Assembly: GCF_014656135.1 (NCBI RefSeq)
Contig: NZ_BNBV01000002.1
Coordinates: forward strand, 62,001-126,000
Reading direction: 5' to 3'
DNA length: 64,000 nucleotides
DNA from: Streptomyces thermodiastaticus
GTDB taxonomy: Bacteria > Actinomycetota > Actinomycetes > Streptomycetales > Streptomycetaceae
The notes beneath the pieces were generated by a model that saw only the letters and a list, made by a program, of their open reading frames with translations, ran no database searches and had not been told where the DNA came from. Shown piece after piece: positions 1 through 64,000 of the stretch; within the stretch, counting starts at the first letter, position 1; the number at the start of each line of letters is the position of its first letter. A program made the translations under genes and the position numbers.

Positions 1-926
1 AGGGGCGCGAGGACGGGGTCGGTGCGCAGCCGGTCGTCGACGGCCACAGGATCGGCGTCCAGGTCGAGCAGGCGGCGGCAGCGGGCGAGAGCGACAGGCA
101 GGTCGCGCAGGTCGCCGAGGGTGACGCGGCAGGCGATGTGGCCGGGGCGCGGGGTGAGCGCGACGATGCCGTGGCCGTGGGGCAGGCGCAGGGTACGGCG
201 GTAGGCGCCGTCCCGCCACTCCTCGACGCCGGGCACGGCCGTCGCGGCGAGGTGGCCGAAGAGGTTGTCGGGGGTGAGCGGGGTGCGGAAGGGGAGGCGG
301 AGAGTGAGGGTCTGGGGTGCCGTGGGTGAGGCGGCGGGGTGCCGTGGGGCCGGGGTGTGATGGGTGCGCAGGGCGGTCGGGGGGAGGGCGTAGACGTCGC
401 GGACGGTGTCGGTGAGAGCGCGGACGGAGGTGAAGCCGGCGGCGAAGGCGATGTCGGCCATCGGCAGGGTGGTGGTCTCGATCAGCAGCCGGGCGGTCTG
501 GGCGCGCTGGGCGCGGGCGAGGGCGAGCGGACCGGCGCCGAGTTCGGCCAGCAGTTGCCGTTCGATCTGGCGGGTGCCGCAGCCGAGACGGGCGGCCAGG
601 CCCGGCACGCCCTCACGGTCGACGACGCCGTCGGCGATCAGTCGCATGGCGCGGGCGACGAGGTCGGCGCGGTGGTTCCACTCCGGTGAGCCGGGGGTGG
701 TGTCGGGGCGGCAGCGCGTGCACGCCCGGAAGCCGGCCTGTTGGCAGGCGGCGGCGCTGGGGTGGAAGACCATGTGCTGCGGCTGGGGAAGGACCATGGG
801 GCAGCTGGGCCGGCAGTAGGTGCCTGTGGTGAGGACGGCGGTGAAGAACCAGCCGTCGAAGCGGGCGTCCTTGGACCGGACGACGCGCAGGCAGCGCTCC
901 CGGTCGGTGTGCATCCCGTGGTGCAT
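1..926 (-). CDS. Ada/AlkA-type DNA repair and regulatory protein (3' end beyond window)
   Basis: Predicted bifunctional alkylation-repair protein: an Ada-type zinc/methyl-acceptor domain, an AraC-type DNA-binding domain, then the start of an AlkA-like DNA-3-methyladenine glycosylase region. With the ATG at 926 the four cysteines of the motifs TYCRPSC and ACTRC fall at residues 38, 42, 69 and 72, the positions of the zinc/acceptor cysteines of E. coli Ada, which supports this start (a second in-frame ATG lies at 914). The HTH part (about residues 85-185) contains GCGTRQIERQL and MADIAFAAGFTSVRAL. From about residue 195 the sequence fits an AlkA N-terminal domain. The gene runs off the left edge, so the glycosylase helix-hairpin-helix and catalytic Asp cannot be checked. 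By family knowledge it removes methyl groups from phosphotriesters and excises alkylated bases, probably with autoregulation. No clear Shine-Dalgarno is visible. Confidence 0.9.
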   Translation of the reverse strand, partial: MHHGMHTDRERCLRVVRSKDARFDGWFFTAVLTTGTYCRPSCPMVLPQPQHMVFHPSAAACQQAGFRACTRCRPDTTPGSPEWNHRADLVARAMRLIADGVVDREGVPGLAARLGCGTRQIERQLLAELGAGPLALARAQRAQTARLLIETTTLPMADIAFAAGFTSVRALTDTVRDVYALPPTALRTHHTPAPRHPAASPTAPQTLTLRLPFRTPLTPDNLFGHLAATAVPGVEEWRDGAYRRTLRLPHGHGIVALTPRPGHIACRVTLGDLRDLPVALARCRRLLDLDADPVAVDDRLRTDPVLAP

Positions 927-1091
927 GCGTCCAGCATCGTCCGCCGCGGGGCTGCGCGTCCGGCGGGAATCCGACACGGACGTGGCGGATGCCGGGAGGT
1001 CGCGTATCGTGCGGGTTGCTGTGCGCCCCAGGGGGAGATTGCCTCGAGTCCCAGGGTGGATCGCCTTGAGCCCCGGGGTGAGGCTGTGCGG

Positions 1092-1634
1092 TCAGCGGGT
1101 GTCGGCGGGGCCGTCACCGGTCTCGGTGGCGTGGGCGGCGAACGCGGCGTAGGCGGGGGCGTCGAAGAGCACGAAGCGGATCTCCTCGACCCGGGTGTCG
1201 GTGGCCCGCACCGTCGATACCGCGATCCGGGCGGCGTCCGGCAGCGGCCAGCGGTAGACGCCGGTGGAGATCGCCGGGAAGGCGACGGTGCGGGCGCCCA
1301 GCTCGTCGGCGACGCGGAGGGATGCGCGGTAGCAGGAGGCGAGCAGGTGTGAGCGGTCCTCGGTGGCGGACCACACGGGTCCCACGGTGTGGATCACCCA
1401 GCGGGCGTCCAGGTCGCCCGCCGTGGTGGCGACGGCCTGCCCGGTGGGCAGTCCCTTGCCGTACCGGGAGGCGCGCAGGGCGCGGCACTCCTCCAGGATC
1501 GCGGGTCCGCCGCGGCGGTGGATGGCGCCGTCCACTCCCCCGCCGCCGAGCAGCGAGGAGTTTGCGGCGTTGACGATCGCGTCGGCGCGCTGCCGGGTGA
1601 TGTCGCCCTGGACGAGTCGGATGATCGCGGTCAT
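1092..1634 (-). CDS. Macro-domain protein (O-acetyl-ADP-ribose deacetylase type)
   Basis: A 180-residue single-domain protein of the MacroD/YmdB type. Visible hallmarks are [22 protein letters not shown] near the N-terminus (the ADP-ribose-binding loop, broken here only by family description), the GxG-rich [10 protein letters not shown] segment, and [14 protein letters not shown] near residue 130, which is the second substrate-binding loop. Proteins of this family hydrolyse O-acetyl-ADP-ribose or remove mono-ADP-ribose from proteins or nucleic acids. The ATG at 1634 overlaps the stop of the upstream FAD oxidoreductase as ATGA, so the two are probably translationally coupled, although no functional link is obvious. 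The length is normal for the family. The in vivo target is unknown. Confidence 0.93.
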
Positions 1635-3040
1635 GTCCGGCGGAGCCTCCTCCAGACGGCCTTCGCGGCGTTGTGCCCGGACATGCCGTGCACGCCGGGT
1701 CCGGGTGGGGTGGCGGACGAGCAGAGGAAGACGGCGGGGTGCGGGGTGCGGTACGGGAACAGCGACAGCCGGGGCCGCAGCAGGGCCTGGAGGCCGCTGA
1801 CCGCGCCGGTGGCGATGTCGCCGCCGACGTAGTTGGCGTTGCGGGCGGCGAGCTGGGCCGGGCCTGCGGTGGCGCGGGCCAGGACCCGGTCGCGGAAACC
1901 GGGGGCGTAGCGCTCCAGTTGGCGTTCGATGGCCTCGGTGAGGTCGCCGTCCCAGCCGTGGGGGACGTGGCCGTAGACCCAGAAGACGTGCTTGCCCGCA
2001 GGGGCGCGGGTGGGGTCGACGACGCTGGGCTGGACGGTGATGAGGAAGGGCCGGTCCGGGGCGCGGCCCTCGCGGGAGGCGGCCCGCAGGGCGGCGCCGA
2101 TCTCGTGGCTGTCGGCGCCGATCTGCACGGTGCCGGCGCGGCGCGGTTCCTCGGCTGTCCAGGGGACCGGTCCGTCCAGCGCGTAGTCGATCTTGAAGAC
2201 GCCGGGGCCGTACCGGTAGCCGTCGTAGTGGCGGCCGAGGCCGGCGATGCGGGCGAGCGCGGTGGGCGAGGTGTCGAAGACGTACGCCCGGGCGGGCGGC
2301 AGGTCGTCGAGGCGTTTGACCTCGAAGTCGGTGTGCACGGCGCCGCCGAGGTCCTTCAGGTGGGCGGCGAGCGCGTCGGACAGGGCCTGGGAGCCGCCGC
2401 GGGCCAGGGGCCAGCCGCGGGCGTGTGCGGCCAGCGCGAAGACCAGGCCGACGGCGCCGGTGGCGAAGCCGCCCAGCGGCGCCATCACATGGGCGACGAG
2501 GCCGGCGAAGAGGGTCCGGGCCCGTTCCCCGGTGAAGCGGCGCATCAGCCAGGTGGACGGGGGCAGGCCCGTCAGGCCGAACCGGGCGAGGGTGACCGGG
2601 TCGCGGGGCAGCGCGGTCAGCGGCAGCGACATGAAGTCCCGCACCAGCGTGTCCCAGCGGGGCAGGAACGGCTCGACCAGCCTGCGGTAGGCGCCGGCGT
2701 CGCGCGGCCCGAAGGACGCGGCGGTCTCGGCCACGGACCGGGCCAGCACGGCCGCGGTGCCGTCCGGGAAGGGGTGCGCCATGGGCAGCTCGGGGTGCAG
2801 CCACTGAAGCCCGTAGCGGTCCAGGGGCAGGGCACGGAACGCGGGCGAGCTGACCGCGAGCGGGTGGGCCGCCGAGCACGGGTCGTGGCGGAAGCCGGGC
2901 AGGGTCAGCTCCTCGGTGCGGGCCCCGCCGCCGACCGTGCCGCGTGCCTCGAACAGGGCCACGGTGAAGCCGCGGCGGGCCAGTTCCACGGCGGCGGTCA
3001 GCCCGTTCGGCCCCGCCCCCACCACGACCGCATCGAGCAT
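1631..3040 (-). CDS. FAD-dependent oxidoreductase (phytoene desaturase/amine-oxidase-like)
   Basis: A 469-residue flavoprotein of the NAD(P)/FAD-dependent oxidoreductase group related to CrtI-type desaturases and retinol saturases. The N-terminus carries the dinucleotide-binding motif [20 protein letters not shown] followed by an acidic strand end ([14 protein letters not shown]). The C-terminal FAD signature [16 protein letters not shown] is present. The start at 3040 (MLDAVVVG) is preferred over an upstream ATG at 3136 because the Rossmann strand begins there, an AAGGGGG stretch precedes it, and the longer version would run through the 23-bp tandem repeats. No carotenoid genes are nearby, so the substrate is unknown. 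The macro-domain gene follows with an ATGA overlap. Confidence 0.9.
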
Positions 3041-3119
3041 CGACGGCACCTGCGGCCCCCTTCTCAGCCGATGGTCACTCGGGGTCAGGATATGCCGCGG
3101 CGGCCGCCGCCCGGCGGGC

Positions 3120-3229
3120 GAGCGCTCACTGTCCAACCGGACGAGCGCTCACCGTCCGACCGGACGAGCACTCACCGTCCGGCCCGACGAAAGCTCACCG
3201 TCCGGCCGAGCGAGCGCTCACCGTCCGAC
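3120..3229. repeat. Five tandem copies of a 23-bp repeat
   Basis: The core GAGCGCTCACCGTCC (with small variants) recurs at 3120, 3143, 3166, 3189 and 3212, an exact 23-bp period. Each unit contains the palindrome GAGCGCTC flanked by GGAC/GTCC. The array lies between the FAD oxidoreductase start and the end of the gamma-glutamyltransferase-family gene. The stop codon of the latter (TCA on the plus strand, 3218-3220) is inside the last unit. Confidence 0.9.
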
Positions 3230-5044
3230 GGCGTAGCCCTGCATGCCGCGCGGGTTGGCGGCGGCCGACAGCACGCCGGTGCGCGGGTCCCGGGCGACCG
3301 CGCACAGCCGGCCCTCCGACCACGGTTCGCCGACGGTGACGTCGTGGCCGCGACGGCGCAGCTCGGCGACGACGGCCGGGGCGAAGCGGGACTCGACGGT
3401 GATGCTGCCCGGACGCATGCCGCGCGGGTAGAACGACCCGGGGAAGGCGTCGTTGTGCCAGTTGGGGGCGTCGATGGCGCCTTGCAGGTCGAGGCCGCCG
3501 CGGACGGTCTCGCGCAGGGCGACGGCGAGGAAGAAGTGCACCTGCCACTGGTCCTGCTGGTCGCCGCCGGGGGTGCCGAAGGCCATCACGGGCACGCCGT
3601 CGCGCAGGGCGATCGACGGGGTGAGGGTGGTGCGCGGGCGGCGGCCGGGGGTGAGCGCGTTGGGCAGGCCCTCCTCCAGCCAGGTCATCTGCAGCCGGGT
3701 GCCCAGCGGGAACCCCAGTTCGGGCACGACCGGGTTGGACTGCAGCCAGCCGCCGCTGGGCGTGGCGGCGATCATGTTGCCCCAGCGGTCGACGACGTCG
3801 ATGTGGCAGGTGTCGCCGCGGGTGGCGCCGTCCGCGCCGACCTCGGGCTCGCCCGGCACCGGGGAGGCCGGGGACTTGGCGACGGTGGGCTCGCCGACGC
3901 CCAGGGCGTCGTAGGCGCCCGGGTCGGCGGCGGTGCGGTAGGCATGAGCGCTCAGCCGCGGGCTGCGTCCGCCGGGACTGCCGGGCCGCAGATCGTAGGA
4001 GGCCTTGTCCCCGATGAGGGTGCGCCGCTCGGCGTTGTACTGCTGGGACAGCAGCTCGGCCAGCGGCACCTCGGCGGCGTCTCCGTACCAGGCCTCACGG
4101 TCGGCCATGGCGAGTTTGCAGCCCTCGACGAGCAGGTGGACGTAGTCGGCGGAGCCGTACGGCGGCAGCTCGGGCGGCAGCAGGGCGAGCTGCTGCAGGA
4201 ACACCGGGCCCTGGCTCCAGGGGCCGGCCTTGCACACGGTCCAGCCGTTCCAGTCGTAGGTCACCGGTGTCTCGTAGGTGGCAGACCAGCCGGCGAGGTC
4301 GTCGGCGGTGAGCGTGCCGGTGTGGTGCTCGCCGCTGGTGTCCAGGGTGGGCCGCTGCGCCTGCCGGACGAGGGCCTCGGCGATGAAGCCGCGGCGCCAC
4401 ACCTCGCGGGCCGCCTCGATACGTGCCTGGCGGTCACCGGCGCCCGCGGTCTCGGCGAGCAGCCGCTTCCAGGTGGCGGCCAGCTGCGGGTTGCGGAACA
4501 GCTCGCCGGGGCGCGGCGGCCGGCCGCCGGGCAGGTAGATCTCGGCGGAGGAGGTCCATTCGGTCGCGAACAGCTCCCTGACCGTCTCGACGGTCATTCC
4601 GACCCGCTCCACGGGCGCGTGCCCGTGCTCGGCGTAGCCGATGGCGTACTTCAGCACGTCGGCGAGGTCCTTGGTGCCGTGGTCGCGCAGCAGGAGCATC
4701 CAGGCGTCGAAGGCGCCGGGGACGGCGGCGGCGAGCGGCCCGGTGCCCGGGACCAGGTCCAGTCCGAGCCCCCGGTAGTGCGCGACGCTCGCGCCGGCGG
4801 GGGCCACACCCTGCCCGCACAGCACCCGCACCTCGCCGCCGGCCGGGGCGAGCAGGATGGGCACCTCGCCGGCGGGGCCGTTCAGATGGGGTTCGACGAC
4901 GTGCAGCACGAAGGCGCCGGCCACGGCCGCGTCGTAGGCGTTGCCGCCGTCCTCGAGCACGGCCATCGCCGCCTGCGAGGCCAGCCAGTGGGTGGAGGAG
5001 ACCATGCCGAAGGTGCCCTGCAGGGTCGGACGGGTGGTGAACAT
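3218..5044 (-). CDS. Gamma-glutamyltransferase family protein (cytoplasmic type)
   Basis: A 608-residue Ntn-hydrolase of the gamma-glutamyltranspeptidase family. Such proteins are made as a proenzyme that self-cleaves before a catalytic threonine, then transfers or hydrolyses gamma-glutamyl groups. The expected nucleophile is the Thr of GDTCHIDVVDRWGN (about residue 410), followed by GTPGGDQQDQWQ near residue 500, which resembles the family's glycine-rich substrate loop. Conserved N-terminal features are HWLASQAAMAVLEDGGNAYDA. No signal peptide is visible, in contrast to the second family member at 20607-22430. The start at 5044 has a good ribosome-binding site (GAGGTGA, 8 nt upstream). The last codons lie in the 23-bp tandem array. 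It may act on gamma-glutamyl compounds other than glutathione. The substrate is not predictable. Confidence 0.9.
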   Translation of the reverse strand: MFTTRPTLQGTFGMVSSTHWLASQAAMAVLEDGGNAYDAAVAGAFVLHVVEPHLNGPAGEVPILLAPAGGEVRVLCGQGVAPAGASVAHYRGLGLDLVPGTGPLAAAVPGAFDAWMLLLRDHGTKDLADVLKYAIGYAEHGHAPVERVGMTVETVRELFATEWTSSAEIYLPGGRPPRPGELFRNPQLAATWKRLLAETAGAGDRQARIEAAREVWRRGFIAEALVRQAQRPTLDTSGEHHTGTLTADDLAGWSATYETPVTYDWNGWTVCKAGPWSQGPVFLQQLALLPPELPPYGSADYVHLLVEGCKLAMADREAWYGDAAEVPLAELLSQQYNAERRTLIGDKASYDLRPGSPGGRSPRLSAHAYRTAADPGAYDALGVGEPTVAKSPASPVPGEPEVGADGATRGDTCHIDVVDRWGNMIAATPSGGWLQSNPVVPELGFPLGTRLQMTWLEEGLPNALTPGRRPRTTLTPSIALRDGVPVMAFGTPGGDQQDQWQVHFFLAVALRETVRGGLDLQGAIDAPNWHNDAFPGSFYPRGMRPGSITVESRFAPAVVAELRRRGHDVTVGEPWSEGRLCAVARDPRTGVLSAAANPRGMQGYAVGR

Positions 5045-5414
5045 ACCGCTTTCACCTCGCTGTTCGTGCACGCCGGGGGCGCGCATCGGCCGGGTGGCGG
5101 GCAGGCGCGGCCGCGCCGTGTGGCTGACTGCCCGTCGTCCGCGGGCAGTCGGAGCGGTGCGTGCTTCCCGCCCCCTTCCTGTGGTCTCCCGCTCGCTGAC
5201 CGGCTGCGGGTCCGGTGCCCCTTCCGGCGAGCAGGCTACCGGCCCGCGGGGACGGTCCGAAGAGCGCGAAGCGCGCTCGGCGGGGCCGCCGGACCGCAGC
5301 CGTGGGGGCTTGGGTGTGTTTCGTACGGATCGGCCTCGACCGGGTTTCGATGCCGGCCGGGTCAGGTGCGCCGGAACCCCGGCGGGGTCCGAAGGACCGG
5401 CCTAGCATGCGGAC
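5045..5414. other. Divergent intergenic region with a 9-bp inverted repeat
   Basis: This 370-bp stretch separates the divergent GGT-family and alpha/beta-hydrolase genes and presumably carries both promoters. The clearest structure is the inverted repeat GACTGCCCG/CGGGCAGTC at 5126-5134 and 5142-5150 with a 7-nt loop, about 80 bp upstream of the GGT-family start. It could be an operator or a leader hairpin. No convincing gene is visible here. Confidence 0.45.
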
Positions 5415-6425
5415 ATGAACGGCCATCGGATCCAAGAGCCGGAGCGTCTCGGCCGGACGGTGCTGCCCGGCGGGCGGGCGCTGGGGTGGGCGGAGTGGGG
5501 TCCCGAGGACGGGGTGCCGGTGCTGCTGTGCCCGGGCGCGGCGACGAGCCGGCGGCTCGGGCTGGGTGTGCGGACGCCCGGCCGGGCCGGCGGGCGGGCG
5601 GACGATCCGGTCGCCGGGCTCGGCGTCCGGCTGATCTGCCTGGACCGCCCGGGGCTGGGGGTGTCCGATCCCGCGCCCGAGGGGACGCTGAGCGGCTTCG
5701 CGGAGGACGTGCGGCATCTGGTGGCCGAGCGCGGGCTGCACGATCCGGCGGTGATCGGGTTCTCGCAGGGTGCGCCGTTCGCGCTGGCCTGTGCGTGGGC
5801 GGGGGTGGTGCGGGCGGCCGCCGTGGTGTCCGGCAGCGACGAGCTGGCCCACCCGGGCCTCGCGGGAAAGCTCGCTCCTGACGTGCGGGCCATGGTCGAG
5901 GCGGTGGCGGCCGACCCGCGCGGCGCCGAGGCGGACGTCGCGGACAGGGCCGGTCCGGACGTGCTGTGCGATCTGGTGGTGCGGCTGAGCGGGGAGACGG
6001 ACCGCCGGTTCTACACCGCGCCGGGGTTCGCGCGGCCGTTCCGCCGGGCGGTGCGGGAGGGGTTCGCCCAGGGGCCGGGCGGCTACGCGCACGAGGTCGT
6101 GCTGACGATGAGCCGCTGGCCGTTCGATCCTGCGCAGATCACGGTGCCGGTGGATCTGTGGTACGGCGCGCGGGACACCAGTCCCGTGCACTCCCCCGAT
6201 CTCGGCGCGTCGCTGGCCCGGCGGATCGGCACGGCCCGCCGGCATGTGGTGTCCGACGCGGGCGGGGCACTGCTGTGGACGCACGCCCGGGCCGTCCTCA
6301 CCGCGCTGCTGGAACGCCACGGGCACGCTCTCGCCGGCGGGCGAGCCCCCGGTCCCCGCGCGCCGCGTGCACGGGGTCACAGCCGGACCGGAAACAGCAC
6401 GGATCGGGGCAGTGTTGGTCCATAG
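5415..6425 (+). CDS. Alpha/beta hydrolase
   Basis: A 336-residue alpha/beta-hydrolase fold protein. The nucleophile elbow is GFSQGAPFAL (Ser near residue 116), preceded by the oxyanion region VLLCPGAATSRR and the strand LICLDRPGLGVSDP. A late acidic residue (LWYGARDTSPVHS) and a C-terminal segment are in the right place for the Asp of the triad, although the usual His is not obvious because the final strand reads HARAVLTALLERHG. The last 30 or so residues are Arg/Pro-rich and probably disordered. It is likely a soluble esterase or related hydrolase with unknown substrate. The lipoate-ligase-like gene follows 24 bp downstream, so co-transcription is plausible. Confidence 0.85.
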   Translation: MNGHRIQEPERLGRTVLPGGRALGWAEWGPEDGVPVLLCPGAATSRRLGLGVRTPGRAGGRADDPVAGLGVRLICLDRPGLGVSDPAPEGTLSGFAEDVRHLVAERGLHDPAVIGFSQGAPFALACAWAGVVRAAAVVSGSDELAHPGLAGKLAPDVRAMVEAVAADPRGAEADVADRAGPDVLCDLVVRLSGETDRRFYTAPGFARPFRRAVREGFAQGPGGYAHEVVLTMSRWPFDPAQITVPVDLWYGARDTSPVHSPDLGASLARRIGTARRHVVSDAGGALLWTHARAVLTALLERHGHALAGGRAPGPRAPRARGHSRTGNSTDRGSVGP

Positions 6426-6449
6426 CGGAGCAACGAAAGGCCCACAACA

Positions 6450-7514
6450 GTGCACGGTGAGTACAAGGTGCCCGGCGGCAAGCTGGTCGTCGTGGACGCG
6501 GAGGTGGAGGACGGCGTGCTGCGGCACGTCCGGGTGGCCGGGGACTTCTTCCTGGAGCCGGACGAGGCGCTGGACGCGCTGAACGGCGCGCTGGAGGGCG
6601 CCCCGGCGGACACCGACGCCGCGGGGCTGGCCGCGCGGATCGACGCCGCGCTCCCGCCGGGCGCGGTGATGTACGGGCTGACCTCGCAGGGTGTGGCCAC
6701 GGCGGTGCGGCGTGCGCTGGCTCAGGCCACCGACTGGACGGACTACGACTGGCAGCTGATCCACGAGGCTCCGCAGCCGCCCGCGCTGCACATGGCGCTG
6801 GACGAGGTGCTGACCGCGGAGGTGGCGGCCGGCCGGCGGCCGCCGACGCTGCGGGTGTGGGAGTGGGCCGCGCCCGCCGTGGTCATCGGCAGTTTCCAGT
6901 CGCTGCGCAACGAGGTGGACCTGCGGGCCGCCGCCCGGCACGGCATCACCGTGGTCCGACGCATCTCCGGCGGCGGCGCCATGTTCGTCGAGGCCGGGAA
7001 CACCATCACCTACTCGCTGTCCGTGCCCGCGCCGCTGGTGACCGGTCTGTCGTTCGCCGACTCCTACCGCTACCTGGACGACTGGGTGCTGTCCGCGCTG
7101 GGCGACATGGGCATCACAGCCTGGTACCAGCCGCTGAACGACATCGCCACCGAAGCCGGCAAGATCGCCGGTGCGGCGCAGAAGCGCATGGTCGGCACGG
7201 ACGGCGGTCCGGGTGCGGTCCTGCACCATGTGACGATGTCCTACGACATCGACGCCGACAAGATGCTCGACGTGCTGCGCATCGGGCGGGAGAAGATGTC
7301 CGACAAGGGCACGCGGTCCGCCCGGAAGCGCGTGGACCCGCTGCGGCGCCAGACCGGCCTGCCGCGCGAGCGCGTGATCGAGAACATGATCGAGTCGTTC
7401 CGTGCCCGGTACGGCCTGACCGCCGGCGGGATCACGCCGCAGGAGCTGGCCCGGGCCGAGGAGCTGGCGGCCACCAAGTACAGCAGCGAGGAGTGGACGG
7501 CGCGCGTGCCGTGA
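6450..7514 (+). CDS. Lipoate--protein ligase family protein
   Basis: A 354-residue protein of the LplA/BPL family. The N-terminal 85 residues (starting GEYKVPGGKLVVVDAEVEDG) resemble the small accessory domain that in LplA is usually C-terminal. The catalytic domain follows with the signature VVRRISGGGAMFVEAGN (lipoyl-AMP-binding RRxSGGGA) and IAGAAQKR containing the conserved lysine (KIAGAAQ). The enzyme would attach lipoate or a related carboxylate to lipoyl domains. Fold permutation or accessory-domain placement at the N-terminus is known in some actinobacterial members. The GTG start at 6450 has a weak GAAAGG site about 10 nt upstream. An alternative role is an octanoyl- or amidotransferase of the same superfamily. 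Confidence 0.9.
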   Translation: MHGEYKVPGGKLVVVDAEVEDGVLRHVRVAGDFFLEPDEALDALNGALEGAPADTDAAGLAARIDAALPPGAVMYGLTSQGVATAVRRALAQATDWTDYDWQLIHEAPQPPALHMALDEVLTAEVAAGRRPPTLRVWEWAAPAVVIGSFQSLRNEVDLRAAARHGITVVRRISGGGAMFVEAGNTITYSLSVPAPLVTGLSFADSYRYLDDWVLSALGDMGITAWYQPLNDIATEAGKIAGAAQKRMVGTDGGPGAVLHHVTMSYDIDADKMLDVLRIGREKMSDKGTRSARKRVDPLRRQTGLPRERVIENMIESFRARYGLTAGGITPQELARAEELAATKYSSEEWTARVP

Positions 7515-7699
7515 CCGGCGGTGCGGCGCACGGACATCCGGGACGGTCGGCCGGGACAGGCGCGGAGGCGACACAAGCGGACGGACGGGGCAGCCGGGTA
7601 CGGTTCGCCGCGACACCGCGCCGGTGGACGGGGGGTGGGCTCTTTCGCCGCACAGATACTCGTGTGACACTGTCGTCCCGTCCGCAGCGCGCGGACGCC

Positions 7700-7721
7700 A
7701 GGCCGTGTCCGGACACGGCCT
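7700..7721. promoter_or_regulatory. Perfect 22-bp palindrome upstream of a lipoprotein gene
   Basis: The half-site AGGCCGTGTCC (7700-7710) is followed with no gap by its exact reverse complement (7711-7721). A zero-loop palindrome of this size is more like a dimeric repressor site than a terminator. It lies 36-57 bp upstream of the GTG start at 7757, a normal operator distance. Its centre TGTCCGGACA matches the palindrome near the GntR gene at 61239 and 62209. Confidence 0.6.
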
Positions 7722-7756
7722 AGGACCTTGTCCGTCCCCCACACGAGAAGTACGCC

Positions 7757-8458
7757 GTGCGTGATCTTCCCTTGCCGCTCGCGCTGACCGCGCGGCTCAG
7801 CCCGGTCCTCGTCATCGCCTGTGCGGGCTGGGCGCTCACGTCCGGACCGTTCGCCGCGCCCTCCGCGGAGCACCATGCCGCCGGGCAGCGGGCCGGGCAC
7901 ACGGACACCGGATCGTCCTCCGGGGCCGCGCCGTCCCCGTCGTCCGCCCCGTCGGCGACCGCCCAGCCGACGACGTACACCTCCGCCCCGGCACCGTGCA
8001 CGGCGATCCCGGAGAAGACGATCACCTCGCTGGTGCCGAAGGCGAAGACGGCGGGCAAGGAGATCCCGTCGACCGACAGCGAGCTGCGCCGCACCTGTTC
8101 CTGGAACGCGCTCGACGGCTACGACTACCGCTGGCTCGACGTGTCGTTCGAGATCATGCGGTCCGAGGAGGCGGCGCGAACCTCGTACCAGCAGCGCACC
8201 GAGGAGAAGGACGGCGGAGGCGCGGTGCCCGGGCTCGGTGACGCCGCGTACTCCCATGTCGGGCTGAGCACCGAGGACAAGCAGCAGTCCCGGGAGGGCA
8301 TGGTCCTGGTGCGGGTCGCCAACGCGCTGGTGGTCGTCAACTACAGCGGCAGCGACTTCGATTCGGGCAAGGCCCCCGCAACCGACGAGATCAACAAGGG
8401 TGCCATCCAGGCCGCGCGGGCCGCGGTGAGCACGCTGGAGGGCAGCCGGCCGAGCTGA
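7757..8458 (+). CDS. Secreted DUF3558-like lipoprotein
   Basis: A 233-residue exported protein. An N-terminal hydrophobic stretch ends in VLVIAC, a plausible lipobox with Cys22. A Ser/Pro/Ala/Thr-rich linker follows (about residues 45-80), then a compact domain with two cysteines (APCTAIPEK and RRTCSWNA), the pattern of the actinobacterial DUF3558 lipoproteins. The function of that family is not known. Related proteins are found on the cell surface of mycobacteria and streptomycetes. The GTG at 7757 was chosen because the signal sequence begins there. A perfect palindrome at 7700-7721 is a likely operator. Confidence 0.8.
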   Translation: MRDLPLPLALTARLSPVLVIACAGWALTSGPFAAPSAEHHAAGQRAGHTDTGSSSGAAPSPSSAPSATAQPTTYTSAPAPCTAIPEKTITSLVPKAKTAGKEIPSTDSELRRTCSWNALDGYDYRWLDVSFEIMRSEEAARTSYQQRTEEKDGGGAVPGLGDAAYSHVGLSTEDKQQSREGMVLVRVANALVVVNYSGSDFDSGKAPATDEINKGAIQAARAAVSTLEGSRPS

Positions 8459-8467
8459 CCGGCTGCC
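8441..8467. terminator. Hairpin spanning the lipoprotein stop codon
   Basis: GGCAGCCGG (8441-8449) pairs with CCGGCTGCC (8459-8467) across a 9-nt loop that holds the TGA. It lies between convergent genes only 30 bp apart and could serve as a bidirectional terminator. There is no T tract, as is usual in this GC range. Confidence 0.5.
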
Positions 8468-8488
8468 CCCGGGCGGGCCGTCGGCATG

Positions 8489-10024
<1,536 letters not shown>

Positions 10025-10049
10025 GGGCAGCCCAATCGGATGGCGCCGG

Positions 10050-11075
10050 TCATCTGAAGTTGACGACGGGAATGACCTCGCGGCCGTACGCGTCGATCAC
10101 GGCTTCCTGCGCGTCGTGCATGTCGTACACGGCGAACTGGTCCACGCCCAGCTCGCGCAGCGCGGTCAGCTTCTCGATGTGCTTCTCGACCGGCCCGATC
10201 AGGCAGAACCGGTCGACGATCTCGTCGGGCACGAACGCCGTGTCCGGGTTGCCGGCGCGTCCGTGGTGGGCGTAGTCGTAGCCCTGGCGGGCCTTGATGT
10301 AGTCGGTGAGGGCGGTGGGGACCGCGTCGGACTGCTCGCCGTAGCGGGCGACCAGGTCGGCGACGTGGTTGCCGACCATGCCGCCGAACCAGCGGCACTG
10401 CTCGCGGGCGTGGGCGAGGGCCTCGGGCGAGTCGTCGGCGGTGACATAGGCGGGGGCGGCGACGCACACGGTCACCTCGGCCGGGTCGCGTCCGGCGGCG
10501 GCCGCCGCGTCCCGGACGGCCTTGACCATGTACTCGGTCAGGTACAGGTCGGCGAGCTGGAGGATGAAGCCGTCGGCCTCCTCCCCGGCCATCTTCAGTG
10601 CCTTGGGCCCGTAGGCGGCCATCCACACCGGCAGGTGTGCGCCGGGTTCGACCCAGGGGAACTTCACCACGGTGCCGCCGCCGAGGTCGGCCTCCTGTCC
10701 CGAGGCGAGCGCCCGGATGACCTTCATGGCCTCGCTGATCCGGGCGAGGGTGTTCGGTTTGCGTCCGGCCACGCGCACCGCGGAGTCGCCGCGGCCGATG
10801 CCGCACACGGTCCGGTTGCCGAACATGTCGTTGAGGGTGGCGAAGGTGGAGGCGGTCACCTCCCAGGTGCGGGTGCTGGGGTTGGTCACCATCGGGCCGA
10901 CGGTGAGGTGTTCGGTCTGCGCGAGGATCTGGCTGTAGATGACGAACGGTTCCTGCCACAGCACGGCGGAGTCGAAGGTCCAGCCGTAGCGGAAGCCGTT
11001 GCGTTCGGCGCGCCGCATCAGCTCGACGACGCGCGAGGCCGGAGGGTCGGTCTGCAGGACGAGTCCGAAGTCCAT
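10050..11075 (-). CDS. LLM class F420-dependent oxidoreductase (TIGR03842-like)
   Basis: A 341-residue luciferase-like TIM-barrel protein. The N-terminus MDFGLVLQTDPPASRVVELM, the motif CGIGRGDSAVR and LPVWMAAYGPKALKMAGEEADG match the actinobacterial F420-dependent LLM group. The start at 11075 has GGAG about 8 nt upstream. It is the third gene of a reductive pyrimidine catabolism operon, 11 bp after hydA. No dihydropyrimidine dehydrogenase gene is present in the window, so this enzyme could carry a redox step on a pyrimidine or ureido compound. That is inference from context, and F420 binding itself is by family resemblance. Confidence 0.88.
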   Translation of the reverse strand: MDFGLVLQTDPPASRVVELMRRAERNGFRYGWTFDSAVLWQEPFVIYSQILAQTEHLTVGPMVTNPSTRTWEVTASTFATLNDMFGNRTVCGIGRGDSAVRVAGRKPNTLARISEAMKVIRALASGQEADLGGGTVVKFPWVEPGAHLPVWMAAYGPKALKMAGEEADGFILQLADLYLTEYMVKAVRDAAAAAGRDPAEVTVCVAAPAYVTADDSPEALAHAREQCRWFGGMVGNHVADLVARYGEQSDAVPTALTDYIKARQGYDYAHHGRAGNPDTAFVPDEIVDRFCLIGPVEKHIEKLTALRELGVDQFAVYDMHDAQEAVIDAYGREVIPVVNFR

Positions 11076-11086
11076 GGGCGCCGCTC

Positions 11087-12490
11087 CTAGGAGAGGTACT
11101 GACAGGTCGAGCGCGGGGTGTAGACACCGTGACCGGCGCGTCCGGTGTACTCCCGCTCGGTGATGACGAACTCGCCGCGCGAAAGCACGGTCTCGACACG
11201 GCCGGTGACACGCCGGCCCTCGTAGGCCGAGTAGTCGACGTTCATGTGGTGGGTGGCCGCGGACATGACCTGCTCGGCGTGCGGGTCGTAGATCACCACG
11301 TCGGCATCGGCGCCCGGCGCGATGGTGCCCTTCTTCGGGTACAGGCCGAACATCCGTGCCGGGGCGGCGCAGGCGATCTCGATCCAGCGGCGGCGTGAGA
11401 TGTGCCCGTCGACGACGGCCTGGTGGAGCAGGTCCATGCGGTTCTCCACGCCCGGCATGCCGTTGGGGATCTTGGAGAAGTCGCCGCGGCCCAGCTCCTT
11501 CTGCCCGGCGAAGCAGAAGGGGCAGTGGTCGGTGGAGACCACCTGCAGGTCGTCGGAGCGCAGGCCCCGCCACAGGGCCGCCTGGTGGTCCCGGGGGCGC
11601 AGGGGTGTGCTGCACACGTATTTCGCGCCCTCGAAGTCCGGCTCGGCGAGATTGTCGGTGGACAGGAACAGGTACTGCGGGCAGGTCTCGCCGAAGACGT
11701 TCACCCCCTCGTCGCGGGCCCGGATCAGCTCGGCGACCGCCTCGCGCGCCGAGACGTGCACGATGTACAGGGGTGCGCCGGCGACCTGCGCGAGCCGGAT
11801 GGCGCGGTGGGTGGCCTCCGCCTCCAGCAGCGCCTTGCGCACCTCGCCGTGGTAGCGGGGGTCGGTCTCGCCGCGGGCGAGGGCCTGCTCGACCAGGACG
11901 TCGATCGCGATGCCGTTCTCGGCGTGCATCATGATCAGCCCGCCGTTGCCGGCGGCGCGCTGCATGGCGCGCAGGATCTGGCCGTCGTCGCTGTAGAACA
12001 CCCCCGGGTAGGCCATGAACTGTTTGAAGGAGGTCACCCCCTCCTCCACCAGCAGGTCCATCTCCTTCAGCGTCTCGTCGTTCACATCCGAGACGATCAT
12101 GTGGAAGGCGTAGTCGACGGCGCAGTTGCCCTCGGCCTTCGCGTGCCAGGCGTCCAGGCCCTCGCGCAGGCTCTGGCCGGCGCTCTGGATGGCGAAGTCC
12201 ACGATCGTGGTGGTGCCGCCCCATGCGGCGGCCCGGGTGCCGGTCTCGAAGGTGTCGGAGGCGTAGGTGCCGCCGAAGGGCATCTCCATGTGGGTGTGTC
12301 CGTCGACGCCGCCCGGGATGACATATTTGCCGGTGGCGTCGATGGTCCGCTCGGCCGTGAACGCCTCGGCGGCCGGGGTGTGGGAGGCGGCGAGTGCGGC
12401 GATCCGGCCGTCCTCGACGAGGACGTCGGCGTACATCTCCTCCGCGGCGGTGATGACGAGACCGCCGCGGATGACGGTGCGACTGCTCAT
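11087..12490 (-). CDS. hydA: Dihydropyrimidinase / D-hydantoinase
   Basis: A 467-residue cyclic amidohydrolase that opens dihydrouracil or 5-substituted hydantoins to N-carbamoyl amino acids. The binuclear metal site is complete by eye: HTHMEMPFG near residue 66, the carbamylated lysine in TSFKQFMAYPG (about residue 158), MMHAEN, IVHVSA, and Asp in VSTDHCPFCF near residue 320. The length matches the family. It lies downstream of the N-carbamoyl hydrolase gene and upstream of the LLM oxidoreductase and transporter, all on the same strand. This order supports the pathway dihydropyrimidine to N-carbamoyl-beta-alanine to beta-alanine. A role in hydantoin degradation is the alternative. Confidence 0.95.
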   Translation of the reverse strand: MSSRTVIRGGLVITAAEEMYADVLVEDGRIAALAASHTPAAEAFTAERTIDATGKYVIPGGVDGHTHMEMPFGGTYASDTFETGTRAAAWGGTTTIVDFAIQSAGQSLREGLDAWHAKAEGNCAVDYAFHMIVSDVNDETLKEMDLLVEEGVTSFKQFMAYPGVFYSDDGQILRAMQRAAGNGGLIMMHAENGIAIDVLVEQALARGETDPRYHGEVRKALLEAEATHRAIRLAQVAGAPLYIVHVSAREAVAELIRARDEGVNVFGETCPQYLFLSTDNLAEPDFEGAKYVCSTPLRPRDHQAALWRGLRSDDLQVVSTDHCPFCFAGQKELGRGDFSKIPNGMPGVENRMDLLHQAVVDGHISRRRWIEIACAAPARMFGLYPKKGTIAPGADADVVIYDPHAEQVMSAATHHMNVDYSAYEGRRVTGRVETVLSRGEFVITEREYTGRAGHGVYTPRSTCQYLS

Positions 12491-12504
12491 GGTCCCTCCT
12501 GCCT

Positions 12505-12546
12505 GGTCACGGATCCGGTCATGGTGGTCGCGGATCCGGTCACGGC
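12505..12546. repeat. Two tandem 21-bp direct repeats between hydA and the amidohydrolase gene
   Basis: Near-identical units starting GGTCACGGATCCGGTCA at 12505 and GGTCGCGGATCCGGTCA at 12526 are spaced 21 bp apart in the short gap between two co-directional genes. The second unit covers the stop of the amidohydrolase gene. This is probably a local duplication; no function is evident. Confidence 0.7.
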
Positions 12547-13382
12547 GCGGTCAGCGGCGTGTAGGCACCGGGGGCGCGGTCACGGTAGAACTGCCAGCGG
12601 TCGCGGACCGTGCGCAGCTTGGACATGTCCAGGTCGCGGACGACGAGTTCGGTCTCCTTGTCGCTGGCCGGCTCGCCGACGAACTGCGCCTCGGGGTCGA
12701 CGAAGTAGGAGGTGCCGTAGAACTCGTTGTCGCCGTATTCCTCGACGCCGACCCGGTTGATGGCGCCGACGAAGTACTCGTTGGCGACGGCCGCGGCGGG
12801 CTGCTCCAGCTGCCACAGGTAACCCGACAGGCCGCGGGAGGTGGCCGAGGGGTTGAACACCAGCTCGGCGCCGGCCAGGCCCAGGGCGCGCCAGCCCTCG
12901 GGGAAGTGGCGGTCGTAGCAGATGTAGACGCCGATCCTGCCGACGGCCGTGTCGAAGACGGGCCAGCCGCTGTTGCCGGGGCGGAAGTAGAACTTCTCCC
13001 AGAATCCCTTCACCTGCGGGATGTGGGTCTTGCGGTACTTGCCGAGGTAGGTGCCGTCGGCGTCGACGACGGCCGCGGTGTTGTACAGGACGCCGGGCTG
13101 TTCCTCCTCGTACATCGGCAGCACCAGGACGATGCCCAGTTCCCGGGCAAGGTCCTGGAAGCGTCGGACGATGGGGCCTTCGGGGATCTGCTCGGCGTAC
13201 TCGTAGAACGCGGGGTCCTGCACCTGGCAGAAGTACGGTCCGTAGAACAGCTCCTGGAAGCACAGGACCTGGGCGCCCTGGGCGGCCGCGTCCCGTACTG
13301 CCTGCTCGTGGACCTGGATCATGGATTCCTTGTCGCCGGTCCAGGCCGTCTGGAAGAGCGCGGCGCGGATCACTCGGCTCAT
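12540..13382 (-). CDS. Nitrilase-family N-carbamoyl amidohydrolase (beta-ureidopropionase-like)
   Basis: A 280-residue carbon-nitrogen hydrolase. The Glu-Lys-Cys triad is visible: Glu in VLCFQELFYGPYF (about residue 44), Lys in GKYRKTHIPQ (about 117), and Cys in GVYICYDRHFPEGWR (about 154). The ICYDxHFPE sequence is typical of N-carbamoyl-beta-alanine and N-carbamoyl-D-amino-acid hydrolases. It would release CO2 and ammonia from the carbamoyl product of HydA, giving beta-alanine or an amino acid. It is the first gene of the catabolic operon that continues with hydA, the LLM oxidoreductase and the NCS1 transporter. The promoter is probably in 13383-13503. Confidence 0.93.
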   Translation of the reverse strand: MSRVIRAALFQTAWTGDKESMIQVHEQAVRDAAAQGAQVLCFQELFYGPYFCQVQDPAFYEYAEQIPEGPIVRRFQDLARELGIVLVLPMYEEEQPGVLYNTAAVVDADGTYLGKYRKTHIPQVKGFWEKFYFRPGNSGWPVFDTAVGRIGVYICYDRHFPEGWRALGLAGAELVFNPSATSRGLSGYLWQLEQPAAAVANEYFVGAINRVGVEEYGDNEFYGTSYFVDPEAQFVGEPASDKETELVVRDLDMSKLRTVRDRWQFYRDRAPGAYTPLTAP

Positions 13383-13468
13383 GGGGACCTCCGCTCGTCG
13401 AGTGTGCGGGGCGGTGCTTGGGTGTGTCGGTGAGCCTAGGAAGGCGGGCGAGCGGGTTTGAGATGCAC

Positions 13469-13499
13469 CGTGTCACATTCGCGGGGTGCGACGTGTCAC
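13469..13499. promoter_or_regulatory. Direct repeats of CGTGTCAC upstream of the pyrimidine catabolic operon
   Basis: CGTGTCAC occurs at 13469-13476 and 13492-13499, 23 bp apart (about two helical turns) and about 90 bp upstream of the amidohydrolase start. Such spacing suits an activator binding site, and the adjacent PucR gene is the obvious candidate regulator. This is inference from position only. Confidence 0.35.
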
Positions 13500-13503
13500 G
13501 GTG

Positions 13504-15243
13504 TCATTGCTGCTGTGCGTCGTGCGCGAGCAGGGCGATGTGGACGGAGGCGGCCTGCTCGAAGTCGTCCAGGTCGACCCCGAGGCGGGTCTGTATGGCC
13601 TCCAGTCGGCGGTAGAGCGCCGGGCGGGAGACGTGGTGGAGCTGGGCGGTGCGGGACTTGTTGCGGCCGGTGGCCAGGTAGGTGCGCAGCACGTCCAGCA
13701 GCTCGGTGTCGGTGCCGCACAGCAGCCCGTCGAGCTCCCGCTCGGCGAAGGCCTGCACATGCGGGTCGTCGCGCAGCAGCCGGACCAGGCCGCGCAGATG
13801 GACGTCCTTCAGCCGGACCACGGCCGGGAGGTCGAGGGCGCGGGCGGAGCCGTCCACGGCGTCGGCGACGTGCCGGGCCTCGCGCAGCCCCTCGGGCACC
13901 TCGTCCCAGCAGGTGAGCGGTCCGGAGGCGGCCACGAAGGCGTCCTGCTGCCCGGGCTCGGCGCGCAGCCGGGTCGCGAGGTGGCAGGTGAGGGTGTCGG
14001 CGTCCTGGTCGGGGGCCAGGCTGAGCAGCACCGCGGCGTGTCCGTCGCCGAGGTCGGCGACCAGTCCGGGCAGGCCCAGCAGCCTGAGCAGCCGGTCCAG
14101 CCGGGAGGCGTCGCCGCCGCGGACGGCCAGGGGCACATAGGTGCGGCGGCCCACCGGCAGCCCGGCCGCCCGCGCCCGGGGCAGCAGCTGCCGGGCGGGT
14201 ACGAGACCGCCGACGAGGTCGGCGAGCAGGCTCTGCGCGGACTGTTCCTCCCAGGAGCCGGCGGCACCGTTGAGCAGGCGGTGCAGGACCAGGGCCTCGG
14301 CGCCCCGGTCGGCCAGCAGCCGTCCGGTGGCGGCGTCCCCGCGGTACCCGCACAGCACCAGCCGGCCCCACCGCTGCCCGCGTACGCCCAGCTCGGCACG
14401 GATCCAGCCGTCCCCTTCGCCGCCTGCCCCCGCGCCGGACGGGCCCGGGTGACGGCCCCATGCCTGCCGGGCGATGCGTTCCCAGTCGCGCAACACGTCG
14501 TCCACCGCGGACCGCTCCCCCGCCGTGGCCAGCACCCGGTGGGCGAGGTTGGTGAGCACGACGGGACATCCGGCGTGCTGGGCGATCTCGTCCAGCAGTG
14601 CCTGCAGCGGCGCCCCGGCGGTGATCAGCGCGGTCAGTGTGGTGCGCACGGACTCGGAGAGGCTGACGGAGGCGTACTTGCGCCGCACCAGCCGGGCCTG
14701 GACCTCCTCGGTCAGCTCGGCGAACGGGAACGGCCGGTGCAGCACGACCAGCGGCAGCCCGCAGCGTTCGGCGGCCCGGCGCATCGCCTCCGGCGGCCGG
14801 GGAAAGGCCCGCCCCAGGCCGAGGACGACGGCCGCGGCCTCGGCGCGGTGCAGAGAGCGGATGTACTCGGCCTGTTTCTCCTCGTCCCCGGCGAGCAGCA
14901 CCCCGGTGGTGAGGACCATCTCGCCGCCGCTGAGCATCACGCCGACGTCCGCCGCCTCGGCGACGTGCACCCAGCGCACCGGCCGGTCCAGCTGGCCGGC
15001 GCCGGCCACCACCTCCGGTTCCCCGGCGAGCACGCGTTCCAGGGCGAGCACCTGCCGGACGGACAGCGGCTGCTCGGGCGAGGGCCAGTCGGCCGGGTCC
15101 AGGCGGGGCACCGCGGACGGCTGCCACGGCGGCCGCGGAAGGGAGCCCGGCGCGGACCGGGCGGCTGCCCGCGGGGGCTTCGGACCGGTCGGGGGCCGGA
15201 GGGGATCGCGGTGGGTGAGCTGTCGGTCCGAGGCGGTGGTCAT
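13504..15243 (-). CDS. PucR family transcriptional regulator
   Basis: A 579-residue regulator. About 60 residues of Pro/Arg-rich tail precede a purine-catabolism-type PucR N-terminal domain (LSVRQVLALERVLAGEPEVV). A GGDEF-like CdaR middle region follows. The C-terminal PucR helix-turn-helix has LLDVLRTYLATGRNKSRTAQ and HVSRPALYRRLEAIQTRLGVD. The ATG at 15243 has AAGGGGG about 10 nt upstream; longer versions would run into the aminotransferase gene. PucR proteins usually activate purine, pyrimidine or amino-acid catabolic genes in response to a metabolite. Its position between the aminotransferase and the amidohydrolase operon suggests it controls both. Confidence 0.92.
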   Translation of the reverse strand: MTTASDRQLTHRDPLRPPTGPKPPRAAARSAPGSLPRPPWQPSAVPRLDPADWPSPEQPLSVRQVLALERVLAGEPEVVAGAGQLDRPVRWVHVAEAADVGVMLSGGEMVLTTGVLLAGDEEKQAEYIRSLHRAEAAAVVLGLGRAFPRPPEAMRRAAERCGLPLVVLHRPFPFAELTEEVQARLVRRKYASVSLSESVRTTLTALITAGAPLQALLDEIAQHAGCPVVLTNLAHRVLATAGERSAVDDVLRDWERIARQAWGRHPGPSGAGAGGEGDGWIRAELGVRGQRWGRLVLCGYRGDAATGRLLADRGAEALVLHRLLNGAAGSWEEQSAQSLLADLVGGLVPARQLLPRARAAGLPVGRRTYVPLAVRGGDASRLDRLLRLLGLPGLVADLGDGHAAVLLSLAPDQDADTLTCHLATRLRAEPGQQDAFVAASGPLTCWDEVPEGLREARHVADAVDGSARALDLPAVVRLKDVHLRGLVRLLRDDPHVQAFAERELDGLLCGTDTELLDVLRTYLATGRNKSRTAQLHHVSRPALYRRLEAIQTRLGVDLDDFEQAASVHIALLAHDAQQQ

Positions 15244-15287
15244 GTGCGACGCCCCCTTGATCGGGCTGATGGTGCTTGGCGCGCTCC

Positions 15288-16571
15288 TCAGCAGACGGCG
15301 CGCAGCGCGCGTTCGAGGATCGCGGCGCCCTCCTCGGCCTCCGCCACGGTCAGCGACAGCGGAGGGGCGATGCGCAGGGCGCTGGTGTCGTGGCCGCCGC
15401 CCTTGCCGATGAGCAGGCCGCCTTCCCGGGCCGCCTCCAGCACCGCGTTCGCGGCCTGCGGGTCGGCCTCGTCGGTGCCCGGCTTGACCAGTTCCACACC
15501 GATCATCAGACCGCGTCCGCGGACCTCCCGCACGCCGGGCAGCTTCGCGGTGACGGCCCGCAGCCGTTCGATGAGCAGCCCGCCCACCCGCCGGGCGTTG
15601 CCCTGCAGGTCGTGTTCGAGCAGGTAGGTGAGGTTCGCCAGGCCGGCGGCCATGGTGACCTGGGTGCCGCCGAAGGTGGAGATGCTGTTGGCGTCCAGGC
15701 AGTTCATGATCTCCGCGCGGGCGACGACACCGCCGATGGACATGCCGTTGCCGAGGCCCTTGGCGAAGGTGAGGATGTCCGGCGGCCCGCTGCGTCCGTG
15801 GGCCTGCCAGCCCCAGAAGTGGTCGCCGGTGCGTCCCCAGCCGGTCTGCACCTCGTCGCTGATCCACAGGATGCCGTGCTCGGCAAGCACCTCACGGAAG
15901 GCGGCGTACAGGCCGTCGGGCGGAGAGGTGAAGCCGCCGACGCCCTGGACGGGTTCGGCGATCAGCGCGGCGGGCGGGCGGGTGTGGCCGAGCAGGTCCT
16001 TCAGGTCGGCGACGCAGGCCTCGATGAAGCCGTCGTCGTCGAGGTGGGCGAACGGCCCTCGGGTGCGCACGCCGCCGTGCACGTACAGCGTCTGCAGCGG
16101 GGACAGGGAGGTCGGGGACCAGCCGCGGTTGCCGGTGATGCCGACCGCGCTGAAGGACCGGCCGTGGTAGCTGTTGCGCATGGCCAGGACGGTGTTGCTG
16201 CGCCGGTAGGTGGTGGCCAGCAGCAGCGCGGCGTCGTTGGCCTCGGTCCCGGAGGTGGTGAAGAACACCCGGGCGTCGGGGATGCCGCTCAGACGGGCGA
16301 TCCGCTCGGCCAGTTCCACCATCGGCCGGTTGAGGTAGAGGGTGGAGGAGTGGATGATCCGGCCGGCCTGCTCGCTGACCGCCTTGGTGACCTCGGGCAG
16401 CGCGTGCGCGGTCATGGTGGTCAGGATGCCGCCGAAGAAGTCCAGGTAGCGCCGGCCGTCGGCGTCCCAGACGTAGCGGCCCTCGCCGTGGGTGATCTCC
16501 AGCGGGTCCTCGTAGTAGAGCGCCAGCCAATCGGGCAGGACGGCACGGTGCCGGTCGTACAGATCGTTCAC
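15288..16571 (-). CDS. Class III aminotransferase (likely beta-alanine or related amino acid:2-oxo acid)
   Basis: A 427-residue PLP-dependent fold-type I aminotransferase. Conserved features are TTSGTEANDAALLLA (phosphate-binding), SYHGRSF, LIAEPVQGVGGF, LWISDEVQTGWGRTG with the PLP-pyridine Asp, and the Schiff-base lysine in DILTFAKGLGNGMSIGGVV (about residue 265). The GTG start at 16571 has GAAGGAG 7 nt upstream. Relatives transaminate beta-alanine, 4-aminobutyrate, alanine-glyoxylate or ornithine. The operon context, where beta-alanine is the product of reductive pyrimidine breakdown, favours a beta-alanine:oxo acid role. The PucR gene follows 44 bp downstream on the same strand. Confidence 0.92.
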   Translation of the reverse strand: MNDLYDRHRAVLPDWLALYYEDPLEITHGEGRYVWDADGRRYLDFFGGILTTMTAHALPEVTKAVSEQAGRIIHSSTLYLNRPMVELAERIARLSGIPDARVFFTTSGTEANDAALLLATTYRRSNTVLAMRNSYHGRSFSAVGITGNRGWSPTSLSPLQTLYVHGGVRTRGPFAHLDDDGFIEACVADLKDLLGHTRPPAALIAEPVQGVGGFTSPPDGLYAAFREVLAEHGILWISDEVQTGWGRTGDHFWGWQAHGRSGPPDILTFAKGLGNGMSIGGVVARAEIMNCLDANSISTFGGTQVTMAAGLANLTYLLEHDLQGNARRVGGLLIERLRAVTAKLPGVREVRGRGLMIGVELVKPGTDEADPQAANAVLEAAREGGLLIGKGGGHDTSALRIAPPLSLTVAEAEEGAAILERALRAVC

Positions 16572-16594
16572 CAGCTGCTCCTTCGACGTGCCTC

Positions 16595-16606
16595 AGACAG
16601 CTGTCT
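16595..16606. promoter_or_regulatory. 12-bp palindrome upstream of the aminotransferase gene
   Basis: AGACAGCTGTCT is a perfect palindrome 24-35 bp upstream of the GTG start at 16571. It is a possible operator for the nearby PucR regulator. No second copy was recognised upstream of the amidohydrolase operon. Confidence 0.35.
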
Positions 16607-16727
16607 CCTTCAGGGCCCGGAGGCAACGAACGTAAGCCCGCAGGACAGGCTTGCCAAGACCATTGTCGTAAAGCCGCTGGGTCGATCATGTTTCGCACTC
16701 CGACGGGCGAGCGCCGGCCGGTGGTGT

Positions 16728-16997
16728 TCAGACCTGAACGGGTTCGCAGAGTCCCGCCAGTTCGTCGAGGGACAGTTCGAGGACGTGGGCCAGGGCGGCG
16801 ATGGTGAAGAAGGCCGGGGTCGGGGCTCGCCCGGTCTCGATCTTCCGCAGGGTCTCCACCGAGATGCCGGCCTCCGCGGCGATCCGGGCCATGCTGCGCT
16901 CGCCGCGCGCCTCGCGCAGCAGCCGCCCGAGCCGCTCGCCGCGTTCGCGCTCTTCCGGGGTGAGGGGATTGCGTACCACGCCTGCCAGTCTAGCCAC
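16728..16997 (-). CDS. XRE-type helix-turn-helix regulator
   Basis: An 89-residue single-domain Cro/CI-like protein. The HTH is clear: GRLLREARGERSMARIAAEAGISVETLRKIETG, in which the parts RIAAEAGIS and VETLRKIE are the two recognition helices. The C-terminal helix reads LAHVLELSLDELAGLCEP. The GTG start at 16997 lies only 34 bp from the divergent methionine aminopeptidase start. The shared gap holds a palindrome and two near-symmetrical -10-like hexamers, so it probably represses both its own gene and the aminopeptidase gene. Its ligand or inducer is unknown. Confidence 0.9.
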   Translation of the reverse strand: MARLAGVVRNPLTPEERERGERLGRLLREARGERSMARIAAEAGISVETLRKIETGRAPTPAFFTIAALAHVLELSLDELAGLCEPVQV

Positions 16998-17003
16998 TGA
17001 CCG

Positions 17004-17031
17004 TTATTCTCATACCGGTATAGTAATTGGC
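17004..17031. promoter_or_regulatory. Divergent promoter/operator between XRE and methionine aminopeptidase genes
   Basis: The perfect palindrome ATACCGGTAT (17012-17021) sits in the middle of a 34-bp divergent gap. Plus strand: TATAGT at 17019-17024 is a -10-like hexamer 7 nt before the ATG at 17032. Minus strand: GAGAAT (17011-17006) is a similar hexamer 8 nt before the GTG at 16997. Neither start has a Shine-Dalgarno sequence, so both transcripts are probably leaderless. A repressor on the palindrome would block both. Confidence 0.65.
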
Positions 17032-17799
17032 ATGGTGGAACTGAAGACCGATACCTCGATCGACGCCATGCACAAGGCCGGCCAGGTCGTGGCGCGGGTG
17101 CTGACCGCGCTGAGCAAAGCCGCCGACGTGGGCGTCTGTCTGCTGGAGCTGGACGCACTCGCCCGCGACATGCTCCGCGAGGAGGGCGCGGCCTCGCCCT
17201 TCCTCGGCTACCGTCCGTCCTTCGCCCCGACCCCCTTCCCCGCCGTGCTGATCACCTCGGTCAACGACGTGATCGTCCACGGCATCCCCACCCGGTACCG
17301 GCTGCGCGACGGCGATCTGCTCTCCCTGGACTTCGGTGCCGAGCTGAACGGCTGGGTCGGGGACTCGGCGCTCAGCATGATCGTCGGCCGGCCGCGCCCG
17401 GCGGACGTGCGGCTGATCGAGACCGCCGAGCGGGCGCTGGCCGCCGGCATCGAGGCGGCCGTCGTCGGCAACCGCATCGGCGACATCGCCCACGCGGTCG
17501 GCACCGTGTGCCGGGAGGCGGGCTACGGCATCCCGGACGGCTTCGGCGGGCACGGCGTGGGCCGCCGCATGCACGAGGACCCGTCCGTGCCGAACGAGGG
17601 CCGTCCGGGCCGCGGGATGCGGCTGCGCGCCGGCATGGTCCTGGCGATCGAACCCATGGTGATCGCCGGCGGCACCGACGGCTACCACGCCGCCGGGGAC
17701 GGCTGGACCCTGCGCACGAACGACGGCTCCCGCGCGGCCCACGTGGAGCACACGGTGGCGATCACGGAGGCGGGGCCGCGCATCCTCACGCAGCGGTAG
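17032..17799 (+). CDS. map: Type I methionine aminopeptidase
   Basis: A 255-residue metallopeptidase that removes initiator methionine. The five metal ligands can be placed: Asp in LSLDFGAELNGWVGD (first and second Asp, about residues 98 and 109), His in GGHGVGRRMHEDP (about 174), Glu in AIEPMV (about 208) and Glu in AHVEHTVAITE (about 240). The upstream His of DVIVHGIP is also present. Streptomycetes usually carry more than one map gene. This one is divergent from an XRE regulator and seems to be leaderless, so it looks like a conditional copy. The ClpC-like ATPase gene follows 190 bp downstream. Confidence 0.94.
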   Translation: MVELKTDTSIDAMHKAGQVVARVLTALSKAADVGVCLLELDALARDMLREEGAASPFLGYRPSFAPTPFPAVLITSVNDVIVHGIPTRYRLRDGDLLSLDFGAELNGWVGDSALSMIVGRPRPADVRLIETAERALAAGIEAAVVGNRIGDIAHAVGTVCREAGYGIPDGFGGHGVGRRMHEDPSVPNEGRPGRGMRLRAGMVLAIEPMVIAGGTDGYHAAGDGWTLRTNDGSRAAHVEHTVAITEAGPRILTQR

Positions 17800-17989
17800 G
17801 CATCCGCCAGCGCGCCGGCCGCCGCGCACATCCCCGCCTCCGCCGCACGCCCCGCTTCCCCCGCACGACCGGCTTCCCTGGCCGCACGCGCCCCGGGTGC
17901 CCCGCGCCGCCGCACGTGTCATCGTGGCATGAGCGCAGCTCGACCGGTTACCCGTCGAAAGCCAGTCGTCAGCGAAGGAACGGACAGCG

Positions 17990-20536
<2,547 letters not shown>

Positions 20537-20545
20537 CGTCACGGC

Positions 20546-20590
20546 GACGGGGCCCGCCTTCCCTTTGCCTCGGGGAGGGCGGGCCCCGTC
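20546..20590. terminator. Strong bidirectional hairpin terminator
   Basis: GACGGGGCCCGCC (20546-20558) pairs perfectly with GGCGGGCCCCGTC (20578-20590) around a 19-nt loop that can pair further. It lies between the convergent clp and ggt genes, 10 bp after the clp stop, so it probably terminates both. No long T tract is present. Confidence 0.85.
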
Positions 20591-20606
20591 GTGGGCGTGC
20601 TGCCGC

Positions 20607-22430
20607 TCACCGGGACGGGCGGACCACCATGGCCGAGCCTCCGCCGCGGCGTACCTTCTCGGCGGCCGCCAGCCAGCGGCCGTCGGGCAGGCGTTGGACG
20701 CCGGTCGCGGCGCCGATCTCCGGGTTGAGCTTGAAGGAGTGGCCGATGGCCTCCAGCTGCTTCCTCAACGGGCTGTTGTACAGGGCGGGTTCGAGTTCGG
20801 TCTGGGCCGCGTTGCGCTGGCTGGCGCGGGGTGCGGCGATCGCGTCGACCAGCGGCAGGTGCCGGTCGAGGAACTCGGTGAGGGTCTGCAGCACCGTGGT
20901 GATGATGGTGGCGCCGCCGGGCGAGCCCAGGGCGACCACCGGGCGCTGGTGCCGGTCGAGCACGATCGTCGGGGCGATCGACGAGCGGGGCCGCTTGCCG
21001 GGGCCGGGCAGGTTGGGGTCGTGCACGGCCGGGTCGGCCGGGGCGAAGGAGAAGTCGGTCAGCTCGTTGTTGAGCAGGAAGCCGCGGCCGGGGACGGTGA
21101 TGCCGCTGCCGCCGGTCTGCTCGATGGTCAGGGTGTAGGCGACGACGTTGCCCCAGCGGTCGGCGACCGTCAAATGGGTGGTGTTCTGGCCCTCGTAGGT
21201 GGTGGGTGCCGCCGTGCCGCCCTGTCCGCACGCGGCCGGGTGGCGCGGGTCGCCGGGTGGGAGCGGGCTGGTGAGCACCGCGTCGTCCTTGATCAGGCAG
21301 GCGCGGGAGTCGGCGAACTTCTGCGACAGCAGTTCCTTCGTGGGCACGTCCTCGAAGGCGGGGTCGCCCACCCAGCGGCCGCGGTCGGCGAAGGCGATGC
21401 GGCTCGCCTCGATGAAGCGGTGCAGGTACTGCGTCTCGCTCGCCTTGGACAGGTCGGTCTTCTCCAGGATGTTGAGGGCCTCGCCGAGCGTGGTGCCGCC
21501 GGAGGAGGACGGTGCTATGGAGTAGACGTTCAGGCCGCGGTAGGTAATCCGGGTGGGCGCCTGGAGCTTGGCGCGGTAGGCCGCGAGGTCCTTCTCGGTC
21601 AGGCCGCCGGAGCGGGCCTTCCAGCCGGAGGCCGGGTCGACGGGCGGGTGGTTCACTGTCTTGACGATCTCCCGGCCGAGTTCGCCGTGGTAGACGGCGT
21701 CGACGCCCTTGCGGGCCAGCTCCTGGTAGGTGCGGGCCAGATCCGGGTTCGTGAAGGTGGAGCCGACGACGGGAAGCTCGCCGTTCGGCAGGAACAGCTT
21801 GGCGGTGTCCGGGAAGTACCGGAAGCGGGTCTCGTTGTCGGCGGTCTGCTGCCGGAAGGTCTCGTCGACGGTGAAACCGTCGCGGGCCAGCTTCTCGGCG
21901 GGCTTCAGGACGGTGGCCAGGCGCTTGGTCCCCCATTCGTCCAGGGCATTCTGCCAGGTGGCCGGGGTGCCGGGGGTGCCGACGCTCAGGCCGCTGCTGA
22001 CCGCCTCGTCGAAGGAGAGCGGCTTGCCGTTCTCGGTGAACAGGTTCTTGTCGGCGGTCAGGGGCGCCGTCTCGCGGCCGTCGATGGTGTGGACGGTGCG
22101 GGTGCGGGCGTCGTAGTAGACGAAGTAGCCGCCTCCGCCGATGCCGGCCGAGTACGGCTCGGTGACGCCGAGCGCGGCGGCGGTGGCGACGGCCGCGTCC
22201 ACGGCGTTGCCGCCCTGCTTCAGCACTTCTATGCCGGCTGCCGAGGCGTCGGCGTCGACGCTGGCCACGGCGCCGCCGTAGCCGACGGCCACGGGCGTCT
22301 TCGGGGCCGTTCCCCCTCCGCCGCGGGCGTGCGCGGTCGGCGGCGCGGCCGCCCCCACCGACACCACGGCGGCCGTGACCGCCAGGAACGCCAGTTTCCG
22401 CGCGACAGGGGGACGCATCCGCACCTCCAC
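20607..22430 (-). CDS. ggt: Secreted gamma-glutamyltransferase
   Basis: A 607-residue Ntn-hydrolase that hydrolyses or transfers the gamma-glutamyl group of glutathione-like substrates outside the cell. An N-terminal signal peptide is visible: basic residues, a hydrophobic run (LAFLAVTAAVVSVGAAA) and a likely cleavage site near AHA. The catalytic threonine is in QNTTHLTVADRWGN (about residue 405) after the autocleavage site. PSSSGGTTLGEAL and SSIAPTIVL are typical of Ggt, and GSPGGATIITTV matches the glycine-rich oxyanion loop. Together with the cytoplasmic paralogue at 3218-5044 this makes two family members in the window. Streptomycetes use ergothioneine and mycothiol, so the natural substrate may not be glutathione. 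Confidence 0.94.
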   Translation of the reverse strand: MEVRMRPPVARKLAFLAVTAAVVSVGAAAPPTAHARGGGGTAPKTPVAVGYGGAVASVDADASAAGIEVLKQGGNAVDAAVATAAALGVTEPYSAGIGGGGYFVYYDARTRTVHTIDGRETAPLTADKNLFTENGKPLSFDEAVSSGLSVGTPGTPATWQNALDEWGTKRLATVLKPAEKLARDGFTVDETFRQQTADNETRFRYFPDTAKLFLPNGELPVVGSTFTNPDLARTYQELARKGVDAVYHGELGREIVKTVNHPPVDPASGWKARSGGLTEKDLAAYRAKLQAPTRITYRGLNVYSIAPSSSGGTTLGEALNILEKTDLSKASETQYLHRFIEASRIAFADRGRWVGDPAFEDVPTKELLSQKFADSRACLIKDDAVLTSPLPPGDPRHPAACGQGGTAAPTTYEGQNTTHLTVADRWGNVVAYTLTIEQTGGSGITVPGRGFLLNNELTDFSFAPADPAVHDPNLPGPGKRPRSSIAPTIVLDRHQRPVVALGSPGGATIITTVLQTLTEFLDRHLPLVDAIAAPRASQRNAAQTELEPALYNSPLRKQLEAIGHSFKLNPEIGAATGVQRLPDGRWLAAAEKVRRGGGSAMVVRPSR

Positions 22431-23240
22431 GGTCGAGTCTGCTCGGTCGGCTGACCGTCCGCGCAGCTTAATTCATCGCCATGGCCCCGTCATGGGCACG
22501 GCGAACGCGGCTGTTCGGGTGAGGGTGTGCGCCCAACTCCTTTGCGCCACTCGGGTGATGACGAACGACCGGGATGCGCGCGGAGGGAACGGCCGCACCA
22601 CCGCGGCCGCCCGCGGCACAGGGGGCTTCCGGTCCGCGTCCGGCGGACGCTCACCGGCCGGAACACCGCCGGTGCCGGACCGTCACCCCGGCCGGCCGGG
22701 CCTGCCACGGCACCGGCGGCTCGCGCGCACTGCCGCGCGGGGTGAACGCGCCGGACACCGGGTCGGACGGGACCGCAACCGGGGCGGATGCGGCCGCACT
22801 CGTCGCGGACGGGCCCCGCGAGGAACACCCACCGGACGCGGACCGCCGTGGACGTGCACGGAAGCGAGCACATCCCGCCCGGCGCGCAGCTGACCTTCTC
22901 CTCGGCCACGGAAGTCCCCGGTGTCCCGGGCCGCTTCCGCCGCGCGAGCAGTGATCTTCGGCTGCCGCCGGCCGGGTATGGCTCTGTGGACCGCTGCCCC
23001 TGCCGCGGTCGCGAACTGCCCATCGTAGTCGAGGGCATGGAGGGGGGAGACCGCCGGGCCGCGCCCCGGGCCCGAACCCCGTGCACCGGGCGGCCGTTGG
23101 GCGCGGACCGCTCGGATATGCACGATCTCGGCGTACGGCTGGGACAGTTCGGGCATCCCGACGGGGAGGTGCCGGCGGTCCCCGGCCTCGTGCGGCGCCT
23201 GCCCACGCGGGGGGAAGCCCACGGGCCCGGCGCGAGAGGC
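22431..23240. other. About 800 bp without a confident gene
   Basis: This long gap lies between ggt and exonuclease III, both on the minus strand. No reading frame shows a recognisable domain. One short plus-strand stretch from a GTG at 22849 (MDVHGSEHIPPGAQLTF) to about 22950 has the third-position GC bias of real coding sequence and then loses it. It may be a gene remnant or chance. The ggt promoter should lie near 22431-22550. Confidence 0.5.
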
Positions 23241-24020
23241 TCAGACGTCCAGGTCGACCACCACGGGCGCGTGGTCCGAGGCGCCCTTGCCCTTGCGCTC
23301 CTCACGGTCGACGTAGGCGTCGGTGACCGCCTTGGCGAAGGGCTCGTTGCCGTACACCAGGTCGATGCGCATGCCGCGGTTCTTGGGGAAGCACAGCTGG
23401 CGGTAGTCCCAGTACGTGAACGGCTTGTCGTACTTCAGGGGCCGCGGCACGACGTCGGTCAGGCCGGTCTCGCGCAGGGAGGCCAGCGCGGCCCGCTCGG
23501 CGGGCGTGACATGGGTGGCCCCCTCGAAGGCCGCCGGGTCGTAGACGTCGTCGTCGGTGGGCGCGACGTTGTAGTCGCCCAGGACGGCGAACGGGCGGCT
23601 GCCTGCGGCATCGCCCGCCACGGCGGCCTTCAGCGCCTCGAACCACTGCAGCTTGTAGGCGTAGTGCGGGTGCTCCACCTCACGCCCGTTGGGCACGTAC
23701 ACCGACCAGACGCGCACCGGACCGCAGGTGGCGGAGATGGCCCGCGGTTCGGTCACGCCCTCGTAGCCGGGGTCGCCGGGCAGGCCCTTGACCACGTCCT
23801 GCAGGCCCACGCGGGAGAGCACGGCCACGCCGTTCCACCGGCCGGTGGCGTGCACCGCCGCCTCGTAGCCGGCCTCGCACAGCTGGTCGAACGGGAACTG
23901 CTCCTCGGCGACCTTGGCCTCCTGCAGGCACAGCACGTCGGGCCCGCTGCTCTCCAGCCAGGCCAGCAGCCTCGGCAGGCGGGCGGTGATCGAGTTCACG
24001 TTCCAGGTCGCGATGCGCAT
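23241..24020 (-). CDS. xth: Exodeoxyribonuclease III
   Basis: A 259-residue endonuclease/exonuclease/phosphatase-family protein acting at abasic sites and 3' ends in base-excision repair. Motifs are MRIATWNVNSI, VLCLQEAKV (metal-binding Glu), the Tyr of VYVPNG, GDYNVAPTDDD (Asp/Asn), and the final catalytic His in GKGASDHAPVVVDLDV. The start at 24020 is the beginning of the conserved domain. The length is normal. No operon partner is obvious; the MBL-fold gene lies 78 bp upstream on the same strand. Confidence 0.95.
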   Translation of the reverse strand: MRIATWNVNSITARLPRLLAWLESSGPDVLCLQEAKVAEEQFPFDQLCEAGYEAAVHATGRWNGVAVLSRVGLQDVVKGLPGDPGYEGVTEPRAISATCGPVRVWSVYVPNGREVEHPHYAYKLQWFEALKAAVAGDAAGSRPFAVLGDYNVAPTDDDVYDPAAFEGATHVTPAERAALASLRETGLTDVVPRPLKYDKPFTYWDYRQLCFPKNRGMRIDLVYGNEPFAKAVTDAYVDREERKGKGASDHAPVVVDLDV

Positions 24021-24098
24021 GGTCCACAACCTACCGGGCGGGGCCGACAACGCCGCCCGCGCGGCCCGCGGCGCCCGCCCGTGGCCGGCTGTGAGCCG

Positions 24099-24734
24099 TC
24101 AGACCTCGGCCGAGGCGCCCGGCGCGAGCCGCAGGTGCTCGGCGCCGCCCAGGTTGCCGATGTGGGTGTCGTAGATCGGGCGGGCCAGATCGGTGAGCAG
24201 CGCGTCGTGCACGTCGTAGGCCCGCTGCGGCCTGACCTCGCGGACGTAGTCGATCACCTCGGCGACCTTGCTCCAGGGGGCCATGACGGGCAGCATCAGC
24301 GTCTCGACCGGCTGGTCCGGGACGGTGAACGCGTCGCCGGGGTGGAAGAGCCTGCCGCCGTCGACGAGGTAGCCGACGTTGGTGATGCGCGGGATGTCCG
24401 GGTGGATCACCGCGTGCAGCTCGCCGTGCACCTGCACGTCGAACCCGGCGGCGGTGAAGGTGTCCCCGTGGCCGACGGTGTGCACCCGCCCCGGGAACGC
24501 GGCCGAGATCTGCTCCGCCACCGACCTCAGCGTCCAGATCTCGGCGGCCGGCTCGGCCTCCAGGGCGGCCCGCAGCCGGCCCTCGTGGAAGTGGTCGAAG
24601 TGCTCGTGCGTGATCAGGATGGCGTCCGCGCCGACGGCCGCGTCCTCCTCGCTGAGGCCGCCCGGGTCGATGACGAGGGTGCGGCCCTCCTTCTCCAGGC
24701 GGACGCAGGCGTGGGACATCTTCGTGAGCTTCAT
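24099..24734 (-). CDS. MBL-fold metallo-hydrolase (UPF0173-like)
   Basis: A 211-residue metallo-beta-lactamase-fold protein. The metal-binding HxHxDH is ILITHEHFDHFHEG (about residues 42-52). Further ligands fit GELHAVIHPD, GRLFHPGDAFTV and the final His in YDTHIGNLGG. The short length and the start MKLTKMSHACVRLE match the UPF0173/UlaG-like group of putative metal-dependent hydrolases. The substrate is unknown. It lies upstream of xth on the same strand, possibly co-transcribed. Confidence 0.9.
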   Translation of the reverse strand: MKLTKMSHACVRLEKEGRTLVIDPGGLSEEDAAVGADAILITHEHFDHFHEGRLRAALEAEPAAEIWTLRSVAEQISAAFPGRVHTVGHGDTFTAAGFDVQVHGELHAVIHPDIPRITNVGYLVDGGRLFHPGDAFTVPDQPVETLMLPVMAPWSKVAEVIDYVREVRPQRAYDVHDALLTDLARPIYDTHIGNLGGAEHLRLAPGASAEV

Positions 24735-24987
24735 GGGCCCATCTTGCCCTGCGGGGCGGTCGGGGTGATCTTTCCCGGCGGGCGCGGGCGCAGGGGTGCG
24801 TGTGCCCGCAGGGCGTCGCGCCTCGTGCGGGGCCGGGAACGGCGGCAGAAGGGCGCGCCCCCGTACGGCCGGACGCGGCCGCGCAGGCGACGGGGCCCGG
24901 GGCTCGGTCCGGGGAGTGGCCCGGGGAACGGACCGCGGCCGGCGGGACCGGGGGCCTCCCGCCCCGCCGGGGTGGACCGGCGCGGAC

Positions 24988-26310
24988 TCACTCCGCCGGA
25001 GTCGTCTCCTCCTCGATGACCTTCTGGGCCACCCGGAAGGCGCGGCCCGCGACCGGCATGCCGCAGTAGACAGCCGTCTGCAGCAGCACTTCCTTGATCT
25101 CGTCCGGGGTCAGCCCGATCCGCAGGGCGGCCCGGGTGTGGGCGGCCAGCTCCTCCAGGTGGCCGCCCGCGGCCAGCGCGGTCAGGGCCACGCAGCTGCG
25201 GGTGCGCCGGTCCAGGGCGGGCCGCTGCCAGATCTCGCCCCAGGTGGTGCGGGTGAGCAGGTGCTGGAAGTCCTGCGAGAAGGCGTCGGCCTGCTCCAGC
25301 TCCCGGTCGACGTGCGCGTCGCCCAGCACCTCGCGGCGGATCTTGAGGCCGGTGTCGTAGACGTCCGGCTGCTCGACGGCGTAGGGCTGTGCCTGGGCGG
25401 GCGCTATCTCGGCGACCGGTGCGGCGGGCACGGCCGCCGCGGTGACGGCCGGGGCGGGCCCCACCGGGGCGGGTTTGGCCGGCGCGGCGGCGACCACCGC
25501 CACCTGGCCGGTGCCGGGGTCGAAGACGGGCTGCCAGGCGGTGGAGAAGTGCCGCACCAGCAGATCGGTGACGGCGGCGGGCTGCTCCACCGGGACCAGA
25601 TGGGACGCGGTGGGCACGACCGCGAGGCGGGCGTCGGGGATGCCGGCGACCAGGGTACGGGCCTCGGCGGGGCCGGTGACCTGGTCGTCGGAGCCCACCA
25701 GGACGAGCGTGGGCACGCCGACGCGTCCCAGCTCGGCCCGCACGTCGAAGGCGGCCAGCGCCTCGCAGGCGGCGATGTAGCAGCCGGGGTCCGTGGTGCG
25801 CACCATCTGCACGGCCCAGTCGGTGATCGCGGGCTGGGCGGCGGCGAAGGCGGGGGTGAACCAGCGGTCCGGGGAGGTGCGGGCGATGGGGTCGAGGCCG
25901 TTCGTGCGGACGACCACCCCCCGCTGGCGCCACTCGTCCGCCGTGCCGAACCGGGGCGAGGCAGCGATCAGCGCCAGGGAGGCCAGGCGCTCGGGGTGAC
26001 GCAGGGCCAGCTCGATGCCGACCGCGCCGCCGAGCGCGCACCCGGCGTAGGCGAAGCGCTGCACGCCCAGGGCATCGAGCGTGGCGAGCAGCCGGGCGCT
26101 CAGCTCGGCGACCGAGGAGGCCGGGTAGGCGGGGGCACCGCCGTGACCCGGCAGGTCGAACCGCAAGACCCGCCACTGCTGGGCGAGTTCGGGGACCTGA
26201 CGGTCCCACATGTGCCAGGTGGTGCCCAGTGAGGGACCCAGGATCAGTACCGGAGCGTCTTCCGGCCCGTCGAAGCGGTATTGCAGGGTGTTCGGGGGTG
26301 TCTCACTCAC
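24988..26310 (-). CDS. pcaL: Fused 3-oxoadipate enol-lactonase / 4-carboxymuconolactone decarboxylase
   Basis: A 440-residue two-domain enzyme of protocatechuate breakdown. The N-terminal alpha/beta-hydrolase (residues 1-255) would open the enol-lactone. An Ala/Pro-rich linker follows (about 265-310). The C-terminal CMD domain (about 315-435) has RREVLGDAHVDRE, RTRSCVALTALAAGGHLEEL and the catalytic region HTRAALRIGLTPDEIKEVLL. The elbow of the hydrolase reads AGCALGGAVG where PcaD enzymes have a G-x-Ser-x-G motif, so the usual nucleophile Ser is absent and a Cys sits one position earlier. The GTG at 26310 is preferred because GAAGG lies 9 nt upstream. The other pca genes are not adjacent. 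This fusion is typical of actinobacteria. Confidence 0.9.
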   Translation of the reverse strand: MSETPPNTLQYRFDGPEDAPVLILGPSLGTTWHMWDRQVPELAQQWRVLRFDLPGHGGAPAYPASSVAELSARLLATLDALGVQRFAYAGCALGGAVGIELALRHPERLASLALIAASPRFGTADEWRQRGVVVRTNGLDPIARTSPDRWFTPAFAAAQPAITDWAVQMVRTTDPGCYIAACEALAAFDVRAELGRVGVPTLVLVGSDDQVTGPAEARTLVAGIPDARLAVVPTASHLVPVEQPAAVTDLLVRHFSTAWQPVFDPGTGQVAVVAAAPAKPAPVGPAPAVTAAAVPAAPVAEIAPAQAQPYAVEQPDVYDTGLKIRREVLGDAHVDRELEQADAFSQDFQHLLTRTTWGEIWQRPALDRRTRSCVALTALAAGGHLEELAAHTRAALRIGLTPDEIKEVLLQTAVYCGMPVAGRAFRVAQKVIEEETTPAE

Positions 26311-26479
26311 GCCCCAGACCTTCTCACGTCTCACGAAGACTCACACAGCTGGGGAACCCGGCGGATCTTGCCCTTCGTAGCGCGTCCCGCCCGGCACTGC
26401 CGAGCCCCCTCATGGTCGTACGAGTTCTTCGGTGAGCCGCACGAACGCCCCACCCATTGCGGGGTGAGATGTCCAGCTG

Positions 26480-26747
26480 TACTGCCCAGCGCATGCGGGG
26501 ACCATACAGCCGACGCAAGCCTGCGCTGTGTCGGCAGGGACCCTCCCCGTGCAGGCTTGGGCCACCTCACCCCCGCCCGCGCACCGCCGCATAAGGCGCA
26601 TCGGCCCCCGCCGCGCAGGCGGGGGCCACATCTCGGTGCCCTCCTTGAGGACCAGCCCGCGCGGACGAGCCCCGCGCAGGCGGGGGTGGTCCGTTGTGGA
26701 CGGCCGTGGTCTGCGGGCGGGCGGTGTCGTCCCCGCCCATGCTCCGC
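26480..26747 (+). CRISPR. Degenerate type I-E-like CRISPR remnant
   Basis: Copies resembling the actinobacterial type I-E repeat recur with the same register. The core CCGCGCAGGCGGGGG occurs at 26611 and again at 26672, exactly 61 bp apart. A decayed unit beginning GTCGTCCCCGC aligns at 26733, another 61 bp on. Weaker matches (CAGCGCATGCGGGG at 26487, CCGTGCAGG at 26547) lie 64 and 60 bp earlier. Sixty-one bp is the usual repeat-plus-spacer unit of type I-E arrays. The first strong copy forms a perfect hairpin (GGCCCCCGCC/GGCGGGGGCC). No cas gene is in the window, so this is most likely a dead or orphan array. Confidence 0.6.
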
Positions 26748-26827
26748 TCGTCGCGCGCTTCGAGCTCCACGTCACCGACGCAGCCCCGTGCTGACTGCTC
26801 CGCGGCGGCCGGTGCGGCGAGCGGCCG

Positions 26828-27082
26828 TCAGCTCGCCGGCGGACCGTCGTGCAGGATCCGCTGGAACATGCGGTGATCCCGCCATTGCCCGTCGATGTGC
26901 AGATAGCGCGGAGCCATGCCGATGGGCTCGAATCCGTTCATCTCCAGCACGCGCTGCGACGGGGCATGGTCCAGGAGCGTGGTGGCCTCGATGCGGTGCA
27001 GGCCGATGATGTCGCGGATAGTACGGCAGACGCTCGCCACGGCCGCGTCGACCAGCCCCCGGTTCCGGCGGTCGGCGGCCAC
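26828..27082 (-). pseudogene. Truncated GNAT acetyltransferase (C-terminal fragment)
   Basis: Only the last 84 or so residues of a RimJ/RimL-type N-acetyltransferase remain, from VAADRRNRGL to the C-terminus HDGPPAS. By eye, 71 of 84 residues are identical to the C-terminal part of the complete gene at 48658-49218, and the DNA identity starts abruptly at the stop codon. The upstream half is replaced at about 27082 by the fragment of an HxlR regulator on the other strand. The acetyl-CoA-binding loop (RxxGxG/A region) is only partly kept. It is almost certainly non-functional. Confidence 0.9.
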
Positions 27083-27255
27083 TGAAGCAGTGGGGTGACC
27101 GCTGCACCACGGCCCCCGAGGGCCCGCCGCTGGAGGTCCGGCATGCGGACTACGGCGAGACGCTGCGCGCGGTGATCGTGTGCGCGGAGGACCACGGACC
27201 GCTGCCCCCGCAGCAGGCCCGTACGAGTCCGGGCCCCTCGGCCCGCCCTGGACCC
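27082..27255 (+). pseudogene. Truncated HxlR-type regulator (C-terminal fragment)
   Basis: From about 27082 the plus strand encodes LKQWGDRCTTAPEGPPLEV, RHADYGETLRAVIVCAEDHG and PLPPQQARTSPGPSA, which is the typical C-terminal third of HxlR-family regulators (QWGDRW, followed by a cysteine-containing tail). There is no start codon or DNA-binding helix. The fragment begins exactly where the GNAT fragment on the other strand ends, so one rearrangement produced both. It is unlike the intact HxlR gene at 27381-27872 in its tail and did not come from it directly. Confidence 0.75.
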
Positions 27256-27380
27256 GACCGGCGCGCCCTCAGTCCCGACCAGCGCACGCCCAGGCCTGAC
27301 CGGCCCGCCCCCGGTCGCCGCAAGCCGGTCCCCGGTCGCCGCAGGGCGGTCCGGCCCCGCGATACCGGCCGCCTCCTGGA

Positions 27381-27872
27381 TCAGGCGCCGTCCGCTTCGA
27401 GACGCAGCAGCCCGGGACCGGCGTCGATGTACGACTCCCCGAACGGCACGTCGTGCCCCTCCTCGCACCGGAGCACGGCGCGCACCTCGCCACCGCACTG
27501 CTTGTGCCGGGCGACGACCGGCCGCCCCTGCTCGCCGGCGACCCAGGTGTCGCCCCACTGCCGCAGTGCCGTGAGCACGGGCAGGAAGTCCCGCCCCTTC
27601 TCGGTCAGCTGGTAGGCGTACCGGGTCCGCTGGCCGGGCTCGCGGTAGGGGACGCGCTCCAGCAGTCCGGCGGCGGTGAGTTCCTTCAGCCGGGCGGCGG
27701 TGGCGGGTTCGCCGATGCCGATGCGCCGGGCGAAGTCGTCGAAGCGGCGGGTGCCCAGGAAGGCCTCGCGCAGGATCAGCATCGCCGTTCTGGTGCCGAC
27801 GATCTCCAGGGTCCGGGCGATGGAGCAGTTGGCCATGGACCAGGCGTCCCGCTCCGCCAGCAGATCGCTCAT
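27381..27872 (-). CDS. HxlR family winged-helix regulator
   Basis: A 163-residue regulator with MANCSIARTLEIVGTRTAML, REAFLGTRRFDDFARRIGIG and the wing LLERVPYREPGQRTRYAYQLT, the signature of HxlR/MarR-like winged helices, followed by a longer C-terminal tail with CGGEVRAVLRCEEGHD. A cysteine near the N-terminus (NCSIAR, about residue 17) is where redox- or aldehyde-sensing HxlR proteins carry a reactive Cys. It is divergent from an SDR/MFS operon, and the shared region holds a perfect 12-bp inverted repeat, so it probably represses that operon and itself. Confidence 0.93.
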   Translation of the reverse strand: MSDLLAERDAWSMANCSIARTLEIVGTRTAMLILREAFLGTRRFDDFARRIGIGEPATAARLKELTAAGLLERVPYREPGQRTRYAYQLTEKGRDFLPVLTALRQWGDTWVAGEQGRPVVARHKQCGGEVRAVLRCEEGHDVPFGESYIDAGPGLLRLEADGA

Positions 27873-27929
27873 CCCTGCCGTCCTCCCGCTCCCACCTGAC
27901 TTGCCTCGACCGATGCCAGCTTATACGGT

Positions 27930-27961
27930 CGAGCTGACTTATGGATGCGTAAGTCAGCTCG
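27930..27961. promoter_or_regulatory. Operator-like inverted repeat between HxlR and SDR genes
   Basis: CGAGCTGACTTA (27930-27941) and its exact reverse complement TAAGTCAGCTCG (27950-27961) are separated by 8 bp. The site lies 28 bp before the SDR start and 58 bp from the HxlR start. A second, partly overlapping inverted repeat CTCGACCG/CGGTCGAG occurs at 27905-27912 and 27926-27933. A minus-strand TATAAG hexamer is near 27924. This is the expected location of an HxlR dimer site. Confidence 0.8.
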
Positions 27962-27988
27962 TTGCGAGTCATGTCTGAGGAGCACGTC

Positions 27989-28687
27989 ATGGACATCAGC
28001 ACGGCAACCGCCCTGGTCACCGGCGCCAACCGCGGACTGGGCAGGGCGCTCGCCCGGGAACTGGCCGCGCGGGGCGCCACCGTCTGGGCGGCGGTCCGCC
28101 GCCCGGAGCAGGTCGATCTGCCCGGGGTGACCCCGATCCGGCTGGACGTCACCGATCCCGCGTCCATCGCCGCGGCCGCCGAGAAGGCCCGCGACGTCAC
28201 CCTGCTGATCAACAACGCGGGCAGCTCCACCGGGGCCGATCCGCTGACCGGCGACTGGGACGCCCTCCGGCTGGAGCTGGACACCCACTACCTGGGATCC
28301 CTGCGCACGATCCGCGCCTTCGCCCCGGTCGTCGAGGCCAACGGCGGCGGGGCGGTGTTGAACATCCTTTCGGTGCTGTCGTGGTTCAGCTTCCCGTCCG
28401 TCGGCGCGTACGCGGCCGCGAAGTCCGCGGCCTGGAGCATGACCAACACCGTGCGCCAGCAGCTGGCGCCCCGTGGCATCACCGTGTCCGCGCTGCACGT
28501 CGGCTACATGAACACCGACATGGCCCGCCATGTCACCGGGCCCAAGACGGACCCGGCGGTCGTCGCCCGTGCGGCCGTGGACGGTGTCGCGGCCGGCGCA
28601 CCCGAGATCGTCGTCGACGACACCAGCCGGCAGATCCAGGCGAAGCTGTCCGGCGGCGTCGCCGCCCTGTACCCGCAGCTCGGCTGA
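27989..28687 (+). CDS. SDR family oxidoreductase
   Basis: A 232-residue classical short-chain dehydrogenase. The cofactor motif is TGANRGLG near the N-terminus, followed by LLINNAG, catalytic Ser in NILSVLSW and YAAAKSA (Tyr and Lys, about residues 150-154). The ATG at 27989 has GAGGAG 7 nt upstream and is preferred to an upstream in-frame start at 27962. It is the first gene of a two-gene operon with an MFS exporter and divergent from an HxlR regulator. The pattern suggests a stress- or drug-inducible detoxification set (reduction and export). The substrate is unknown. Confidence 0.93.
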   Translation: MDISTATALVTGANRGLGRALARELAARGATVWAAVRRPEQVDLPGVTPIRLDVTDPASIAAAAEKARDVTLLINNAGSSTGADPLTGDWDALRLELDTHYLGSLRTIRAFAPVVEANGGGAVLNILSVLSWFSFPSVGAYAAAKSAAWSMTNTVRQQLAPRGITVSALHVGYMNTDMARHVTGPKTDPAVVARAAVDGVAAGAPEIVVDDTSRQIQAKLSGGVAALYPQLG

Positions 28688-28699
28688 GACGAGGACGTC

Positions 28700-30259
28700 G
28701 TGACCTCCAGCCCCACCCCCGTCACCGCCCGGCACGCACCAGGGCCGGCCCGCGCCGGCGGGCACCGGCCGTCCCGGTTCACCGCCGCCGTCACGCTCGT
28801 CGCCATGTGCCTGGGTGCCATGACGACCTTTCTGCTGATCACCGCGTCCGTGTCGGCGCTGTCGGCGATCCAGGACGACCTGCACGTCTCCCCGACCGGC
28901 CTGGTGTGGATCCCCTCCGCGTACACACTGCTGGTGGCCTGCCTGGTGATGTCCGCGGGCACGATCGGCAATCTGTACGGCCGCAAGCGTGCCTTCCTCA
29001 CCGGCGCCGCGTTCCTGATCCTCGGATCGCTCACCGTCCACGCCGCGACCGGTATGGCGGGCGTCGTCGCCGGTCAGCTCGTCTCCGGCATCGGCGGCGC
29101 GCTCGTGCTGCCCAACAGCCTGGCCATCCTGGGGGCCGCCTTCCCCGACCCGCACCGGCGCACCGAGGTCGTCACCGTCTGGGCGGCCTCCTCCGGCATC
29201 GGACTCGCCGTCGGCCCCCTCATCGCGGGCGCCCTGCTGGACCGCTTCCATTGGCACACCGTGTTCCTGTCGACCGCGGTGCTCGCCGTGGTCACCATGG
29301 CGGTGGCCGTCTTCGTCGCCGAGTCGCGCAGCCCGGGCGGCAGACTGGACCTCCCCGGGCAGATCCTGGCCGTGCTCGGCATCGCCGCCCTCGTCTACGC
29401 TCTCATCGAAGGCGGACACGACGGCTACGCCGCTCCGCGGATCCTTCTCGCCTGGTGCGTCGCGGTGGTCGCACTGACCGGCTTCGTCCTCGTCGAACGC
29501 GCCGCCCGCACGCCCATGCTGGACGTGGCCCTGTTCCGGTCGGCGTCCTTCAGCGCCGTGATGTTCGTCGCGGCCGTCTCCCTGTTCGGCTTCACCGGCG
29601 TCTCCATCCTGTCGGTGCTCTTCTACGAGCGGGTCCAGCGCCTGTCCGCCCTGGACGTGGGATGGCGCCTGCTGGCCCTGTTCGGCATGTACGTGGTCGT
29701 CGCCTACGCGGCCGGACGTCTGATCCGCCGCACCGGCTTCAAACTCCCGCTGACGCTGGGCTTCGTCCTCGGGGCTGCCGCCGCCGCCGGACTCGCCACC
29801 GTGGGGCCGGGCACGCCGTACTCCCGCGTGTGGTGGCTGTACGCCCTCTTCGGCGCCGCGAGCGGGATGGTGGCCGCGCCGAGCACCGCGGCGGCCCTGG
29901 TCAGCGTCTCCCACGAACGCGCCGGCATGGCCTCGGGAGCGGTCAACGCCTTCCGTCAGGTCGGTTCCGTCACCGGCTCGTCCCTGCTCGGCGCCCTCCT
30001 CGCCGGCCGGCTCCGGTCCCAGCTGCCGGACCGGCTCGAGGCCCACGGCGTGCCCAGGGCGGCCTGGCCCGCGGTCGAGCACGCCGTCTCCTCCGGCAGG
30101 AGCGACGGCACGGCCCCGCCGAACGTGACGGCGGCGGTCGGCGACGCCTTCACCTCCGGAGTGCACACGGGCATGGCCGTCATCGCGGTCGTGTTCCTGT
30201 GCGCGGCGCTGGCCTCCGCGCTGCTGGTGCGCAACCGGCCCCATTTGGCCGCCGCCTGA
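28700..30259 (+). CDS. MFS transporter, DHA2/EmrB-QacA type
   Basis: A 519-residue major-facilitator protein with about 14 hydrophobic segments. Family motifs are SPTGLVWIPSAYTLLVA in the first helices and GNLYGRKRAFLTGA (motif A), followed by ASSGIGLAVGPLIAGALL (motif C, antiporter signature). The length fits 14-TM drug:H+ antiporters. The GTG start at 28700 is 12 bp after the SDR stop, indicating co-transcription. It is probably controlled by the divergent HxlR regulator. It likely exports the product or substrate of the SDR. Confidence 0.93.
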   Translation: MTSSPTPVTARHAPGPARAGGHRPSRFTAAVTLVAMCLGAMTTFLLITASVSALSAIQDDLHVSPTGLVWIPSAYTLLVACLVMSAGTIGNLYGRKRAFLTGAAFLILGSLTVHAATGMAGVVAGQLVSGIGGALVLPNSLAILGAAFPDPHRRTEVVTVWAASSGIGLAVGPLIAGALLDRFHWHTVFLSTAVLAVVTMAVAVFVAESRSPGGRLDLPGQILAVLGIAALVYALIEGGHDGYAAPRILLAWCVAVVALTGFVLVERAARTPMLDVALFRSASFSAVMFVAAVSLFGFTGVSILSVLFYERVQRLSALDVGWRLLALFGMYVVVAYAAGRLIRRTGFKLPLTLGFVLGAAAAAGLATVGPGTPYSRVWWLYALFGAASGMVAAPSTAAALVSVSHERAGMASGAVNAFRQVGSVTGSSLLGALLAGRLRSQLPDRLEAHGVPRAAWPAVEHAVSSGRSDGTAPPNVTAAVGDAFTSGVHTGMAVIAVVFLCAALASALLVRNRPHLAAA

Positions 30260-30324
30260 CGACGCGGACGCCACACCTCCGGTGCGGTGCTGTGCTGTGC
30301 GGTGCGCGCAGCCGCCCGCACCGG

Positions 30325-30640
30325 GGGTGTGCGGTCGGCGCACACCTTAGCGCTGAGCGCGACCTTCGAAGGACGGGCTGGCAGTCCCCGCGTGACGCGA
30401 CGCGTACGGCGTTCCTCGGAAGCGACGAACCGGGGGTTGTCTCTGCGCACGGTGTTTGCGCCGATCGGGAAGGCGTCGCACTGCGCGCGCAGGGAGTCGA
30501 CACGCTCGGAGTCCGCCACGGCTGGAGAGGAGCAGACGTTCCGGTGTGGCATGGTCGATGTACCCATCGAGCGGAACTGCGACGCTGAGAATGACCCGCG
30601 GCCTCTTCCGCGTGACGACATCGTGCATGTCAGGTGTCAT
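30325..30640 (-). pseudogene. Frameshifted, truncated RibD C-terminal-type reductase
   Basis: The first 40 codons from the ATG at 30640 read RPRVILSVAVPLDGYIDHAT and PERLLLSS, the N-terminus of the dihydrofolate-reductase-like RibD_C (pyrimidine reductase) family. The continuation ADSERVDSLRAQCDA, IGANTVRRDNPRF and GLPARPSKVALSA is in a different frame, so a frameshift lies between about 30531 and 30521. The rest of the protein (about 150 residues including the substrate half) is missing after about 30325. The start overlaps the stop of the VOC gene. It is non-functional as read. Confidence 0.85.
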
Positions 30641-31076
30641 CGCCGCTCCTTGTTCGATCGGACAGGGGCTTGTTCAGACCCCAGCACCGCTCGGTGAGTA
30701 CGACGCGGTAGCCATCGGGATCGGCAATGGTCACTCCGCCATGATCCCAGTAGGGGTTGTGTGCAGCGACCACTGTTCCGCCGTGGGCGACGGCCCGATC
30801 CACCATCGCCCTGCTCACTGGCGCGTCCAGGTAGATGACCAGGAGGTCTTCGGGGGTGGGGGACGGCAGCACGGTTTCCCGCGTGCCGACCGTCAGCTCA
30901 AGGTGCCATCGTGCATCACGAGGACCCACCATGAGGAGATCATGCGTTCCGGCTTCAGGGTCCCCGACGCCCCTGAAAAGAACGTCCAAGCCCAGGCCCT
31001 CGCAGTAGAAGCGCTCAGCTGCGGCAAGGTCGGTGGAGGGGCGTGCGATACGGATGGTGTGGCTTGCGCCGATCAC
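30630..31076 (-). CDS. VOC family (glyoxalase/bleomycin-resistance fold) protein
   Basis: A 148-residue vicinal-oxygen-chelate protein with two beta-alpha-beta-beta-beta modules. The first starts HTIRIARPSTDLAAAERFYC with GLGLDVLFRG. The second has VAHGGTVVAAHNPYWDHGG and the typical C-terminal IADPDGYRVVL. Metal-binding His and Glu residues are plausible but not certain. The GTG at 31076 overlaps the MFS stop as GTGA, so these were once coupled. The function could be a lyase, dioxygenase or resistance protein. The MFS gene upstream is broken, so expression of this gene may have changed. Confidence 0.85.
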   Translation of the reverse strand: MIGASHTIRIARPSTDLAAAERFYCEGLGLDVLFRGVGDPEAGTHDLLMVGPRDARWHLELTVGTRETVLPSPTPEDLLVIYLDAPVSRAMVDRAVAHGGTVVAAHNPYWDHGGVTIADPDGYRVVLTERCWGLNKPLSDRTRSGDDT

Positions 31077-31966
31077 GCGTTTTCTCCTTCGGGTTCGCGT
31101 CGTACGGTTTCGGCTCCCGCCGTGGCCGACGGTTCGGTTCGGCTTGGGGCCAGTGGCACTGTACGCGCGGCAACCGACGCGATGGCGAAGATCACCGCCC
31201 AGCCCAGCCACCCAGCAGAGCCTAGGTCCAGACTGACGCTGATCAAGGTAGGGCCGATCACGGTCGCCACACCGAACGCCAGATTGGACGTGGCCAGATA
31301 CGTGGACCGGTGGTCCTGCGGAGTGTGCACGAGCGCCAAACTGGTTCCGCCCGCCACGACGTAGATCTCTGCCCCGGTCATCAGCACCACCACGAGAACC
31401 GCGACGGCGATGGGAGCCCACCCACTACCCCAGACGGAGAGGGGAGCCACTGCGGCACCTGTTGCCGCCAGGATGCCGCCGCTGATCATCATGCGTCGGG
31501 CACGAAGCGGCGATTCCGAACCGCGGGCCGGTCTGGTCTGGAGAGCGACCACCAGAACGGTGTTGATCAGGTAGTTCGCACTGACGAGCCACGGTGGTAG
31601 GTCGGTCTGCTGGGTGATCCACAAGGCCATGCCCACGCCGAGAAGGACAGCCGAGAAGGTCAACGCGCCGTAGATCACGGTGACTCTCAGGAATGCGGCG
31701 TTGTCGACGAGCCGCGGTCGGCTGGCTCGTCGGACTACGACTTCTGCATCCTTGGGCAGACTCAAGGCGACGGCTGCGCAGGACAGGAAGATCACGGTCG
31801 CAGCAGCCATGACCGACCGGAATGCCCACTGATCGCCAATGGCGACGGCCGCGCCGGTCGGCAAGGCTCCTACAGCCATGCCGGCGTTTCGCAGGGCGCG
31901 CAACCTGGCCGGCGGCCCAACCGCGGCGGCCTGGTCCCGGCCCGTGATCAGTGCTGAGCTGATCCG
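31073..31966 (-). pseudogene. MFS transporter truncated by an insertion sequence
   Basis: The remaining 290 or so residues begin in mid-protein with RISSALITGRDQAAAV, then LRALRNAGMAVGALPTGAAV, which is the TM4-5 region of actinobacterial MFS exporters. They continue through the last eight or so helices to a normal C-terminus. The first four helices and the start codon are absent. The homology stops where the remnant IS5-type element begins (near 31967). A TTG at 31903 could act as a start, but the product would lack half of the N-terminal domain. Confidence 0.85.
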
Positions 31967-32811
31967 GGTTTGAAACTCGGGACAGCTCAGTATTGTCGTA
32001 GCGGGTGGCGATACCGCGCCACTGCTTCAGGCGGTTGATGCACCGCTCGACGGTGTTGCACTGCTTGTACACCTCCTGGTCGAAGGCCGGTGGCCTGCCA
32101 CCGGCCTGTCCGTGCCGCTTCCGGTTGGCCTGCTGGTCGGCCCGTTCCGGGATCACCGCCCGGATGCCGCGTCTGCGCAGATGACACGGATCTCGCGGGA
32201 GGAGTGGCCCTGTCGGCCAGGACCACGTCCGGTCTGGTGCGCGGACGACCGCGCCGGCGGGGAACGCGCAGGCGGGTCATCACCTCGGTGAAGGCAGGTG
32301 CGTCACCGGCCTGACCGGCGGTGAGTTGGAAGGCCAGAGGCCGGCACCGGCCGTCGGCGACAAGGTGGATCTTCGTGGTCAGTCCGCCGCGGGAGCGGCC
32401 GATGGCGTGGTCACGCGGCTCGTCGGCCGGGGCCCCCTTTTCACGGGCCCCGGCCGCGTGCTGGTGGGCCCGCACGATCGTGGAGTCCACCGATACGGCC
32501 CACCTGACGTCCTCGTCGGCGTCGGCCTGGGCCACCAGGGCGGTGAACACCCGCTCCCACGTGCCATCGACGGCCCACATCCGCAGCCGGTTGTACACGC
32601 CCCGCCAGTTGCCGTACTTCTCCGGCAGGTGCACCCACTGGGTGCCGGTCTGGAACTTGTAGGCGATCGCGTCGATCACCTCACGATGGTCCCGCCAGCG
32701 GCCACCCCGCTTCGGCGTCCGGTCCGGGAGCAACGGCTCGATCCGCGCCCACTGCGCATCAGTCAACGGCACACCCAGACCAACGACCGACTGACCCGGA
32801 CGAAACTGCCT
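31967..32811 (-). mobile_element. Degenerate IS5-family insertion sequence
   Basis: This is about 845 bp with a broken transposase gene. Candidate ends are GTTTGAAACTCGGGACAG (near 31968) and CTGACCCGGACGAAACTGCC (near 32791-32810), which share an imperfect inverted core (CTG-CCCG and AAACT). The exact boundaries and any target duplication could not be fixed. The left end abuts the truncated MFS gene, showing that insertion or a later deletion removed the MFS 5' half. Confidence 0.65.
31985..32772 (-). pseudogene. IS5-family DDE transposase, frameshifted
   Basis: The frame starting VPLTDAQWARIEPLLPD (GTG near 32772) carries KFQTGTQWVHLPEKYGNWRG, the first DDE Asp in VSVDSTIVRAHQHA, and LTTKIHLVADG followed by the second Asp region VVLADRA. 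After VVLADRA the sequence needs two one-base corrections, near 32205 and 32180, to continue into AVIPERADQQANRKR and NTVERCINRLKQWRGIATRYD, which holds the catalytic Glu. The C-terminal 15-20 residues are also lost. The enzyme is therefore inactive. Confidence 0.85.
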
Positions 32812-33040
32812 GGCGCACCCCGGCACACATGCCCCTCGTGCGCACCGTGGCACACATGCCGCCGGCGCCCGGCGCCGCCCGCCCCGTCCGAGGTGTCCGT
32901 CGCATGTGACGATTCGCGCAGGGCACACCCGGCCGCCGGAAGGTGTCCCGGCACCGGTGTCACCTGTGTCACGGCCGGGCCGGTCCGGCCACCGGGCGGC
33001 CCGGGCCTCGTCGTCGTGCGGCCGTGCGAGCCACCGTGTC
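32812..33040. other. Intergenic region after the IS remnant
   Basis: About 230 bp between the insertion-sequence remnant and the SDR pseudogene. It contains the direct repeat GGCACACATGCC-type words near 32820 and 32850 but no gene, terminator or operator that I could recognise. Confidence 0.3.
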
Positions 33041-33866
33041 TCAGGCGGCCGGGACGTCGGTGGCCGCGGCGGACTCCTTCTGCGTCTCGATCTCGGCGAG
33101 CCGTGCGGCCAGCGCATCGCGGACGAACGTGTACGCGTCGCTGCCCAGCACCAGCCGCAGCGGACCGGGCCGCTGCGCCGCCGCGATGATCTCCTCGGCC
33201 ATCTTCGCCGGGTCGCCGGGCGAGAGCGGGGCGTTCTTGATGCCGCGGACCATCGCGGCCGGGGTGCCGTCGTACGCCGCCAGCGGCGCGGCCAGCCGGG
33301 CGCCGGTGGAGCGGAAGCCGGTGCGCGCACCGCCCGGTTCGACGATCGTCACGCCGATGCCGAAGGGGGCGACCTCCTGGGCCAGAGACTCCATGAAGCC
33401 CTCGATGCCCCACTTCGAGGCGTGATAGAGGGTGGCGCCCGGGTGGGTGGCCTGGCCGCCGTAGGTGGAGATCTGGACGATGCGGCCGCCGCCCTGTGCG
33501 CGCAGGTGCGGCAGCGCGGCCCGGGCCACCTGGATCGATCCGACCAGGTTGGTGTCGATATGGTGGCGGACCTGCTCGTCGGTCAGTTCCTCCGCCGCGC
33601 CGAACAGGCCGTAGCCGGCGTTGTTGACCACCCACGTCGATCCGGCCCAGCTCGGCGAAGGCACGGTCCACGACCTGCCGGACGGCGGCGCCGTCGGTGA
33701 CGTCCAGGCGGGCCGTCCACAGCTGGTCGCCGTAGGTGGCCTTGAGGTCGGCCACGGTCTCCGGGTTGCGCACCGTGCCGGCGACGCGGCTGCCTTCGAC
33801 CAGCAGCCGCTCGGTCATGAGGCGGCCGAAGCCGCTGCTCACACCGGTGATCAGCCAGGTCTTCAC
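33041..33866 (-). pseudogene. SDR family oxidoreductase with a single-base frameshift
   Basis: The N-terminal frame from the ATG at 33866 reads MKTWLITGVSSGFGRLMTE and RLDVTDGAAVRQVV, ending FAELGRIDV. The next frame continues VVNNAGYGLFGAAEE, with IVQISTYGGQA and the active-site YHASKWGIEG (Tyr and Lys), to a normal C-terminus. One extra base in a GGG/CCC run at about 33628-33633 separates them. Without it the gene would encode a normal SDR of about 275 residues. Because only one base is involved, a sequencing error in a homopolymer-like run cannot be ruled out. Confidence 0.85.
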
Positions 33867-34016
33867 AGATCTGCTCCTTGCTGCAGAGGAAACGGAGGGG
33901 CGGGGATGTCACCGCCGGGCGGGGATCGGTCGTGCCGGGTTCCGCACTGGCCGCCCCGGTCGTCCACCCTGCGCCGACCGGTCACCGGGAGGCATCCGTG
34001 AGGTCACCGGTCGGTC

Positions 34017-34058
34017 CACCGGTCCGTCACCCGTGGGCTCACCGGTGACGGACCGGTG
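34017..34058. promoter_or_regulatory. 15-bp inverted repeat upstream of the LuxR regulator
   Basis: CACCGGTCCGTCACC (34017-34031) pairs exactly with GGTGACGGACCGGTG (34044-34058) across 12 nt. It lies in the 394-bp divergent region 33867-34260 between the SDR pseudogene and the LuxR gene, about 200 bp upstream of the LuxR start. Additional ACCGGT palindromes occur nearby (33978, 34006). It could be an operator, a leader hairpin or a terminator for an upstream transcript. Nothing else recognisable is in this gap. Confidence 0.5.
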
Positions 34059-34260
34059 TGCGGGCGGCCCGCAGGTGTTCCGGTGCCTCGTCGGCGCGGC
34101 GCGGGGGTCGGTGCGGGACCGGGTGCGATGCGGCATCGCCGCTGGTGAGCCGGTGTCCTGCCCGGCCGTGCCGGCCCGTCGGCGGGCGGGACCGGGCGTG
34201 CGCGCCGCCCAGGCATGCGGATCGTCCCGCATCGTCCGGCTGCGTAAGCTGAGAATCCCC

Positions 34261-37008
34261 ATGACGAGACAGAGACAGACGACCGCCCTGGTCGGCCGCG
34301 AACGCGAGTGCGCGGTCGTCGACCGCCTGCTCGCGGAGAGCGCACGCGGCCGCGGCAGGGTTCTCGTCGTGCGGGGCGCACCGGGGATCGGCAAGACCGC
34401 GTTGCTCGATCACGCCGCCGAACGGGCCGCCGGTGCGACCGTGCTGCGGGTGACGGGGCTGGAGCAGGAGAGCGACCTCGGGTTCGCCGGACTGCACTGG
34501 TTGCTGCGGCCGCTGGACGCCCTGTTGCGTTCCCTGCCGGCGTCCGAGTGCGGTGCGCTGGCCGCGGCCGTCGGGCTCGGCCGGGCCGACGAGGAGCGGC
34601 CCACCGACCGTTTCCGGGTCGCGGCCCAGCTGCTCGGCCTGATCAGCCGGGCCGCCGGACAGTCGTGGGTGGTCGTGCTGGTGGACGACGCCCAGTGGCT
34701 GGACCGTCCGTCGCTGGACGCGCTGCTGTTCGCCGCCCGTCGGCTGGCCGACGACCGTGTGGCCGTCCTGATCGCCGTCCGGGACGAGGGCGCCGACGAT
34801 CTGCAGATCCCCGGTGCCGAGGAGATGACGGTGGGCGCGCTGCCGGAGGCGGATGCCGCCGAGCTGCTGTCGCGCAGCGGTGCCGGGCTGTCGCCGCAGG
34901 TGCGCGGCAGGTTGCTGCGGGAAGCGGCGGGCAATCCGCTGGCGCTGCTGGAGTTCCCGGCCGCTCTGTCGCAGGCCCAGCTCAGCGGCCGCGACCCGCT
35001 GCCGGAACCGGTGCCGCTGACCCCGCGCATCCGGCGGATGTTCCAGGACCGCATCCAGCGCCTGGACGAGGACTGCCGGGCGGCCCTCGTGCTGGCCGCC
35101 GTGGACGACACCGGCGACCTCGGCGTCGTGCTGCGGGCGGCCTCGCTGCTGGGTCTGCCGCCGGACGCGCTGGACGCCGCGGAGTCGGCGCCCTTGATCG
35201 ACCTCACCGGCGGCCGGATCGTCTTCCGTCATCCGCTGGTGCGCGCCACCGTCCACGACGGTTCCACGTCGGGTCAGCGCCGGCGCGCCCACATGGCACT
35301 CGCCGGTGCCCTCGTCGCCCGGGACCACGACGAACGGCGGATCTGGCACCGGGCGCTGGCCGCCGTGGACGTGGACGAGGACACGGCCGCGGAGCTGGAG
35401 ACCGTGGCCCGGTGGGCGGCCCGGCGGGCCGCCCACGCATCCGCCGCGACCGCCCTGCTGCAGGCCGCGGACCTCAGCCCCCGGGACGCCGACCGTCTGC
35501 GCCGCACCGCTGCCGCCGCGGAGGCGGCCTGGGCTGCGGGCCAGACCGACCGGGCGCGAGCGGCGGCCCGCCGCGCCCTGGCCGGCGCCGACCGCGACCT
35601 GTCGGCCCGGATGCTGTCGCTGACGGGCGTCATCGAGTACCGCACCGGGCGGCTCACCGACGCCTGCGACCAGCTGCTTCAGGCGGCCCGTGCCGAGACG
35701 GATCCCTCACGGAAACTGGAGATCCTCATCAACGCGGCCGGTGCCGCCTTCTCCGCCGGTGACGCGGGCCGGTTGGGCACGCTCGCCGCGGCGACCCGGG
35801 ACGTCGCACCGCGCACGGCACGCGACCGTCTGATCGTCGCCCTGGTGCGGGGCCATGCCGCCCTGGCCGCGCAGGAGCACCGGGAGGCAAGGGAGTCGCT
35901 CACCGTGGCGGTCGCGGCGGCCGGCGAGGTCGACGACCCCCGGGCCTTGATGTGGGCGGCACGCGCGCAGTCCGTCACGTTCGGCATGGGCTCCGGGCTG
36001 CCGCAGGCCGACCGGGCCGTGCGGGCCGCCCGGGCCGACGGCCTGATCGGCCTGCTGCCGCTGGCCCTGTCGCAGCAGTCGGCCGACCTGATCGGTGTGG
36101 GCGCCTACGACCTGGCCTGCGCCGCCGCCGAGGAGGGCGACCGGCTCGCCTCGGAACTGGGGCAGAGCCGCGCCGCCCACCTGAACCACCTGGCGATGAT
36201 CGCGGCCGTCAGGGGCCGGCGGGACGAGGCGGTGCGCACCGCGAAGGACGCCCTGGCCCGTGCGCGGCACACCGGGTCGACCTATCACCTGGGACTGGCC
36301 CGGTGGGCGATGGGCTGCGCCGACCTGTACGCGGGGGATCCCGGCCGGGCGGCGCAGCAGCTGGTGACCGTGGCCTCGCCGGACCACACGCATTTCGATC
36401 CCGTGGTGGGCTTCGCCGCGATGCCGGACGCCGTCGAGGCGTGTGCGCGGGCCGGCGACCGGACGCGAGCCGGGCAGCTGCTGGACACGTATGCCGCCTG
36501 GGTGGCCGCGAACCCCCACGAGACGAGGGACGCCCTGCTCGCGTACTGCGAGACCGTGGTGCACACGGACGACGACCGGCGTGCCCGCGTGCTCCGGCTC
36601 GCCGCCGCGCTGTCCCCGCTGCACCGGGGCCGCTGCGAGCTCTCGCACGGCGAGTGGCTCCGCCGGCGCCGCCGCCCGCACCGGGCCCGCGCCCATCTGC
36701 GCACCGCGCACGAGCTGTTCTCGGCCGTCGGAGCCGTCACGCTCGCCGAGCGGGCCGCGAGCGAACTGCGTGCGGCCGGGGACGCCGGCACCGGTCCGGA
36801 ACCGGCCGGCCCGGCGTCCGAACGGCTCACCCCGCAGGAGTTGCAGATCGCCATGCTGGTGGCGCAGGGCCTGACCAACCCGCAGATCGCGGCCCAGCTC
36901 TTCCTCAGCCCGCGCACGATCGACTACCACCTGCACAAGGTCTTCCGGAAGCTGGGACTGTCCTCCCGCACCCAGCTCGTGCGTTATCCACGTCTGCTGG
37001 GGCCGTGA
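34261..37008 (+). CDS. LAL-type LuxR family transcriptional regulator
   Basis: A 915-residue large ATP-binding LuxR-type regulator. The N-terminal nucleotide-binding domain has Walker A VVRGAPGIGKTALLDHAAE (about residue 40) and Walker B VVVLVDDAQWLDRPS (about residue 140). The middle consists of helical TPR-like repeats rich in Ala and Leu. The C-terminal LuxR HTH spans about residues 855-910: LTPQELQIAMLVAQGLTNPQ and FLSPRTIDYHLHKVFRKLGL. The ATG at 34261 was chosen because the VGRERE box follows directly; the Shine-Dalgarno is weak. Such proteins activate secondary-metabolite or sugar genes. Its target is not evident: the convergent MFS gene and upstream SDR pseudogene are candidates only by position. 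Confidence 0.92.
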   Translation: MTRQRQTTALVGRERECAVVDRLLAESARGRGRVLVVRGAPGIGKTALLDHAAERAAGATVLRVTGLEQESDLGFAGLHWLLRPLDALLRSLPASECGALAAAVGLGRADEERPTDRFRVAAQLLGLISRAAGQSWVVVLVDDAQWLDRPSLDALLFAARRLADDRVAVLIAVRDEGADDLQIPGAEEMTVGALPEADAAELLSRSGAGLSPQVRGRLLREAAGNPLALLEFPAALSQAQLSGRDPLPEPVPLTPRIRRMFQDRIQRLDEDCRAALVLAAVDDTGDLGVVLRAASLLGLPPDALDAAESAPLIDLTGGRIVFRHPLVRATVHDGSTSGQRRRAHMALAGALVARDHDERRIWHRALAAVDVDEDTAAELETVARWAARRAAHASAATALLQAADLSPRDADRLRRTAAAAEAAWAAGQTDRARAAARRALAGADRDLSARMLSLTGVIEYRTGRLTDACDQLLQAARAETDPSRKLEILINAAGAAFSAGDAGRLGTLAAATRDVAPRTARDRLIVALVRGHAALAAQEHREARESLTVAVAAAGEVDDPRALMWAARAQSVTFGMGSGLPQADRAVRAARADGLIGLLPLALSQQSADLIGVGAYDLACAAAEEGDRLASELGQSRAAHLNHLAMIAAVRGRRDEAVRTAKDALARARHTGSTYHLGLARWAMGCADLYAGDPGRAAQQLVTVASPDHTHFDPVVGFAAMPDAVEACARAGDRTRAGQLLDTYAAWVAANPHETRDALLAYCETVVHTDDDRRARVLRLAAALSPLHRGRCELSHGEWLRRRRRPHRARAHLRTAHELFSAVGAVTLAERAASELRAAGDAGTGPEPAGPASERLTPQELQIAMLVAQGLTNPQIAAQLFLSPRTIDYHLHKVFRKLGLSSRTQLVRYPRLLGP

Positions 37009-37020
37009 CCCCCGTAGGGC

Positions 37021-37035
37021 CGCCCCGGGGGCGGT
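37021..37035. terminator. Short GC-rich hairpin between convergent genes
   Basis: CCGCCCC and GGGGCGG separated by one G form a 7-bp stem 12 bp after the LuxR stop, in the gap before the convergent MFS gene. It may help to terminate the LuxR transcript. There is no T run. Confidence 0.4.
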
Positions 37036-37147
37036 GCTGTCGTGCGGCCGGGGGTCCGCCCGGAGGGTTCGCGGCGGTGCGTGCCCCGGGGCGGTGGAGC
37101 GGACGTGCGGGTGCCCGGCCGACGTCATGTGAGACGGACCGGGTGGG

Positions 37148-38404
37148 TCAGGCGGGTTCGGGCACCCGGCGGCGCGTGGCGAGGACGACGATGCCGCCGA
37201 GCACGGCGAGGGTGAGCAGGGTGGCGCCGAAGACGGTGGCTCCGGAGGTCAGGCCGATGGCGTCGCTGAGGTAGCCGGCGCAGACGGGCAGCAGCCCGGC
37301 GGGGACGTAACCCCCCACGTTCAGGGCCGCGTTGGCCTCGGCGAGACGCTGGGGCGGCACGGTGGAGTTCAGCAGGGACAGGCCGCCGAGCTGCCCCATG
37401 CCCTGACCGGCGCCGGCCAGCAGGGCGGCGGCGACCAGGACGGGCACGGACGAGGTGTGCACGGCGGTGATCAGCGCGGCCATGGCCAGGGTGGTCGCGG
37501 CCGCACCGGCGAGCAGGATGGTGCGGCGCCGCAGCTTCTGCACCGCGAACTGCACGCCGGTGGCGGCCAGGAACATCACGAACGCCATGGCGCCGGAGAC
37601 GATACGGCTGGTGGTGTCGAGCAGGCCGGACAGCAGCGAGGGGCCGAGCGACAGCACGAACGAGGTGGCGGTGATGCCGGGCGCGAAGACGGCGATGCCG
37701 AGGGCGAGGTGCAGGCCGTTGCCGCGGGGGACGCGCGGCACCCGGATCCAGGCACCGGACCGGGCGGGGGTCTGCGGGCGGCGCAGGGGCATGCGCACCA
37801 CGGCGAGCACGGCGGTGAGCAGCAGGGCGGCCTCGACGACGAAGACGGTGACGGTGGGGCCGGGCAGGGTCTCGGAGAGGATGCCGGCCAGCAGCGGGCC
37901 GAGGCCCGCGCCGAACACCATGGCGCAGGAGGCGAGCAGCGCGGCGAGGCGTTTGCGGTCGGGGCCGGCGACGTCGGTGACGGCGGCCATGCCGGCGGAG
38001 ACGACGGCACCCACGGCGATGCCGGTGAACAGGCGGGCCACGATCAGCGCGGCGACGCTGGTGGCGGTGGCGAAGATGGCGCAGGCGGCCAGGGCGAGGG
38101 CGAGGGCGGGCAGCAGGACGGGTTTGCGTCCCCTCCGGTCGGAGACGACACCCGAGACGAGCAGGGAGCCGAGCAGCCCGGCGATGTAGGCGGCGAAGAT
38201 CACGGTCAGCGTGCCCTTGGAGAAGCCGATGTCGCGCTGCCACAGCACATACAGCGGGGTCGCCGCGTTGGACAGCACGAACACCGCGGTCACCGGCCAG
38301 GCGGCCGGCCACACCCACCAGGCGGGTGCCGCCGGGGCCGTGCTCCGGGCCTGCTGATCGGGCTGCGGGGGTGCCGTCGTGGGGGTGGTTCCGCTTTCGG
38401 GCAT
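37148..38404 (-). CDS. MFS transporter
   Basis: A 418-residue 12-TM major-facilitator protein. Motif A is SGVVSDRRGRKPVLLPAL, and SAGMAAVTDVAGPDRKRLAAL is the cytoplasmic loop after helix 4. The start at 38404 has GGAGGA 7 nt upstream; a longer version would cross the divergent operator region. The gene is divergent from a small ArsR-type regulator, with two operator-like sites between them, so it is probably a substrate-inducible exporter under that regulator. The substrate is unknown. Drug efflux is the most common role of this arrangement. Confidence 0.92.
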   Translation of the reverse strand: MPESGTTPTTAPPQPDQQARSTAPAAPAWWVWPAAWPVTAVFVLSNAATPLYVLWQRDIGFSKGTLTVIFAAYIAGLLGSLLVSGVVSDRRGRKPVLLPALALALAACAIFATATSVAALIVARLFTGIAVGAVVSAGMAAVTDVAGPDRKRLAALLASCAMVFGAGLGPLLAGILSETLPGPTVTVFVVEAALLLTAVLAVVRMPLRRPQTPARSGAWIRVPRVPRGNGLHLALGIAVFAPGITATSFVLSLGPSLLSGLLDTTSRIVSGAMAFVMFLAATGVQFAVQKLRRRTILLAGAAATTLAMAALITAVHTSSVPVLVAAALLAGAGQGMGQLGGLSLLNSTVPPQRLAEANAALNVGGYVPAGLLPVCAGYLSDAIGLTSGATVFGATLLTLAVLGGIVVLATRRRVPEPA

Positions 38405-38433
38405 GGCTGTTCCTCCGGTTCGTCCGGCGACCA

Positions 38434-38479
38434 GTACGACTTTACTCGAACTTAGCGCACGGTACGATAGAACTCGTAC
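38434..38479. promoter_or_regulatory. Two ArsR-type operator sites (GTACGA-N6-TCGTAC)
   Basis: A perfect site GTACGA-TAGAAC-TCGTAC lies at 38462-38479. A second, imperfect copy GTACGA-CTTTAC-TCGAAC lies at 38434-38451, exactly 28 bp away. Both are in the 101-bp divergent gap between the MFS and ArsR genes, where a repressor would cover both promoters. Confidence 0.8.
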
Positions 38480-38505
38480 AGGATCCGGACGACGGAGTAG
38501 GACCC

Positions 38506-38925
38506 ATGACCCCGACCGCGCGCACCTCGACGCGCCCGCAGCCGCCGGAACCCGCCGGCCTGCCCGAACCGCTGCCCGAACCGGCACGGGAGGACCTGCG
38601 CCTGGAGACCGTGCTCGGCGCGCTGAGCGACCCGCTGCGGCTGTTCATCGTCCGCAAACTCCTGCTGGAGCGTGAGGCGTTCGACCATCCGTGCGGCTGG
38701 TTCGGCATCGACCGCCCCAAGTCGTCCCTCACCCACCACTTCAAGGCCCTGCGCGAGGCCGGTGTCATCCGGCAGCGCCAGTACGGCCTGGAACGGCGCA
38801 GCCACGTGCGCACCGACGACCTCGACGCCCGCTTCCCCGGGCTGCTGGACCTCGTGGCCGCCTGGACCCCCGTCGACGCGGACTTCCCACCCAGGATCCG
38901 CAAGGGCGGCACCCGCGCCTCCTGA
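38506..38925 (+). CDS. ArsR-type winged-helix regulator
   Basis: A 139-residue regulator. After a Pro-rich tail of about 25 residues the domain runs LETVLGALSDPLRLFIVRKL, then IDRPKSSLTHHFKALREAGV (recognition helix) and the wing IRQRQYGLERRSHVRTDDLD. No cysteine pair of the metal-sensing type is present apart from a single Cys in HPCGWFG, so a small organic ligand or drug is a more likely signal than metal. The ATG at 38506 follows the operator sites and starts the conserved part soonest. It should repress the divergent MFS gene. Confidence 0.9.
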   Translation: MTPTARTSTRPQPPEPAGLPEPLPEPAREDLRLETVLGALSDPLRLFIVRKLLLEREAFDHPCGWFGIDRPKSSLTHHFKALREAGVIRQRQYGLERRSHVRTDDLDARFPGLLDLVAAWTPVDADFPPRIRKGGTRAS

Positions 38926-38970
38926 ACCCGTCGCGCGGATCGGGTGACGACGGGAGAGGGAGCCGAGGGG

Positions 38971-39019
38971 AGACCGGGGGCGGCGGGAGACCGGGTCGGC
39001 GGGTGACCGGGTCGGCGGG
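38971..39019. repeat. Three tandem 16-17-bp repeats
   Basis: Units of the form AGACCGGGTCGGCGGG (first unit with one extra base and two changes) follow one another at about 38971, 38988 and 39004. They lie in the 380-bp gap 38926-39305 between the ArsR and MarR genes. No gene is evident in this gap. Confidence 0.7.
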
Positions 39020-39305
39020 AAGGAGGTCCGGTGCCCGGCGAGCCGCCGGACGAGGCACACGGGCCCGGTCGCGCCCACGGCGGCACACACCTTCGCGACC
39101 GCGACGCGGGCGCACGGCCCGAAGCGGCCCGTGCGGTGCGGCGGTGCGCGTACCCCGGCAGCGGCGGGGAAGGAGCCGTATCATGCCGGCCCACGCGACC
39201 TCCCCGCCTCATCCGGTCACGAACATCCGCACACGTATCAGGAACGGGCATTTCTTGCGCATGCACGCGGTTGCAGGTGAGCAGCGCACCGAGGGGGAGA
39301 CCGAC

Positions 39306-39770
39306 ATGCCGACCGACGACCACGCCGGAGACTTCGACGAGTTCGACCAGTGGCGTCGGCTCACGCTGATGGTCGGGCAGCTCAACCAGACGCTGGAGAA
39401 GATGCTCACGCGCGAGTACCGGGTCTCCCTGCCCGAGACGCTGGTGCTGACCGAGCTGCGGCACATCCCTGAACACGCGGCACGGCTGCAGGAGTTGGCC
39501 GCCCGCGTCGGACTGGACCAGTCGTCGATGAGCCGGCTCGTCACCCGGCTGGAACACAAGGGCCTCGCGGCCCGGGCCACCTGCGAGCACGACCGCCGCG
39601 GTGTCTACTGCATGCTCACACCCGAGGGCGCCGCACGCGGCGAGCAGGCCGAGGCCCGCTGCCGGGCCGAGCTGTCGAAACTCCTGCAGGTCGCCTCGTT
39701 CGACGACCGCTGGGCTTCGCTGGTGGCGAGCTTCCGGCTCGGTGGCGCCCCGAAATCCGCTGCGGCCTGA
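39306..39770 (+). CDS. MarR family transcriptional regulator
   Basis: A 154-residue winged-helix protein. The helices are RRLTLMVGQLNQTLEKMLT, then the HTH LQELAARVGLDQSSMSRLVT with LEHKGLAARATCEHDRRGVY (recognition helix and wing, DRR motif). A Cys in the wing region (ATCEHDRRG) and another in the C-terminal helix (EARCRAE) could be redox-sensitive. The ATG at 39306 has GGGGGAG 8 nt upstream; an in-frame upstream ATG at 39183 lacks such a site. It is the last gene before the RiPP cluster and may regulate it, although its own operator was not recognised. Confidence 0.92.
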   Translation: MPTDDHAGDFDEFDQWRRLTLMVGQLNQTLEKMLTREYRVSLPETLVLTELRHIPEHAARLQELAARVGLDQSSMSRLVTRLEHKGLAARATCEHDRRGVYCMLTPEGAARGEQAEARCRAELSKLLQVASFDDRWASLVASFRLGGAPKSAAA

Positions 39771-40213
39771 CTCCCCCGAGCGCTCCCCGGCTTTCGTCCA
39801 CGCCGGCGGTGCGACCGGCGCATCGTCTGCCACCTGCGGCGGTTCCGCCTTGCCCGGGAAGCACGTCGGAGGGCCGGGGCTGCCCCGCTTCCCTGCTCAC
39901 GACCTACTGCCCCTGACACTCGAAGGCAGGGCGAATCGCCCCCTCGCCCCAGGGTGGCGGCGTGCGCACGCCCGGAACACGGATGGCTTGAAACAGTTGG
40001 TTTGAAACAGCCACACCCAGAGATGCGCGTCATTCGGCATACAAGGCGGCAAACAGGGGCAGCAACGGAAAATGAAATTCCCAAACCTCAGCAGCAGGTG
40101 GCATACGTCACATGCAGCTCTCCTGTGCAGATTGCTGGATGTGTGATCACCTGATCCGCGCCGACTCGAGTGCCGTAGAACGGACACTCGCGCTCGGCAT
40201 CCCGGAGCTGGTC
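39771..40213. promoter_or_regulatory. Upstream region of the RiPP cluster with direct repeats
   Basis: This non-coding stretch between the MarR gene and the candidate precursor has a lower GC content from about 39980. It contains two copies of TTGAAACAG at 39988-39996 and 40002-40010, 14 bp apart, which could bind a regulator. No reliable gene was found. The promoter of the precursor gene should lie between about 40020 and 40200, but no convincing -35/-10 pair could be chosen. Confidence 0.4.
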
Positions 40214-40236
40214 GACCGACGGAAATACCGTCGGTC
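40214..40236 (+). promoter_or_regulatory. Leader hairpin upstream of the candidate precursor gene
   Basis: GACCGACGG (40214-40222) and CCGTCGGTC (40228-40236) form a perfect 9-bp stem with the loop AAATA. It ends 23 nt before the ATG at 40260, just ahead of the ribosome-binding site GAAAGGGAGAGG. It could stabilise the leader or modulate translation of the precursor. Confidence 0.6.
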
Positions 40237-40259
40237 ATTTCTGCGAAAGGGAGAGGTTC

Positions 40260-40445
40260 ATGTCCGACAACACCGCTGCGGTACTGTCCGCCATCGACAG
40301 CGACAAGGCGCTGCGTTCGGCGGTCATCCGGCACCTCGCCACGACCCACGCCCACGAGTTCGTCGGTCCGCTGCGCGCCGAGTTCCGCGGCAACGACGAC
40401 ATCGCCCTGGCGTCGGTCAACTCCAACAAGGAGTGGCAGGAGTAA
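40260..40445 (+). CDS. Candidate RiPP precursor peptide (61 residues)
   Basis: A small acidic/basic peptide beginning MSDNTAAVLSAIDSDKALRS and ending DDIALASVNSNKEWQE. The N-terminal 45 or so residues look like a helical leader (AVLSAIDSDKALRSAVIRHL). The C-terminal 15-20 residues are polar and contain Asn, Ser, Asp, Trp and Gln but no Cys. The ribosome-binding site GGGAGAGG lies 5-9 nt upstream. The gene opens a cluster encoding MNIO, YcaO, TfuA and carbamoyltransferase proteins, all of which act on peptides or small molecules, and it is separated from them by a hairpin. I infer it is the substrate. The leader-core boundary is unknown, and no sequence family was recognised. Confidence 0.75.
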   Translation: MSDNTAAVLSAIDSDKALRSAVIRHLATTHAHEFVGPLRAEFRGNDDIALASVNSNKEWQE

Positions 40446-40453
40446 TACCTGGT

Positions 40454-40483
40454 CCGGCCGGGTCTCGTCAGGGATCCGGCCGG
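40454..40483 (+). terminator. Hairpin between the precursor gene and the modification operon
   Basis: Two copies of the self-complementary CCGGCCGG at 40454-40461 and 40476-40483 can form an 8-bp stem around a 14-nt loop, 8 bp after the precursor stop. Such elements often attenuate readthrough, giving more precursor than enzyme transcript. The absence of a T tract leaves the strength uncertain. Confidence 0.55.
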
Positions 40484-40525
40484 CTCTTCCGACAGGACAT
40501 CCCTCGATCGAACGGCGGTAGGTCC

Positions 40526-41290
40526 TTGCGCACCCTTTCTTCCGGCGTGACGCAGGCACTCCTGTTGCGCGACGACAGAGAGGCCCGTACGGAGTTGCTG
40601 CTCCGCCTGCTGTACTCCAAGAGCTCCGCGGACGTGGTCGCCGATGCGCTGAAAGACCCCTCCGGCAGGATGTGCGAAGCAACGGCGTCCGTTCTTTCCA
40701 CCATCGATTTCCACGCCCTGGAGGTCGAGCGAAGCGCCCGTCTGCGCAATCTGAACCGTCATCTGCAACGCACGTGCCCGCCTCTGTGGGATTGCGTCGA
40801 AGCGGAAACGATCACTCCGCTCGTCGAGGCCTACGCGGACTCCGATGCTTTCTGGCAGAGCGCCGGTCGCACCCTGTTCGAGAATTTCTGTCTGTTCGCC
40901 CACAGGACCGTCGCCGGGCAGTCCCAGCTGCTCGCGGACGTCTTTCAGCTGTTCGGCCTCGTGAGCCGCTTCTCCGCTCCCGAGTTGATCGCGCCTCCCG
41001 AGGACGTGTGTGCCTGCACGACCGGTATTCCGGGAGAGGGCATGGATCTGGCGAAGGCCGCCTTCTCCCCCTGGGACGACGGCGGACTGATCCCCCCGCA
41101 CGTTCCGGACGCCCTCCAGACCGAGTCGTTCCGCTCTGCCTGGCGCCTCGTGGACGAGCGCGGGCGGCTGCCGCGCTCCCTCGACCCCGACGCCCTCGGT
41201 GACCCCGGTGACTACCAGATCGTTGTCGCCGCCTTCCCCGGCCGCAAGGTGTCCGCCGCGGCCCTTCCGCTCTCAGGCAGGTGCGCATGA
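40526..41290 (+). CDS. Unknown RiPP cluster protein, possible MNIO partner
   Basis: A protein of about 254 residues that I do not recognise with certainty. The middle part (about residues 50-125) reads SIDFHALEVERSARLRNL (with a Thr before it), then LQRTCPPLWDCVEA and FENFCLFAH, with alternating hydrophobic and basic helices. This resembles the N-terminal helical domain of the partner proteins encoded next to DUF692/MNIO enzymes (HvfC/TglI type). Nine or so cysteines are present, several as pairs (VCACTTG). It overlaps the MNIO gene as ATGA, so equal expression is likely. The start is taken as the TTG at 40526, which has GGTAGG upstream; a GTG at 40547 is the alternative. It could recruit the precursor to the MNIO. 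Confidence 0.65.
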   Translation: MRTLSSGVTQALLLRDDREARTELLLRLLYSKSSADVVADALKDPSGRMCEATASVLSTIDFHALEVERSARLRNLNRHLQRTCPPLWDCVEAETITPLVEAYADSDAFWQSAGRTLFENFCLFAHRTVAGQSQLLADVFQLFGLVSRFSAPELIAPPEDVCACTTGIPGEGMDLAKAAFSPWDDGGLIPPHVPDALQTESFRSAWRLVDERGRLPRSLDPDALGDPGDYQIVVAAFPGRKVSAAALPLSGRCA

Positions 41291-42186
41291 CGAAAGAGAA
41301 GAAGGACCCCGTCGGCCTGCTCGGCTTCGGACTCGACTGGCAGTACCGCGACAGCTACCCGCAGAAGATGCCGGACCTGTGCGCCCGGTACGCCGGCCGG
41401 CTCAGCCATCTGTCCTGTGTCTCCCTGCCCAGCGCCGCCGACGCGCAGACCTTCGTGGACGAGTGCGCCGGCGACCTGCCTGTGGTGCACCACCTGCCGG
41501 GCGTGGCACCCGCAGCGCCCGGCGGCCCCAACATGGAGCTGTTCACCCGCCTCGAGGCGGTCAGCGACGTGCTGGGTGCCGTGTGGACCTGTGAGGACAT
41601 CGGCCTGTGGTCGATCGGCCCGTACCCGCTGCCGTACTTCACCCCTCCGCTCTTCGAGCGCGAGATCGCCGACCATGTCGTCGACGGCATACGCCGCATG
41701 CAGGAGGTCAGCCGTTACCCCTTCGTGCCGGAGATCCCGTCCTGCACCCTCGCCGTGGGCCGTATGAGCCTCGGCGAGTTCTTCCATCGCGTCACCGACG
41801 GCGCCGACTGCGACCTGCTGCTGGACGTCGCGCATGTCTTCTCGTACGCCGTCGCCGTGCGGCAGCCCTACGAGGACGTGCTCCGCTCGCTTCCGCTGGA
41901 CCGGGTGGTGGAGATCCATGTGGCGGGCGGTTACATCGACCCGACCTTCGACAACCGGTACCTGGACACCCACAGCCACGCCGTGACCCCGGCCGTCATC
42001 GACCTGCTCCAGGAGGCGGTCGCCCACGCGCCGCGGCTGCGCGCCGTCACCTACGAGATCGGGGTGGGTCTCGGGGCCGACGAGCTGGACAGCGACTTCG
42101 AGCGCATCGAGAACCTGCTGGCGGAGGTCGGGTGGACCCCGTCCATCTCCCGTCCGTCCGGCCTGGCCACGGCAGGTACCGCATGA
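41287..42186 (+). CDS. DUF692/MNIO-type multinuclear iron oxidase
   Basis: A 299-residue TIM-barrel protein of the DUF692 family (multinuclear non-haem iron-dependent oxidases such as MbnB, TglH and ChrH, which rewire residues of RiPP precursors). Segments that line up with family motifs are VVHHLPGV (metal His), TCEDIGLWSIG, PEIPSCTLAVG, CDLLLDVAHVFSYA (Asp), VVEIHVAGGYID (Glu and His) and LDTHSHAV (two His). Compared with common members it has AGG in place of AGH and lacks the C-terminal EWD motif (reads TYEIG), so it is a divergent member. The ATG at 41287 overlaps the preceding stop, and the fusion gene follows with another ATGA overlap. Confidence 0.82.
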   Translation: MTKEKKDPVGLLGFGLDWQYRDSYPQKMPDLCARYAGRLSHLSCVSLPSAADAQTFVDECAGDLPVVHHLPGVAPAAPGGPNMELFTRLEAVSDVLGAVWTCEDIGLWSIGPYPLPYFTPPLFEREIADHVVDGIRRMQEVSRYPFVPEIPSCTLAVGRMSLGEFFHRVTDGADCDLLLDVAHVFSYAVAVRQPYEDVLRSLPLDRVVEIHVAGGYIDPTFDNRYLDTHSHAVTPAVIDLLQEAVAHAPRLRAVTYEIGVGLGADELDSDFERIENLLAEVGWTPSISRPSGLATAGTA

Positions 42187-45100
42187 CACACGCACAGCAG
42201 CCCGCCTCGCCGCCGTGGTCCGTACTGAGCCCGGAACCCGACCGCGGCGCCGGGCTCGGGGAAGGCGTACGTGTCCTGGTCGTCTCGGACGGCACTCCCG
42301 CGCCCGACGGCGACGGGATGCCCGACGCGCACACGGAGCGGGTCGCCGGACTGTGCCGGCAGCTGGCCGGCCGGGCGGAGATCGGTTACGCCTCGGCCGC
42401 ACGGCTGAGGGCCCGCAGCCTCGCCGCCGACCTGCGTGCGATGGTCACGGCGGACGGCGGCTGGGACATCGTGGCCATGCCGTGGTCGTCGCCCGAGCGT
42501 GACGCGGAACGGCTCAAGGTGCGGCGGGCCTTCGAGGAGGTGGCCCGGGACCCGGACATGCCGCTGTTCGTCGCCGCTGCCGGACACGACGGACCGGGAC
42601 GGCTCAGGTTCCCCGCCTCCTGCCCCTCCGTGCTCGCCGTCGGGGTCGGCTCCGACCACGGCGGACCGACGGCCTACTGCGGCACGGACGGCCTGGGCCG
42701 CAAGCCTCAGCTGCTGGTCCCGGACGCCCGCTACGCCACCCGCTGCGCGGCCGGCCCCGCTCCCATGCGCGGCACCTCCGCCGCCGTCGGCATCGTCGCC
42801 GGACTCGCCGCCGTACTCGCACAGCGGCTGGGGAGCGACGGACGCCGGGTGCCCTCGCCGCTGCTGCGTGCCGCGCTGCTGGCCTCCGCCGGGCCGGACG
42901 GAACGCTGGTGGGCACGCCGCTGCTGCGGCAGCCGGGGACCGGTGCCGCAGAACCGTTCTGCTTCGAGCTGCCCGCCGCAGCCGCCCGGCTGCGGCTGCG
43001 CCTGAGAACCGGCGCGGACACCGTTCGGATCGCAGCCGTCGCCGCGGGCGCGGACGAGGTCGTCAGCGGGGACACCGCCCCGTTGTGGCTGCCGCGCGCC
43101 GCCGAACTCTCCGTGACATGGGCGGCGGACGGCACGACCCGGCGGACCACCGGCGCCGGGTGGCTGGTGCTCGATGTCGCATCCGGCGCCGGGCGTGACA
43201 CGGTGATCACCCTGGAGTGCCCGGAACCGGTCACCGCCTATGTCGCCGTCGGCGGCGCCGAGGCCGTGGAGCGGATCGACCCTCGCCTCGAGAAGACCGA
43301 CGAGCCCGGCGTGACCGCTCCGGCGTGGCGGGCCGGCACCGGCCGTCCCGTCGTCCTCGGCCTGTCGGCCAGCCATGACGCCTCCGCCTGCCTGCTGCGC
43401 GACGGCAGCCCGCAGGTCGCCGTGCAGCAGGAGCGGGTCACCCGCCGGAAACACGACGGAGTCGGCCACCTCTCCTCCCGTGCGGCCGCCGACTACTGTC
43501 TCACCTCGGCCGGCCTGACCGCCGACGACGTGGACGTCTTCGCCTTCAACGCACAACCGCTGCTGCCTGGTTACGTGGGGCTGTCGGTGCCGTCCGCGGC
43601 GCAGTCGTTCGACCTGTTCGACCCCTTCGACGCGCGCACCGTCTACGTCTCGCACCACCTCGCCCACGCCTTCTCCGCGTTCTGGGGCTCGCCCTTCGAG
43701 GAGGCCGTGGTCGTCGTCTGCGACGGCTCCGGAGGCTCGGTGCTCGGCACGGACGACCTCCTGGTGGACGGTCCCGGACTGCGGGAGTACCTCGCGCGGG
43801 GGCCCGAGGACCGGCTGCCGCGCATCCACGTCTTCTCCGTCTACCACTTCGACCGGGACGGCTACCGGCTGCTGTTCCGCGAGTGCGCCGACTCCTTCAA
43901 CGTCCGCGTCGGCTCCTCCTCGATCGGCGAGACCTATGCGGCCGTGAGCCAGTACGTCTTCGGCGACTGGCAGGAGGGCAGCGGCAAGCTGATGGGCCTC
44001 GCCCCCTGGGGGAAGGCCCGCAACGCCGGCCCCAGCCTGCTGGAGCCCGGCCCGCACGGCCTGCCCCGCTTCCGCAGCGACTGGAAGGACACCTATCGCG
44101 CCCCCGGCTCCGGCGGCCCGATGGACCACGCCGATCTCGCGGCCCGGATCCAGGCCGACCTCGAAGAGGCACTGGTGGCTCGCATGCGGTACGCCATGTC
44201 TCTGGTGCCCGGCTGCCGCAACCTCGCCTACGCGGGCGGCGTCGCGCTCAACTCCGTGGCCAACGACCGCATCGCCCGCGAGAGCGGAGCCGACCGCTTC
44301 TTCGTGTTCCCGGCGGCGAGCGACGCCGGGGTCTCCCTGGGCGCCGCCGCAGCCGCGCACTACCGGCTCACCGGCTCGACCCGGCGCCGGCAGGTCCCCT
44401 ACGACGACTACCTGGGACACCCGTACACCCAGGACGACCACGACGCGGCCATCGGGCTGGTCGGCGACCGGGTGGTCACCGAGCCGCTGGAGCTGGAGGC
44501 CGTGGCGGACCGGATCGCCGCGGGCGACGTCGTCGGCTGGTTCCAGGGCGGATCGGAGTTCGGGCCACGCGCCCTGGGCCACCGGTCGGTCCTCGCCGAC
44601 GCCAGGAGCCGCGACACCTGGGACTTCATCAACGCGCACATCAAGTTCCGGGAGGACTTCCGCCCACTGGCGCCCATCGTGCCCGAGGAGGTCGCCGCCG
44701 AGTACTTCGACCTCGACGAGCCCTCTCCGCACATGCTGCGGGTGGTCCCGGTCCGCGAGAAGTACCGTGAGCAGCTCGCTGCCGTCACCCACGTCGACGG
44801 CACCGCCCGGGTGCAGACCGTCTCGCGGGACATGAACCCGCGCATCCACGAACTGCTCCATCTCGTCGGCGCACGCACCGGTTTCCCCGTCCTGGTGAAC
44901 ACCTCGCTCAACCGCCGTGGCGAGCCCATGATCGAAACGCCCGGCCAGGCACTCGACATGCTGTTGGGCACGCGGCTGAGCGCCATGGTGCTGGGCGACC
45001 GTGTGGTCCGTCGCGCCCCCGAGAACGAGGCACCGCTCACCCTGCGCTCCCGGCTCGTCCTCGCCCCCGGCGTGCGGCTGCGGTGGGAACAGGACTGCGA

Positions 45101-45326
45101 GGGCAGCCGTTCGTGGATCACCGGCGGCGCCGAACCGGCCGGCCTCGAGCTGCCGAGGTGGGCGTTCGACGCCCTGTCCCGGGCCGAGCCCGGCCGTGCC
45201 CTCGGCGACTACCTGCCGGACTGCCTGGTCTCCGCACAGGGCGGCACCGACACGGCGCTGGCCTTCCTGACCGCGCTCCGTGCCCGCTGCCTGCTGGTGG
45301 TCACCCGGGAGGCAGTGCATGACTGA
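42183..45326 (+). CDS. Fusion: subtilisin-like domain + carbamoyltransferase + RRE-like C-terminus
   Basis: A 1047-residue protein with three parts. Residues 25-220 resemble an S8 peptidase: Asp36 in VLVVSDG, His50 in DAHTERVAG and Ser199 in MRGTSAAVGIVAGL. The oxyanion Asn position reads AAGHDG, and the Asp-His spacing is short, so activity is uncertain. A beta-rich linker follows (about 240-385). Residues 390-950 are a NodU/CmcH carbamoyltransferase: LGLSASHDASACLL, SHHLAHAFSAFWGSPF, GKLMGLAPWGK, GGVALNSVAN, GGSEFGPRALGHRSVLAD and VNTSLNRRGEPM. The last 95 residues (VRLRWEQD, ITGGAEPAGLELPRWAFDAL) resemble a PqqD/RRE peptide-binding wing. It would carbamoylate a hydroxyl of the peptide and might also cleave the leader. 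The ATG overlaps the MNIO stop as ATGA. Confidence 0.85.
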   Translation: MTHAQQPASPPWSVLSPEPDRGAGLGEGVRVLVVSDGTPAPDGDGMPDAHTERVAGLCRQLAGRAEIGYASAARLRARSLAADLRAMVTADGGWDIVAMPWSSPERDAERLKVRRAFEEVARDPDMPLFVAAAGHDGPGRLRFPASCPSVLAVGVGSDHGGPTAYCGTDGLGRKPQLLVPDARYATRCAAGPAPMRGTSAAVGIVAGLAAVLAQRLGSDGRRVPSPLLRAALLASAGPDGTLVGTPLLRQPGTGAAEPFCFELPAAAARLRLRLRTGADTVRIAAVAAGADEVVSGDTAPLWLPRAAELSVTWAADGTTRRTTGAGWLVLDVASGAGRDTVITLECPEPVTAYVAVGGAEAVERIDPRLEKTDEPGVTAPAWRAGTGRPVVLGLSASHDASACLLRDGSPQVAVQQERVTRRKHDGVGHLSSRAAADYCLTSAGLTADDVDVFAFNAQPLLPGYVGLSVPSAAQSFDLFDPFDARTVYVSHHLAHAFSAFWGSPFEEAVVVVCDGSGGSVLGTDDLLVDGPGLREYLARGPEDRLPRIHVFSVYHFDRDGYRLLFRECADSFNVRVGSSSIGETYAAVSQYVFGDWQEGSGKLMGLAPWGKARNAGPSLLEPGPHGLPRFRSDWKDTYRAPGSGGPMDHADLAARIQADLEEALVARMRYAMSLVPGCRNLAYAGGVALNSVANDRIARESGADRFFVFPAASDAGVSLGAAAAAHYRLTGSTRRRQVPYDDYLGHPYTQDDHDAAIGLVGDRVVTEPLELEAVADRIAAGDVVGWFQGGSEFGPRALGHRSVLADARSRDTWDFINAHIKFREDFRPLAPIVPEEVAAEYFDLDEPSPHMLRVVPVREKYREQLAAVTHVDGTARVQTVSRDMNPRIHELLHLVGARTGFPVLVNTSLNRRGEPMIETPGQALDMLLGTRLSAMVLGDRVVRRAPENEAPLTLRSRLVLAPGVRLRWEQDCEGSRSWITGGAEPAGLELPRWAFDALSRAEPGRALGDYLPDCLVSAQGGTDTALAFLTALRARCLLVVTREAVHD

Positions 45327-46596
45327 CCTGGACGACCGTATGACCGACCTGGACGACACGCCGCGCACGCACGCTCTGGCGTGGCTGGAGAACACGACCG
45401 ACGACGCCACCATGCTGCCGTGCGGCACCTCGCACCGGTCGGTGCCTGCGGCCGATGCCGTCGCCAAGGTGTGGCCGCTGCGCCACCGCCTCGGCATCAG
45501 CCGCGTCACGGACCTCACCCCGCTCGACGTCGTGGGCATCCCCGTCTTCAGCGTGACCCGGCCTCAGGCCCGCACCGGGCAGATCACTCTCTGCCAGGGA
45601 AAGGGCAACACACCTGTGGAAGCCCTCGCCTCCGCGCTGTTCGAGGCGGTGGAGCGGCACTGCGGTTCCCTGGCCCGCCCCACACTGACGGCCCGGCCGA
45701 CCGAGCTGCGGGCCGCCGGCCGCACCCACCTGACCGCGGCGGACCTGGGCCTGGCCGAGCCTGTGCCCGATCAGCCGATCGAGTGGATCCAGGGCCGGGA
45801 CAGCAGGACCGGCAGCCCCGTGCTGCTGCCCGCCGCCGAGGTGATCTTCCCGTACACCGCGCCGCCCGGCTGTCTGCGGCCGGTACGCCCGAGCACCACG
45901 GGCCTGGCCTCCGGCGCCACGCTGAGCGAGGCGGTGCTGCATGCGCTGTACGAGGTCGTCGAACGCGACGCCACCTCGCGGTACCTGCACGGCGGGCCGG
46001 GCCGGCTGGTCGCCCTCGACACGGTGACCGGATCCGCCGAGACGGAACTGCTGCGCAAGTACGCCAGGGCCGAGATCGACACGGTCGTCATCGACCTCAC
46101 CCACACCACTGTGCTGCCCACGTTCGCGGTGTTCCTGTCCGACCCGGGTGCCGCCCAGGCCCACCTGGCGGTGTCCGGTTTCGGTACACACCCCAACGCG
46201 GGCGTCGCCCTGCGCCGCGCCCTGACGGAGGCCTCGCAGGCCCGTGCCACCGCCATCCAGGGCAGCCGGGAGGACCTCGACCGCGTCGCCGAGGTCTACC
46301 GCGCCGACCCCGCCGAGCAGCGGGCTGCGTTCCTGCACCGCGCCCTGCAGGCGAAGGCGGAAGGCGTCACCGACATGAGCACGCTCCCCGCCCTGCCGCC
46401 GCGGTCGACACGCGACACACTGCGGCACGTGGCCGCGCTGCTGGAAGAAGGCGGCTACGACCGGGTCGTGCACACCGATCTGACCGTCCCGGAACTCGGT
46501 CTGCCCGTCGCCCATGTGGCGGTGCCCGGCATGGTCGACTCCGTCGTGGAACCCCTCAGGAGCCATCGTGTGGCCCATCAGCACGTCCAGGCTTAG
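45319..46596 (+). CDS. YcaO-type peptide backbone-activating enzyme
   Basis: A 425-residue YcaO protein that uses ATP to activate backbone amides. Typical segments are GKGNTPVEALASALFEAVER (ATP/Mg-binding Glu residues), STTGLASGATLSEAVLHALY with EVVERDA, and FGTHPNAGVALRRALTEASQ. The C-terminus ends HQHVQA and lacks the PxPxP motif of azoline-forming YcaO enzymes, as is usual for those that work with TfuA in thioamide formation. Two in-frame copies of MTDLDD occur at the start; the ATG at 45319 has GGGAGG 8 nt upstream and overlaps the fusion gene by 8 bp. The TfuA gene starts 29 bp before its stop. Thioamidation of the precursor backbone is the expected reaction. Confidence 0.92.
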   Translation: MTDLDDRMTDLDDTPRTHALAWLENTTDDATMLPCGTSHRSVPAADAVAKVWPLRHRLGISRVTDLTPLDVVGIPVFSVTRPQARTGQITLCQGKGNTPVEALASALFEAVERHCGSLARPTLTARPTELRAAGRTHLTAADLGLAEPVPDQPIEWIQGRDSRTGSPVLLPAAEVIFPYTAPPGCLRPVRPSTTGLASGATLSEAVLHALYEVVERDATSRYLHGGPGRLVALDTVTGSAETELLRKYARAEIDTVVIDLTHTTVLPTFAVFLSDPGAAQAHLAVSGFGTHPNAGVALRRALTEASQARATAIQGSREDLDRVAEVYRADPAEQRAAFLHRALQAKAEGVTDMSTLPALPPRSTRDTLRHVAALLEEGGYDRVVHTDLTVPELGLPVAHVAVPGMVDSVVEPLRSHRVAHQHVQA

Positions 46597-47350
46597 GCCC
46601 ATCGTCTTCGGCGCGGCGTCGGTACGTCCCCTCGACCCCGCGCTGCTGGCAGCGGTCGACCTGCGGCCTCCGGTCCGGCGCGGGGACCTGCTTCCGCTGC
46701 TGGACGGCGATCCCGGCACCGTGGTCCTCGTCGACGGACTGTTCGGCGGCACGATGGCCGTCACCCCGACGGAGTGCCGTCAGCTGCTCGACGCCGGCTG
46801 GACGGTGGTCGGCTGCTCCAGCATGGGCGCCCTGCGCGCCGCCGACCTGTGGCCGCTCGGCGCGATCGGCATCGGTGACATCTTCACCCTGTACCGGCTG
46901 GGCACGCTGACCTCCGACGCGGACGTCGCCGTCGCCCTGGACCCGGACGACGGCCATCGGGAAGTGACCGTGTGCACGGTGCACGTCCGGGCCGTGCTCG
47001 CGGCCGCCGTCGAGGCGGGTCTCATCGCCCCCGCCCAGCGGGCCCGGCTCGCCCGTGCCGCCGAGGGCATCCACTGGTCCCAGCGGTCCTGGACGGCCTG
47101 CCGGGCGGTGTGGAGCGAGCTGGGAGTCGCCCCCACGGTGCTCTCCTCACTTCTGCGGCTCGGCAGGGAACCCCGGCTGCACCCCAAGGTGCGCGACGCC
47201 GAGACCTGCCTGCGCGCTGTCCTGGCCGGCGACTGGCTCGGCGACGGGGCCACGGACACACGCCGCTGTCCGGCCTGCCAGAAACCACTGACGGCAGGAA
47301 TGCTGTTCTGTTCCGTCTGCGTCTCCGAGGCGCACGAGACCTGCCTGTGA
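46568..47350 (+). CDS. TfuA-domain protein with C-terminal zinc ribbon
   Basis: A 260-residue protein. Residues 10-130 are a TfuA domain: VVLVDGLFGGTMAVTPTE, VVGCSSMGALRAADLWPLGA and GDIFTLYRLG are clear family motifs. The middle is helical. The C-terminal 35 residues carry CPACQKPL and MLFCSVC, a four-cysteine zinc ribbon not usual for TfuA proteins. TfuA proteins assist YcaO in backbone thioamidation, probably by delivering sulfur. The zinc ribbon may help in protein contact. The GTG at 46568 has AGGAG 7 nt upstream and overlaps the YcaO gene by 29 bp, so the two are coupled. Confidence 0.88.
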   Translation: MWPISTSRLRPIVFGAASVRPLDPALLAAVDLRPPVRRGDLLPLLDGDPGTVVLVDGLFGGTMAVTPTECRQLLDAGWTVVGCSSMGALRAADLWPLGAIGIGDIFTLYRLGTLTSDADVAVALDPDDGHREVTVCTVHVRAVLAAAVEAGLIAPAQRARLARAAEGIHWSQRSWTACRAVWSELGVAPTVLSSLLRLGREPRLHPKVRDAETCLRAVLAGDWLGDGATDTRRCPACQKPLTAGMLFCSVCVSEAHETCL

Positions 47351-47405
47351 GGACCACCCGCGGCACGGCGGTCCGGCACGAAGGCCATGAAGGGAACCAC
47401 CAGGA

Positions 47406-48725
47406 ATGCTGACGTCGATGGCCCGCCGGCTCGGGCTGCGCACCACCGGGCCGGCCGAGCGGAGGCTGCTGACGACCGTCGCGATCGATGCGACGGGCGG
47501 TGGCCTGTTCCTGGCCGGCGCGACACTGTTCTACTCGCGTGTGGCCGGGCTGTCCGACGCGCAGATCGGCATCGGACTGTCCGTGCTGGGCATCGTCGCC
47601 CTCGCCGCGACCGTTCCCAACGGCCTCCTGGTCGACCGGATCGGTCCCCGGCATGCGCTCGTCGTGCTGCATGTGTGGCGCGGGGTGTGGTGCTGTGCTC
47701 TGGCCTTCGTGCACTCGTTCTGGCAGTTCCTGACCGTGCTGGTGCTGCTGGGGCTGGCGGAGCACGCCGGAATGCCGGCTCTTCAGGCGTACGTGGGTTC
47801 TGCGTTCGGTGACACCGAGCGCGTCGGTGTCATGGCCCGTGTGCAGGTGCTGAAGAACGCCGGTTTCCTGGTGGGCGCCCTGCTGGCGGCGGTCGCCGTG
47901 GGAAGCGGCACGGACGCGGGGTACCGGGCACTGCTGCTGGGCGACGGGGTGTCGTTCTTCGTGGCCGCCGTGCTGATGACGACCGTACGCAACGTCTCGG
48001 CCGTCCGCGACAGGAGCGTGCGGCGTTCGGCGCTCGGTCCGTTGAGGAACGCCAAGTTCGCTCTGCTGACCTGCTGCAATGGCATACTTCAGCTGAATCT
48101 GTCGGTGCTGGTGATCGGTATGCCGCTGTGGGTGTCCCGAGCCACCGAGGCGCCTCCGGCCGTCGCCCCCCTGCTGATCGCGATCAACACCGTGATCGCC
48201 ATCTCTCTGCAGGTACCGCTCAGCGCGGGAGCCGAGACCGTTCCGGGTGCCGGCCGCCACATGCTCCGGGCGGCATTGTCCTTCGCCCTGATGTGCGGAA
48301 CGCTGATTCTCGCGTCCTGGGCTCCGTCCGCTCTGGCCGCGGCGCTGATGGTGATGTCCGTCGTCCTGCACACGCTGGGCGAGATCTGGCACTCCTCCGG
48401 TGGCTGGGGGCTCCAGTTCGCGCTGTCCCCCGATGCCGAGCGCGGCAACTACGCCGCCGCCTACAGCCTGGGACCTACCGCGGAGGGAATGGTCGGACCG
48501 TCGCTGATCGCCGGCGGAGTGGTGGCCGCGGGTTCCGTCGGCTGGGCGGCTCTGGCTCTGCTCTTCCTGGCCGCCGGTCTGGGCGCGCGGTCCGTGGCCC
48601 GTCGAGCGGTGCCGCGGACCGCCGCGCACGCTGCGCCCGTCGGCGCAACCGCAGAGGTCAGCTCGCCGGCGGACCGTCGTGCAGAACCCGCTGGAACAGA
48701 CGATGATCCCGCCATTCCCCGTTGA
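47406..48725 (+). CDS. MFS transporter of the RiPP cluster
   Basis: A 439-residue 12-TM major-facilitator protein. Helix 1 reads TVAIDATGGGLFLAGATLFY, followed by SDAQIGIGLSVLGIVALAA and motif A-like NGLLVDRIGPRHALVVLH. The C-terminal tail (about residues 395-439) is hydrophilic and ends in a frame that overlaps, on the other strand, the 3' end of the acetyltransferase gene by 68 bp. It begins 55 bp after the TfuA gene and probably exports the mature peptide or gives self-resistance. The ATG at 47406 is preferred, with GAAGGG about 12 nt upstream; an ATG at 47418 is possible. Confidence 0.88.
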   Translation: MLTSMARRLGLRTTGPAERRLLTTVAIDATGGGLFLAGATLFYSRVAGLSDAQIGIGLSVLGIVALAATVPNGLLVDRIGPRHALVVLHVWRGVWCCALAFVHSFWQFLTVLVLLGLAEHAGMPALQAYVGSAFGDTERVGVMARVQVLKNAGFLVGALLAAVAVGSGTDAGYRALLLGDGVSFFVAAVLMTTVRNVSAVRDRSVRRSALGPLRNAKFALLTCCNGILQLNLSVLVIGMPLWVSRATEAPPAVAPLLIAINTVIAISLQVPLSAGAETVPGAGRHMLRAALSFALMCGTLILASWAPSALAAALMVMSVVLHTLGEIWHSSGGWGLQFALSPDAERGNYAAAYSLGPTAEGMVGPSLIAGGVVAAGSVGWAALALLFLAAGLGARSVARRAVPRTAAHAAPVGATAEVSSPADRRAEPAGTDDDPAIPR

Positions 48726-49218
48726 TGTGCAGATAGCGCGGAGCCATGCCGATCGGCTCGAAACCGTTCTTCCGCAAGACGCGCTGTGACGGGGCGTTGT
48801 CGAGGAGCGTGGTGGCCTCGATGCGGTGCAGACCGATGGTGTCGCGGGCCACGCGGCACACACTCGCCACAGCCGCGCTGGCCAGTCCGCGGTTCTGCCG
48901 ATCGGCGGCCACCCAGTAACCCAGGTAGGCACTGCAGAAGGGGCCGAAGGCCATTCCGGAGAGCGTGATCGTGCCGATGATGGTGCCGTTGCTGTCGAGC
49001 ACCCAGGGCACCGCACGCCGTTCCGAGAGCTGCCGCAATTGCTCGCCGATACGCTCGGCCTGACCCTCGACGGTGAAAAAACTGTCCGGGCGGCGCGGTT
49101 CCCACGGAGCCAGATGCTCCCGGTTCGCCACATATGCGGAATGCAATGCTTCTGCATCCTCGGGCGTAACGAGCCGCAACCGGACACCGTCGGACAGTAT
49201 ATCAGGAGAAACAATCAC
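48658..49218 (-). CDS. GNAT acetyltransferase (RimJ/RimL type)
   Basis: A 186-residue GCN5-related N-acetyltransferase. N-terminal VRLRLVTPEDAEALHSAYV and ITLSGMAFGPFCSAYLGYWV lead into the acetyl-CoA-binding VAADRQNRGLASAAVASV. HRIEATTLLDNAPSQRVLRK and GFEPIGMAPRYLHINGEWRD are typical of RimJ/RimL-like enzymes. It would acetylate an amino group of a peptide, protein or small molecule; with the adjacent genes, modification or inactivation of the RiPP is likely. The GTG start at 49218 is 4 bp after the oxygenase gene on the same strand. The 3' end overlaps the convergent MFS gene. A truncated relative lies at 26828-27082. Confidence 0.9.
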   Translation of the reverse strand: MIVSPDILSDGVRLRLVTPEDAEALHSAYVANREHLAPWEPRRPDSFFTVEGQAERIGEQLRQLSERRAVPWVLDSNGTIIGTITLSGMAFGPFCSAYLGYWVAADRQNRGLASAAVASVCRVARDTIGLHRIEATTLLDNAPSQRVLRKNGFEPIGMAPRYLHINGEWRDHRLFQRVLHDGPPAS

Positions 49219-49222
49219 TCGG

Positions 49223-50644
49223 TCACTCTAGCGCGTACAGCAGATGCGCATCGACAAGCGCTTGGCACAGTTCCAGCCGCTCCGGTTCGTCCAGCGCGAA
49301 GGAAAGCTCCTCGGGCGTGAACTCCCAGCACCCCGCGACGAACCGCATCACTTTCTCGTAGGAATTGGGCATACTCACCGAGCGGCGGCCGAGAACCGCG
49401 TAGATGCGCCGGGTCGCGGGCTGTGCGAAGAGCGCGCACGGCACAGTTTTCCGCCGCCGCAGCCGCGTCGTGTCCAGGACACCGAGAACACCGAGCGCGG
49501 AATCCGTCTCGAAAGCGCCGGGAATCCTGTCCGTGAGCTGCGTCAGGAAGGTCTGCAGATGTGCGGAGCGCACTTGTTCGGGCTCCTGGCGCACGAACGC
49601 CGCCCGGGCTTCCGTCAGGAACCGCTCGGCCGCCTCGTGCAGCACGCTGCCGTCGTGCAGCCAGCCCACGGGCAGCTCGGCGTCCAGGAGTTCCGCAGGA
49701 AGGCTGTCCTCGACGAGCCGGGACAGCGTCGTCCGCAGCACCTCGCGCCAGGAGTTGGACTCGATGCTGACGGTGACATGCCCCGACCGGGCGCTCAGGG
49801 TGTTCGCGCGATGCGGAGTCCCCTTCGGGAGATACAGCACGTCGCCGGGGCGCAGCAGCAGTTCACGGGTCTCGTCGGGGTCGTCGCTCGAGCGGCCGTT
49901 GCGCCGCTCCCACGGCGTCGCTCCCACGTGCCACTGCTTCTCACCGAACGCCTGGAGCACGAAGACGTCGTGCGGATCGGTGTGCAGCCCGAATCCCTGA
50001 GACGAGACCGGTGTGAGATAGATGTTCGCCCGGCAGCGGCGGCCCAGGGCAAGTTCGAGAGACCGGCAGAACTCGGTCAGCGGCGGGTGGTACCAGTGCG
50101 CCGACTGGAGGATCAGAGTGGCTCCGCCACGCACGGCGGCCGTGACCTCCGCGGCACTTGCGACGCCCCGGGTCAGCATCTCCAGAAGAAGCTCGTTCTC
50201 CGTCATCTCGTGGTCGACGGGCCGCGGATAGATCTCCCGCATCGATCTGAGATAGGCCTGCCGCGGAAGAATCTCGCCGTGCCGCACGAGACGTATCATG
50301 TCGGAACGCAGCAGGGGCTGATCGCTGAGCAGTCGGTCGATGTCCTGCACATTGATGAGATCGCTGGCTGGTACACCACCACTGGTGACATGCACCCGCT
50401 TTCCCCAGACGTCGGCTGTGAATTCCTTCTCGTCACCGGTACAGCGGCGAAGTGCCGCCGCATCGACCGGCAGCATTCGAGCGGCCTGATCGGCTTCCTT
50501 GTCATCGTGAATCGGAACCAATGGCTCCTTCTGACCGCGCAGTGCCGCGGTGTTGATGATTCGGACCCTCGGCGGCTTTCGATCACTGGTGATCATGCCG
50601 CAACCGTACCGTGGCCTGGTAATGCACACCAGACCCCGTGACAC
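49223..50644 (-). CDS. JmjC/cupin-type 2-oxoglutarate-dependent oxygenase
   Basis: A 473-residue protein of the cupin_4/JmjC group (ROXA/YcfD-like hydroxylases of peptides or proteins). The iron site is visible: HTD in GFGLHTDPHDVFVLQAFG (about residue 218) and the distal His in LPKGTPHRANT (about 285). EKQWHVG with a tryptophan is typical of this group. A C-terminal winged-helix-like region follows (about 330-470), as in ROXA proteins. Hydroxylation of the RiPP precursor or of a ribosomal protein is possible; the adjacent location favours the precursor. The GTG at 50644 is preferred for its AAGGGG site 7 nt upstream; the ATG at 50596 has no clear site. GC content is lower at the 5' end. Confidence 0.88.
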   Translation of the reverse strand: MSRGLVCITRPRYGCGMITSDRKPPRVRIINTAALRGQKEPLVPIHDDKEADQAARMLPVDAAALRRCTGDEKEFTADVWGKRVHVTSGGVPASDLINVQDIDRLLSDQPLLRSDMIRLVRHGEILPRQAYLRSMREIYPRPVDHEMTENELLLEMLTRGVASAAEVTAAVRGGATLILQSAHWYHPPLTEFCRSLELALGRRCRANIYLTPVSSQGFGLHTDPHDVFVLQAFGEKQWHVGATPWERRNGRSSDDPDETRELLLRPGDVLYLPKGTPHRANTLSARSGHVTVSIESNSWREVLRTTLSRLVEDSLPAELLDAELPVGWLHDGSVLHEAAERFLTEARAAFVRQEPEQVRSAHLQTFLTQLTDRIPGAFETDSALGVLGVLDTTRLRRRKTVPCALFAQPATRRIYAVLGRRSVSMPNSYEKVMRFVAGCWEFTPEELSFALDEPERLELCQALVDAHLLYALE

Positions 50645-50764
50645 CCCATTTCCCCTTGTCGTGTCGCCGATTGAAAGGCGCGTAACACGTCCGCTTCCGT
50701 CGGTGCGACTGTCCGCGAGCCCTGCGCTGTCGGATGTCCGTGCACCAGGAAACGCCGCCTCCTG

Positions 50765-53104
50765 TCAGGAGTGCTCGGGGGCCGGCACACCTGTCAGCGC
50801 TCCGACCGGATCGGTGTCCGGGGTGCCGCGGGGCCACCAGTCCTCGCGGCCCGGTTCGGAGTCGTAGGCGTACCACAGTCCGTTGCGGCCCAGGCGGAGC
50901 TGGCGGTGGCCGAGGGGGTGGGTGAGCCGGTTGCGCCAGGGCCGGAAGGCGGGCAGGCCGGCGGCCAGCAGCAGCGGGCGGGCCCGGTCGAAACGGCCGG
51001 CCGGCGGGTCCCAGGGTTCCTCGAGGACGGCGAGTGCGTCCGCGCCGCCCTGCCGCCAGGCGGCCACCGCGCGGGCCAGCTCGGCGGTGTCGCGTCCGGT
51101 GGCGGAGGCGAGCGCGGCGTACAGGGAGCGGGTGGCGGCGGTCAGCCCGGAGCCGGGCCTGGCCGCCGCGAGGCGCACCGCGTCCTGCCACAGCGTCAGT
51201 CCGCCCACCGGGTCCCGGCCGGTGGTGAGCAGGGCGTGGGCGCGGGCGGCGGCGTCGGTCGCCAGCTGGTCCAGGGCGAGCGGGTCGGGGCCGCCCGGGG
51301 CCGCCGGGTAGGCCGGGGGCGGCCCGGGGTGCGTGGGCGGGGGCAGGGGTGCGGGCAGGGGCGGGAGCGGGCGGCGGCGTGCGAGGACCTCGGAGGCGCG
51401 CACGCCCGGCAGCGGATCCGGCCCTCGCTCGCCGGCGGCGCGGGCCGCGCGGGTGGCGTTCAGCCGGGACAGCGCGTCCAGCAGTTCGCGCTCGCCCCGG
51501 CCGCGGAGCAGCAGCAGGGCGAACGGGTCGGTGTCGAGCACGCGTGCGGTCTGGTAGCACAGGGCGGCGGCATGCTTGCACGGTCGGCCGCGGTCGGGGC
51601 AGCTGCAGTGGGCGTCCAGGTCGCCGGGCCCGGGCAGCAGCGGTACGCCGCAGTCGGCGAGAAAGCGCGGCAGCTCCTTGTCGAGCAGCGCGGCGATGTG
51701 CGCGGGGCGCTCGGCGGCGCTGCGCAGGAAGCGGTCCCAGTCCTCGTCGTCCAGAGTGGGCAGGCGCACCTCGGCCCGGTAGGGGCGCGGGCGGCTGCCC
51801 TGGACGTAGGCCAGGACCGACCCGGGGGTGACGGTGATCGCGTCGACCCGGCCCTGTTCCGCGTAGCCGCGCCCGCGGGCCAGACGGGCCGTGTCGAGGG
51901 CGCCCTTCTCCAACGCGGTGAGCCACGCCTGGCCCCACCAGGTCTCGGCGAAGGAGGCGCGGTCTTCTCCGGTGGGCGGCAGGGCCGGGAAGGTGCGCCG
52001 GTGTTCGTTGTCCCGGTGCGGGGTGGCCATGGTGCGGGGAAGCCGTGGCGCGGCGGCCGCGGGGGACGGGCCGGCCGGGGGCACGGACACGGGCCGGGGG
52101 CCGGGTGCGTCCGGTGGCTGGTGCGGGCTGGTGCCGTGGTCCGGGTGGGCAGCGGAGGGCGTGTTGCCGGGAGAGGGGTGCTCGGCGGGGCTGCGCTCGG
52201 GTTCGGCGTCGGCGGGTGGCGCGAAGGTGCCGGCGCGCAGCTGCCTCACCTCGTCGGCGCGGGAGGCGGCGTGCTGGGCCGGGGTGCGCCGAGCCGGGGC
52301 GTGCCGGGCAAGTGCGGGGTGCTCTGCGGAGGCGCCTGTCTCCGGGGTGGCGGAGGCTGCGGTGGTGGCCGTGCGGGAGGCGGTGGCCGGCGGCGGGGTG
52401 GGGAGGTGCTCGGAGGTGTGCGGCCCGGCGGCTCGGGTGCGGGGCGGGTCCTCGGGTGCCGCGCGGCGGGCCAGGGCGGCGCGCAGGGCGGCTCGGGCCG
52501 CGTCGGCGGGACGGGGCGGGGCGGACCGGTCCGGGAGGGCGTGGTCGTCGGCGGGCGGGGCCGGGTCGGCTGTCGGCGGCTCGTCGGAAGGAGTGGTGGT
52601 GGCAGGTCGTGCGGGGGCGTCGGAAGGGGTGGCGGTGCCACATGGCGTGGGCTCGCCGGAAGAGGTGGGCGTGGCGGGATGCGCAGGCTCGTCCGGGGAC
52701 GGAACGGCATCGTCATCGCTGGGCGCGGCTGAGCGGGAGGACGTGAGGTCACCGGAGTGTGCGGGATCGCCGGTGTCCCGAGGTCCGTGCGAGCGCTCGG
52801 GGTGTTCCTGTTCCTCGGAGGTGGCCTCCTCCGGGGAGGTGCCTCGGGTGGACGTCGACGGGGCCGGCGTATCGGGGCCGGTGTCCTCCTCGGTCGGGCG
52901 GGCGGCCGCGCGCCGGGCCGCCAGTGCCTCGCGGAGGGCGGCGCGGGCGGCGTCGGCCGGGCGGCGGCCGCTGGGCGCCGGGTGTTGCGGGCCGGGCGTG
53001 CGGGGCGTCGGCCGGGGCGTGTCCTCGGTGCCTGTGGCGGGGGTCTGCTGCCGGCGGGCGGCACGCAGAGCGCACCGGGCGGCGTCGGCGGGACGGGATT
53101 CCAT
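50765..53104 (-). CDS. SWIM zinc-finger protein with repetitive disordered N-terminus
   Basis: A 779-residue protein. Residues from about 360 on are conserved: FAETWWGQAWLTALEKGALD, LARGRGYAEQGRVDAITVTP, and the SWIM finger in DLDAHCSCPDRGRPCKHAAA (CxCx-n-CxH). The N-terminal 350 residues are Pro/Ala/Ser/Thr-rich and contain three copies of RPADAARAALR-like motifs (about residues 5, 47 and 200), so they are probably disordered. Such proteins are encoded next to SNF2 helicases in actinobacteria; here the start overlaps the helicase stop as TGATG. The SWIM finger is expected to bind DNA or protein. A shorter form starting at MATPHRDNEHRRTF (near 52030) would have the usual family length. Confidence 0.85.
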   Translation of the reverse strand: MESRPADAARCALRAARRQQTPATGTEDTPRPTPRTPGPQHPAPSGRRPADAARAALREALAARRAAARPTEEDTGPDTPAPSTSTRGTSPEEATSEEQEHPERSHGPRDTGDPAHSGDLTSSRSAAPSDDDAVPSPDEPAHPATPTSSGEPTPCGTATPSDAPARPATTTPSDEPPTADPAPPADDHALPDRSAPPRPADAARAALRAALARRAAPEDPPRTRAAGPHTSEHLPTPPPATASRTATTAASATPETGASAEHPALARHAPARRTPAQHAASRADEVRQLRAGTFAPPADAEPERSPAEHPSPGNTPSAAHPDHGTSPHQPPDAPGPRPVSVPPAGPSPAAAAPRLPRTMATPHRDNEHRRTFPALPPTGEDRASFAETWWGQAWLTALEKGALDTARLARGRGYAEQGRVDAITVTPGSVLAYVQGSRPRPYRAEVRLPTLDDEDWDRFLRSAAERPAHIAALLDKELPRFLADCGVPLLPGPGDLDAHCSCPDRGRPCKHAAALCYQTARVLDTDPFALLLLRGRGERELLDALSRLNATRAARAAGERGPDPLPGVRASEVLARRRPLPPLPAPLPPPTHPGPPPAYPAAPGGPDPLALDQLATDAAARAHALLTTGRDPVGGLTLWQDAVRLAAARPGSGLTAATRSLYAALASATGRDTAELARAVAAWRQGGADALAVLEEPWDPPAGRFDRARPLLLAAGLPAFRPWRNRLTHPLGHRQLRLGRNGLWYAYDSEPGREDWWPRGTPDTDPVGALTGVPAPEHS

Positions 53105-56016
53105 CAAGCCTCCCTTCGCAGCGCGACCAGGTCGGCCAGCTCGTGGTCGGTCAGTTCGGTGAGGGCCGACTCGCCGGTGCCGAGGACCGCGTCGGCCAGG
53201 GCCCGTTTGGCTTCGAGCATCTCGGCGATGCGGTCCTCGACGGTGCCCTCGGTGATCAGGCGGTGCACCTGGACGGGCTGGGTCTGGCCGATGCGGTAGG
53301 CGCGGTCGGTGGCCTGCTCCTCGACCGCCGGGTTCCACCAGCGGTCGATGTGGACCACATGGCCGGCGCGGGTGAGGTTGAGGCCGGTGCCGGCGGCCTT
53401 CAGGGACAGCACCAGCACCGGGGTGGCCCCGCTCTGGAAGCGGTCCACCATGCGTTCGCGCTCCGGGACGGGGGTGCCGCCGTGGAGGAGGCCGGCGGGG
53501 ACGGCGCGGGCGGCGAGGTGGGCGGTGATCAGGCGGGCCATGCCGACGTACTGGGTGAAGACCAGGGCCGAGTTCTCCTCGGCGAGCACGGTGTCGAGCA
53601 GCTCGTCCAGCAGGGCGAGCTTGCCGGAGCGGGCCGCGAGACGGCCGCCGGCGTGCGAAGCGTGGTCCGTCTGCGGGCTGTTCAGGTCTTCCTTCAGATA
53701 CAGGGCCGGGTGGTCGCAGATCTGTTTGAGGCTGGTCAGGAGCTTGAGCACCAGGCCGCGGCGGGCCATGCCCCCGGCCGTCCCGATGGCGCGCATCGAC
53801 TCGCGCACCACCGCCTCGTACAGCGCGGCCTGCTCCCGGGTGAGCGGGACCGGGTGGTCGGTGACGGTCTTGGGCGGCAGCTCGGGGGCGATGCCGGGGT
53901 CGGACTTCCTGCGGCGCAGCAGGAAGGGGCGCACCAGGCGGGCGAGGCGCTCGGTCGCCTCCTGGTCCTCGCCCTGTTCGACGGCGCGGGCGTGCCGGGC
54001 GCGGAAGGACTTCAGCGGGCCCAGCAGGCCGGGGGTGGTCCAGTCGAGCAGGGCCCACAGCTCGGAGAGGTTGTTCTCCACGGGGGTGCCGGTGAGGGCC
54101 ACGCGGGCGGGGGTGGGGATGGTGCGCAGGGCTTCAGCGGTGGCCGAGGCGGAGTTCTTGACGTGCTGGGCCTCGTCCGCGACGACCATGCCCCAGGGCT
54201 GCCCGGCGAGGTCGCCGGCGGCGGAGCGCAGGGTGCCGTAGGTGGTGAGGACGAAGCCGCCGTCGAGGCCGTCCAGGGTGCGGGCGGGGCCGTGGAAGCG
54301 GCGGACGGGGACGCCGGGCGCGAAGCGGTGGATCTCCCGCTGCCAGTTGCCGAGCAGGGAGGCGGGGCAGACGACGAGGGTGGGTTCGCGGCGGGCGCGT
54401 TTCAGGTGCAGGGCGATGACGGTGACGGTCTTGCCCAGGCCCATGTCGTCGGCGAGGCAGCCGCCGAGGCCGAGGGAGGTCATGAGGTCGAGCCAGGCCA
54501 GGCCGCGCAGCTGGTAGTCGCGCAGAGTGGCGTTCAGGCCCGGGGGCGGCTCGGCGGGCCGGACGCCGGCGGTGATGCGGTCCCGCAGGGTCGCGAGGGC
54601 ACCGGCCGGGACCGCCTCGACCGTCTCGCCGTCGACCTCGGCGGTGCCGGTGAGGGCGACGGAGAGCGCCCGCACCGGGTCGAGCAGGCCCAGGTGGCGT
54701 GCGCGGGCCTTGCGCACCAGGGCGGGGTCGACGAGCACCCAGCGGTCCCGCAGGCGGACGACGGGGCGGTGGGCCTCGGCGAGCGCGTCCATCTCGGCCT
54801 CGGTGAGCGGGTCGCCGCCGAGCGCGAGTTGCCAGCGGAACTGCAGCAGCTCCTCGCTCTGCAGGAAGCCGGTGCCGTCGGCGGCGGAGCCCGGGGCGGG
54901 CCGGACCACGGCGGTGGCGGTGAGGTCGTGGGCCAGTTCGCGCGGCCAGTGCACGGCGACGCCGGCGGCCGCCAGCCGGGTGGCGGCGGGTCCGAGCAGG
55001 TCGCTCACCTCGTCCTCGGACAGGGCGAGCACATCGGGCGTGTCCTGGTCGGCGAGCCGGTGCAGGGGCGGCCAGACGCGGGCGGCGCGCCGCACCGCCA
55101 GGGCGGCGTCCACCCGGGCGCGGGGGCCGAACGCCGATTCGGCCGTCCCCGACCACAGGTCGGCGGCGTCGGTCATGAGCGTGGGGTCGGCGAGGCTGTG
55201 CACCTGGACGATCGCCGCGCCCGCCGGGCGGGTGCCGGCATCCGGGCCGGGGTCGGGGTCGAACAGGTCGTGGGGCGACAGGTCGAGCCGCAGGGAGATG
55301 CGGACGCCGGCGTCCGTGCCGGCGGCGACCTCGGCGGCCCAGTCCCGGGCGGCGGGCAGGTGCTGGGGGCGCCGGCCGGCGAAGGGGGCGCCGCAGACGT
55401 GCGGCGCGGCGGGGGTGCGGGGCAGGGTGTCGGCGACGGCGTCGAGGAAGGACCGCAGCACGGCCACCGGTTCCGGCAGCAGGAGCGGGCCGGGGCCCGG
55501 CAGGGGTACCGCGTGGCCTTCCGGGGGCAGGGCGGCGGCGATCGCCCTGAGGTGGGCGATGTCGTCGGGGTCGAGGGGGCCGGCGCGCCAGGCGTCGTGG
55601 CCGCCGGGGGTGAGGCCGGGCAGCAGCTTGCCGCGGGCGACGAGCGAGAGGGCGTGCAGGGCGGCCGCGCCCCAGCAGGCGGTGGCGGGGTGGGCCGCCG
55701 GGTCGTGCCGGGCGCGCACGAGGTGGGGCAGGGCCTGGTCGAGCGGGAGGGTCAGGGCGGGGACGGTGCGGCGGCGGACGCCCCGGCCGTGCGGGCGGAC
55801 GACGGTGAGGTCCGTGCGCCGCGGTGCGCCGTCAGGGTCCGCCGTGCCGGTGCCCGGGGGTGCGGGCGGGCCGTCCTCGGGCCACACCTCGGTGTCCGGG
55901 TCCCACAGGGCGATGCGGCCCTGGCGCGGCAGCGAGGCGGGGAGGAAGACGGCGGCCAGCCGCACGGACACGGTGTCCGCGGTCCCGTACGCCTCGGTCA
56001 CGGTCGGCTCGCTCAT
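53104..56016 (-). CDS. SNF2-type DEAD/DEAH-box helicase
   Basis: A 970-residue SWI2/SNF2-family ATPase. An N-terminal region of about 480 residues (SNF2_assoc type) precedes the motor. Motif I is LADDMGLGKTVTVIALHL (about residue 530), motif II MVVADEAQHVKNS, motif III VALTGTPVENNLSELWALLD, and the C-terminal helicase domain has LVFTQYVGMARLITAHL with VLSLKAAGTGLNLT and RAYRIGQTQPVQVHRL (motif VI). It remodels or translocates on DNA. The ATG at 56016 has GGAGG at a good distance; a GTG at 56028 is too close to it. The SWIM zinc-finger gene is coupled downstream. Confidence 0.94.
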   Translation of the reverse strand: MSEPTVTEAYGTADTVSVRLAAVFLPASLPRQGRIALWDPDTEVWPEDGPPAPPGTGTADPDGAPRRTDLTVVRPHGRGVRRRTVPALTLPLDQALPHLVRARHDPAAHPATACWGAAALHALSLVARGKLLPGLTPGGHDAWRAGPLDPDDIAHLRAIAAALPPEGHAVPLPGPGPLLLPEPVAVLRSFLDAVADTLPRTPAAPHVCGAPFAGRRPQHLPAARDWAAEVAAGTDAGVRISLRLDLSPHDLFDPDPGPDAGTRPAGAAIVQVHSLADPTLMTDAADLWSGTAESAFGPRARVDAALAVRRAARVWPPLHRLADQDTPDVLALSEDEVSDLLGPAATRLAAAGVAVHWPRELAHDLTATAVVRPAPGSAADGTGFLQSEELLQFRWQLALGGDPLTEAEMDALAEAHRPVVRLRDRWVLVDPALVRKARARHLGLLDPVRALSVALTGTAEVDGETVEAVPAGALATLRDRITAGVRPAEPPPGLNATLRDYQLRGLAWLDLMTSLGLGGCLADDMGLGKTVTVIALHLKRARREPTLVVCPASLLGNWQREIHRFAPGVPVRRFHGPARTLDGLDGGFVLTTYGTLRSAAGDLAGQPWGMVVADEAQHVKNSASATAEALRTIPTPARVALTGTPVENNLSELWALLDWTTPGLLGPLKSFRARHARAVEQGEDQEATERLARLVRPFLLRRRKSDPGIAPELPPKTVTDHPVPLTREQAALYEAVVRESMRAIGTAGGMARRGLVLKLLTSLKQICDHPALYLKEDLNSPQTDHASHAGGRLAARSGKLALLDELLDTVLAEENSALVFTQYVGMARLITAHLAARAVPAGLLHGGTPVPERERMVDRFQSGATPVLVLSLKAAGTGLNLTRAGHVVHIDRWWNPAVEEQATDRAYRIGQTQPVQVHRLITEGTVEDRIAEMLEAKRALADAVLGTGESALTELTDHELADLVALRREA

Positions 56017-56167
56017 GCGCCCTGTCACCTCCGATCGCCGCTCGCATCAGCCGTCCCCGACTGTACGGGCGGGGTCTGACAATCGGCTGTCCGGCGCCGG
56101 AGACGGCCGCCGCGGCCCTGGCCGGGCAGCGTCGTGAGGCCGCCACCGCTTCACAGCTCGGCTGTGC

Positions 56168-56746
56168 TCAGGGCACGGTGCGGGAGACGACGTACACCAT
56201 GGGCAGGACCGGGTCGGTGAGGTCGACCATGACGTTCTGGGTGGGCGCGGGGTTCTTCTGGCGGTGGGTGAGGCCCCACCAGTCGCCGGGGTTCTCGAAT
56301 GTCCAGCCGGACACCTGCCGGTCGCGGGCGTCGATGGTGACGGCGCCCTTCTTCAGGTCCGCGCGGCCCACGCCGAGGGCGTCGAGGAAGGTGTCGAGGC
56401 CGGCCTGGGTGGTGCGGAACTGCACGTACAGGCGGCTGGTCTTCCAGTTGTTCGTCTCGTAGGAGGCGACGCGGTCGGCCGGGTGCGGTATCGGCACCTG
56501 GTACAGGCGCTGCTGGACCTTGGCCGGGTAGGTCGGGGTGAGGCCGGTCGCCGCGTACTTCTGCTCCTTGTCCTTGCCGCTGTTGCGGCTCTGGTCGGCG
56601 GAGATCACCAGATAGCCGGCCGGGACACCGATCAGCAGCACGATGATCAGCAGCGTGAGCGCGCGGCGGCGGATGCGGTGCCGTCGGTCCTCGGCCGGCT
56701 GTGGTGGCGGTTCGTCGGGAGGCGCCGCCTGGCGGGGCAGCGACAT
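56168..56746 (-). CDS. Membrane-anchored protein of unknown function
   Basis: A 192-residue protein with a Pro-rich cytoplasmic tail and RRHRIRRRALTLLIIVLL, which starts a single transmembrane segment (about residues 28-48). An extracellular domain of about 140 residues follows (PAKVQQRLYQVPIPHP, GDWWGLTHRQKNPAP). I do not recognise the domain. It follows the ROK gene with a one- to four-base overlap at the stop (either the ATG at 56746 or a GTG at 56752), so the two are coupled. It may sense or bind a ligand outside the cell. Confidence 0.8.
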   Translation of the reverse strand: MSLPRQAAPPDEPPPQPAEDRRHRIRRRALTLLIIVLLIGVPAGYLVISADQSRNSGKDKEQKYAATGLTPTYPAKVQQRLYQVPIPHPADRVASYETNNWKTSRLYVQFRTTQAGLDTFLDALGVGRADLKKGAVTIDARDRQVSGWTFENPGDWWGLTHRQKNPAPTQNVMVDLTDPVLPMVYVVSRTVP

Positions 56747-56748
56747 CG

Positions 56749-57897
56749 TCACAGTGCCTCCCGGGCCGCCCGCCGTGCCTCGGCGTACCGCTCGTAGCGC
56801 TCGTAGCGCTCCACCCGGCGCCGCTTGGCGCGCCGGAAGCGGCGGGCGACCAGCCGGGCGAGGTCGGCGGCGCCGACCATTCCGGCCTCGGGACCGAGCT
56901 GGGCGCGCACGATGCGCGCCTCGGGGCGGTAGCCCCGGCCGGTCAGCTGGCGCTTGAAGGCGTCCCGTGCGGGGCCGATGAGCAGGTCGTCGGCCGCGGA
57001 GACCCCGCCGCCGATGACGAAGCAGGACGGGTCGAGGGCGGCGGCCAGGTTGGCGATGCCGACGCCGAGCCACTGGCCGATGTCCTGGAGCAGTTCGACG
57101 CACATGGCGTCGCCCTCGCGGGCCAGCTCGGTGATCATCGGGCCGGTGATGTCGGAGACGCTGCCCTTGACGTGCTCGATGATGCCGTAGGCGACCGGGG
57201 ACTCGGCGGCGGCCAGCTCGCGGGCCTCGCGCACCAGGGCGTTGCCGGAGCTGTACTGCTCCCAGCAGCCGCGGTTGCCGCACGGGCAGCGGTGGCCGCC
57301 GGGCACGACCTGCATGTGCCCGAACTCGCCGGCCACCCCGAACTTGCCGCGCTTGACCTGCCCGTCCTCCAGGATGGCCCCGCCGATGCCGGTGCCCAGC
57401 GTGATCATGACGAGGTGGTCCTCGCCGCGGCCGGCGCCGAAGCGCCACTCGGCCCAGGCGGCGGCGTTGGCGTCGTTGTCGACCAGCACGGGCACCGACA
57501 GGCGCTCGGAGAGGCGGTCGCGCAGCGGCTCGTTGCGCCAGGACAGGTGGGGGGCGAACAGCACGCGGTTGCGGTCGGCGTCGACCCAGCCGGCCGCGCC
57601 GATGCCGACGGCGTGCACGTCGTGCCGGTCGGACAGGTCCAGGACCAGCTCCACGATGGTGTCCTCGACGACCTTGGGGCTCTTGGACTTGTCCGGGGTC
57701 TCGGTGCGCAGCTTCTCCAGGATGTTGCCGTCGGCGTCGACGACGCCCGCCATCACCTTGGTGCCGCCGATGTCGATGCCCACCGTCGGCACTCTGGGTG
57801 CGGTCAGGTGGGAGCGGCGCTCACGGGTGCCGACCGTGCGCAGCACGGGGGCGCGCCGGGAGCCGATGGGGGCGGTGAAGTCGCGGTAGGTGCTCAT
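56749..57897 (-). CDS. ROK family glucokinase-like sugar kinase
   Basis: A 382-residue ROK protein. The ATP-binding motif is VGIDIGGTKVMAGVVD (about residue 40). LVDNDANAAAWAEW holds the substrate-binding Asn/Asp, and HRCPCGNRGCWEQYSSG is the ROK zinc motif with the Glu and His (GEFGHMQVVPGGHRC). No N-terminal HTH is present, so it is a kinase, not a ROK repressor. The C-terminal RRVERYERYERYAEARRA is an unusual basic/acidic repeat. It lies 240 bp downstream of a sugar ABC transporter operon on the same strand, so phosphorylation of the imported sugar is likely. Confidence 0.92.
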   Translation of the reverse strand: MSTYRDFTAPIGSRRAPVLRTVGTRERRSHLTAPRVPTVGIDIGGTKVMAGVVDADGNILEKLRTETPDKSKSPKVVEDTIVELVLDLSDRHDVHAVGIGAAGWVDADRNRVLFAPHLSWRNEPLRDRLSERLSVPVLVDNDANAAAWAEWRFGAGRGEDHLVMITLGTGIGGAILEDGQVKRGKFGVAGEFGHMQVVPGGHRCPCGNRGCWEQYSSGNALVREARELAAAESPVAYGIIEHVKGSVSDITGPMITELAREGDAMCVELLQDIGQWLGVGIANLAAALDPSCFVIGGGVSAADDLLIGPARDAFKRQLTGRGYRPEARIVRAQLGPEAGMVGAADLARLVARRFRRAKRRRVERYERYERYAEARRAAREAL

Positions 57898-58139
57898 CGG
57901 CCCCGATTCTGCCGCACGTCCGGTAAGCGTGGCGTACGGGCCACCGGTGCGGCCGGTGACTGCCGGGGTCTGTGTGAGGGAGCGCACGGATACACGAGGG
58001 CGCCGTACGGCCGCGCCTGTGCGCGGGGCGCGTCTCCGTTCGGTGGGGCGCTCCCCCGTGGCACGCCCTGCACGGGGGAGGCGTACGTGCGCCGTCCACG
58101 CCCTGTCACCGGGCGTGGACGGCGGAGATGGCGCAGGGG

Positions 58140-59027
58140 TCAGGAGGTGGTCTTCTCCAGCTCGTGACGCAGGTCGTCGAGCTCGCTGCCGCCGGCCATC
58201 TGCCGGGTCAGCTCCTCCAGGGTGATCTCGTCGCGGGTGTGGTGGCCGACCATCGTGCCGCGCTTGAGCAGCACGAACCGGTCCCCGACGAGGTGGGCGT
58301 GGTGCGGGTTGTGCGTGATGAGCACCACTCCGAGGCCCTGGTCGCGGGCGGCCGCGACGTGCTTCAGCACCATGCCCGACTGCTTGACGCCGAGCGCGGC
58401 GGTGGGCTCGTCCAGGACCAGCACCTTGGCGCCGAAGTGGACGGCCCGGGCGATGGCCACGCACTGGCGTTCACCGCCGGAGAGCGTGCCGATGGGCTGG
58501 TCGACGTCGCGCAGGTCGATGCCCATGCGCAGCAGCCGCTCGCGCGTGGTGCGGCGCATCAGGTCGACGTCCAGGCGCTTGAAGGGGCCGCGGCCCTTGC
58601 GGGGCTCCGAGCCGAGGAAGAAGTTCCGCCACACCGGCATCAGACCGACGACGGCCAGGTCCTGGTGGACGGTGGCGATGCCCCGGTCCAGGGCGTCGCG
58701 CGGGGAGGTCAGCCGGGTCTCCTCGCCCTCGATGCGCAGCGCCCCGCCGTCGTGCTGGTGCAGTCCGGCGATCATCTTGATCAGGGTGGACTTGCCGGCG
58801 CCGTTGTCGCCCAGGACGCAGGTGATCTCACCGGCGTGCACCTCGAGGGAGACCCCCTCCAGGGCGCGGACGGTGCCGTAGTGCTTGCTGACGTCGCACA
58901 GCTCCACCAGCGGTGTGCGCGCACCGGCCTCATCGGCCTGCTGGGTGCCGGCTTCGGCGTGCTGGGTGCCGGCTTCGGCGTGCTGGGTGCCGGCTGAGGT
59001 CTGTGTCACTTCGTGCTCGCCTGTCAC
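58140..59027 (-). CDS. Sugar ABC transporter ATP-binding protein
   Basis: A 295-residue single-module ABC ATPase of the ribose/xylose (CUT2) type. Walker A is [20 protein letters not shown], the Q-loop [10 protein letters not shown], the signature [17 protein letters not shown], Walker [12 protein letters not shown] and the switch His [15 protein letters not shown]2 ATPases usually have two fused modules; here only one is present. The first 30 residues include a threefold repeat of AGTQHAE/QA, encoded by a 21-bp tandem repeat. The GTG at 59027 overlaps the permease stop as GTGA with GGAGG upstream; a GTG at 59009 is the alternative. Confidence 0.92.
58938..59000. repeat. Three tandem 21-bp repeats inside the ABC ATPase gene
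   Basis: The unit TGCTGGGTGCCGGCTTCGG is repeated in register at about 58939, 58960 and 58981. It encodes the heptad-like peptide AGTQHAE near the N-terminus of the ATPase. In-frame length (21 bp) keeps the reading frame, so copy number may vary between strains. Confidence 0.85.
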
Positions 59028-60097
59028 TTGGTGCTCGCCTCCGCGCGCCGGCGGACCCAGGTGTTGAGCAGGGTCGCGAGGAGCAGCATCGCTCCGAGGA
59101 AGAACTTGAACCAGTCCGGGTTCCACTCGGCGAAGACGATGCCCTTGCTGGTCATGCCGAACAGCAGGGCGCCGATCGCCGAGCCGACGGCGCTGCCGTA
59201 GCCGCCGGTGATCAGGCAGCCGCCGATGACGGCGGCGATGATGTAGATCAGCTCGTTGCCGACGCCCTCGCCGGACTGCACCGCGTCGAAGGAGAACAGC
59301 AGGTGCTGGCCGGAGATCCAGGCGCCCAGGGCCACGCCCATGTACAGGCCGGTCTTGGTCCGGGTGACCGGCACGCCGACGGCCCGTGCGGCGTCCTGGT
59401 TGCCGCCGACGGCGAAGATCCAGTTGCCGGGGCGGGTGCGCAGCAGAATCCAGGAGGCGAGGGCGACCAGCACCAGCCACCACACAATGGTGATCTTGAA
59501 GTCGACGCCGCCGACGGTGAGGGTGGAGGCGAAGACGGCGTGCGCGGAGGGGAAGCCCTCCATGTCGCCGATGGTCTTGGTGGAGACGGTGCCGTCGATC
59601 AGCTTGGTGAAGCCGAGGTTCATGCCGGTGAGCATCAGGAAGGTGCCCAGCGTGATGATGAAGCTGGGCAGCCCGGTGCGGGTGAGCATGAAGCCGTTGA
59701 AGGCGCCGATGGCCAGGGTGACCAGCAGGGACACGCCGACGCCGACCCAGACGTTGGCGGTCATCTGGTAGCTGAACATCGACGAGATCAGCGCGGAGGA
59801 GGTCACCAGCACGCCCGCGGACAGGTCGAACTCGCCGCCGATCATCAGCAGGGCGACCGGGACCGCCATGATGCCGATCGTCGAGGACGCGTACAGGACG
59901 GTGCTCAGGCTGGTGGCGCGCAGGAAGCCGTCGGCGGCGAAGGCGAAGAAGACGAAGACGGCGATCGCGCCGACGACCGAGCCCAGCTCGGGCCGTGCGA
60001 GCAGTTTCCGCAGCGGCGACCTCGGGAGAATCCTTTCGTCGGTGGTGCTCCCGGACGGGGTGCCCGGTGTCTCGGTGGTGGTAGTGGTCGCGGTCAT
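59024..60097 (-). CDS. Sugar ABC transporter permease (CUT2 type)
   Basis: A 357-residue membrane protein with about ten hydrophobic segments. Typical CUT2 (RbsC-like) sequences are [37 protein letters not shown] and [20 protein letters not shown] (the EAA-like loop), with [20 protein letters not shown] near the C-terminus. The N-terminal 25 residues are Thr-rich. The ATG at 60097 overlaps the stop of the substrate-binding protein gene as ATGA, and the ATPase gene overlaps its stop. It imports a sugar or polyol such as ribose, xylose or inositol. Confidence 0.93.
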
Positions 60098-61098
60098 CGG
60101 GTGCCCCGCTTCGTGTACTCCTCCAGTGCGGCCGCCTGGTCCTTGGTGACGATCTGCGGGCCGGTGAGCACGGGCTTGCCGCCGCCGAGGGCGTCGGCGT
60201 TGTACTTGTACAGCCACAGCAGGTCGACGGCCTCGTAGCCCTGCAGATAGGGCTGCTGGTCGACGGCGAAGCCGAGGGTGCCGTTCTTCAGCTCGGCGGC
60301 GACCGACGCGTTCAGGTCGAAGGTGTCGATCTCGGCCTTGCTGCCGGCGTCCTTCTTCGCCTTCACGGCCGTGTCCGCGTAGGGCGCGCCGAGGGTGACC
60401 ACCGCGTCGACGGAGCGGTCGGCCTGCAGCTTGGCCTCGATCGCGGACTGCACGTCGGGCATGTTGGTGCCGTTGACGTAGAGGTTCTCGACCTTGCCGG
60501 TGAAGGTCTCGGCCACACCGGCGCAGCGCTGCTCGTGGCCGACGTTGCCCTGTTCGTGCAGCACGCACAGAACCTTCTTCCTGCCGCGCTTGCTCAGCTC
60601 CTCCCCCACGGCCTCGCCGGCCACGGTCTCGTCCTGGCCGACGTGGGTGAGCGCGCCGAAGGCCTTGGACTCGGCCGACCCGGAGTTGACCGTGATCACC
60701 GGGATGCCGGCCTTCTCGGCGCGGGTGAGGGCGGCCTTGAGCGCGTCGGGCTTGGCGAGGCTGACGATGATGCCGTCGACCTTCTTGTCCACCGCGGCGT
60801 CGACGAGCTGGGCCTGCTGCTGGGCCTCGTCGTCGTGCGAGTACAGGAAGTCGATGTTGTCCTTGCGCGCGGCCTGCCGGGCACCGTTCTGGACGATGTC
60901 CCAGAAGGTGTCGCCGTCACCGGAGTGCGTGATCATCGCGAAGGTCCAGCGGGGCGTGTTCACCGCCGCCCTGCCCTGGGCCGTGGCGGCCTTGCGGGCG
61001 TCCTCCGCCCGTTTGCCGCCGGTGCTGCTGCACCCCGCGAGGGACAACGACAGTGCCCCCGCCAGCGCGATGCCTACCCAGGTTGGAAACCGTGCCAC
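60094..61098 (-). CDS. Sugar ABC transporter substrate-binding lipoprotein
   Basis: A 334-residue periplasmic-binding-like lipoprotein. The signal peptide ends in [10 protein letters not shown] (lipobox LAGC, Cys23). The mature domain fits the ribose-binding type I fold: [48 protein letters not shown], and [20 protein letters not shown] near the hinge. It delivers the substrate to the permease. The GTG at 61098 has GAAGGG 9 nt upstream. Its promoter region (61099-61394) has a copy of the candidate GntR operator at 61239-61250 and a minus-strand GATAAT hexamer near 61188. Confidence 0.93.
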
Positions 61099-61238
61099 GA
61101 GGCCGTGCCCTTCTTGCCGTTCTTGCTGCGTGCTTCGGACGTACAGACGGGGCCGATGACCACCTCATCAGCCCCGAACGTCTCATTATCGAACACCAGC
61201 ACAGGACGGCGGCCCGCCGGGGAGGGCCGCGCGACGGC

Positions 61239-61250
61239 TTGTCCGGACAT
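61239..61250. promoter_or_regulatory. Candidate GntR operator upstream of the ABC operon
   Basis: TTGTCCGGACAT, containing the 10-bp palindrome TGTCCGGACA, lies 141 bp upstream of the substrate-binding protein gene. The identical 12-mer occurs at 62209-62220 between the GntR and Gfo/Idh genes. Sharing the sequence at both ends of the GntR gene suggests it is the site of that regulator. Confidence 0.65.
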
Positions 61251-61394
61251 CGTGACCAGCCCGGAGGGTGCGGCGCGGGCACGGCGGGCGGCGGGCGAGG
61301 CCCGGCGCGGAAGGCGCGGCCGGGACGGTCCGGAAGCGTCGTGACGGCGTGCGCTCCGGCGGCCGGGAGCACTCCGTCCGGGCCCGTTTACGGG

Positions 61395-62159
61395 TCAGCT
61401 CCGTACCAGCAGCTGGAACTCGAAGGAGTAGCGGGACGGCCGGTAGATGTGGGTGCCGAACTCCACCGCGCGTCCGGTGTCGTCGAAGGTGGTGCGCTCC
61501 ATGGTGAGCAGGGGGGCGCCTTCCTTCTCGCCCAGCCGGTCCGCCTCGGCGGCGGTGGCGGCGCGGGCGCCGATGGACTGGCGGGCACTGTGCAGGGTGA
61601 TCCCCGCCGACCGCATCAGCCGGTACAGGCCGGTGGCCTGCAGCCGGCCGGTCTCCAGGTCCAGCAGGCCGAGCGGCAGGTAGTTGACCAGGTACGCGAT
61701 GGGCTCGCCGTGCGCCAGCCGCAGCCGTTCGATGCGGTGGACGTCGGCGCCCTCGCCCACCCCTAGGGCGGCGGCCACCTCGGCGGAGGCCGCGACGAGC
61801 GTGTTGACCAGGACGGTGGTGGCCGGACGCTGCCCGGCCGCCTCCAGGTCGTCGTAGAGGCTGCTCAGCTCCAGCGGGCGCTTCACCCTGCTGTGCACGA
61901 CCTGGGTGCCCACGCCGCGCCGGCGCACCAGCAGCCCCTTGTCGACGAGCGACTGGATGGCCTGGCGGACGGTGGGCCGGGACAGTCCCAGCCGCGCGGC
62001 CAGCTCGATCTCGTTGCCCAGCAGGCTGCCCGGGGTGAGGGCTCCGCGTTCGATCGCGGCCTCGAGCTGCTGCGCCAGCTGGAAGTAGAGTGGCACCGGC
62101 GAGTTCCGGTCCACTCGCAGCTCAAGAGACACCGTGGGGTCCGCTTCTGCTTTGGGCAC
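61395..62159 (-). CDS. GntR family regulator (HutC/UTRA subfamily)
   Basis: A 254-residue regulator. The N-terminal winged helix has PLYFQLAQQLEAAIERGALT, EIELAARLGLSRPTVRQAIQ and KGLLVRRRGVGTQVV. From about residue 95 the UTRA ligand-binding domain follows (VHRIERLRLAHGEPIAYLVN, ending HIYRPSRYSFEFQLLV). The GTG at 62159 is the start of the conserved tail. It lies between the ABC operon (downstream, same strand) and the divergent Gfo/Idh gene. It probably represses both until its sugar ligand is present. Confidence 0.93.
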   Translation of the reverse strand: MPKAEADPTVSLELRVDRNSPVPLYFQLAQQLEAAIERGALTPGSLLGNEIELAARLGLSRPTVRQAIQSLVDKGLLVRRRGVGTQVVHSRVKRPLELSSLYDDLEAAGQRPATTVLVNTLVAASAEVAAALGVGEGADVHRIERLRLAHGEPIAYLVNYLPLGLLDLETGRLQATGLYRLMRSAGITLHSARQSIGARAATAAEADRLGEKEGAPLLTMERTTFDDTGRAVEFGTHIYRPSRYSFEFQLLVRS

Positions 62160-62208
62160 GGTGCGAGCCTAGCCGGGTGACCGGTTGACGGAAAGTCGTA
62201 TCGTCCGG

Positions 62209-62220
62209 TTGTCCGGACAT
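62209..62220. promoter_or_regulatory. Candidate GntR operator in the GntR/Gfo-Idh divergent gap
   Basis: This is the second copy of TTGTCCGGACAT, 50 bp from the GntR start and 42 bp from the Gfo/Idh start. It is adjacent to a related half-site (GTCCGG at 62203). The position allows control of both divergent genes. Confidence 0.7.
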
Positions 62221-62261
62221 GCTGTTTGACATGGACGGGCCTCCGCCCGCACTTTGTTGGC

Positions 62262-63284
62262 ATGCGCATAGGGGTCATCGGTACGGGCCGCATCGGCACC
62301 CTGCACGCGAGAACGCTCAGCCGCCACAGCGGGGTCGGCTCGCTCATCCTCACCGACGCCGACCCGGAACGGGCCCGGCAGCTGGCCCACCGGCTCGGCG
62401 AGACCGCGGCGCCCGGGGTGGACGAGGTCTTCACCTGGGGCGTGGACGCGGTGGTGATCACCGCGGCCACCTCGGCGCACGCCGATCTCATCGCCCGGGC
62501 GGCCCGGTTCGGGCTGCCCGTCTTCTGCGAGAAGCCCATCGCGCTCGACCTGCCGGGCACCCTGGCCGCGCTCGCCGAGGTGGAGGCGGCGGGCACGATC
62601 CTGCAGATGGGGTTCCAGCGCCGGTTCGACGCCGGGTACGCCGGCGCACGGCAGGCCGTGCGCTCGGGACGCCTCGGCCGGCTGCACACGGTCCGCGCGC
62701 TGACCTGCGACCAGGCGCCGCCGCCCGCGGAGTGGCTGCCGCTGTCGGGCGGACTGTTCCGGGACACGCTGATCCACGACTTCGACATCCTGCGCTGGGT
62801 GACCGGCCGCGAGGTGGTGCATGTCTACGCGGCCGGCTCCGCGGCGGGCCCGGCGATGTTCCGGGACGCCGGCGACGTCGACACCGGCGCGGCGCTGCTC
62901 ACCCTCGACGACGGCACGCTCGCCACGGCCACCGCGACCCGGGTCAACGGCGCCGGTTACGACGTGCGCATGGAACTCGCCGGCGAGCGGGACACCGTGG
63001 TGGTCGGCCTCGACGACCGCACCCCGATCGCCTCCGTCGAACCGACCGGGCCGCCGGCGGCGGACAAGCCGTGGCCGGGGTTCCTGGAACGCTTCGGCCC
63101 GGCCTACGAGGCGGAGCTGTCCGCGTTCGTCGAGGTCGTGCGCGGGGAGCGGCCCAACCCGTGCGACGGCCGCGAGGCCCTGCAGGCCCTGCGCATCGCC
63201 GAGGCCTGCGAGATCTCCCGCCGTGAGCACCGGCCGGTGGCCCTGGCGGAGATCCCGGGCGGGTTCGCGGCCGGGGCGCGGTGA
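62262..63284 (+). CDS. Gfo/Idh/MocA family oxidoreductase (inositol-dehydrogenase-like)
   Basis: A 340-residue NAD(P)-dependent dehydrogenase. The Rossmann motif is MRIGVIGTGRIGTLHARTL. VFCEKPIALD holds the conserved Lys of the EKP motif. The C-terminal substrate domain has GGLFRDTLIHDFDILRWVTG, with the Asp and His of the inositol 2-dehydrogenase-type active site. The ATG at 62262 has no clear Shine-Dalgarno sequence, so a leaderless transcript is possible. Divergent from GntR and near a CUT2 transporter, it probably oxidises an imported polyol or sugar such as myo-inositol. Confidence 0.92.
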   Translation: MRIGVIGTGRIGTLHARTLSRHSGVGSLILTDADPERARQLAHRLGETAAPGVDEVFTWGVDAVVITAATSAHADLIARAARFGLPVFCEKPIALDLPGTLAALAEVEAAGTILQMGFQRRFDAGYAGARQAVRSGRLGRLHTVRALTCDQAPPPAEWLPLSGGLFRDTLIHDFDILRWVTGREVVHVYAAGSAAGPAMFRDAGDVDTGAALLTLDDGTLATATATRVNGAGYDVRMELAGERDTVVVGLDDRTPIASVEPTGPPAADKPWPGFLERFGPAYEAELSAFVEVVRGERPNPCDGREALQALRIAEACEISRREHRPVALAEIPGGFAAGAR

Positions 63285-63381
63285 GACGCGGCACCCGGAC
63301 GGCACGGGGCGTCCTGCTGCCCGCCGGGCCGGATGCGTTCCCCGCTGCGTCCGGCCCCTTCCGCTGGGACAATGGGCGTTC

Positions 63382-64000
63382 ATGCGTGCCGCGTACATCG
63401 AGGAACGGGGCCCGGCCGAGCTGATCCGCTGGGGCGAGCTGCCCGATCCGGTGCCCGGTCCCGGCGAGGTCCTGGTGGACGTGCTGGCGACCGCGGTGAA
63501 TCCGGTGGACACGCTGGTCCGCTCCGGCCGGTTCCGTACGCCGCTGCCGTTTCCGTTCGTCGTCGGGCGCGACTTGGTCGGCACGGTGGCCTCGGCCGGG
63601 TCGGGGTTCGCGGCGGGCGAGACGGTGTGGTGCGACAGCCTGGGCCACGAGGGCCGGCAGGGGGCGACGGCCGAGCGGGCGGCGGTGCCCGCCGACCGGC
63701 TCTACCGGCTACCGGACGGGGTGCGCCCCGAGCAGGCGGTGGCCGTCGTGCATCCGGCCGTCACGGCCTGTCTGGCGCTGTTCCGGCACGGCAGACCGCG
63801 GCCGGGCGAGACGGTGCTGGTCGGTGGCGCGGCGGGCAATGTGGGCAGCGCGCTGGTGCAGTTCGCCGTGCGCGCGGGGGCACGCGTACTGGCCACCGCC
63901 GCGCCGCGGGACCACGACCATGTGCGGTCGCTGGGCGCGGCCGAGGTCGTGGACTACCGCGCCGAGGGCCTCGCCGAGCGCCTGGCGGCCTTGGCTCCCG
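63382..64000 (+). CDS. Quinone oxidoreductase / zinc-independent MDR-type alcohol dehydrogenase (partial)
   Basis: The N-terminal 206 residues of a medium-chain dehydrogenase; the gene continues past the window. The GroES-like domain starts MRAAYIEERGPAELIRWGEL with ATAVNPVDTLVRSG and PFVVGRDLVGTV. The nucleotide-binding motif is VLVGGAAGNVGSALVQFA (the AxxGxxG form of NADPH:quinone reductases). No structural-zinc cysteines are visible in the part present. Substrate is unknown. Confidence 0.9.
   Translation, partial: MRAAYIEERGPAELIRWGELPDPVPGPGEVLVDVLATAVNPVDTLVRSGRFRTPLPFPFVVGRDLVGTVASAGSGFAAGETVWCDSLGHEGRQGATAERAAVPADRLYRLPDGVRPEQAVAVVHPAVTACLALFRHGRPRPGETVLVGGAAGNVGSALVQFAVRAGARVLATAAPRDHDHVRSLGAAEVVDYRAEGLAERLAALAP

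Follow-up and report, generated by a model that had tools for sequence, protein, structure and literature searches.

The closest described system is the std cluster of Streptomyces thermodiastaticus JCM 4840, reported by Hebron et al. (bioRxiv, 5 May 2026, PMC13174530), the enzymes of which were reconstituted in vitro. Three steps were carried out with the S. thermodiastaticus proteins, namely thioamidation, carbamoylation together with removal of the follower, and bis-hydroxylation; the unusual chemistry of this system, in which homocitrulline is formed enzymatically and hydroxylated at C-H by an MNIO and Asn is thioamidated, is already in print. The std genes given in the text of PMC13174530 are A and D-I only, and nowhere does that text mention StdB, StdC, an acetyltransferase or a JmjC protein.

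The window, by which is meant the whole stretch of 64,000 nucleotides analysed here, contains a cluster of this kind at 40260..50644. A sequence-only reading had proposed an apparently undescribed RiPP cluster at this place, and its gene list has stood, all of the genes lying at the coordinates claimed and most having family support in Pfam or NCBIfam. The call of a RiPP cluster is likewise upheld by the in vitro work on the std orthologues (PMC13174530). The claim of novelty has to be given up: the cluster is already described, as std type, and a match to a known cluster is what that reading had itself named as grounds against it. The two have in common Asn56-Lys57, the SNKEWQE ending, a partner with its MNIO, an S8 peptidase-carbamoyltransferase, a YcaO, a TfuA and an MFS protein; no differences from the std genes listed in PMC13174530 were found, the match being by gene set and residue numbering and not by sequence. 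It is very probable, judged from these likenesses, that the window encodes a std-type RiPP bearing a thioamide at Asn56 and a homocitrulline at Lys57, freed of EWQE and doubly hydroxylated, with a likely finishing role for a JmjC oxygenase and a GNAT acetyltransferase.

Precursor and core enzymes

The precursor gene (40260..40445, plus strand) encodes a StdA-type peptide of 61 residues, to which neither Pfam nor NCBIfam assigned a family. It ends in SNKEWQE, a mark of std-type clusters, and comprises Asn56, Lys57 and the follower EWQE, the residue numbering agreeing with that in PMC13174530; the fragment after Arg43 has 18 residues, with Asn13 and Lys14, again as in that source in both length and numbering. 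The next gene, a StdD-type partner (40547..41290, plus strand, with an approximate start at a GTG picked by conservation), had no Pfam or NCBIfam match, and StdD is stated in PMC13174530 to have an RRE fold. It stands immediately upstream of the StdE-type MNIO/DUF692 oxidase (41287..42186, plus strand; PF05114, 4.4e-26), a further std-type mark, and tblastn matches to it occur in the same position in all seven other std loci. Against the NCBIfam equivalogs the window MNIO scored below cut-off for bufferin (74/310 bits), HvfB (66/360), ApyH (65/400), ChrH (34/600) and MbnB (22/325).

The gene that follows (42183..45326, plus strand) encodes a StdF-type fusion of an S8 peptidase and a NodU-like carbamoyltransferase (PF16861, 9e-64; PF02543, 3e-29). 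Its subtilase domain lies marginally under the PF00082 cut-off (1.6e-4; 21.6 against 21.8 bits), His50 and Ser199 of the triad are kept and Asp36 is the candidate for the third member. The match to the cyanobactin PatA/PatG maturation protease TIGR03895 was below cut-off (33.8/421 bits). As to chemistry, the earlier expectation that the MNIO and the carbamoyltransferase work on one peptide has been vindicated in vitro for the std orthologues, whilst two of its details have not: the std MNIO performs two C-H hydroxylations and no rearrangement, and the carbamoyl group sits on the epsilon-nitrogen of lysine and not on oxygen (PMC13174530). The subtilisin part of the fusion goes with loss of the C-terminal follower EWQE, a role which that reading had missed.

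Downstream, on the plus strand, lie a StdG-type YcaO (45319..46596; PF02624, 1.5e-67), a StdH-type TfuA (46514..47350; PF07812, 1.1e-32) and a StdI-type MFS permease (47406..48725; PF07690, 1.3e-24), which together form another mark of the std type. The true start of TfuA falls between 46514 and about 46577, within the YcaO gene, so that the two genes overlap. Backbone thioamidation by YcaO and TfuA, as predicted from the families, is borne out in vitro for the std orthologues (PMC13174530). The proteins in the window are tied to this measured chemistry by homology only, and a different product could be imagined, with other residues modified or the steps in another order, for instance O-carbamoylation combined with MNIO rearrangement. 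Such a product is very improbable, however, since the C-terminal motif is identical to that in PMC13174530, the residue numbering agrees and Cys, on which the rearranging MNIOs named in that paper's introduction act, is absent from the core tripeptide.

Std-type loci in other genomes

Eight std loci were compared, the window and seven others (L005 duplicates L006, and G1422 and G393 are one and the same place); the set in PMC13174530 numbers 97. In Streptomyces eurythermus (L006) the same genes occur in the same order with 82-97% protein identity, and because gene set and order recur in this way the arrangement in the window is not due to chance. The precursor is 97% identical to that of the window in S. 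eurythermus and 72% in S. barringtoniae. Matches to the MFS permease were obtained by tblastn in the four streptomycete loci and in none of L009-L012. The database matches of the MNIO fall into two sets, 47 of the 52 at E values of 1.7e-50 or below and the next at 1.7e-25, a gap of 25 orders. A search of viral_contigs gave no relatives.

Several candidates were set aside. A Myxococcota MNIO match at 7.5e-44 (G1295/L024/L025) is not std, with 34% identity and no match to any further std gene within the surrounding 20 kb, and two MNIO matches of 31-33% from a genus search (L003, L004) were not counted because only the MNIO was matched in their 3.6-3.7 kb. Burkholderia sp. TSV86 (L011) was rejected as a full cluster: its contig stops 1.3 kb past the MNIO, the frame at the StdF position ends after 52 residues, and StdF finds its best match in the genome at 39%, in a carbamoyltransferase encoded on a different contig.

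Two of the std loci have new followers, SNK-ARQKPW and SGK-VDPNG, and in both of them the StdF peptidase has lost its His and Ser. Each is a natural precursor/StdF pair with a changed follower alongside a changed protease. Both also contain a transporter with a C39 peptidase, which is a candidate, on the evidence of these loci, for the leader protease there; leader removal is left open in PMC13174530. In L012 the C39 domain takes up about residues 1-140 of the gene at 1032-3704, and the precursor gene lies at 7356-7529. The StdF alignment comprised 37 of 50 database matches (13 below 850 aa were left out), part of the 37 being proteins of the loci themselves, e.g. P0070, P0075 and P0076. That fusion of StdF to YcaO entails loss of the peptidase was considered and rejected, as eight of nine fused proteins keep His and Ser (P0088, P0089, P0093, P0095 and P0101-P0104) and the ninth, P0113, is without the domain.

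The oxygenase-acetyltransferase pair

Beyond the MFS permease the window carries, on the minus strand, a RimJ-type GNAT acetyltransferase (48658..49218; PF13302, 4e-23; NF008072, 6e-27, under cut-off) and a JmjC_2 oxygenase of the MINA53/NO66/YcfD group (49223..50644; PF08007, 4e-24) with the motif HTD...H and a PDB match to 2xdv at 1e-19. The description of these two genes as convergent applies to the pair with respect to the main operon, the 3' end of the MFS gene being overlapped by GNAT over 68 bp; it does not apply to the two genes between themselves, both being on the minus strand with JmjC first.

One reading is that both genes are unrelated neighbours and that the cluster stops at the MFS gene, as the text of PMC13174530, naming A and D-I only, lists it. 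Neither family occurs in all eight loci: the genome of S. barringtoniae (L007) gave no match to JmjC_2 and its locus is without DUF6445 (a single copy lies on another contig), and the contig of a deltaproteobacterial locus (L010) lacks a GNAT, so neither member of the pair is strictly required. In addition, the GNAT in the Sandaracinus cluster matches that of the window at 1.7e-16 and a gene elsewhere in the genome does so at 1.7e-24; since the in-cluster copy is not the best match it may, on sequence, have been recruited separately. A chance association is nonetheless rather improbable. Of the eight loci, six have a RimJ-type GNAT and seven a second oxygenase, either JmjC_2 or DUF6445, together spanning Actinomycetota, Myxococcota and Pseudomonadota, whereas the chance of a member of either family within 20 kb, calculated from genome counts, is 0.2-8% per genome. 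JmjC_2 is present in three of the four streptomycete loci. Moreover, the order oxygenase then GNAT is common to four of the eight loci (the window, L006, L009 and L012) in three lineages, with a gap of 4 bp in both the window and S. eurythermus. DUF6445 had no PDB match by sequence, and a fold assignment was dropped, the model (mean pLDDT 35.5) being too poor for a structure search.

A further possibility is that the pair serves self-protection, acetylation inactivating the released peptide or both enzymes modifying a ribosomal target. Microcin C is inactivated through acetylation by MccE. The PDB relatives of the window GNAT include, besides RimJ (3igr), MccE itself (3r95, weak at 9.7e-5); GNATs of the RimJ type and JmjC proteins of the MINA53/NO66/YcfD type are best known for modifying ribosomal proteins, and in the window the pair forms a minus-strand unit of its own, separate from the biosynthetic operon. 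Self-protection nevertheless appears unlikely, though less so than chance association, since in Piscinibacter the GNAT gene sits within the biosynthetic operon after TfuA and DUF6445, and the use in other phyla of a second oxygenase from another family would suit a step on the substrate better than one on the ribosome. The JmjC protein may plausibly be a further tailoring enzyme.

Proposed pathway and known relatives

In the pathway that we propose, the precursor would first be thioamidated at Asn56 by YcaO and TfuA, after which the S8-carbamoyltransferase fusion would N-carbamoylate Lys57 to homocitrulline and cut off EWQE, and the MNIO would hydroxylate homocitrulline 57 twice. Some protease would then cut off the leader, the JmjC oxygenase would hydroxylate another core residue, the peptide would be acetylated at its newly freed N-terminus by the GNAT, as tailoring or for immunity, and exported by the MFS protein. 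What locus comparison would add to the text of PMC13174530 is the oxygenase-acetyltransferase pair (JmjC or DUF6445 with GNAT) as a candidate for extra steps and the C39 peptidase as one for leader removal. Taken further, and tentatively, at somewhat less than even odds, the published std product would be an intermediate, the released peptide being hydroxylated in std clusters across phyla by an additional iron oxygenase, with JmjC_2 and DUF6445 replacing each other from lineage to lineage, and then N-acetylated by the RimJ-type enzyme, and in a divergent branch EWQE would have been replaced, the StdF protease lost and the leader removed by the C39 transporter peptidase.

The individual enzymes have relatives in other settings. 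The best NCBIfam matches of the window YcaO and TfuA, both under cut-off, are the McrA-glycine thioamidation proteins TIGR03266 (4e-65) and NF033432 (8e-40) respectively, the substrate of which is McrA whereas here it would be a RiPP precursor. The window acetyltransferase belongs to the GNAT family, as do RimJ and MccE, the acetyltransferase of microcin C immunity, the match to MccE being weak. The JmjC protein shares its JmjC_2 domain and HTD...H motif with the ribosomal oxygenases MINA53, NO66 and YcfD but differs from them in that its gene belongs to a RiPP cluster, where 4 bp separate it from the gene for a GNAT.

Gene order, precursors and proteases

The sequence-only reading had listed the genes of a RiPP cluster at 40260-50644 of the window, and that list agrees with gene calls and family searches. 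A precursor gene of 61 residues, ending ...NSNKEWQE, comes first on the forward strand and is followed, in order, by genes for a partner protein that has no family match in these searches, an MNIO enzyme (PF05114), a subtilase-carbamoyltransferase fusion (StdF in the published std nomenclature), a YcaO, a TfuA and an MFS permease. Neighbouring genes abut or overlap all the way from partner to TfuA. A JmjC_2 gene lies on the reverse strand, with a RimJ-type GNAT gene next downstream, and the latter shares 68 bp with the 3' end of the MFS gene. A partial second GNAT/MFS 3'-end pair lies at 26827-27082 (reverse strand), with DNA 85.5% identical to 48657-48912 and a GNAT frame broken further upstream; by its sequence it appears to be the remnant of a cluster end that was once duplicated. 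About 4 kb from it, at 31157-31981 (reverse strand), stands an MFS frame that shares about 31% identity with the cluster permease.

Eight std loci were compared: the window and those of Streptomyces eurythermus (L006), S. barringtoniae (L007), Streptacidiphilus pinicola (L008), a Sandaracinus MAG (L009), a Deltaproteobacteria MAG (L010), Burkholderia sp. TSV86 (L011, incomplete) and a Piscinibacter gummiphilus plasmid (L012). They hold nine precursors, with the core SNK in seven, SAK in one and SGK in one (L010). The SAK core belongs to the second gene of a tandem pair in Sandaracinus (L009:8850-9276), the first being SNK. The two Sandaracinus kinds recur in the database peptides P0057/P0062 and P0058/P0061. 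The follower is EWQE, EWQD or DWSE in all precursors except those of L010 (SGK-VDPNG) and L012 (SNK-ARQKPW), two related precursors that share 17 of 37 residues. As the available text of PMC13174530 gives the Trp position as 100% conserved among 97 orthologues, these two precursors must lie outside its set or be uncounted there.

The subtilase His and Ser of StdF are kept in all five loci that combine an EWQE-like follower with StdF (the window and L006-L009; L011, being without StdF, is not counted) and in 35 of 37 aligned database StdF proteins, the exceptions being P0091, which is without the His region, and P0113, without the peptidase domain. The assignment of Asp36 in the window StdF is less sure, since its alignment column holds Ala in L008. 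Both His and Ser are lost in L010 and L012, which may reflect one event, and in both loci StdF and YcaO form one frame of about 1440-1480 residues (L010:2916-7346; L012:9218-13534). Fused StdF-YcaO proteins are also found in the database (P0088, P0089, P0093, P0095, P0101-P0104 and the peptidase-less P0113). At the StdF position of the Burkholderia locus (L011:10840-12111) the frame ends after 52 residues; a search of that genome gave no StdF fusion.

An ABC transporter in each of L010 and L012 carries a C39 peptidase domain in which Gln, Cys, His and Asp are kept in what we take to be the expected order for such peptidases, making it a candidate leader protease of this branch. The database precursor P0066 reads FGGEGG-WSNKEWQE, with a double-glycine site directly before the core. 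No streptomycete leader protease was found among the six genes flanking the window cluster, whose products are regulators, an MFS, a SWIM protein and a SNF2 helicase. In S. barringtoniae, the GNAT is directly followed by two genes for TAP-like (tripeptidyl-aminopeptidase-type) hydrolases (L007:17833-20896).

Second oxygenase, GNAT and other extra genes

A second oxygenase is encoded in seven of the eight loci, as JmjC_2 in the window, L006 and L008 and as DUF6445 in L009-L012; neither was found in the L007 locus. GNAT genes occur in six; the L010 contig has no PF13302 match and L011 is likewise without a GNAT. The oxygenase gene is followed directly by the GNAT gene on one strand in four of eight loci, from three lineages, the spacing being 4 bp in the window and L006 and 85 bp in L009, with an 8 bp overlap in L012. 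MFS matches were obtained by tblastn in all four streptomycete loci and in none of L009-L012. In Sandaracinus, a JmjC_2 gene also lies about 2.5 kb past the DUF6445 gene, and the radical SAM, ATP-grasp ligase (LAL_C2) and JmjC_2 genes adjoining its cluster (L009:17254-20436) may represent further tailoring or another cluster.

All four DUF6445 sequences keep an HxD with a His and an Arg further along the chain, a pattern that presumably resembles that of 2-oxoglutarate-dependent oxygenases; the family gave no PDB match by sequence, and no mention of it was found in the open-licence literature. ThiF-type genes are present in at least three of the eight loci, namely L007 and L011, both with rhodanese domains, and L012, annotated MoeB; the ThiF family search covered these three. 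Such genes are in keeping with a supply of sulfur for thioamide formation.

N-terminal amines are what RimJ-type GNATs acetylate, a step also taken in the goadsporin and microviridin pathways, and leader removal leaves a free N-terminal amine on the peptide at which such an enzyme would act. Acetyltransferases may also confer immunity, as MccE does against microcin C, and MccE is a weak match of the window GNAT; we regard immunity as the less likely role and tailoring as the probable one. MINA53, NO66 and YcfD, which are protein hydroxylases, are relatives of the window JmjC_2 protein, so that hydroxylation of a further core residue would be the natural guess.

It was also estimated how often such genes would lie near a cluster by chance. 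PF13302 has 14, 23, 22, 35 and 4 matches genome-wide in five genomes, and 10 and 9 in two others (G395, G396), where none falls inside the locus; DUF6445 has 0-3 per genome or record, the third row in G395 being another part of a single gene. The probability that a GNAT lies within 20 kb by chance was calculated as 4.5-8% in streptomycetes and 0.9% in Sandaracinus; for DUF6445 it is 0.3-0.6% per genome, and for JmjC_2 0.2-0.7%. For two lineages the GNAT figure becomes 7e-4, with the four streptomycetes taken as one lineage and the plasmid left out. The case for GNAT orthology across phyla is weakened by a GNAT elsewhere in the Sandaracinus genome that is closer to the window GNAT than the in-cluster one. 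Similarly, the JmjC proteins of the window and L008 are only 29-30% identical and may be separate recruitments.

Distribution of std clusters

The window MNIO has 52 database matches at E <= 1e-20, of which 47 lie at 1.7e-50 or better, the next falling at 1.7e-25. In genome samples that count the window's or centre's own genome, MNIO was found at E <= 1e-40 in 1 of 296 genomes of the phylum sample and 1 of 399 of the order of the Burkholderia locus (the centre in both cases), in 2 of 282 of the phylum of the Sandaracinus locus (one, the centre, being std), in 4 of 392 of the genus sample at 1e-20 (two std) and in 2 of 394 of the family sample at 1e-60. Thus std clusters are rare. The phyla named in the available text of PMC13174530 are Pseudomonadota, Actinomycetota and Myxococcota; a cyanobacterial cluster is suggested by MNIO P0018 and StdF P0086, both labelled Nostoc sphaeroides and both listing 42,048 bases for the longest contig. 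A second carbamoyltransferase (39%) is encoded downstream of L008, about 2.4 kb past the Streptacidiphilus GNAT (G393:C89:17157-18836), and the streptomycete carbamoyltransferases P0105-P0107 (about 670 residues, without a peptidase domain, 54-57% identical) may mark a related cluster type.

Relation to the published std cluster

The sequence-only reading had considered the cluster undescribed, a view overturned by the std cluster of Hebron, Shriver, Ziarek and Rosenzweig (bioRxiv 2026-05-05; PMC13174530). The available parts of that preprint describe a precursor (StdA), an RRE-containing partner (StdD), an MNIO (StdE), a peptidase S8/S53 fused to a NodU-like carbamoyltransferase (StdF), a YcaO (StdG), a TfuA (StdH) and an MFS (StdI), a set identical to that of the window, and contain the letters SNKEWQE. 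StdB, StdC, JmjC and acetyltransferase are absent from this text, although Figure 2A or Table S1 could show extra genes. By title, no further paper describing a cluster of this kind was found among the MNIO, homocitrulline and RiPP papers listed in the open-licence literature; PMC12710340, as far as available, mentions RRE-fused carbamoyltransferases in general terms, and carbamoyl, TfuA and EWQE were not found in the accessible part of the MNIO landscape PMC12452194.

What is new here is the distribution of the oxygenase, GNAT and ThiF genes, the chance estimates, the follower and StdF variants and the C39 candidate. The window precursor has Asn56 and Lys57, and its C-terminal fragment after Arg43 has 18 residues with Asn13 and Lys14, in agreement with the residue numbering and fragment size in the available text of PMC13174530. 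The S. eurythermus precursor and the database peptide P0053 (95%) also fit Asn56/Lys57, so the numbering by itself is no proof of strain identity. A scan of genome contigs, from which the window's own genome or its closest relatives may be omitted, yielded six std loci and none in S. thermodiastaticus, the species of the published cluster, so the window probably belongs to that species or a very near one. Judged by gene set and precursor sequence, the window cluster is a std cluster, and its core is already known, as nothing that could be compared sets it apart from the published one.
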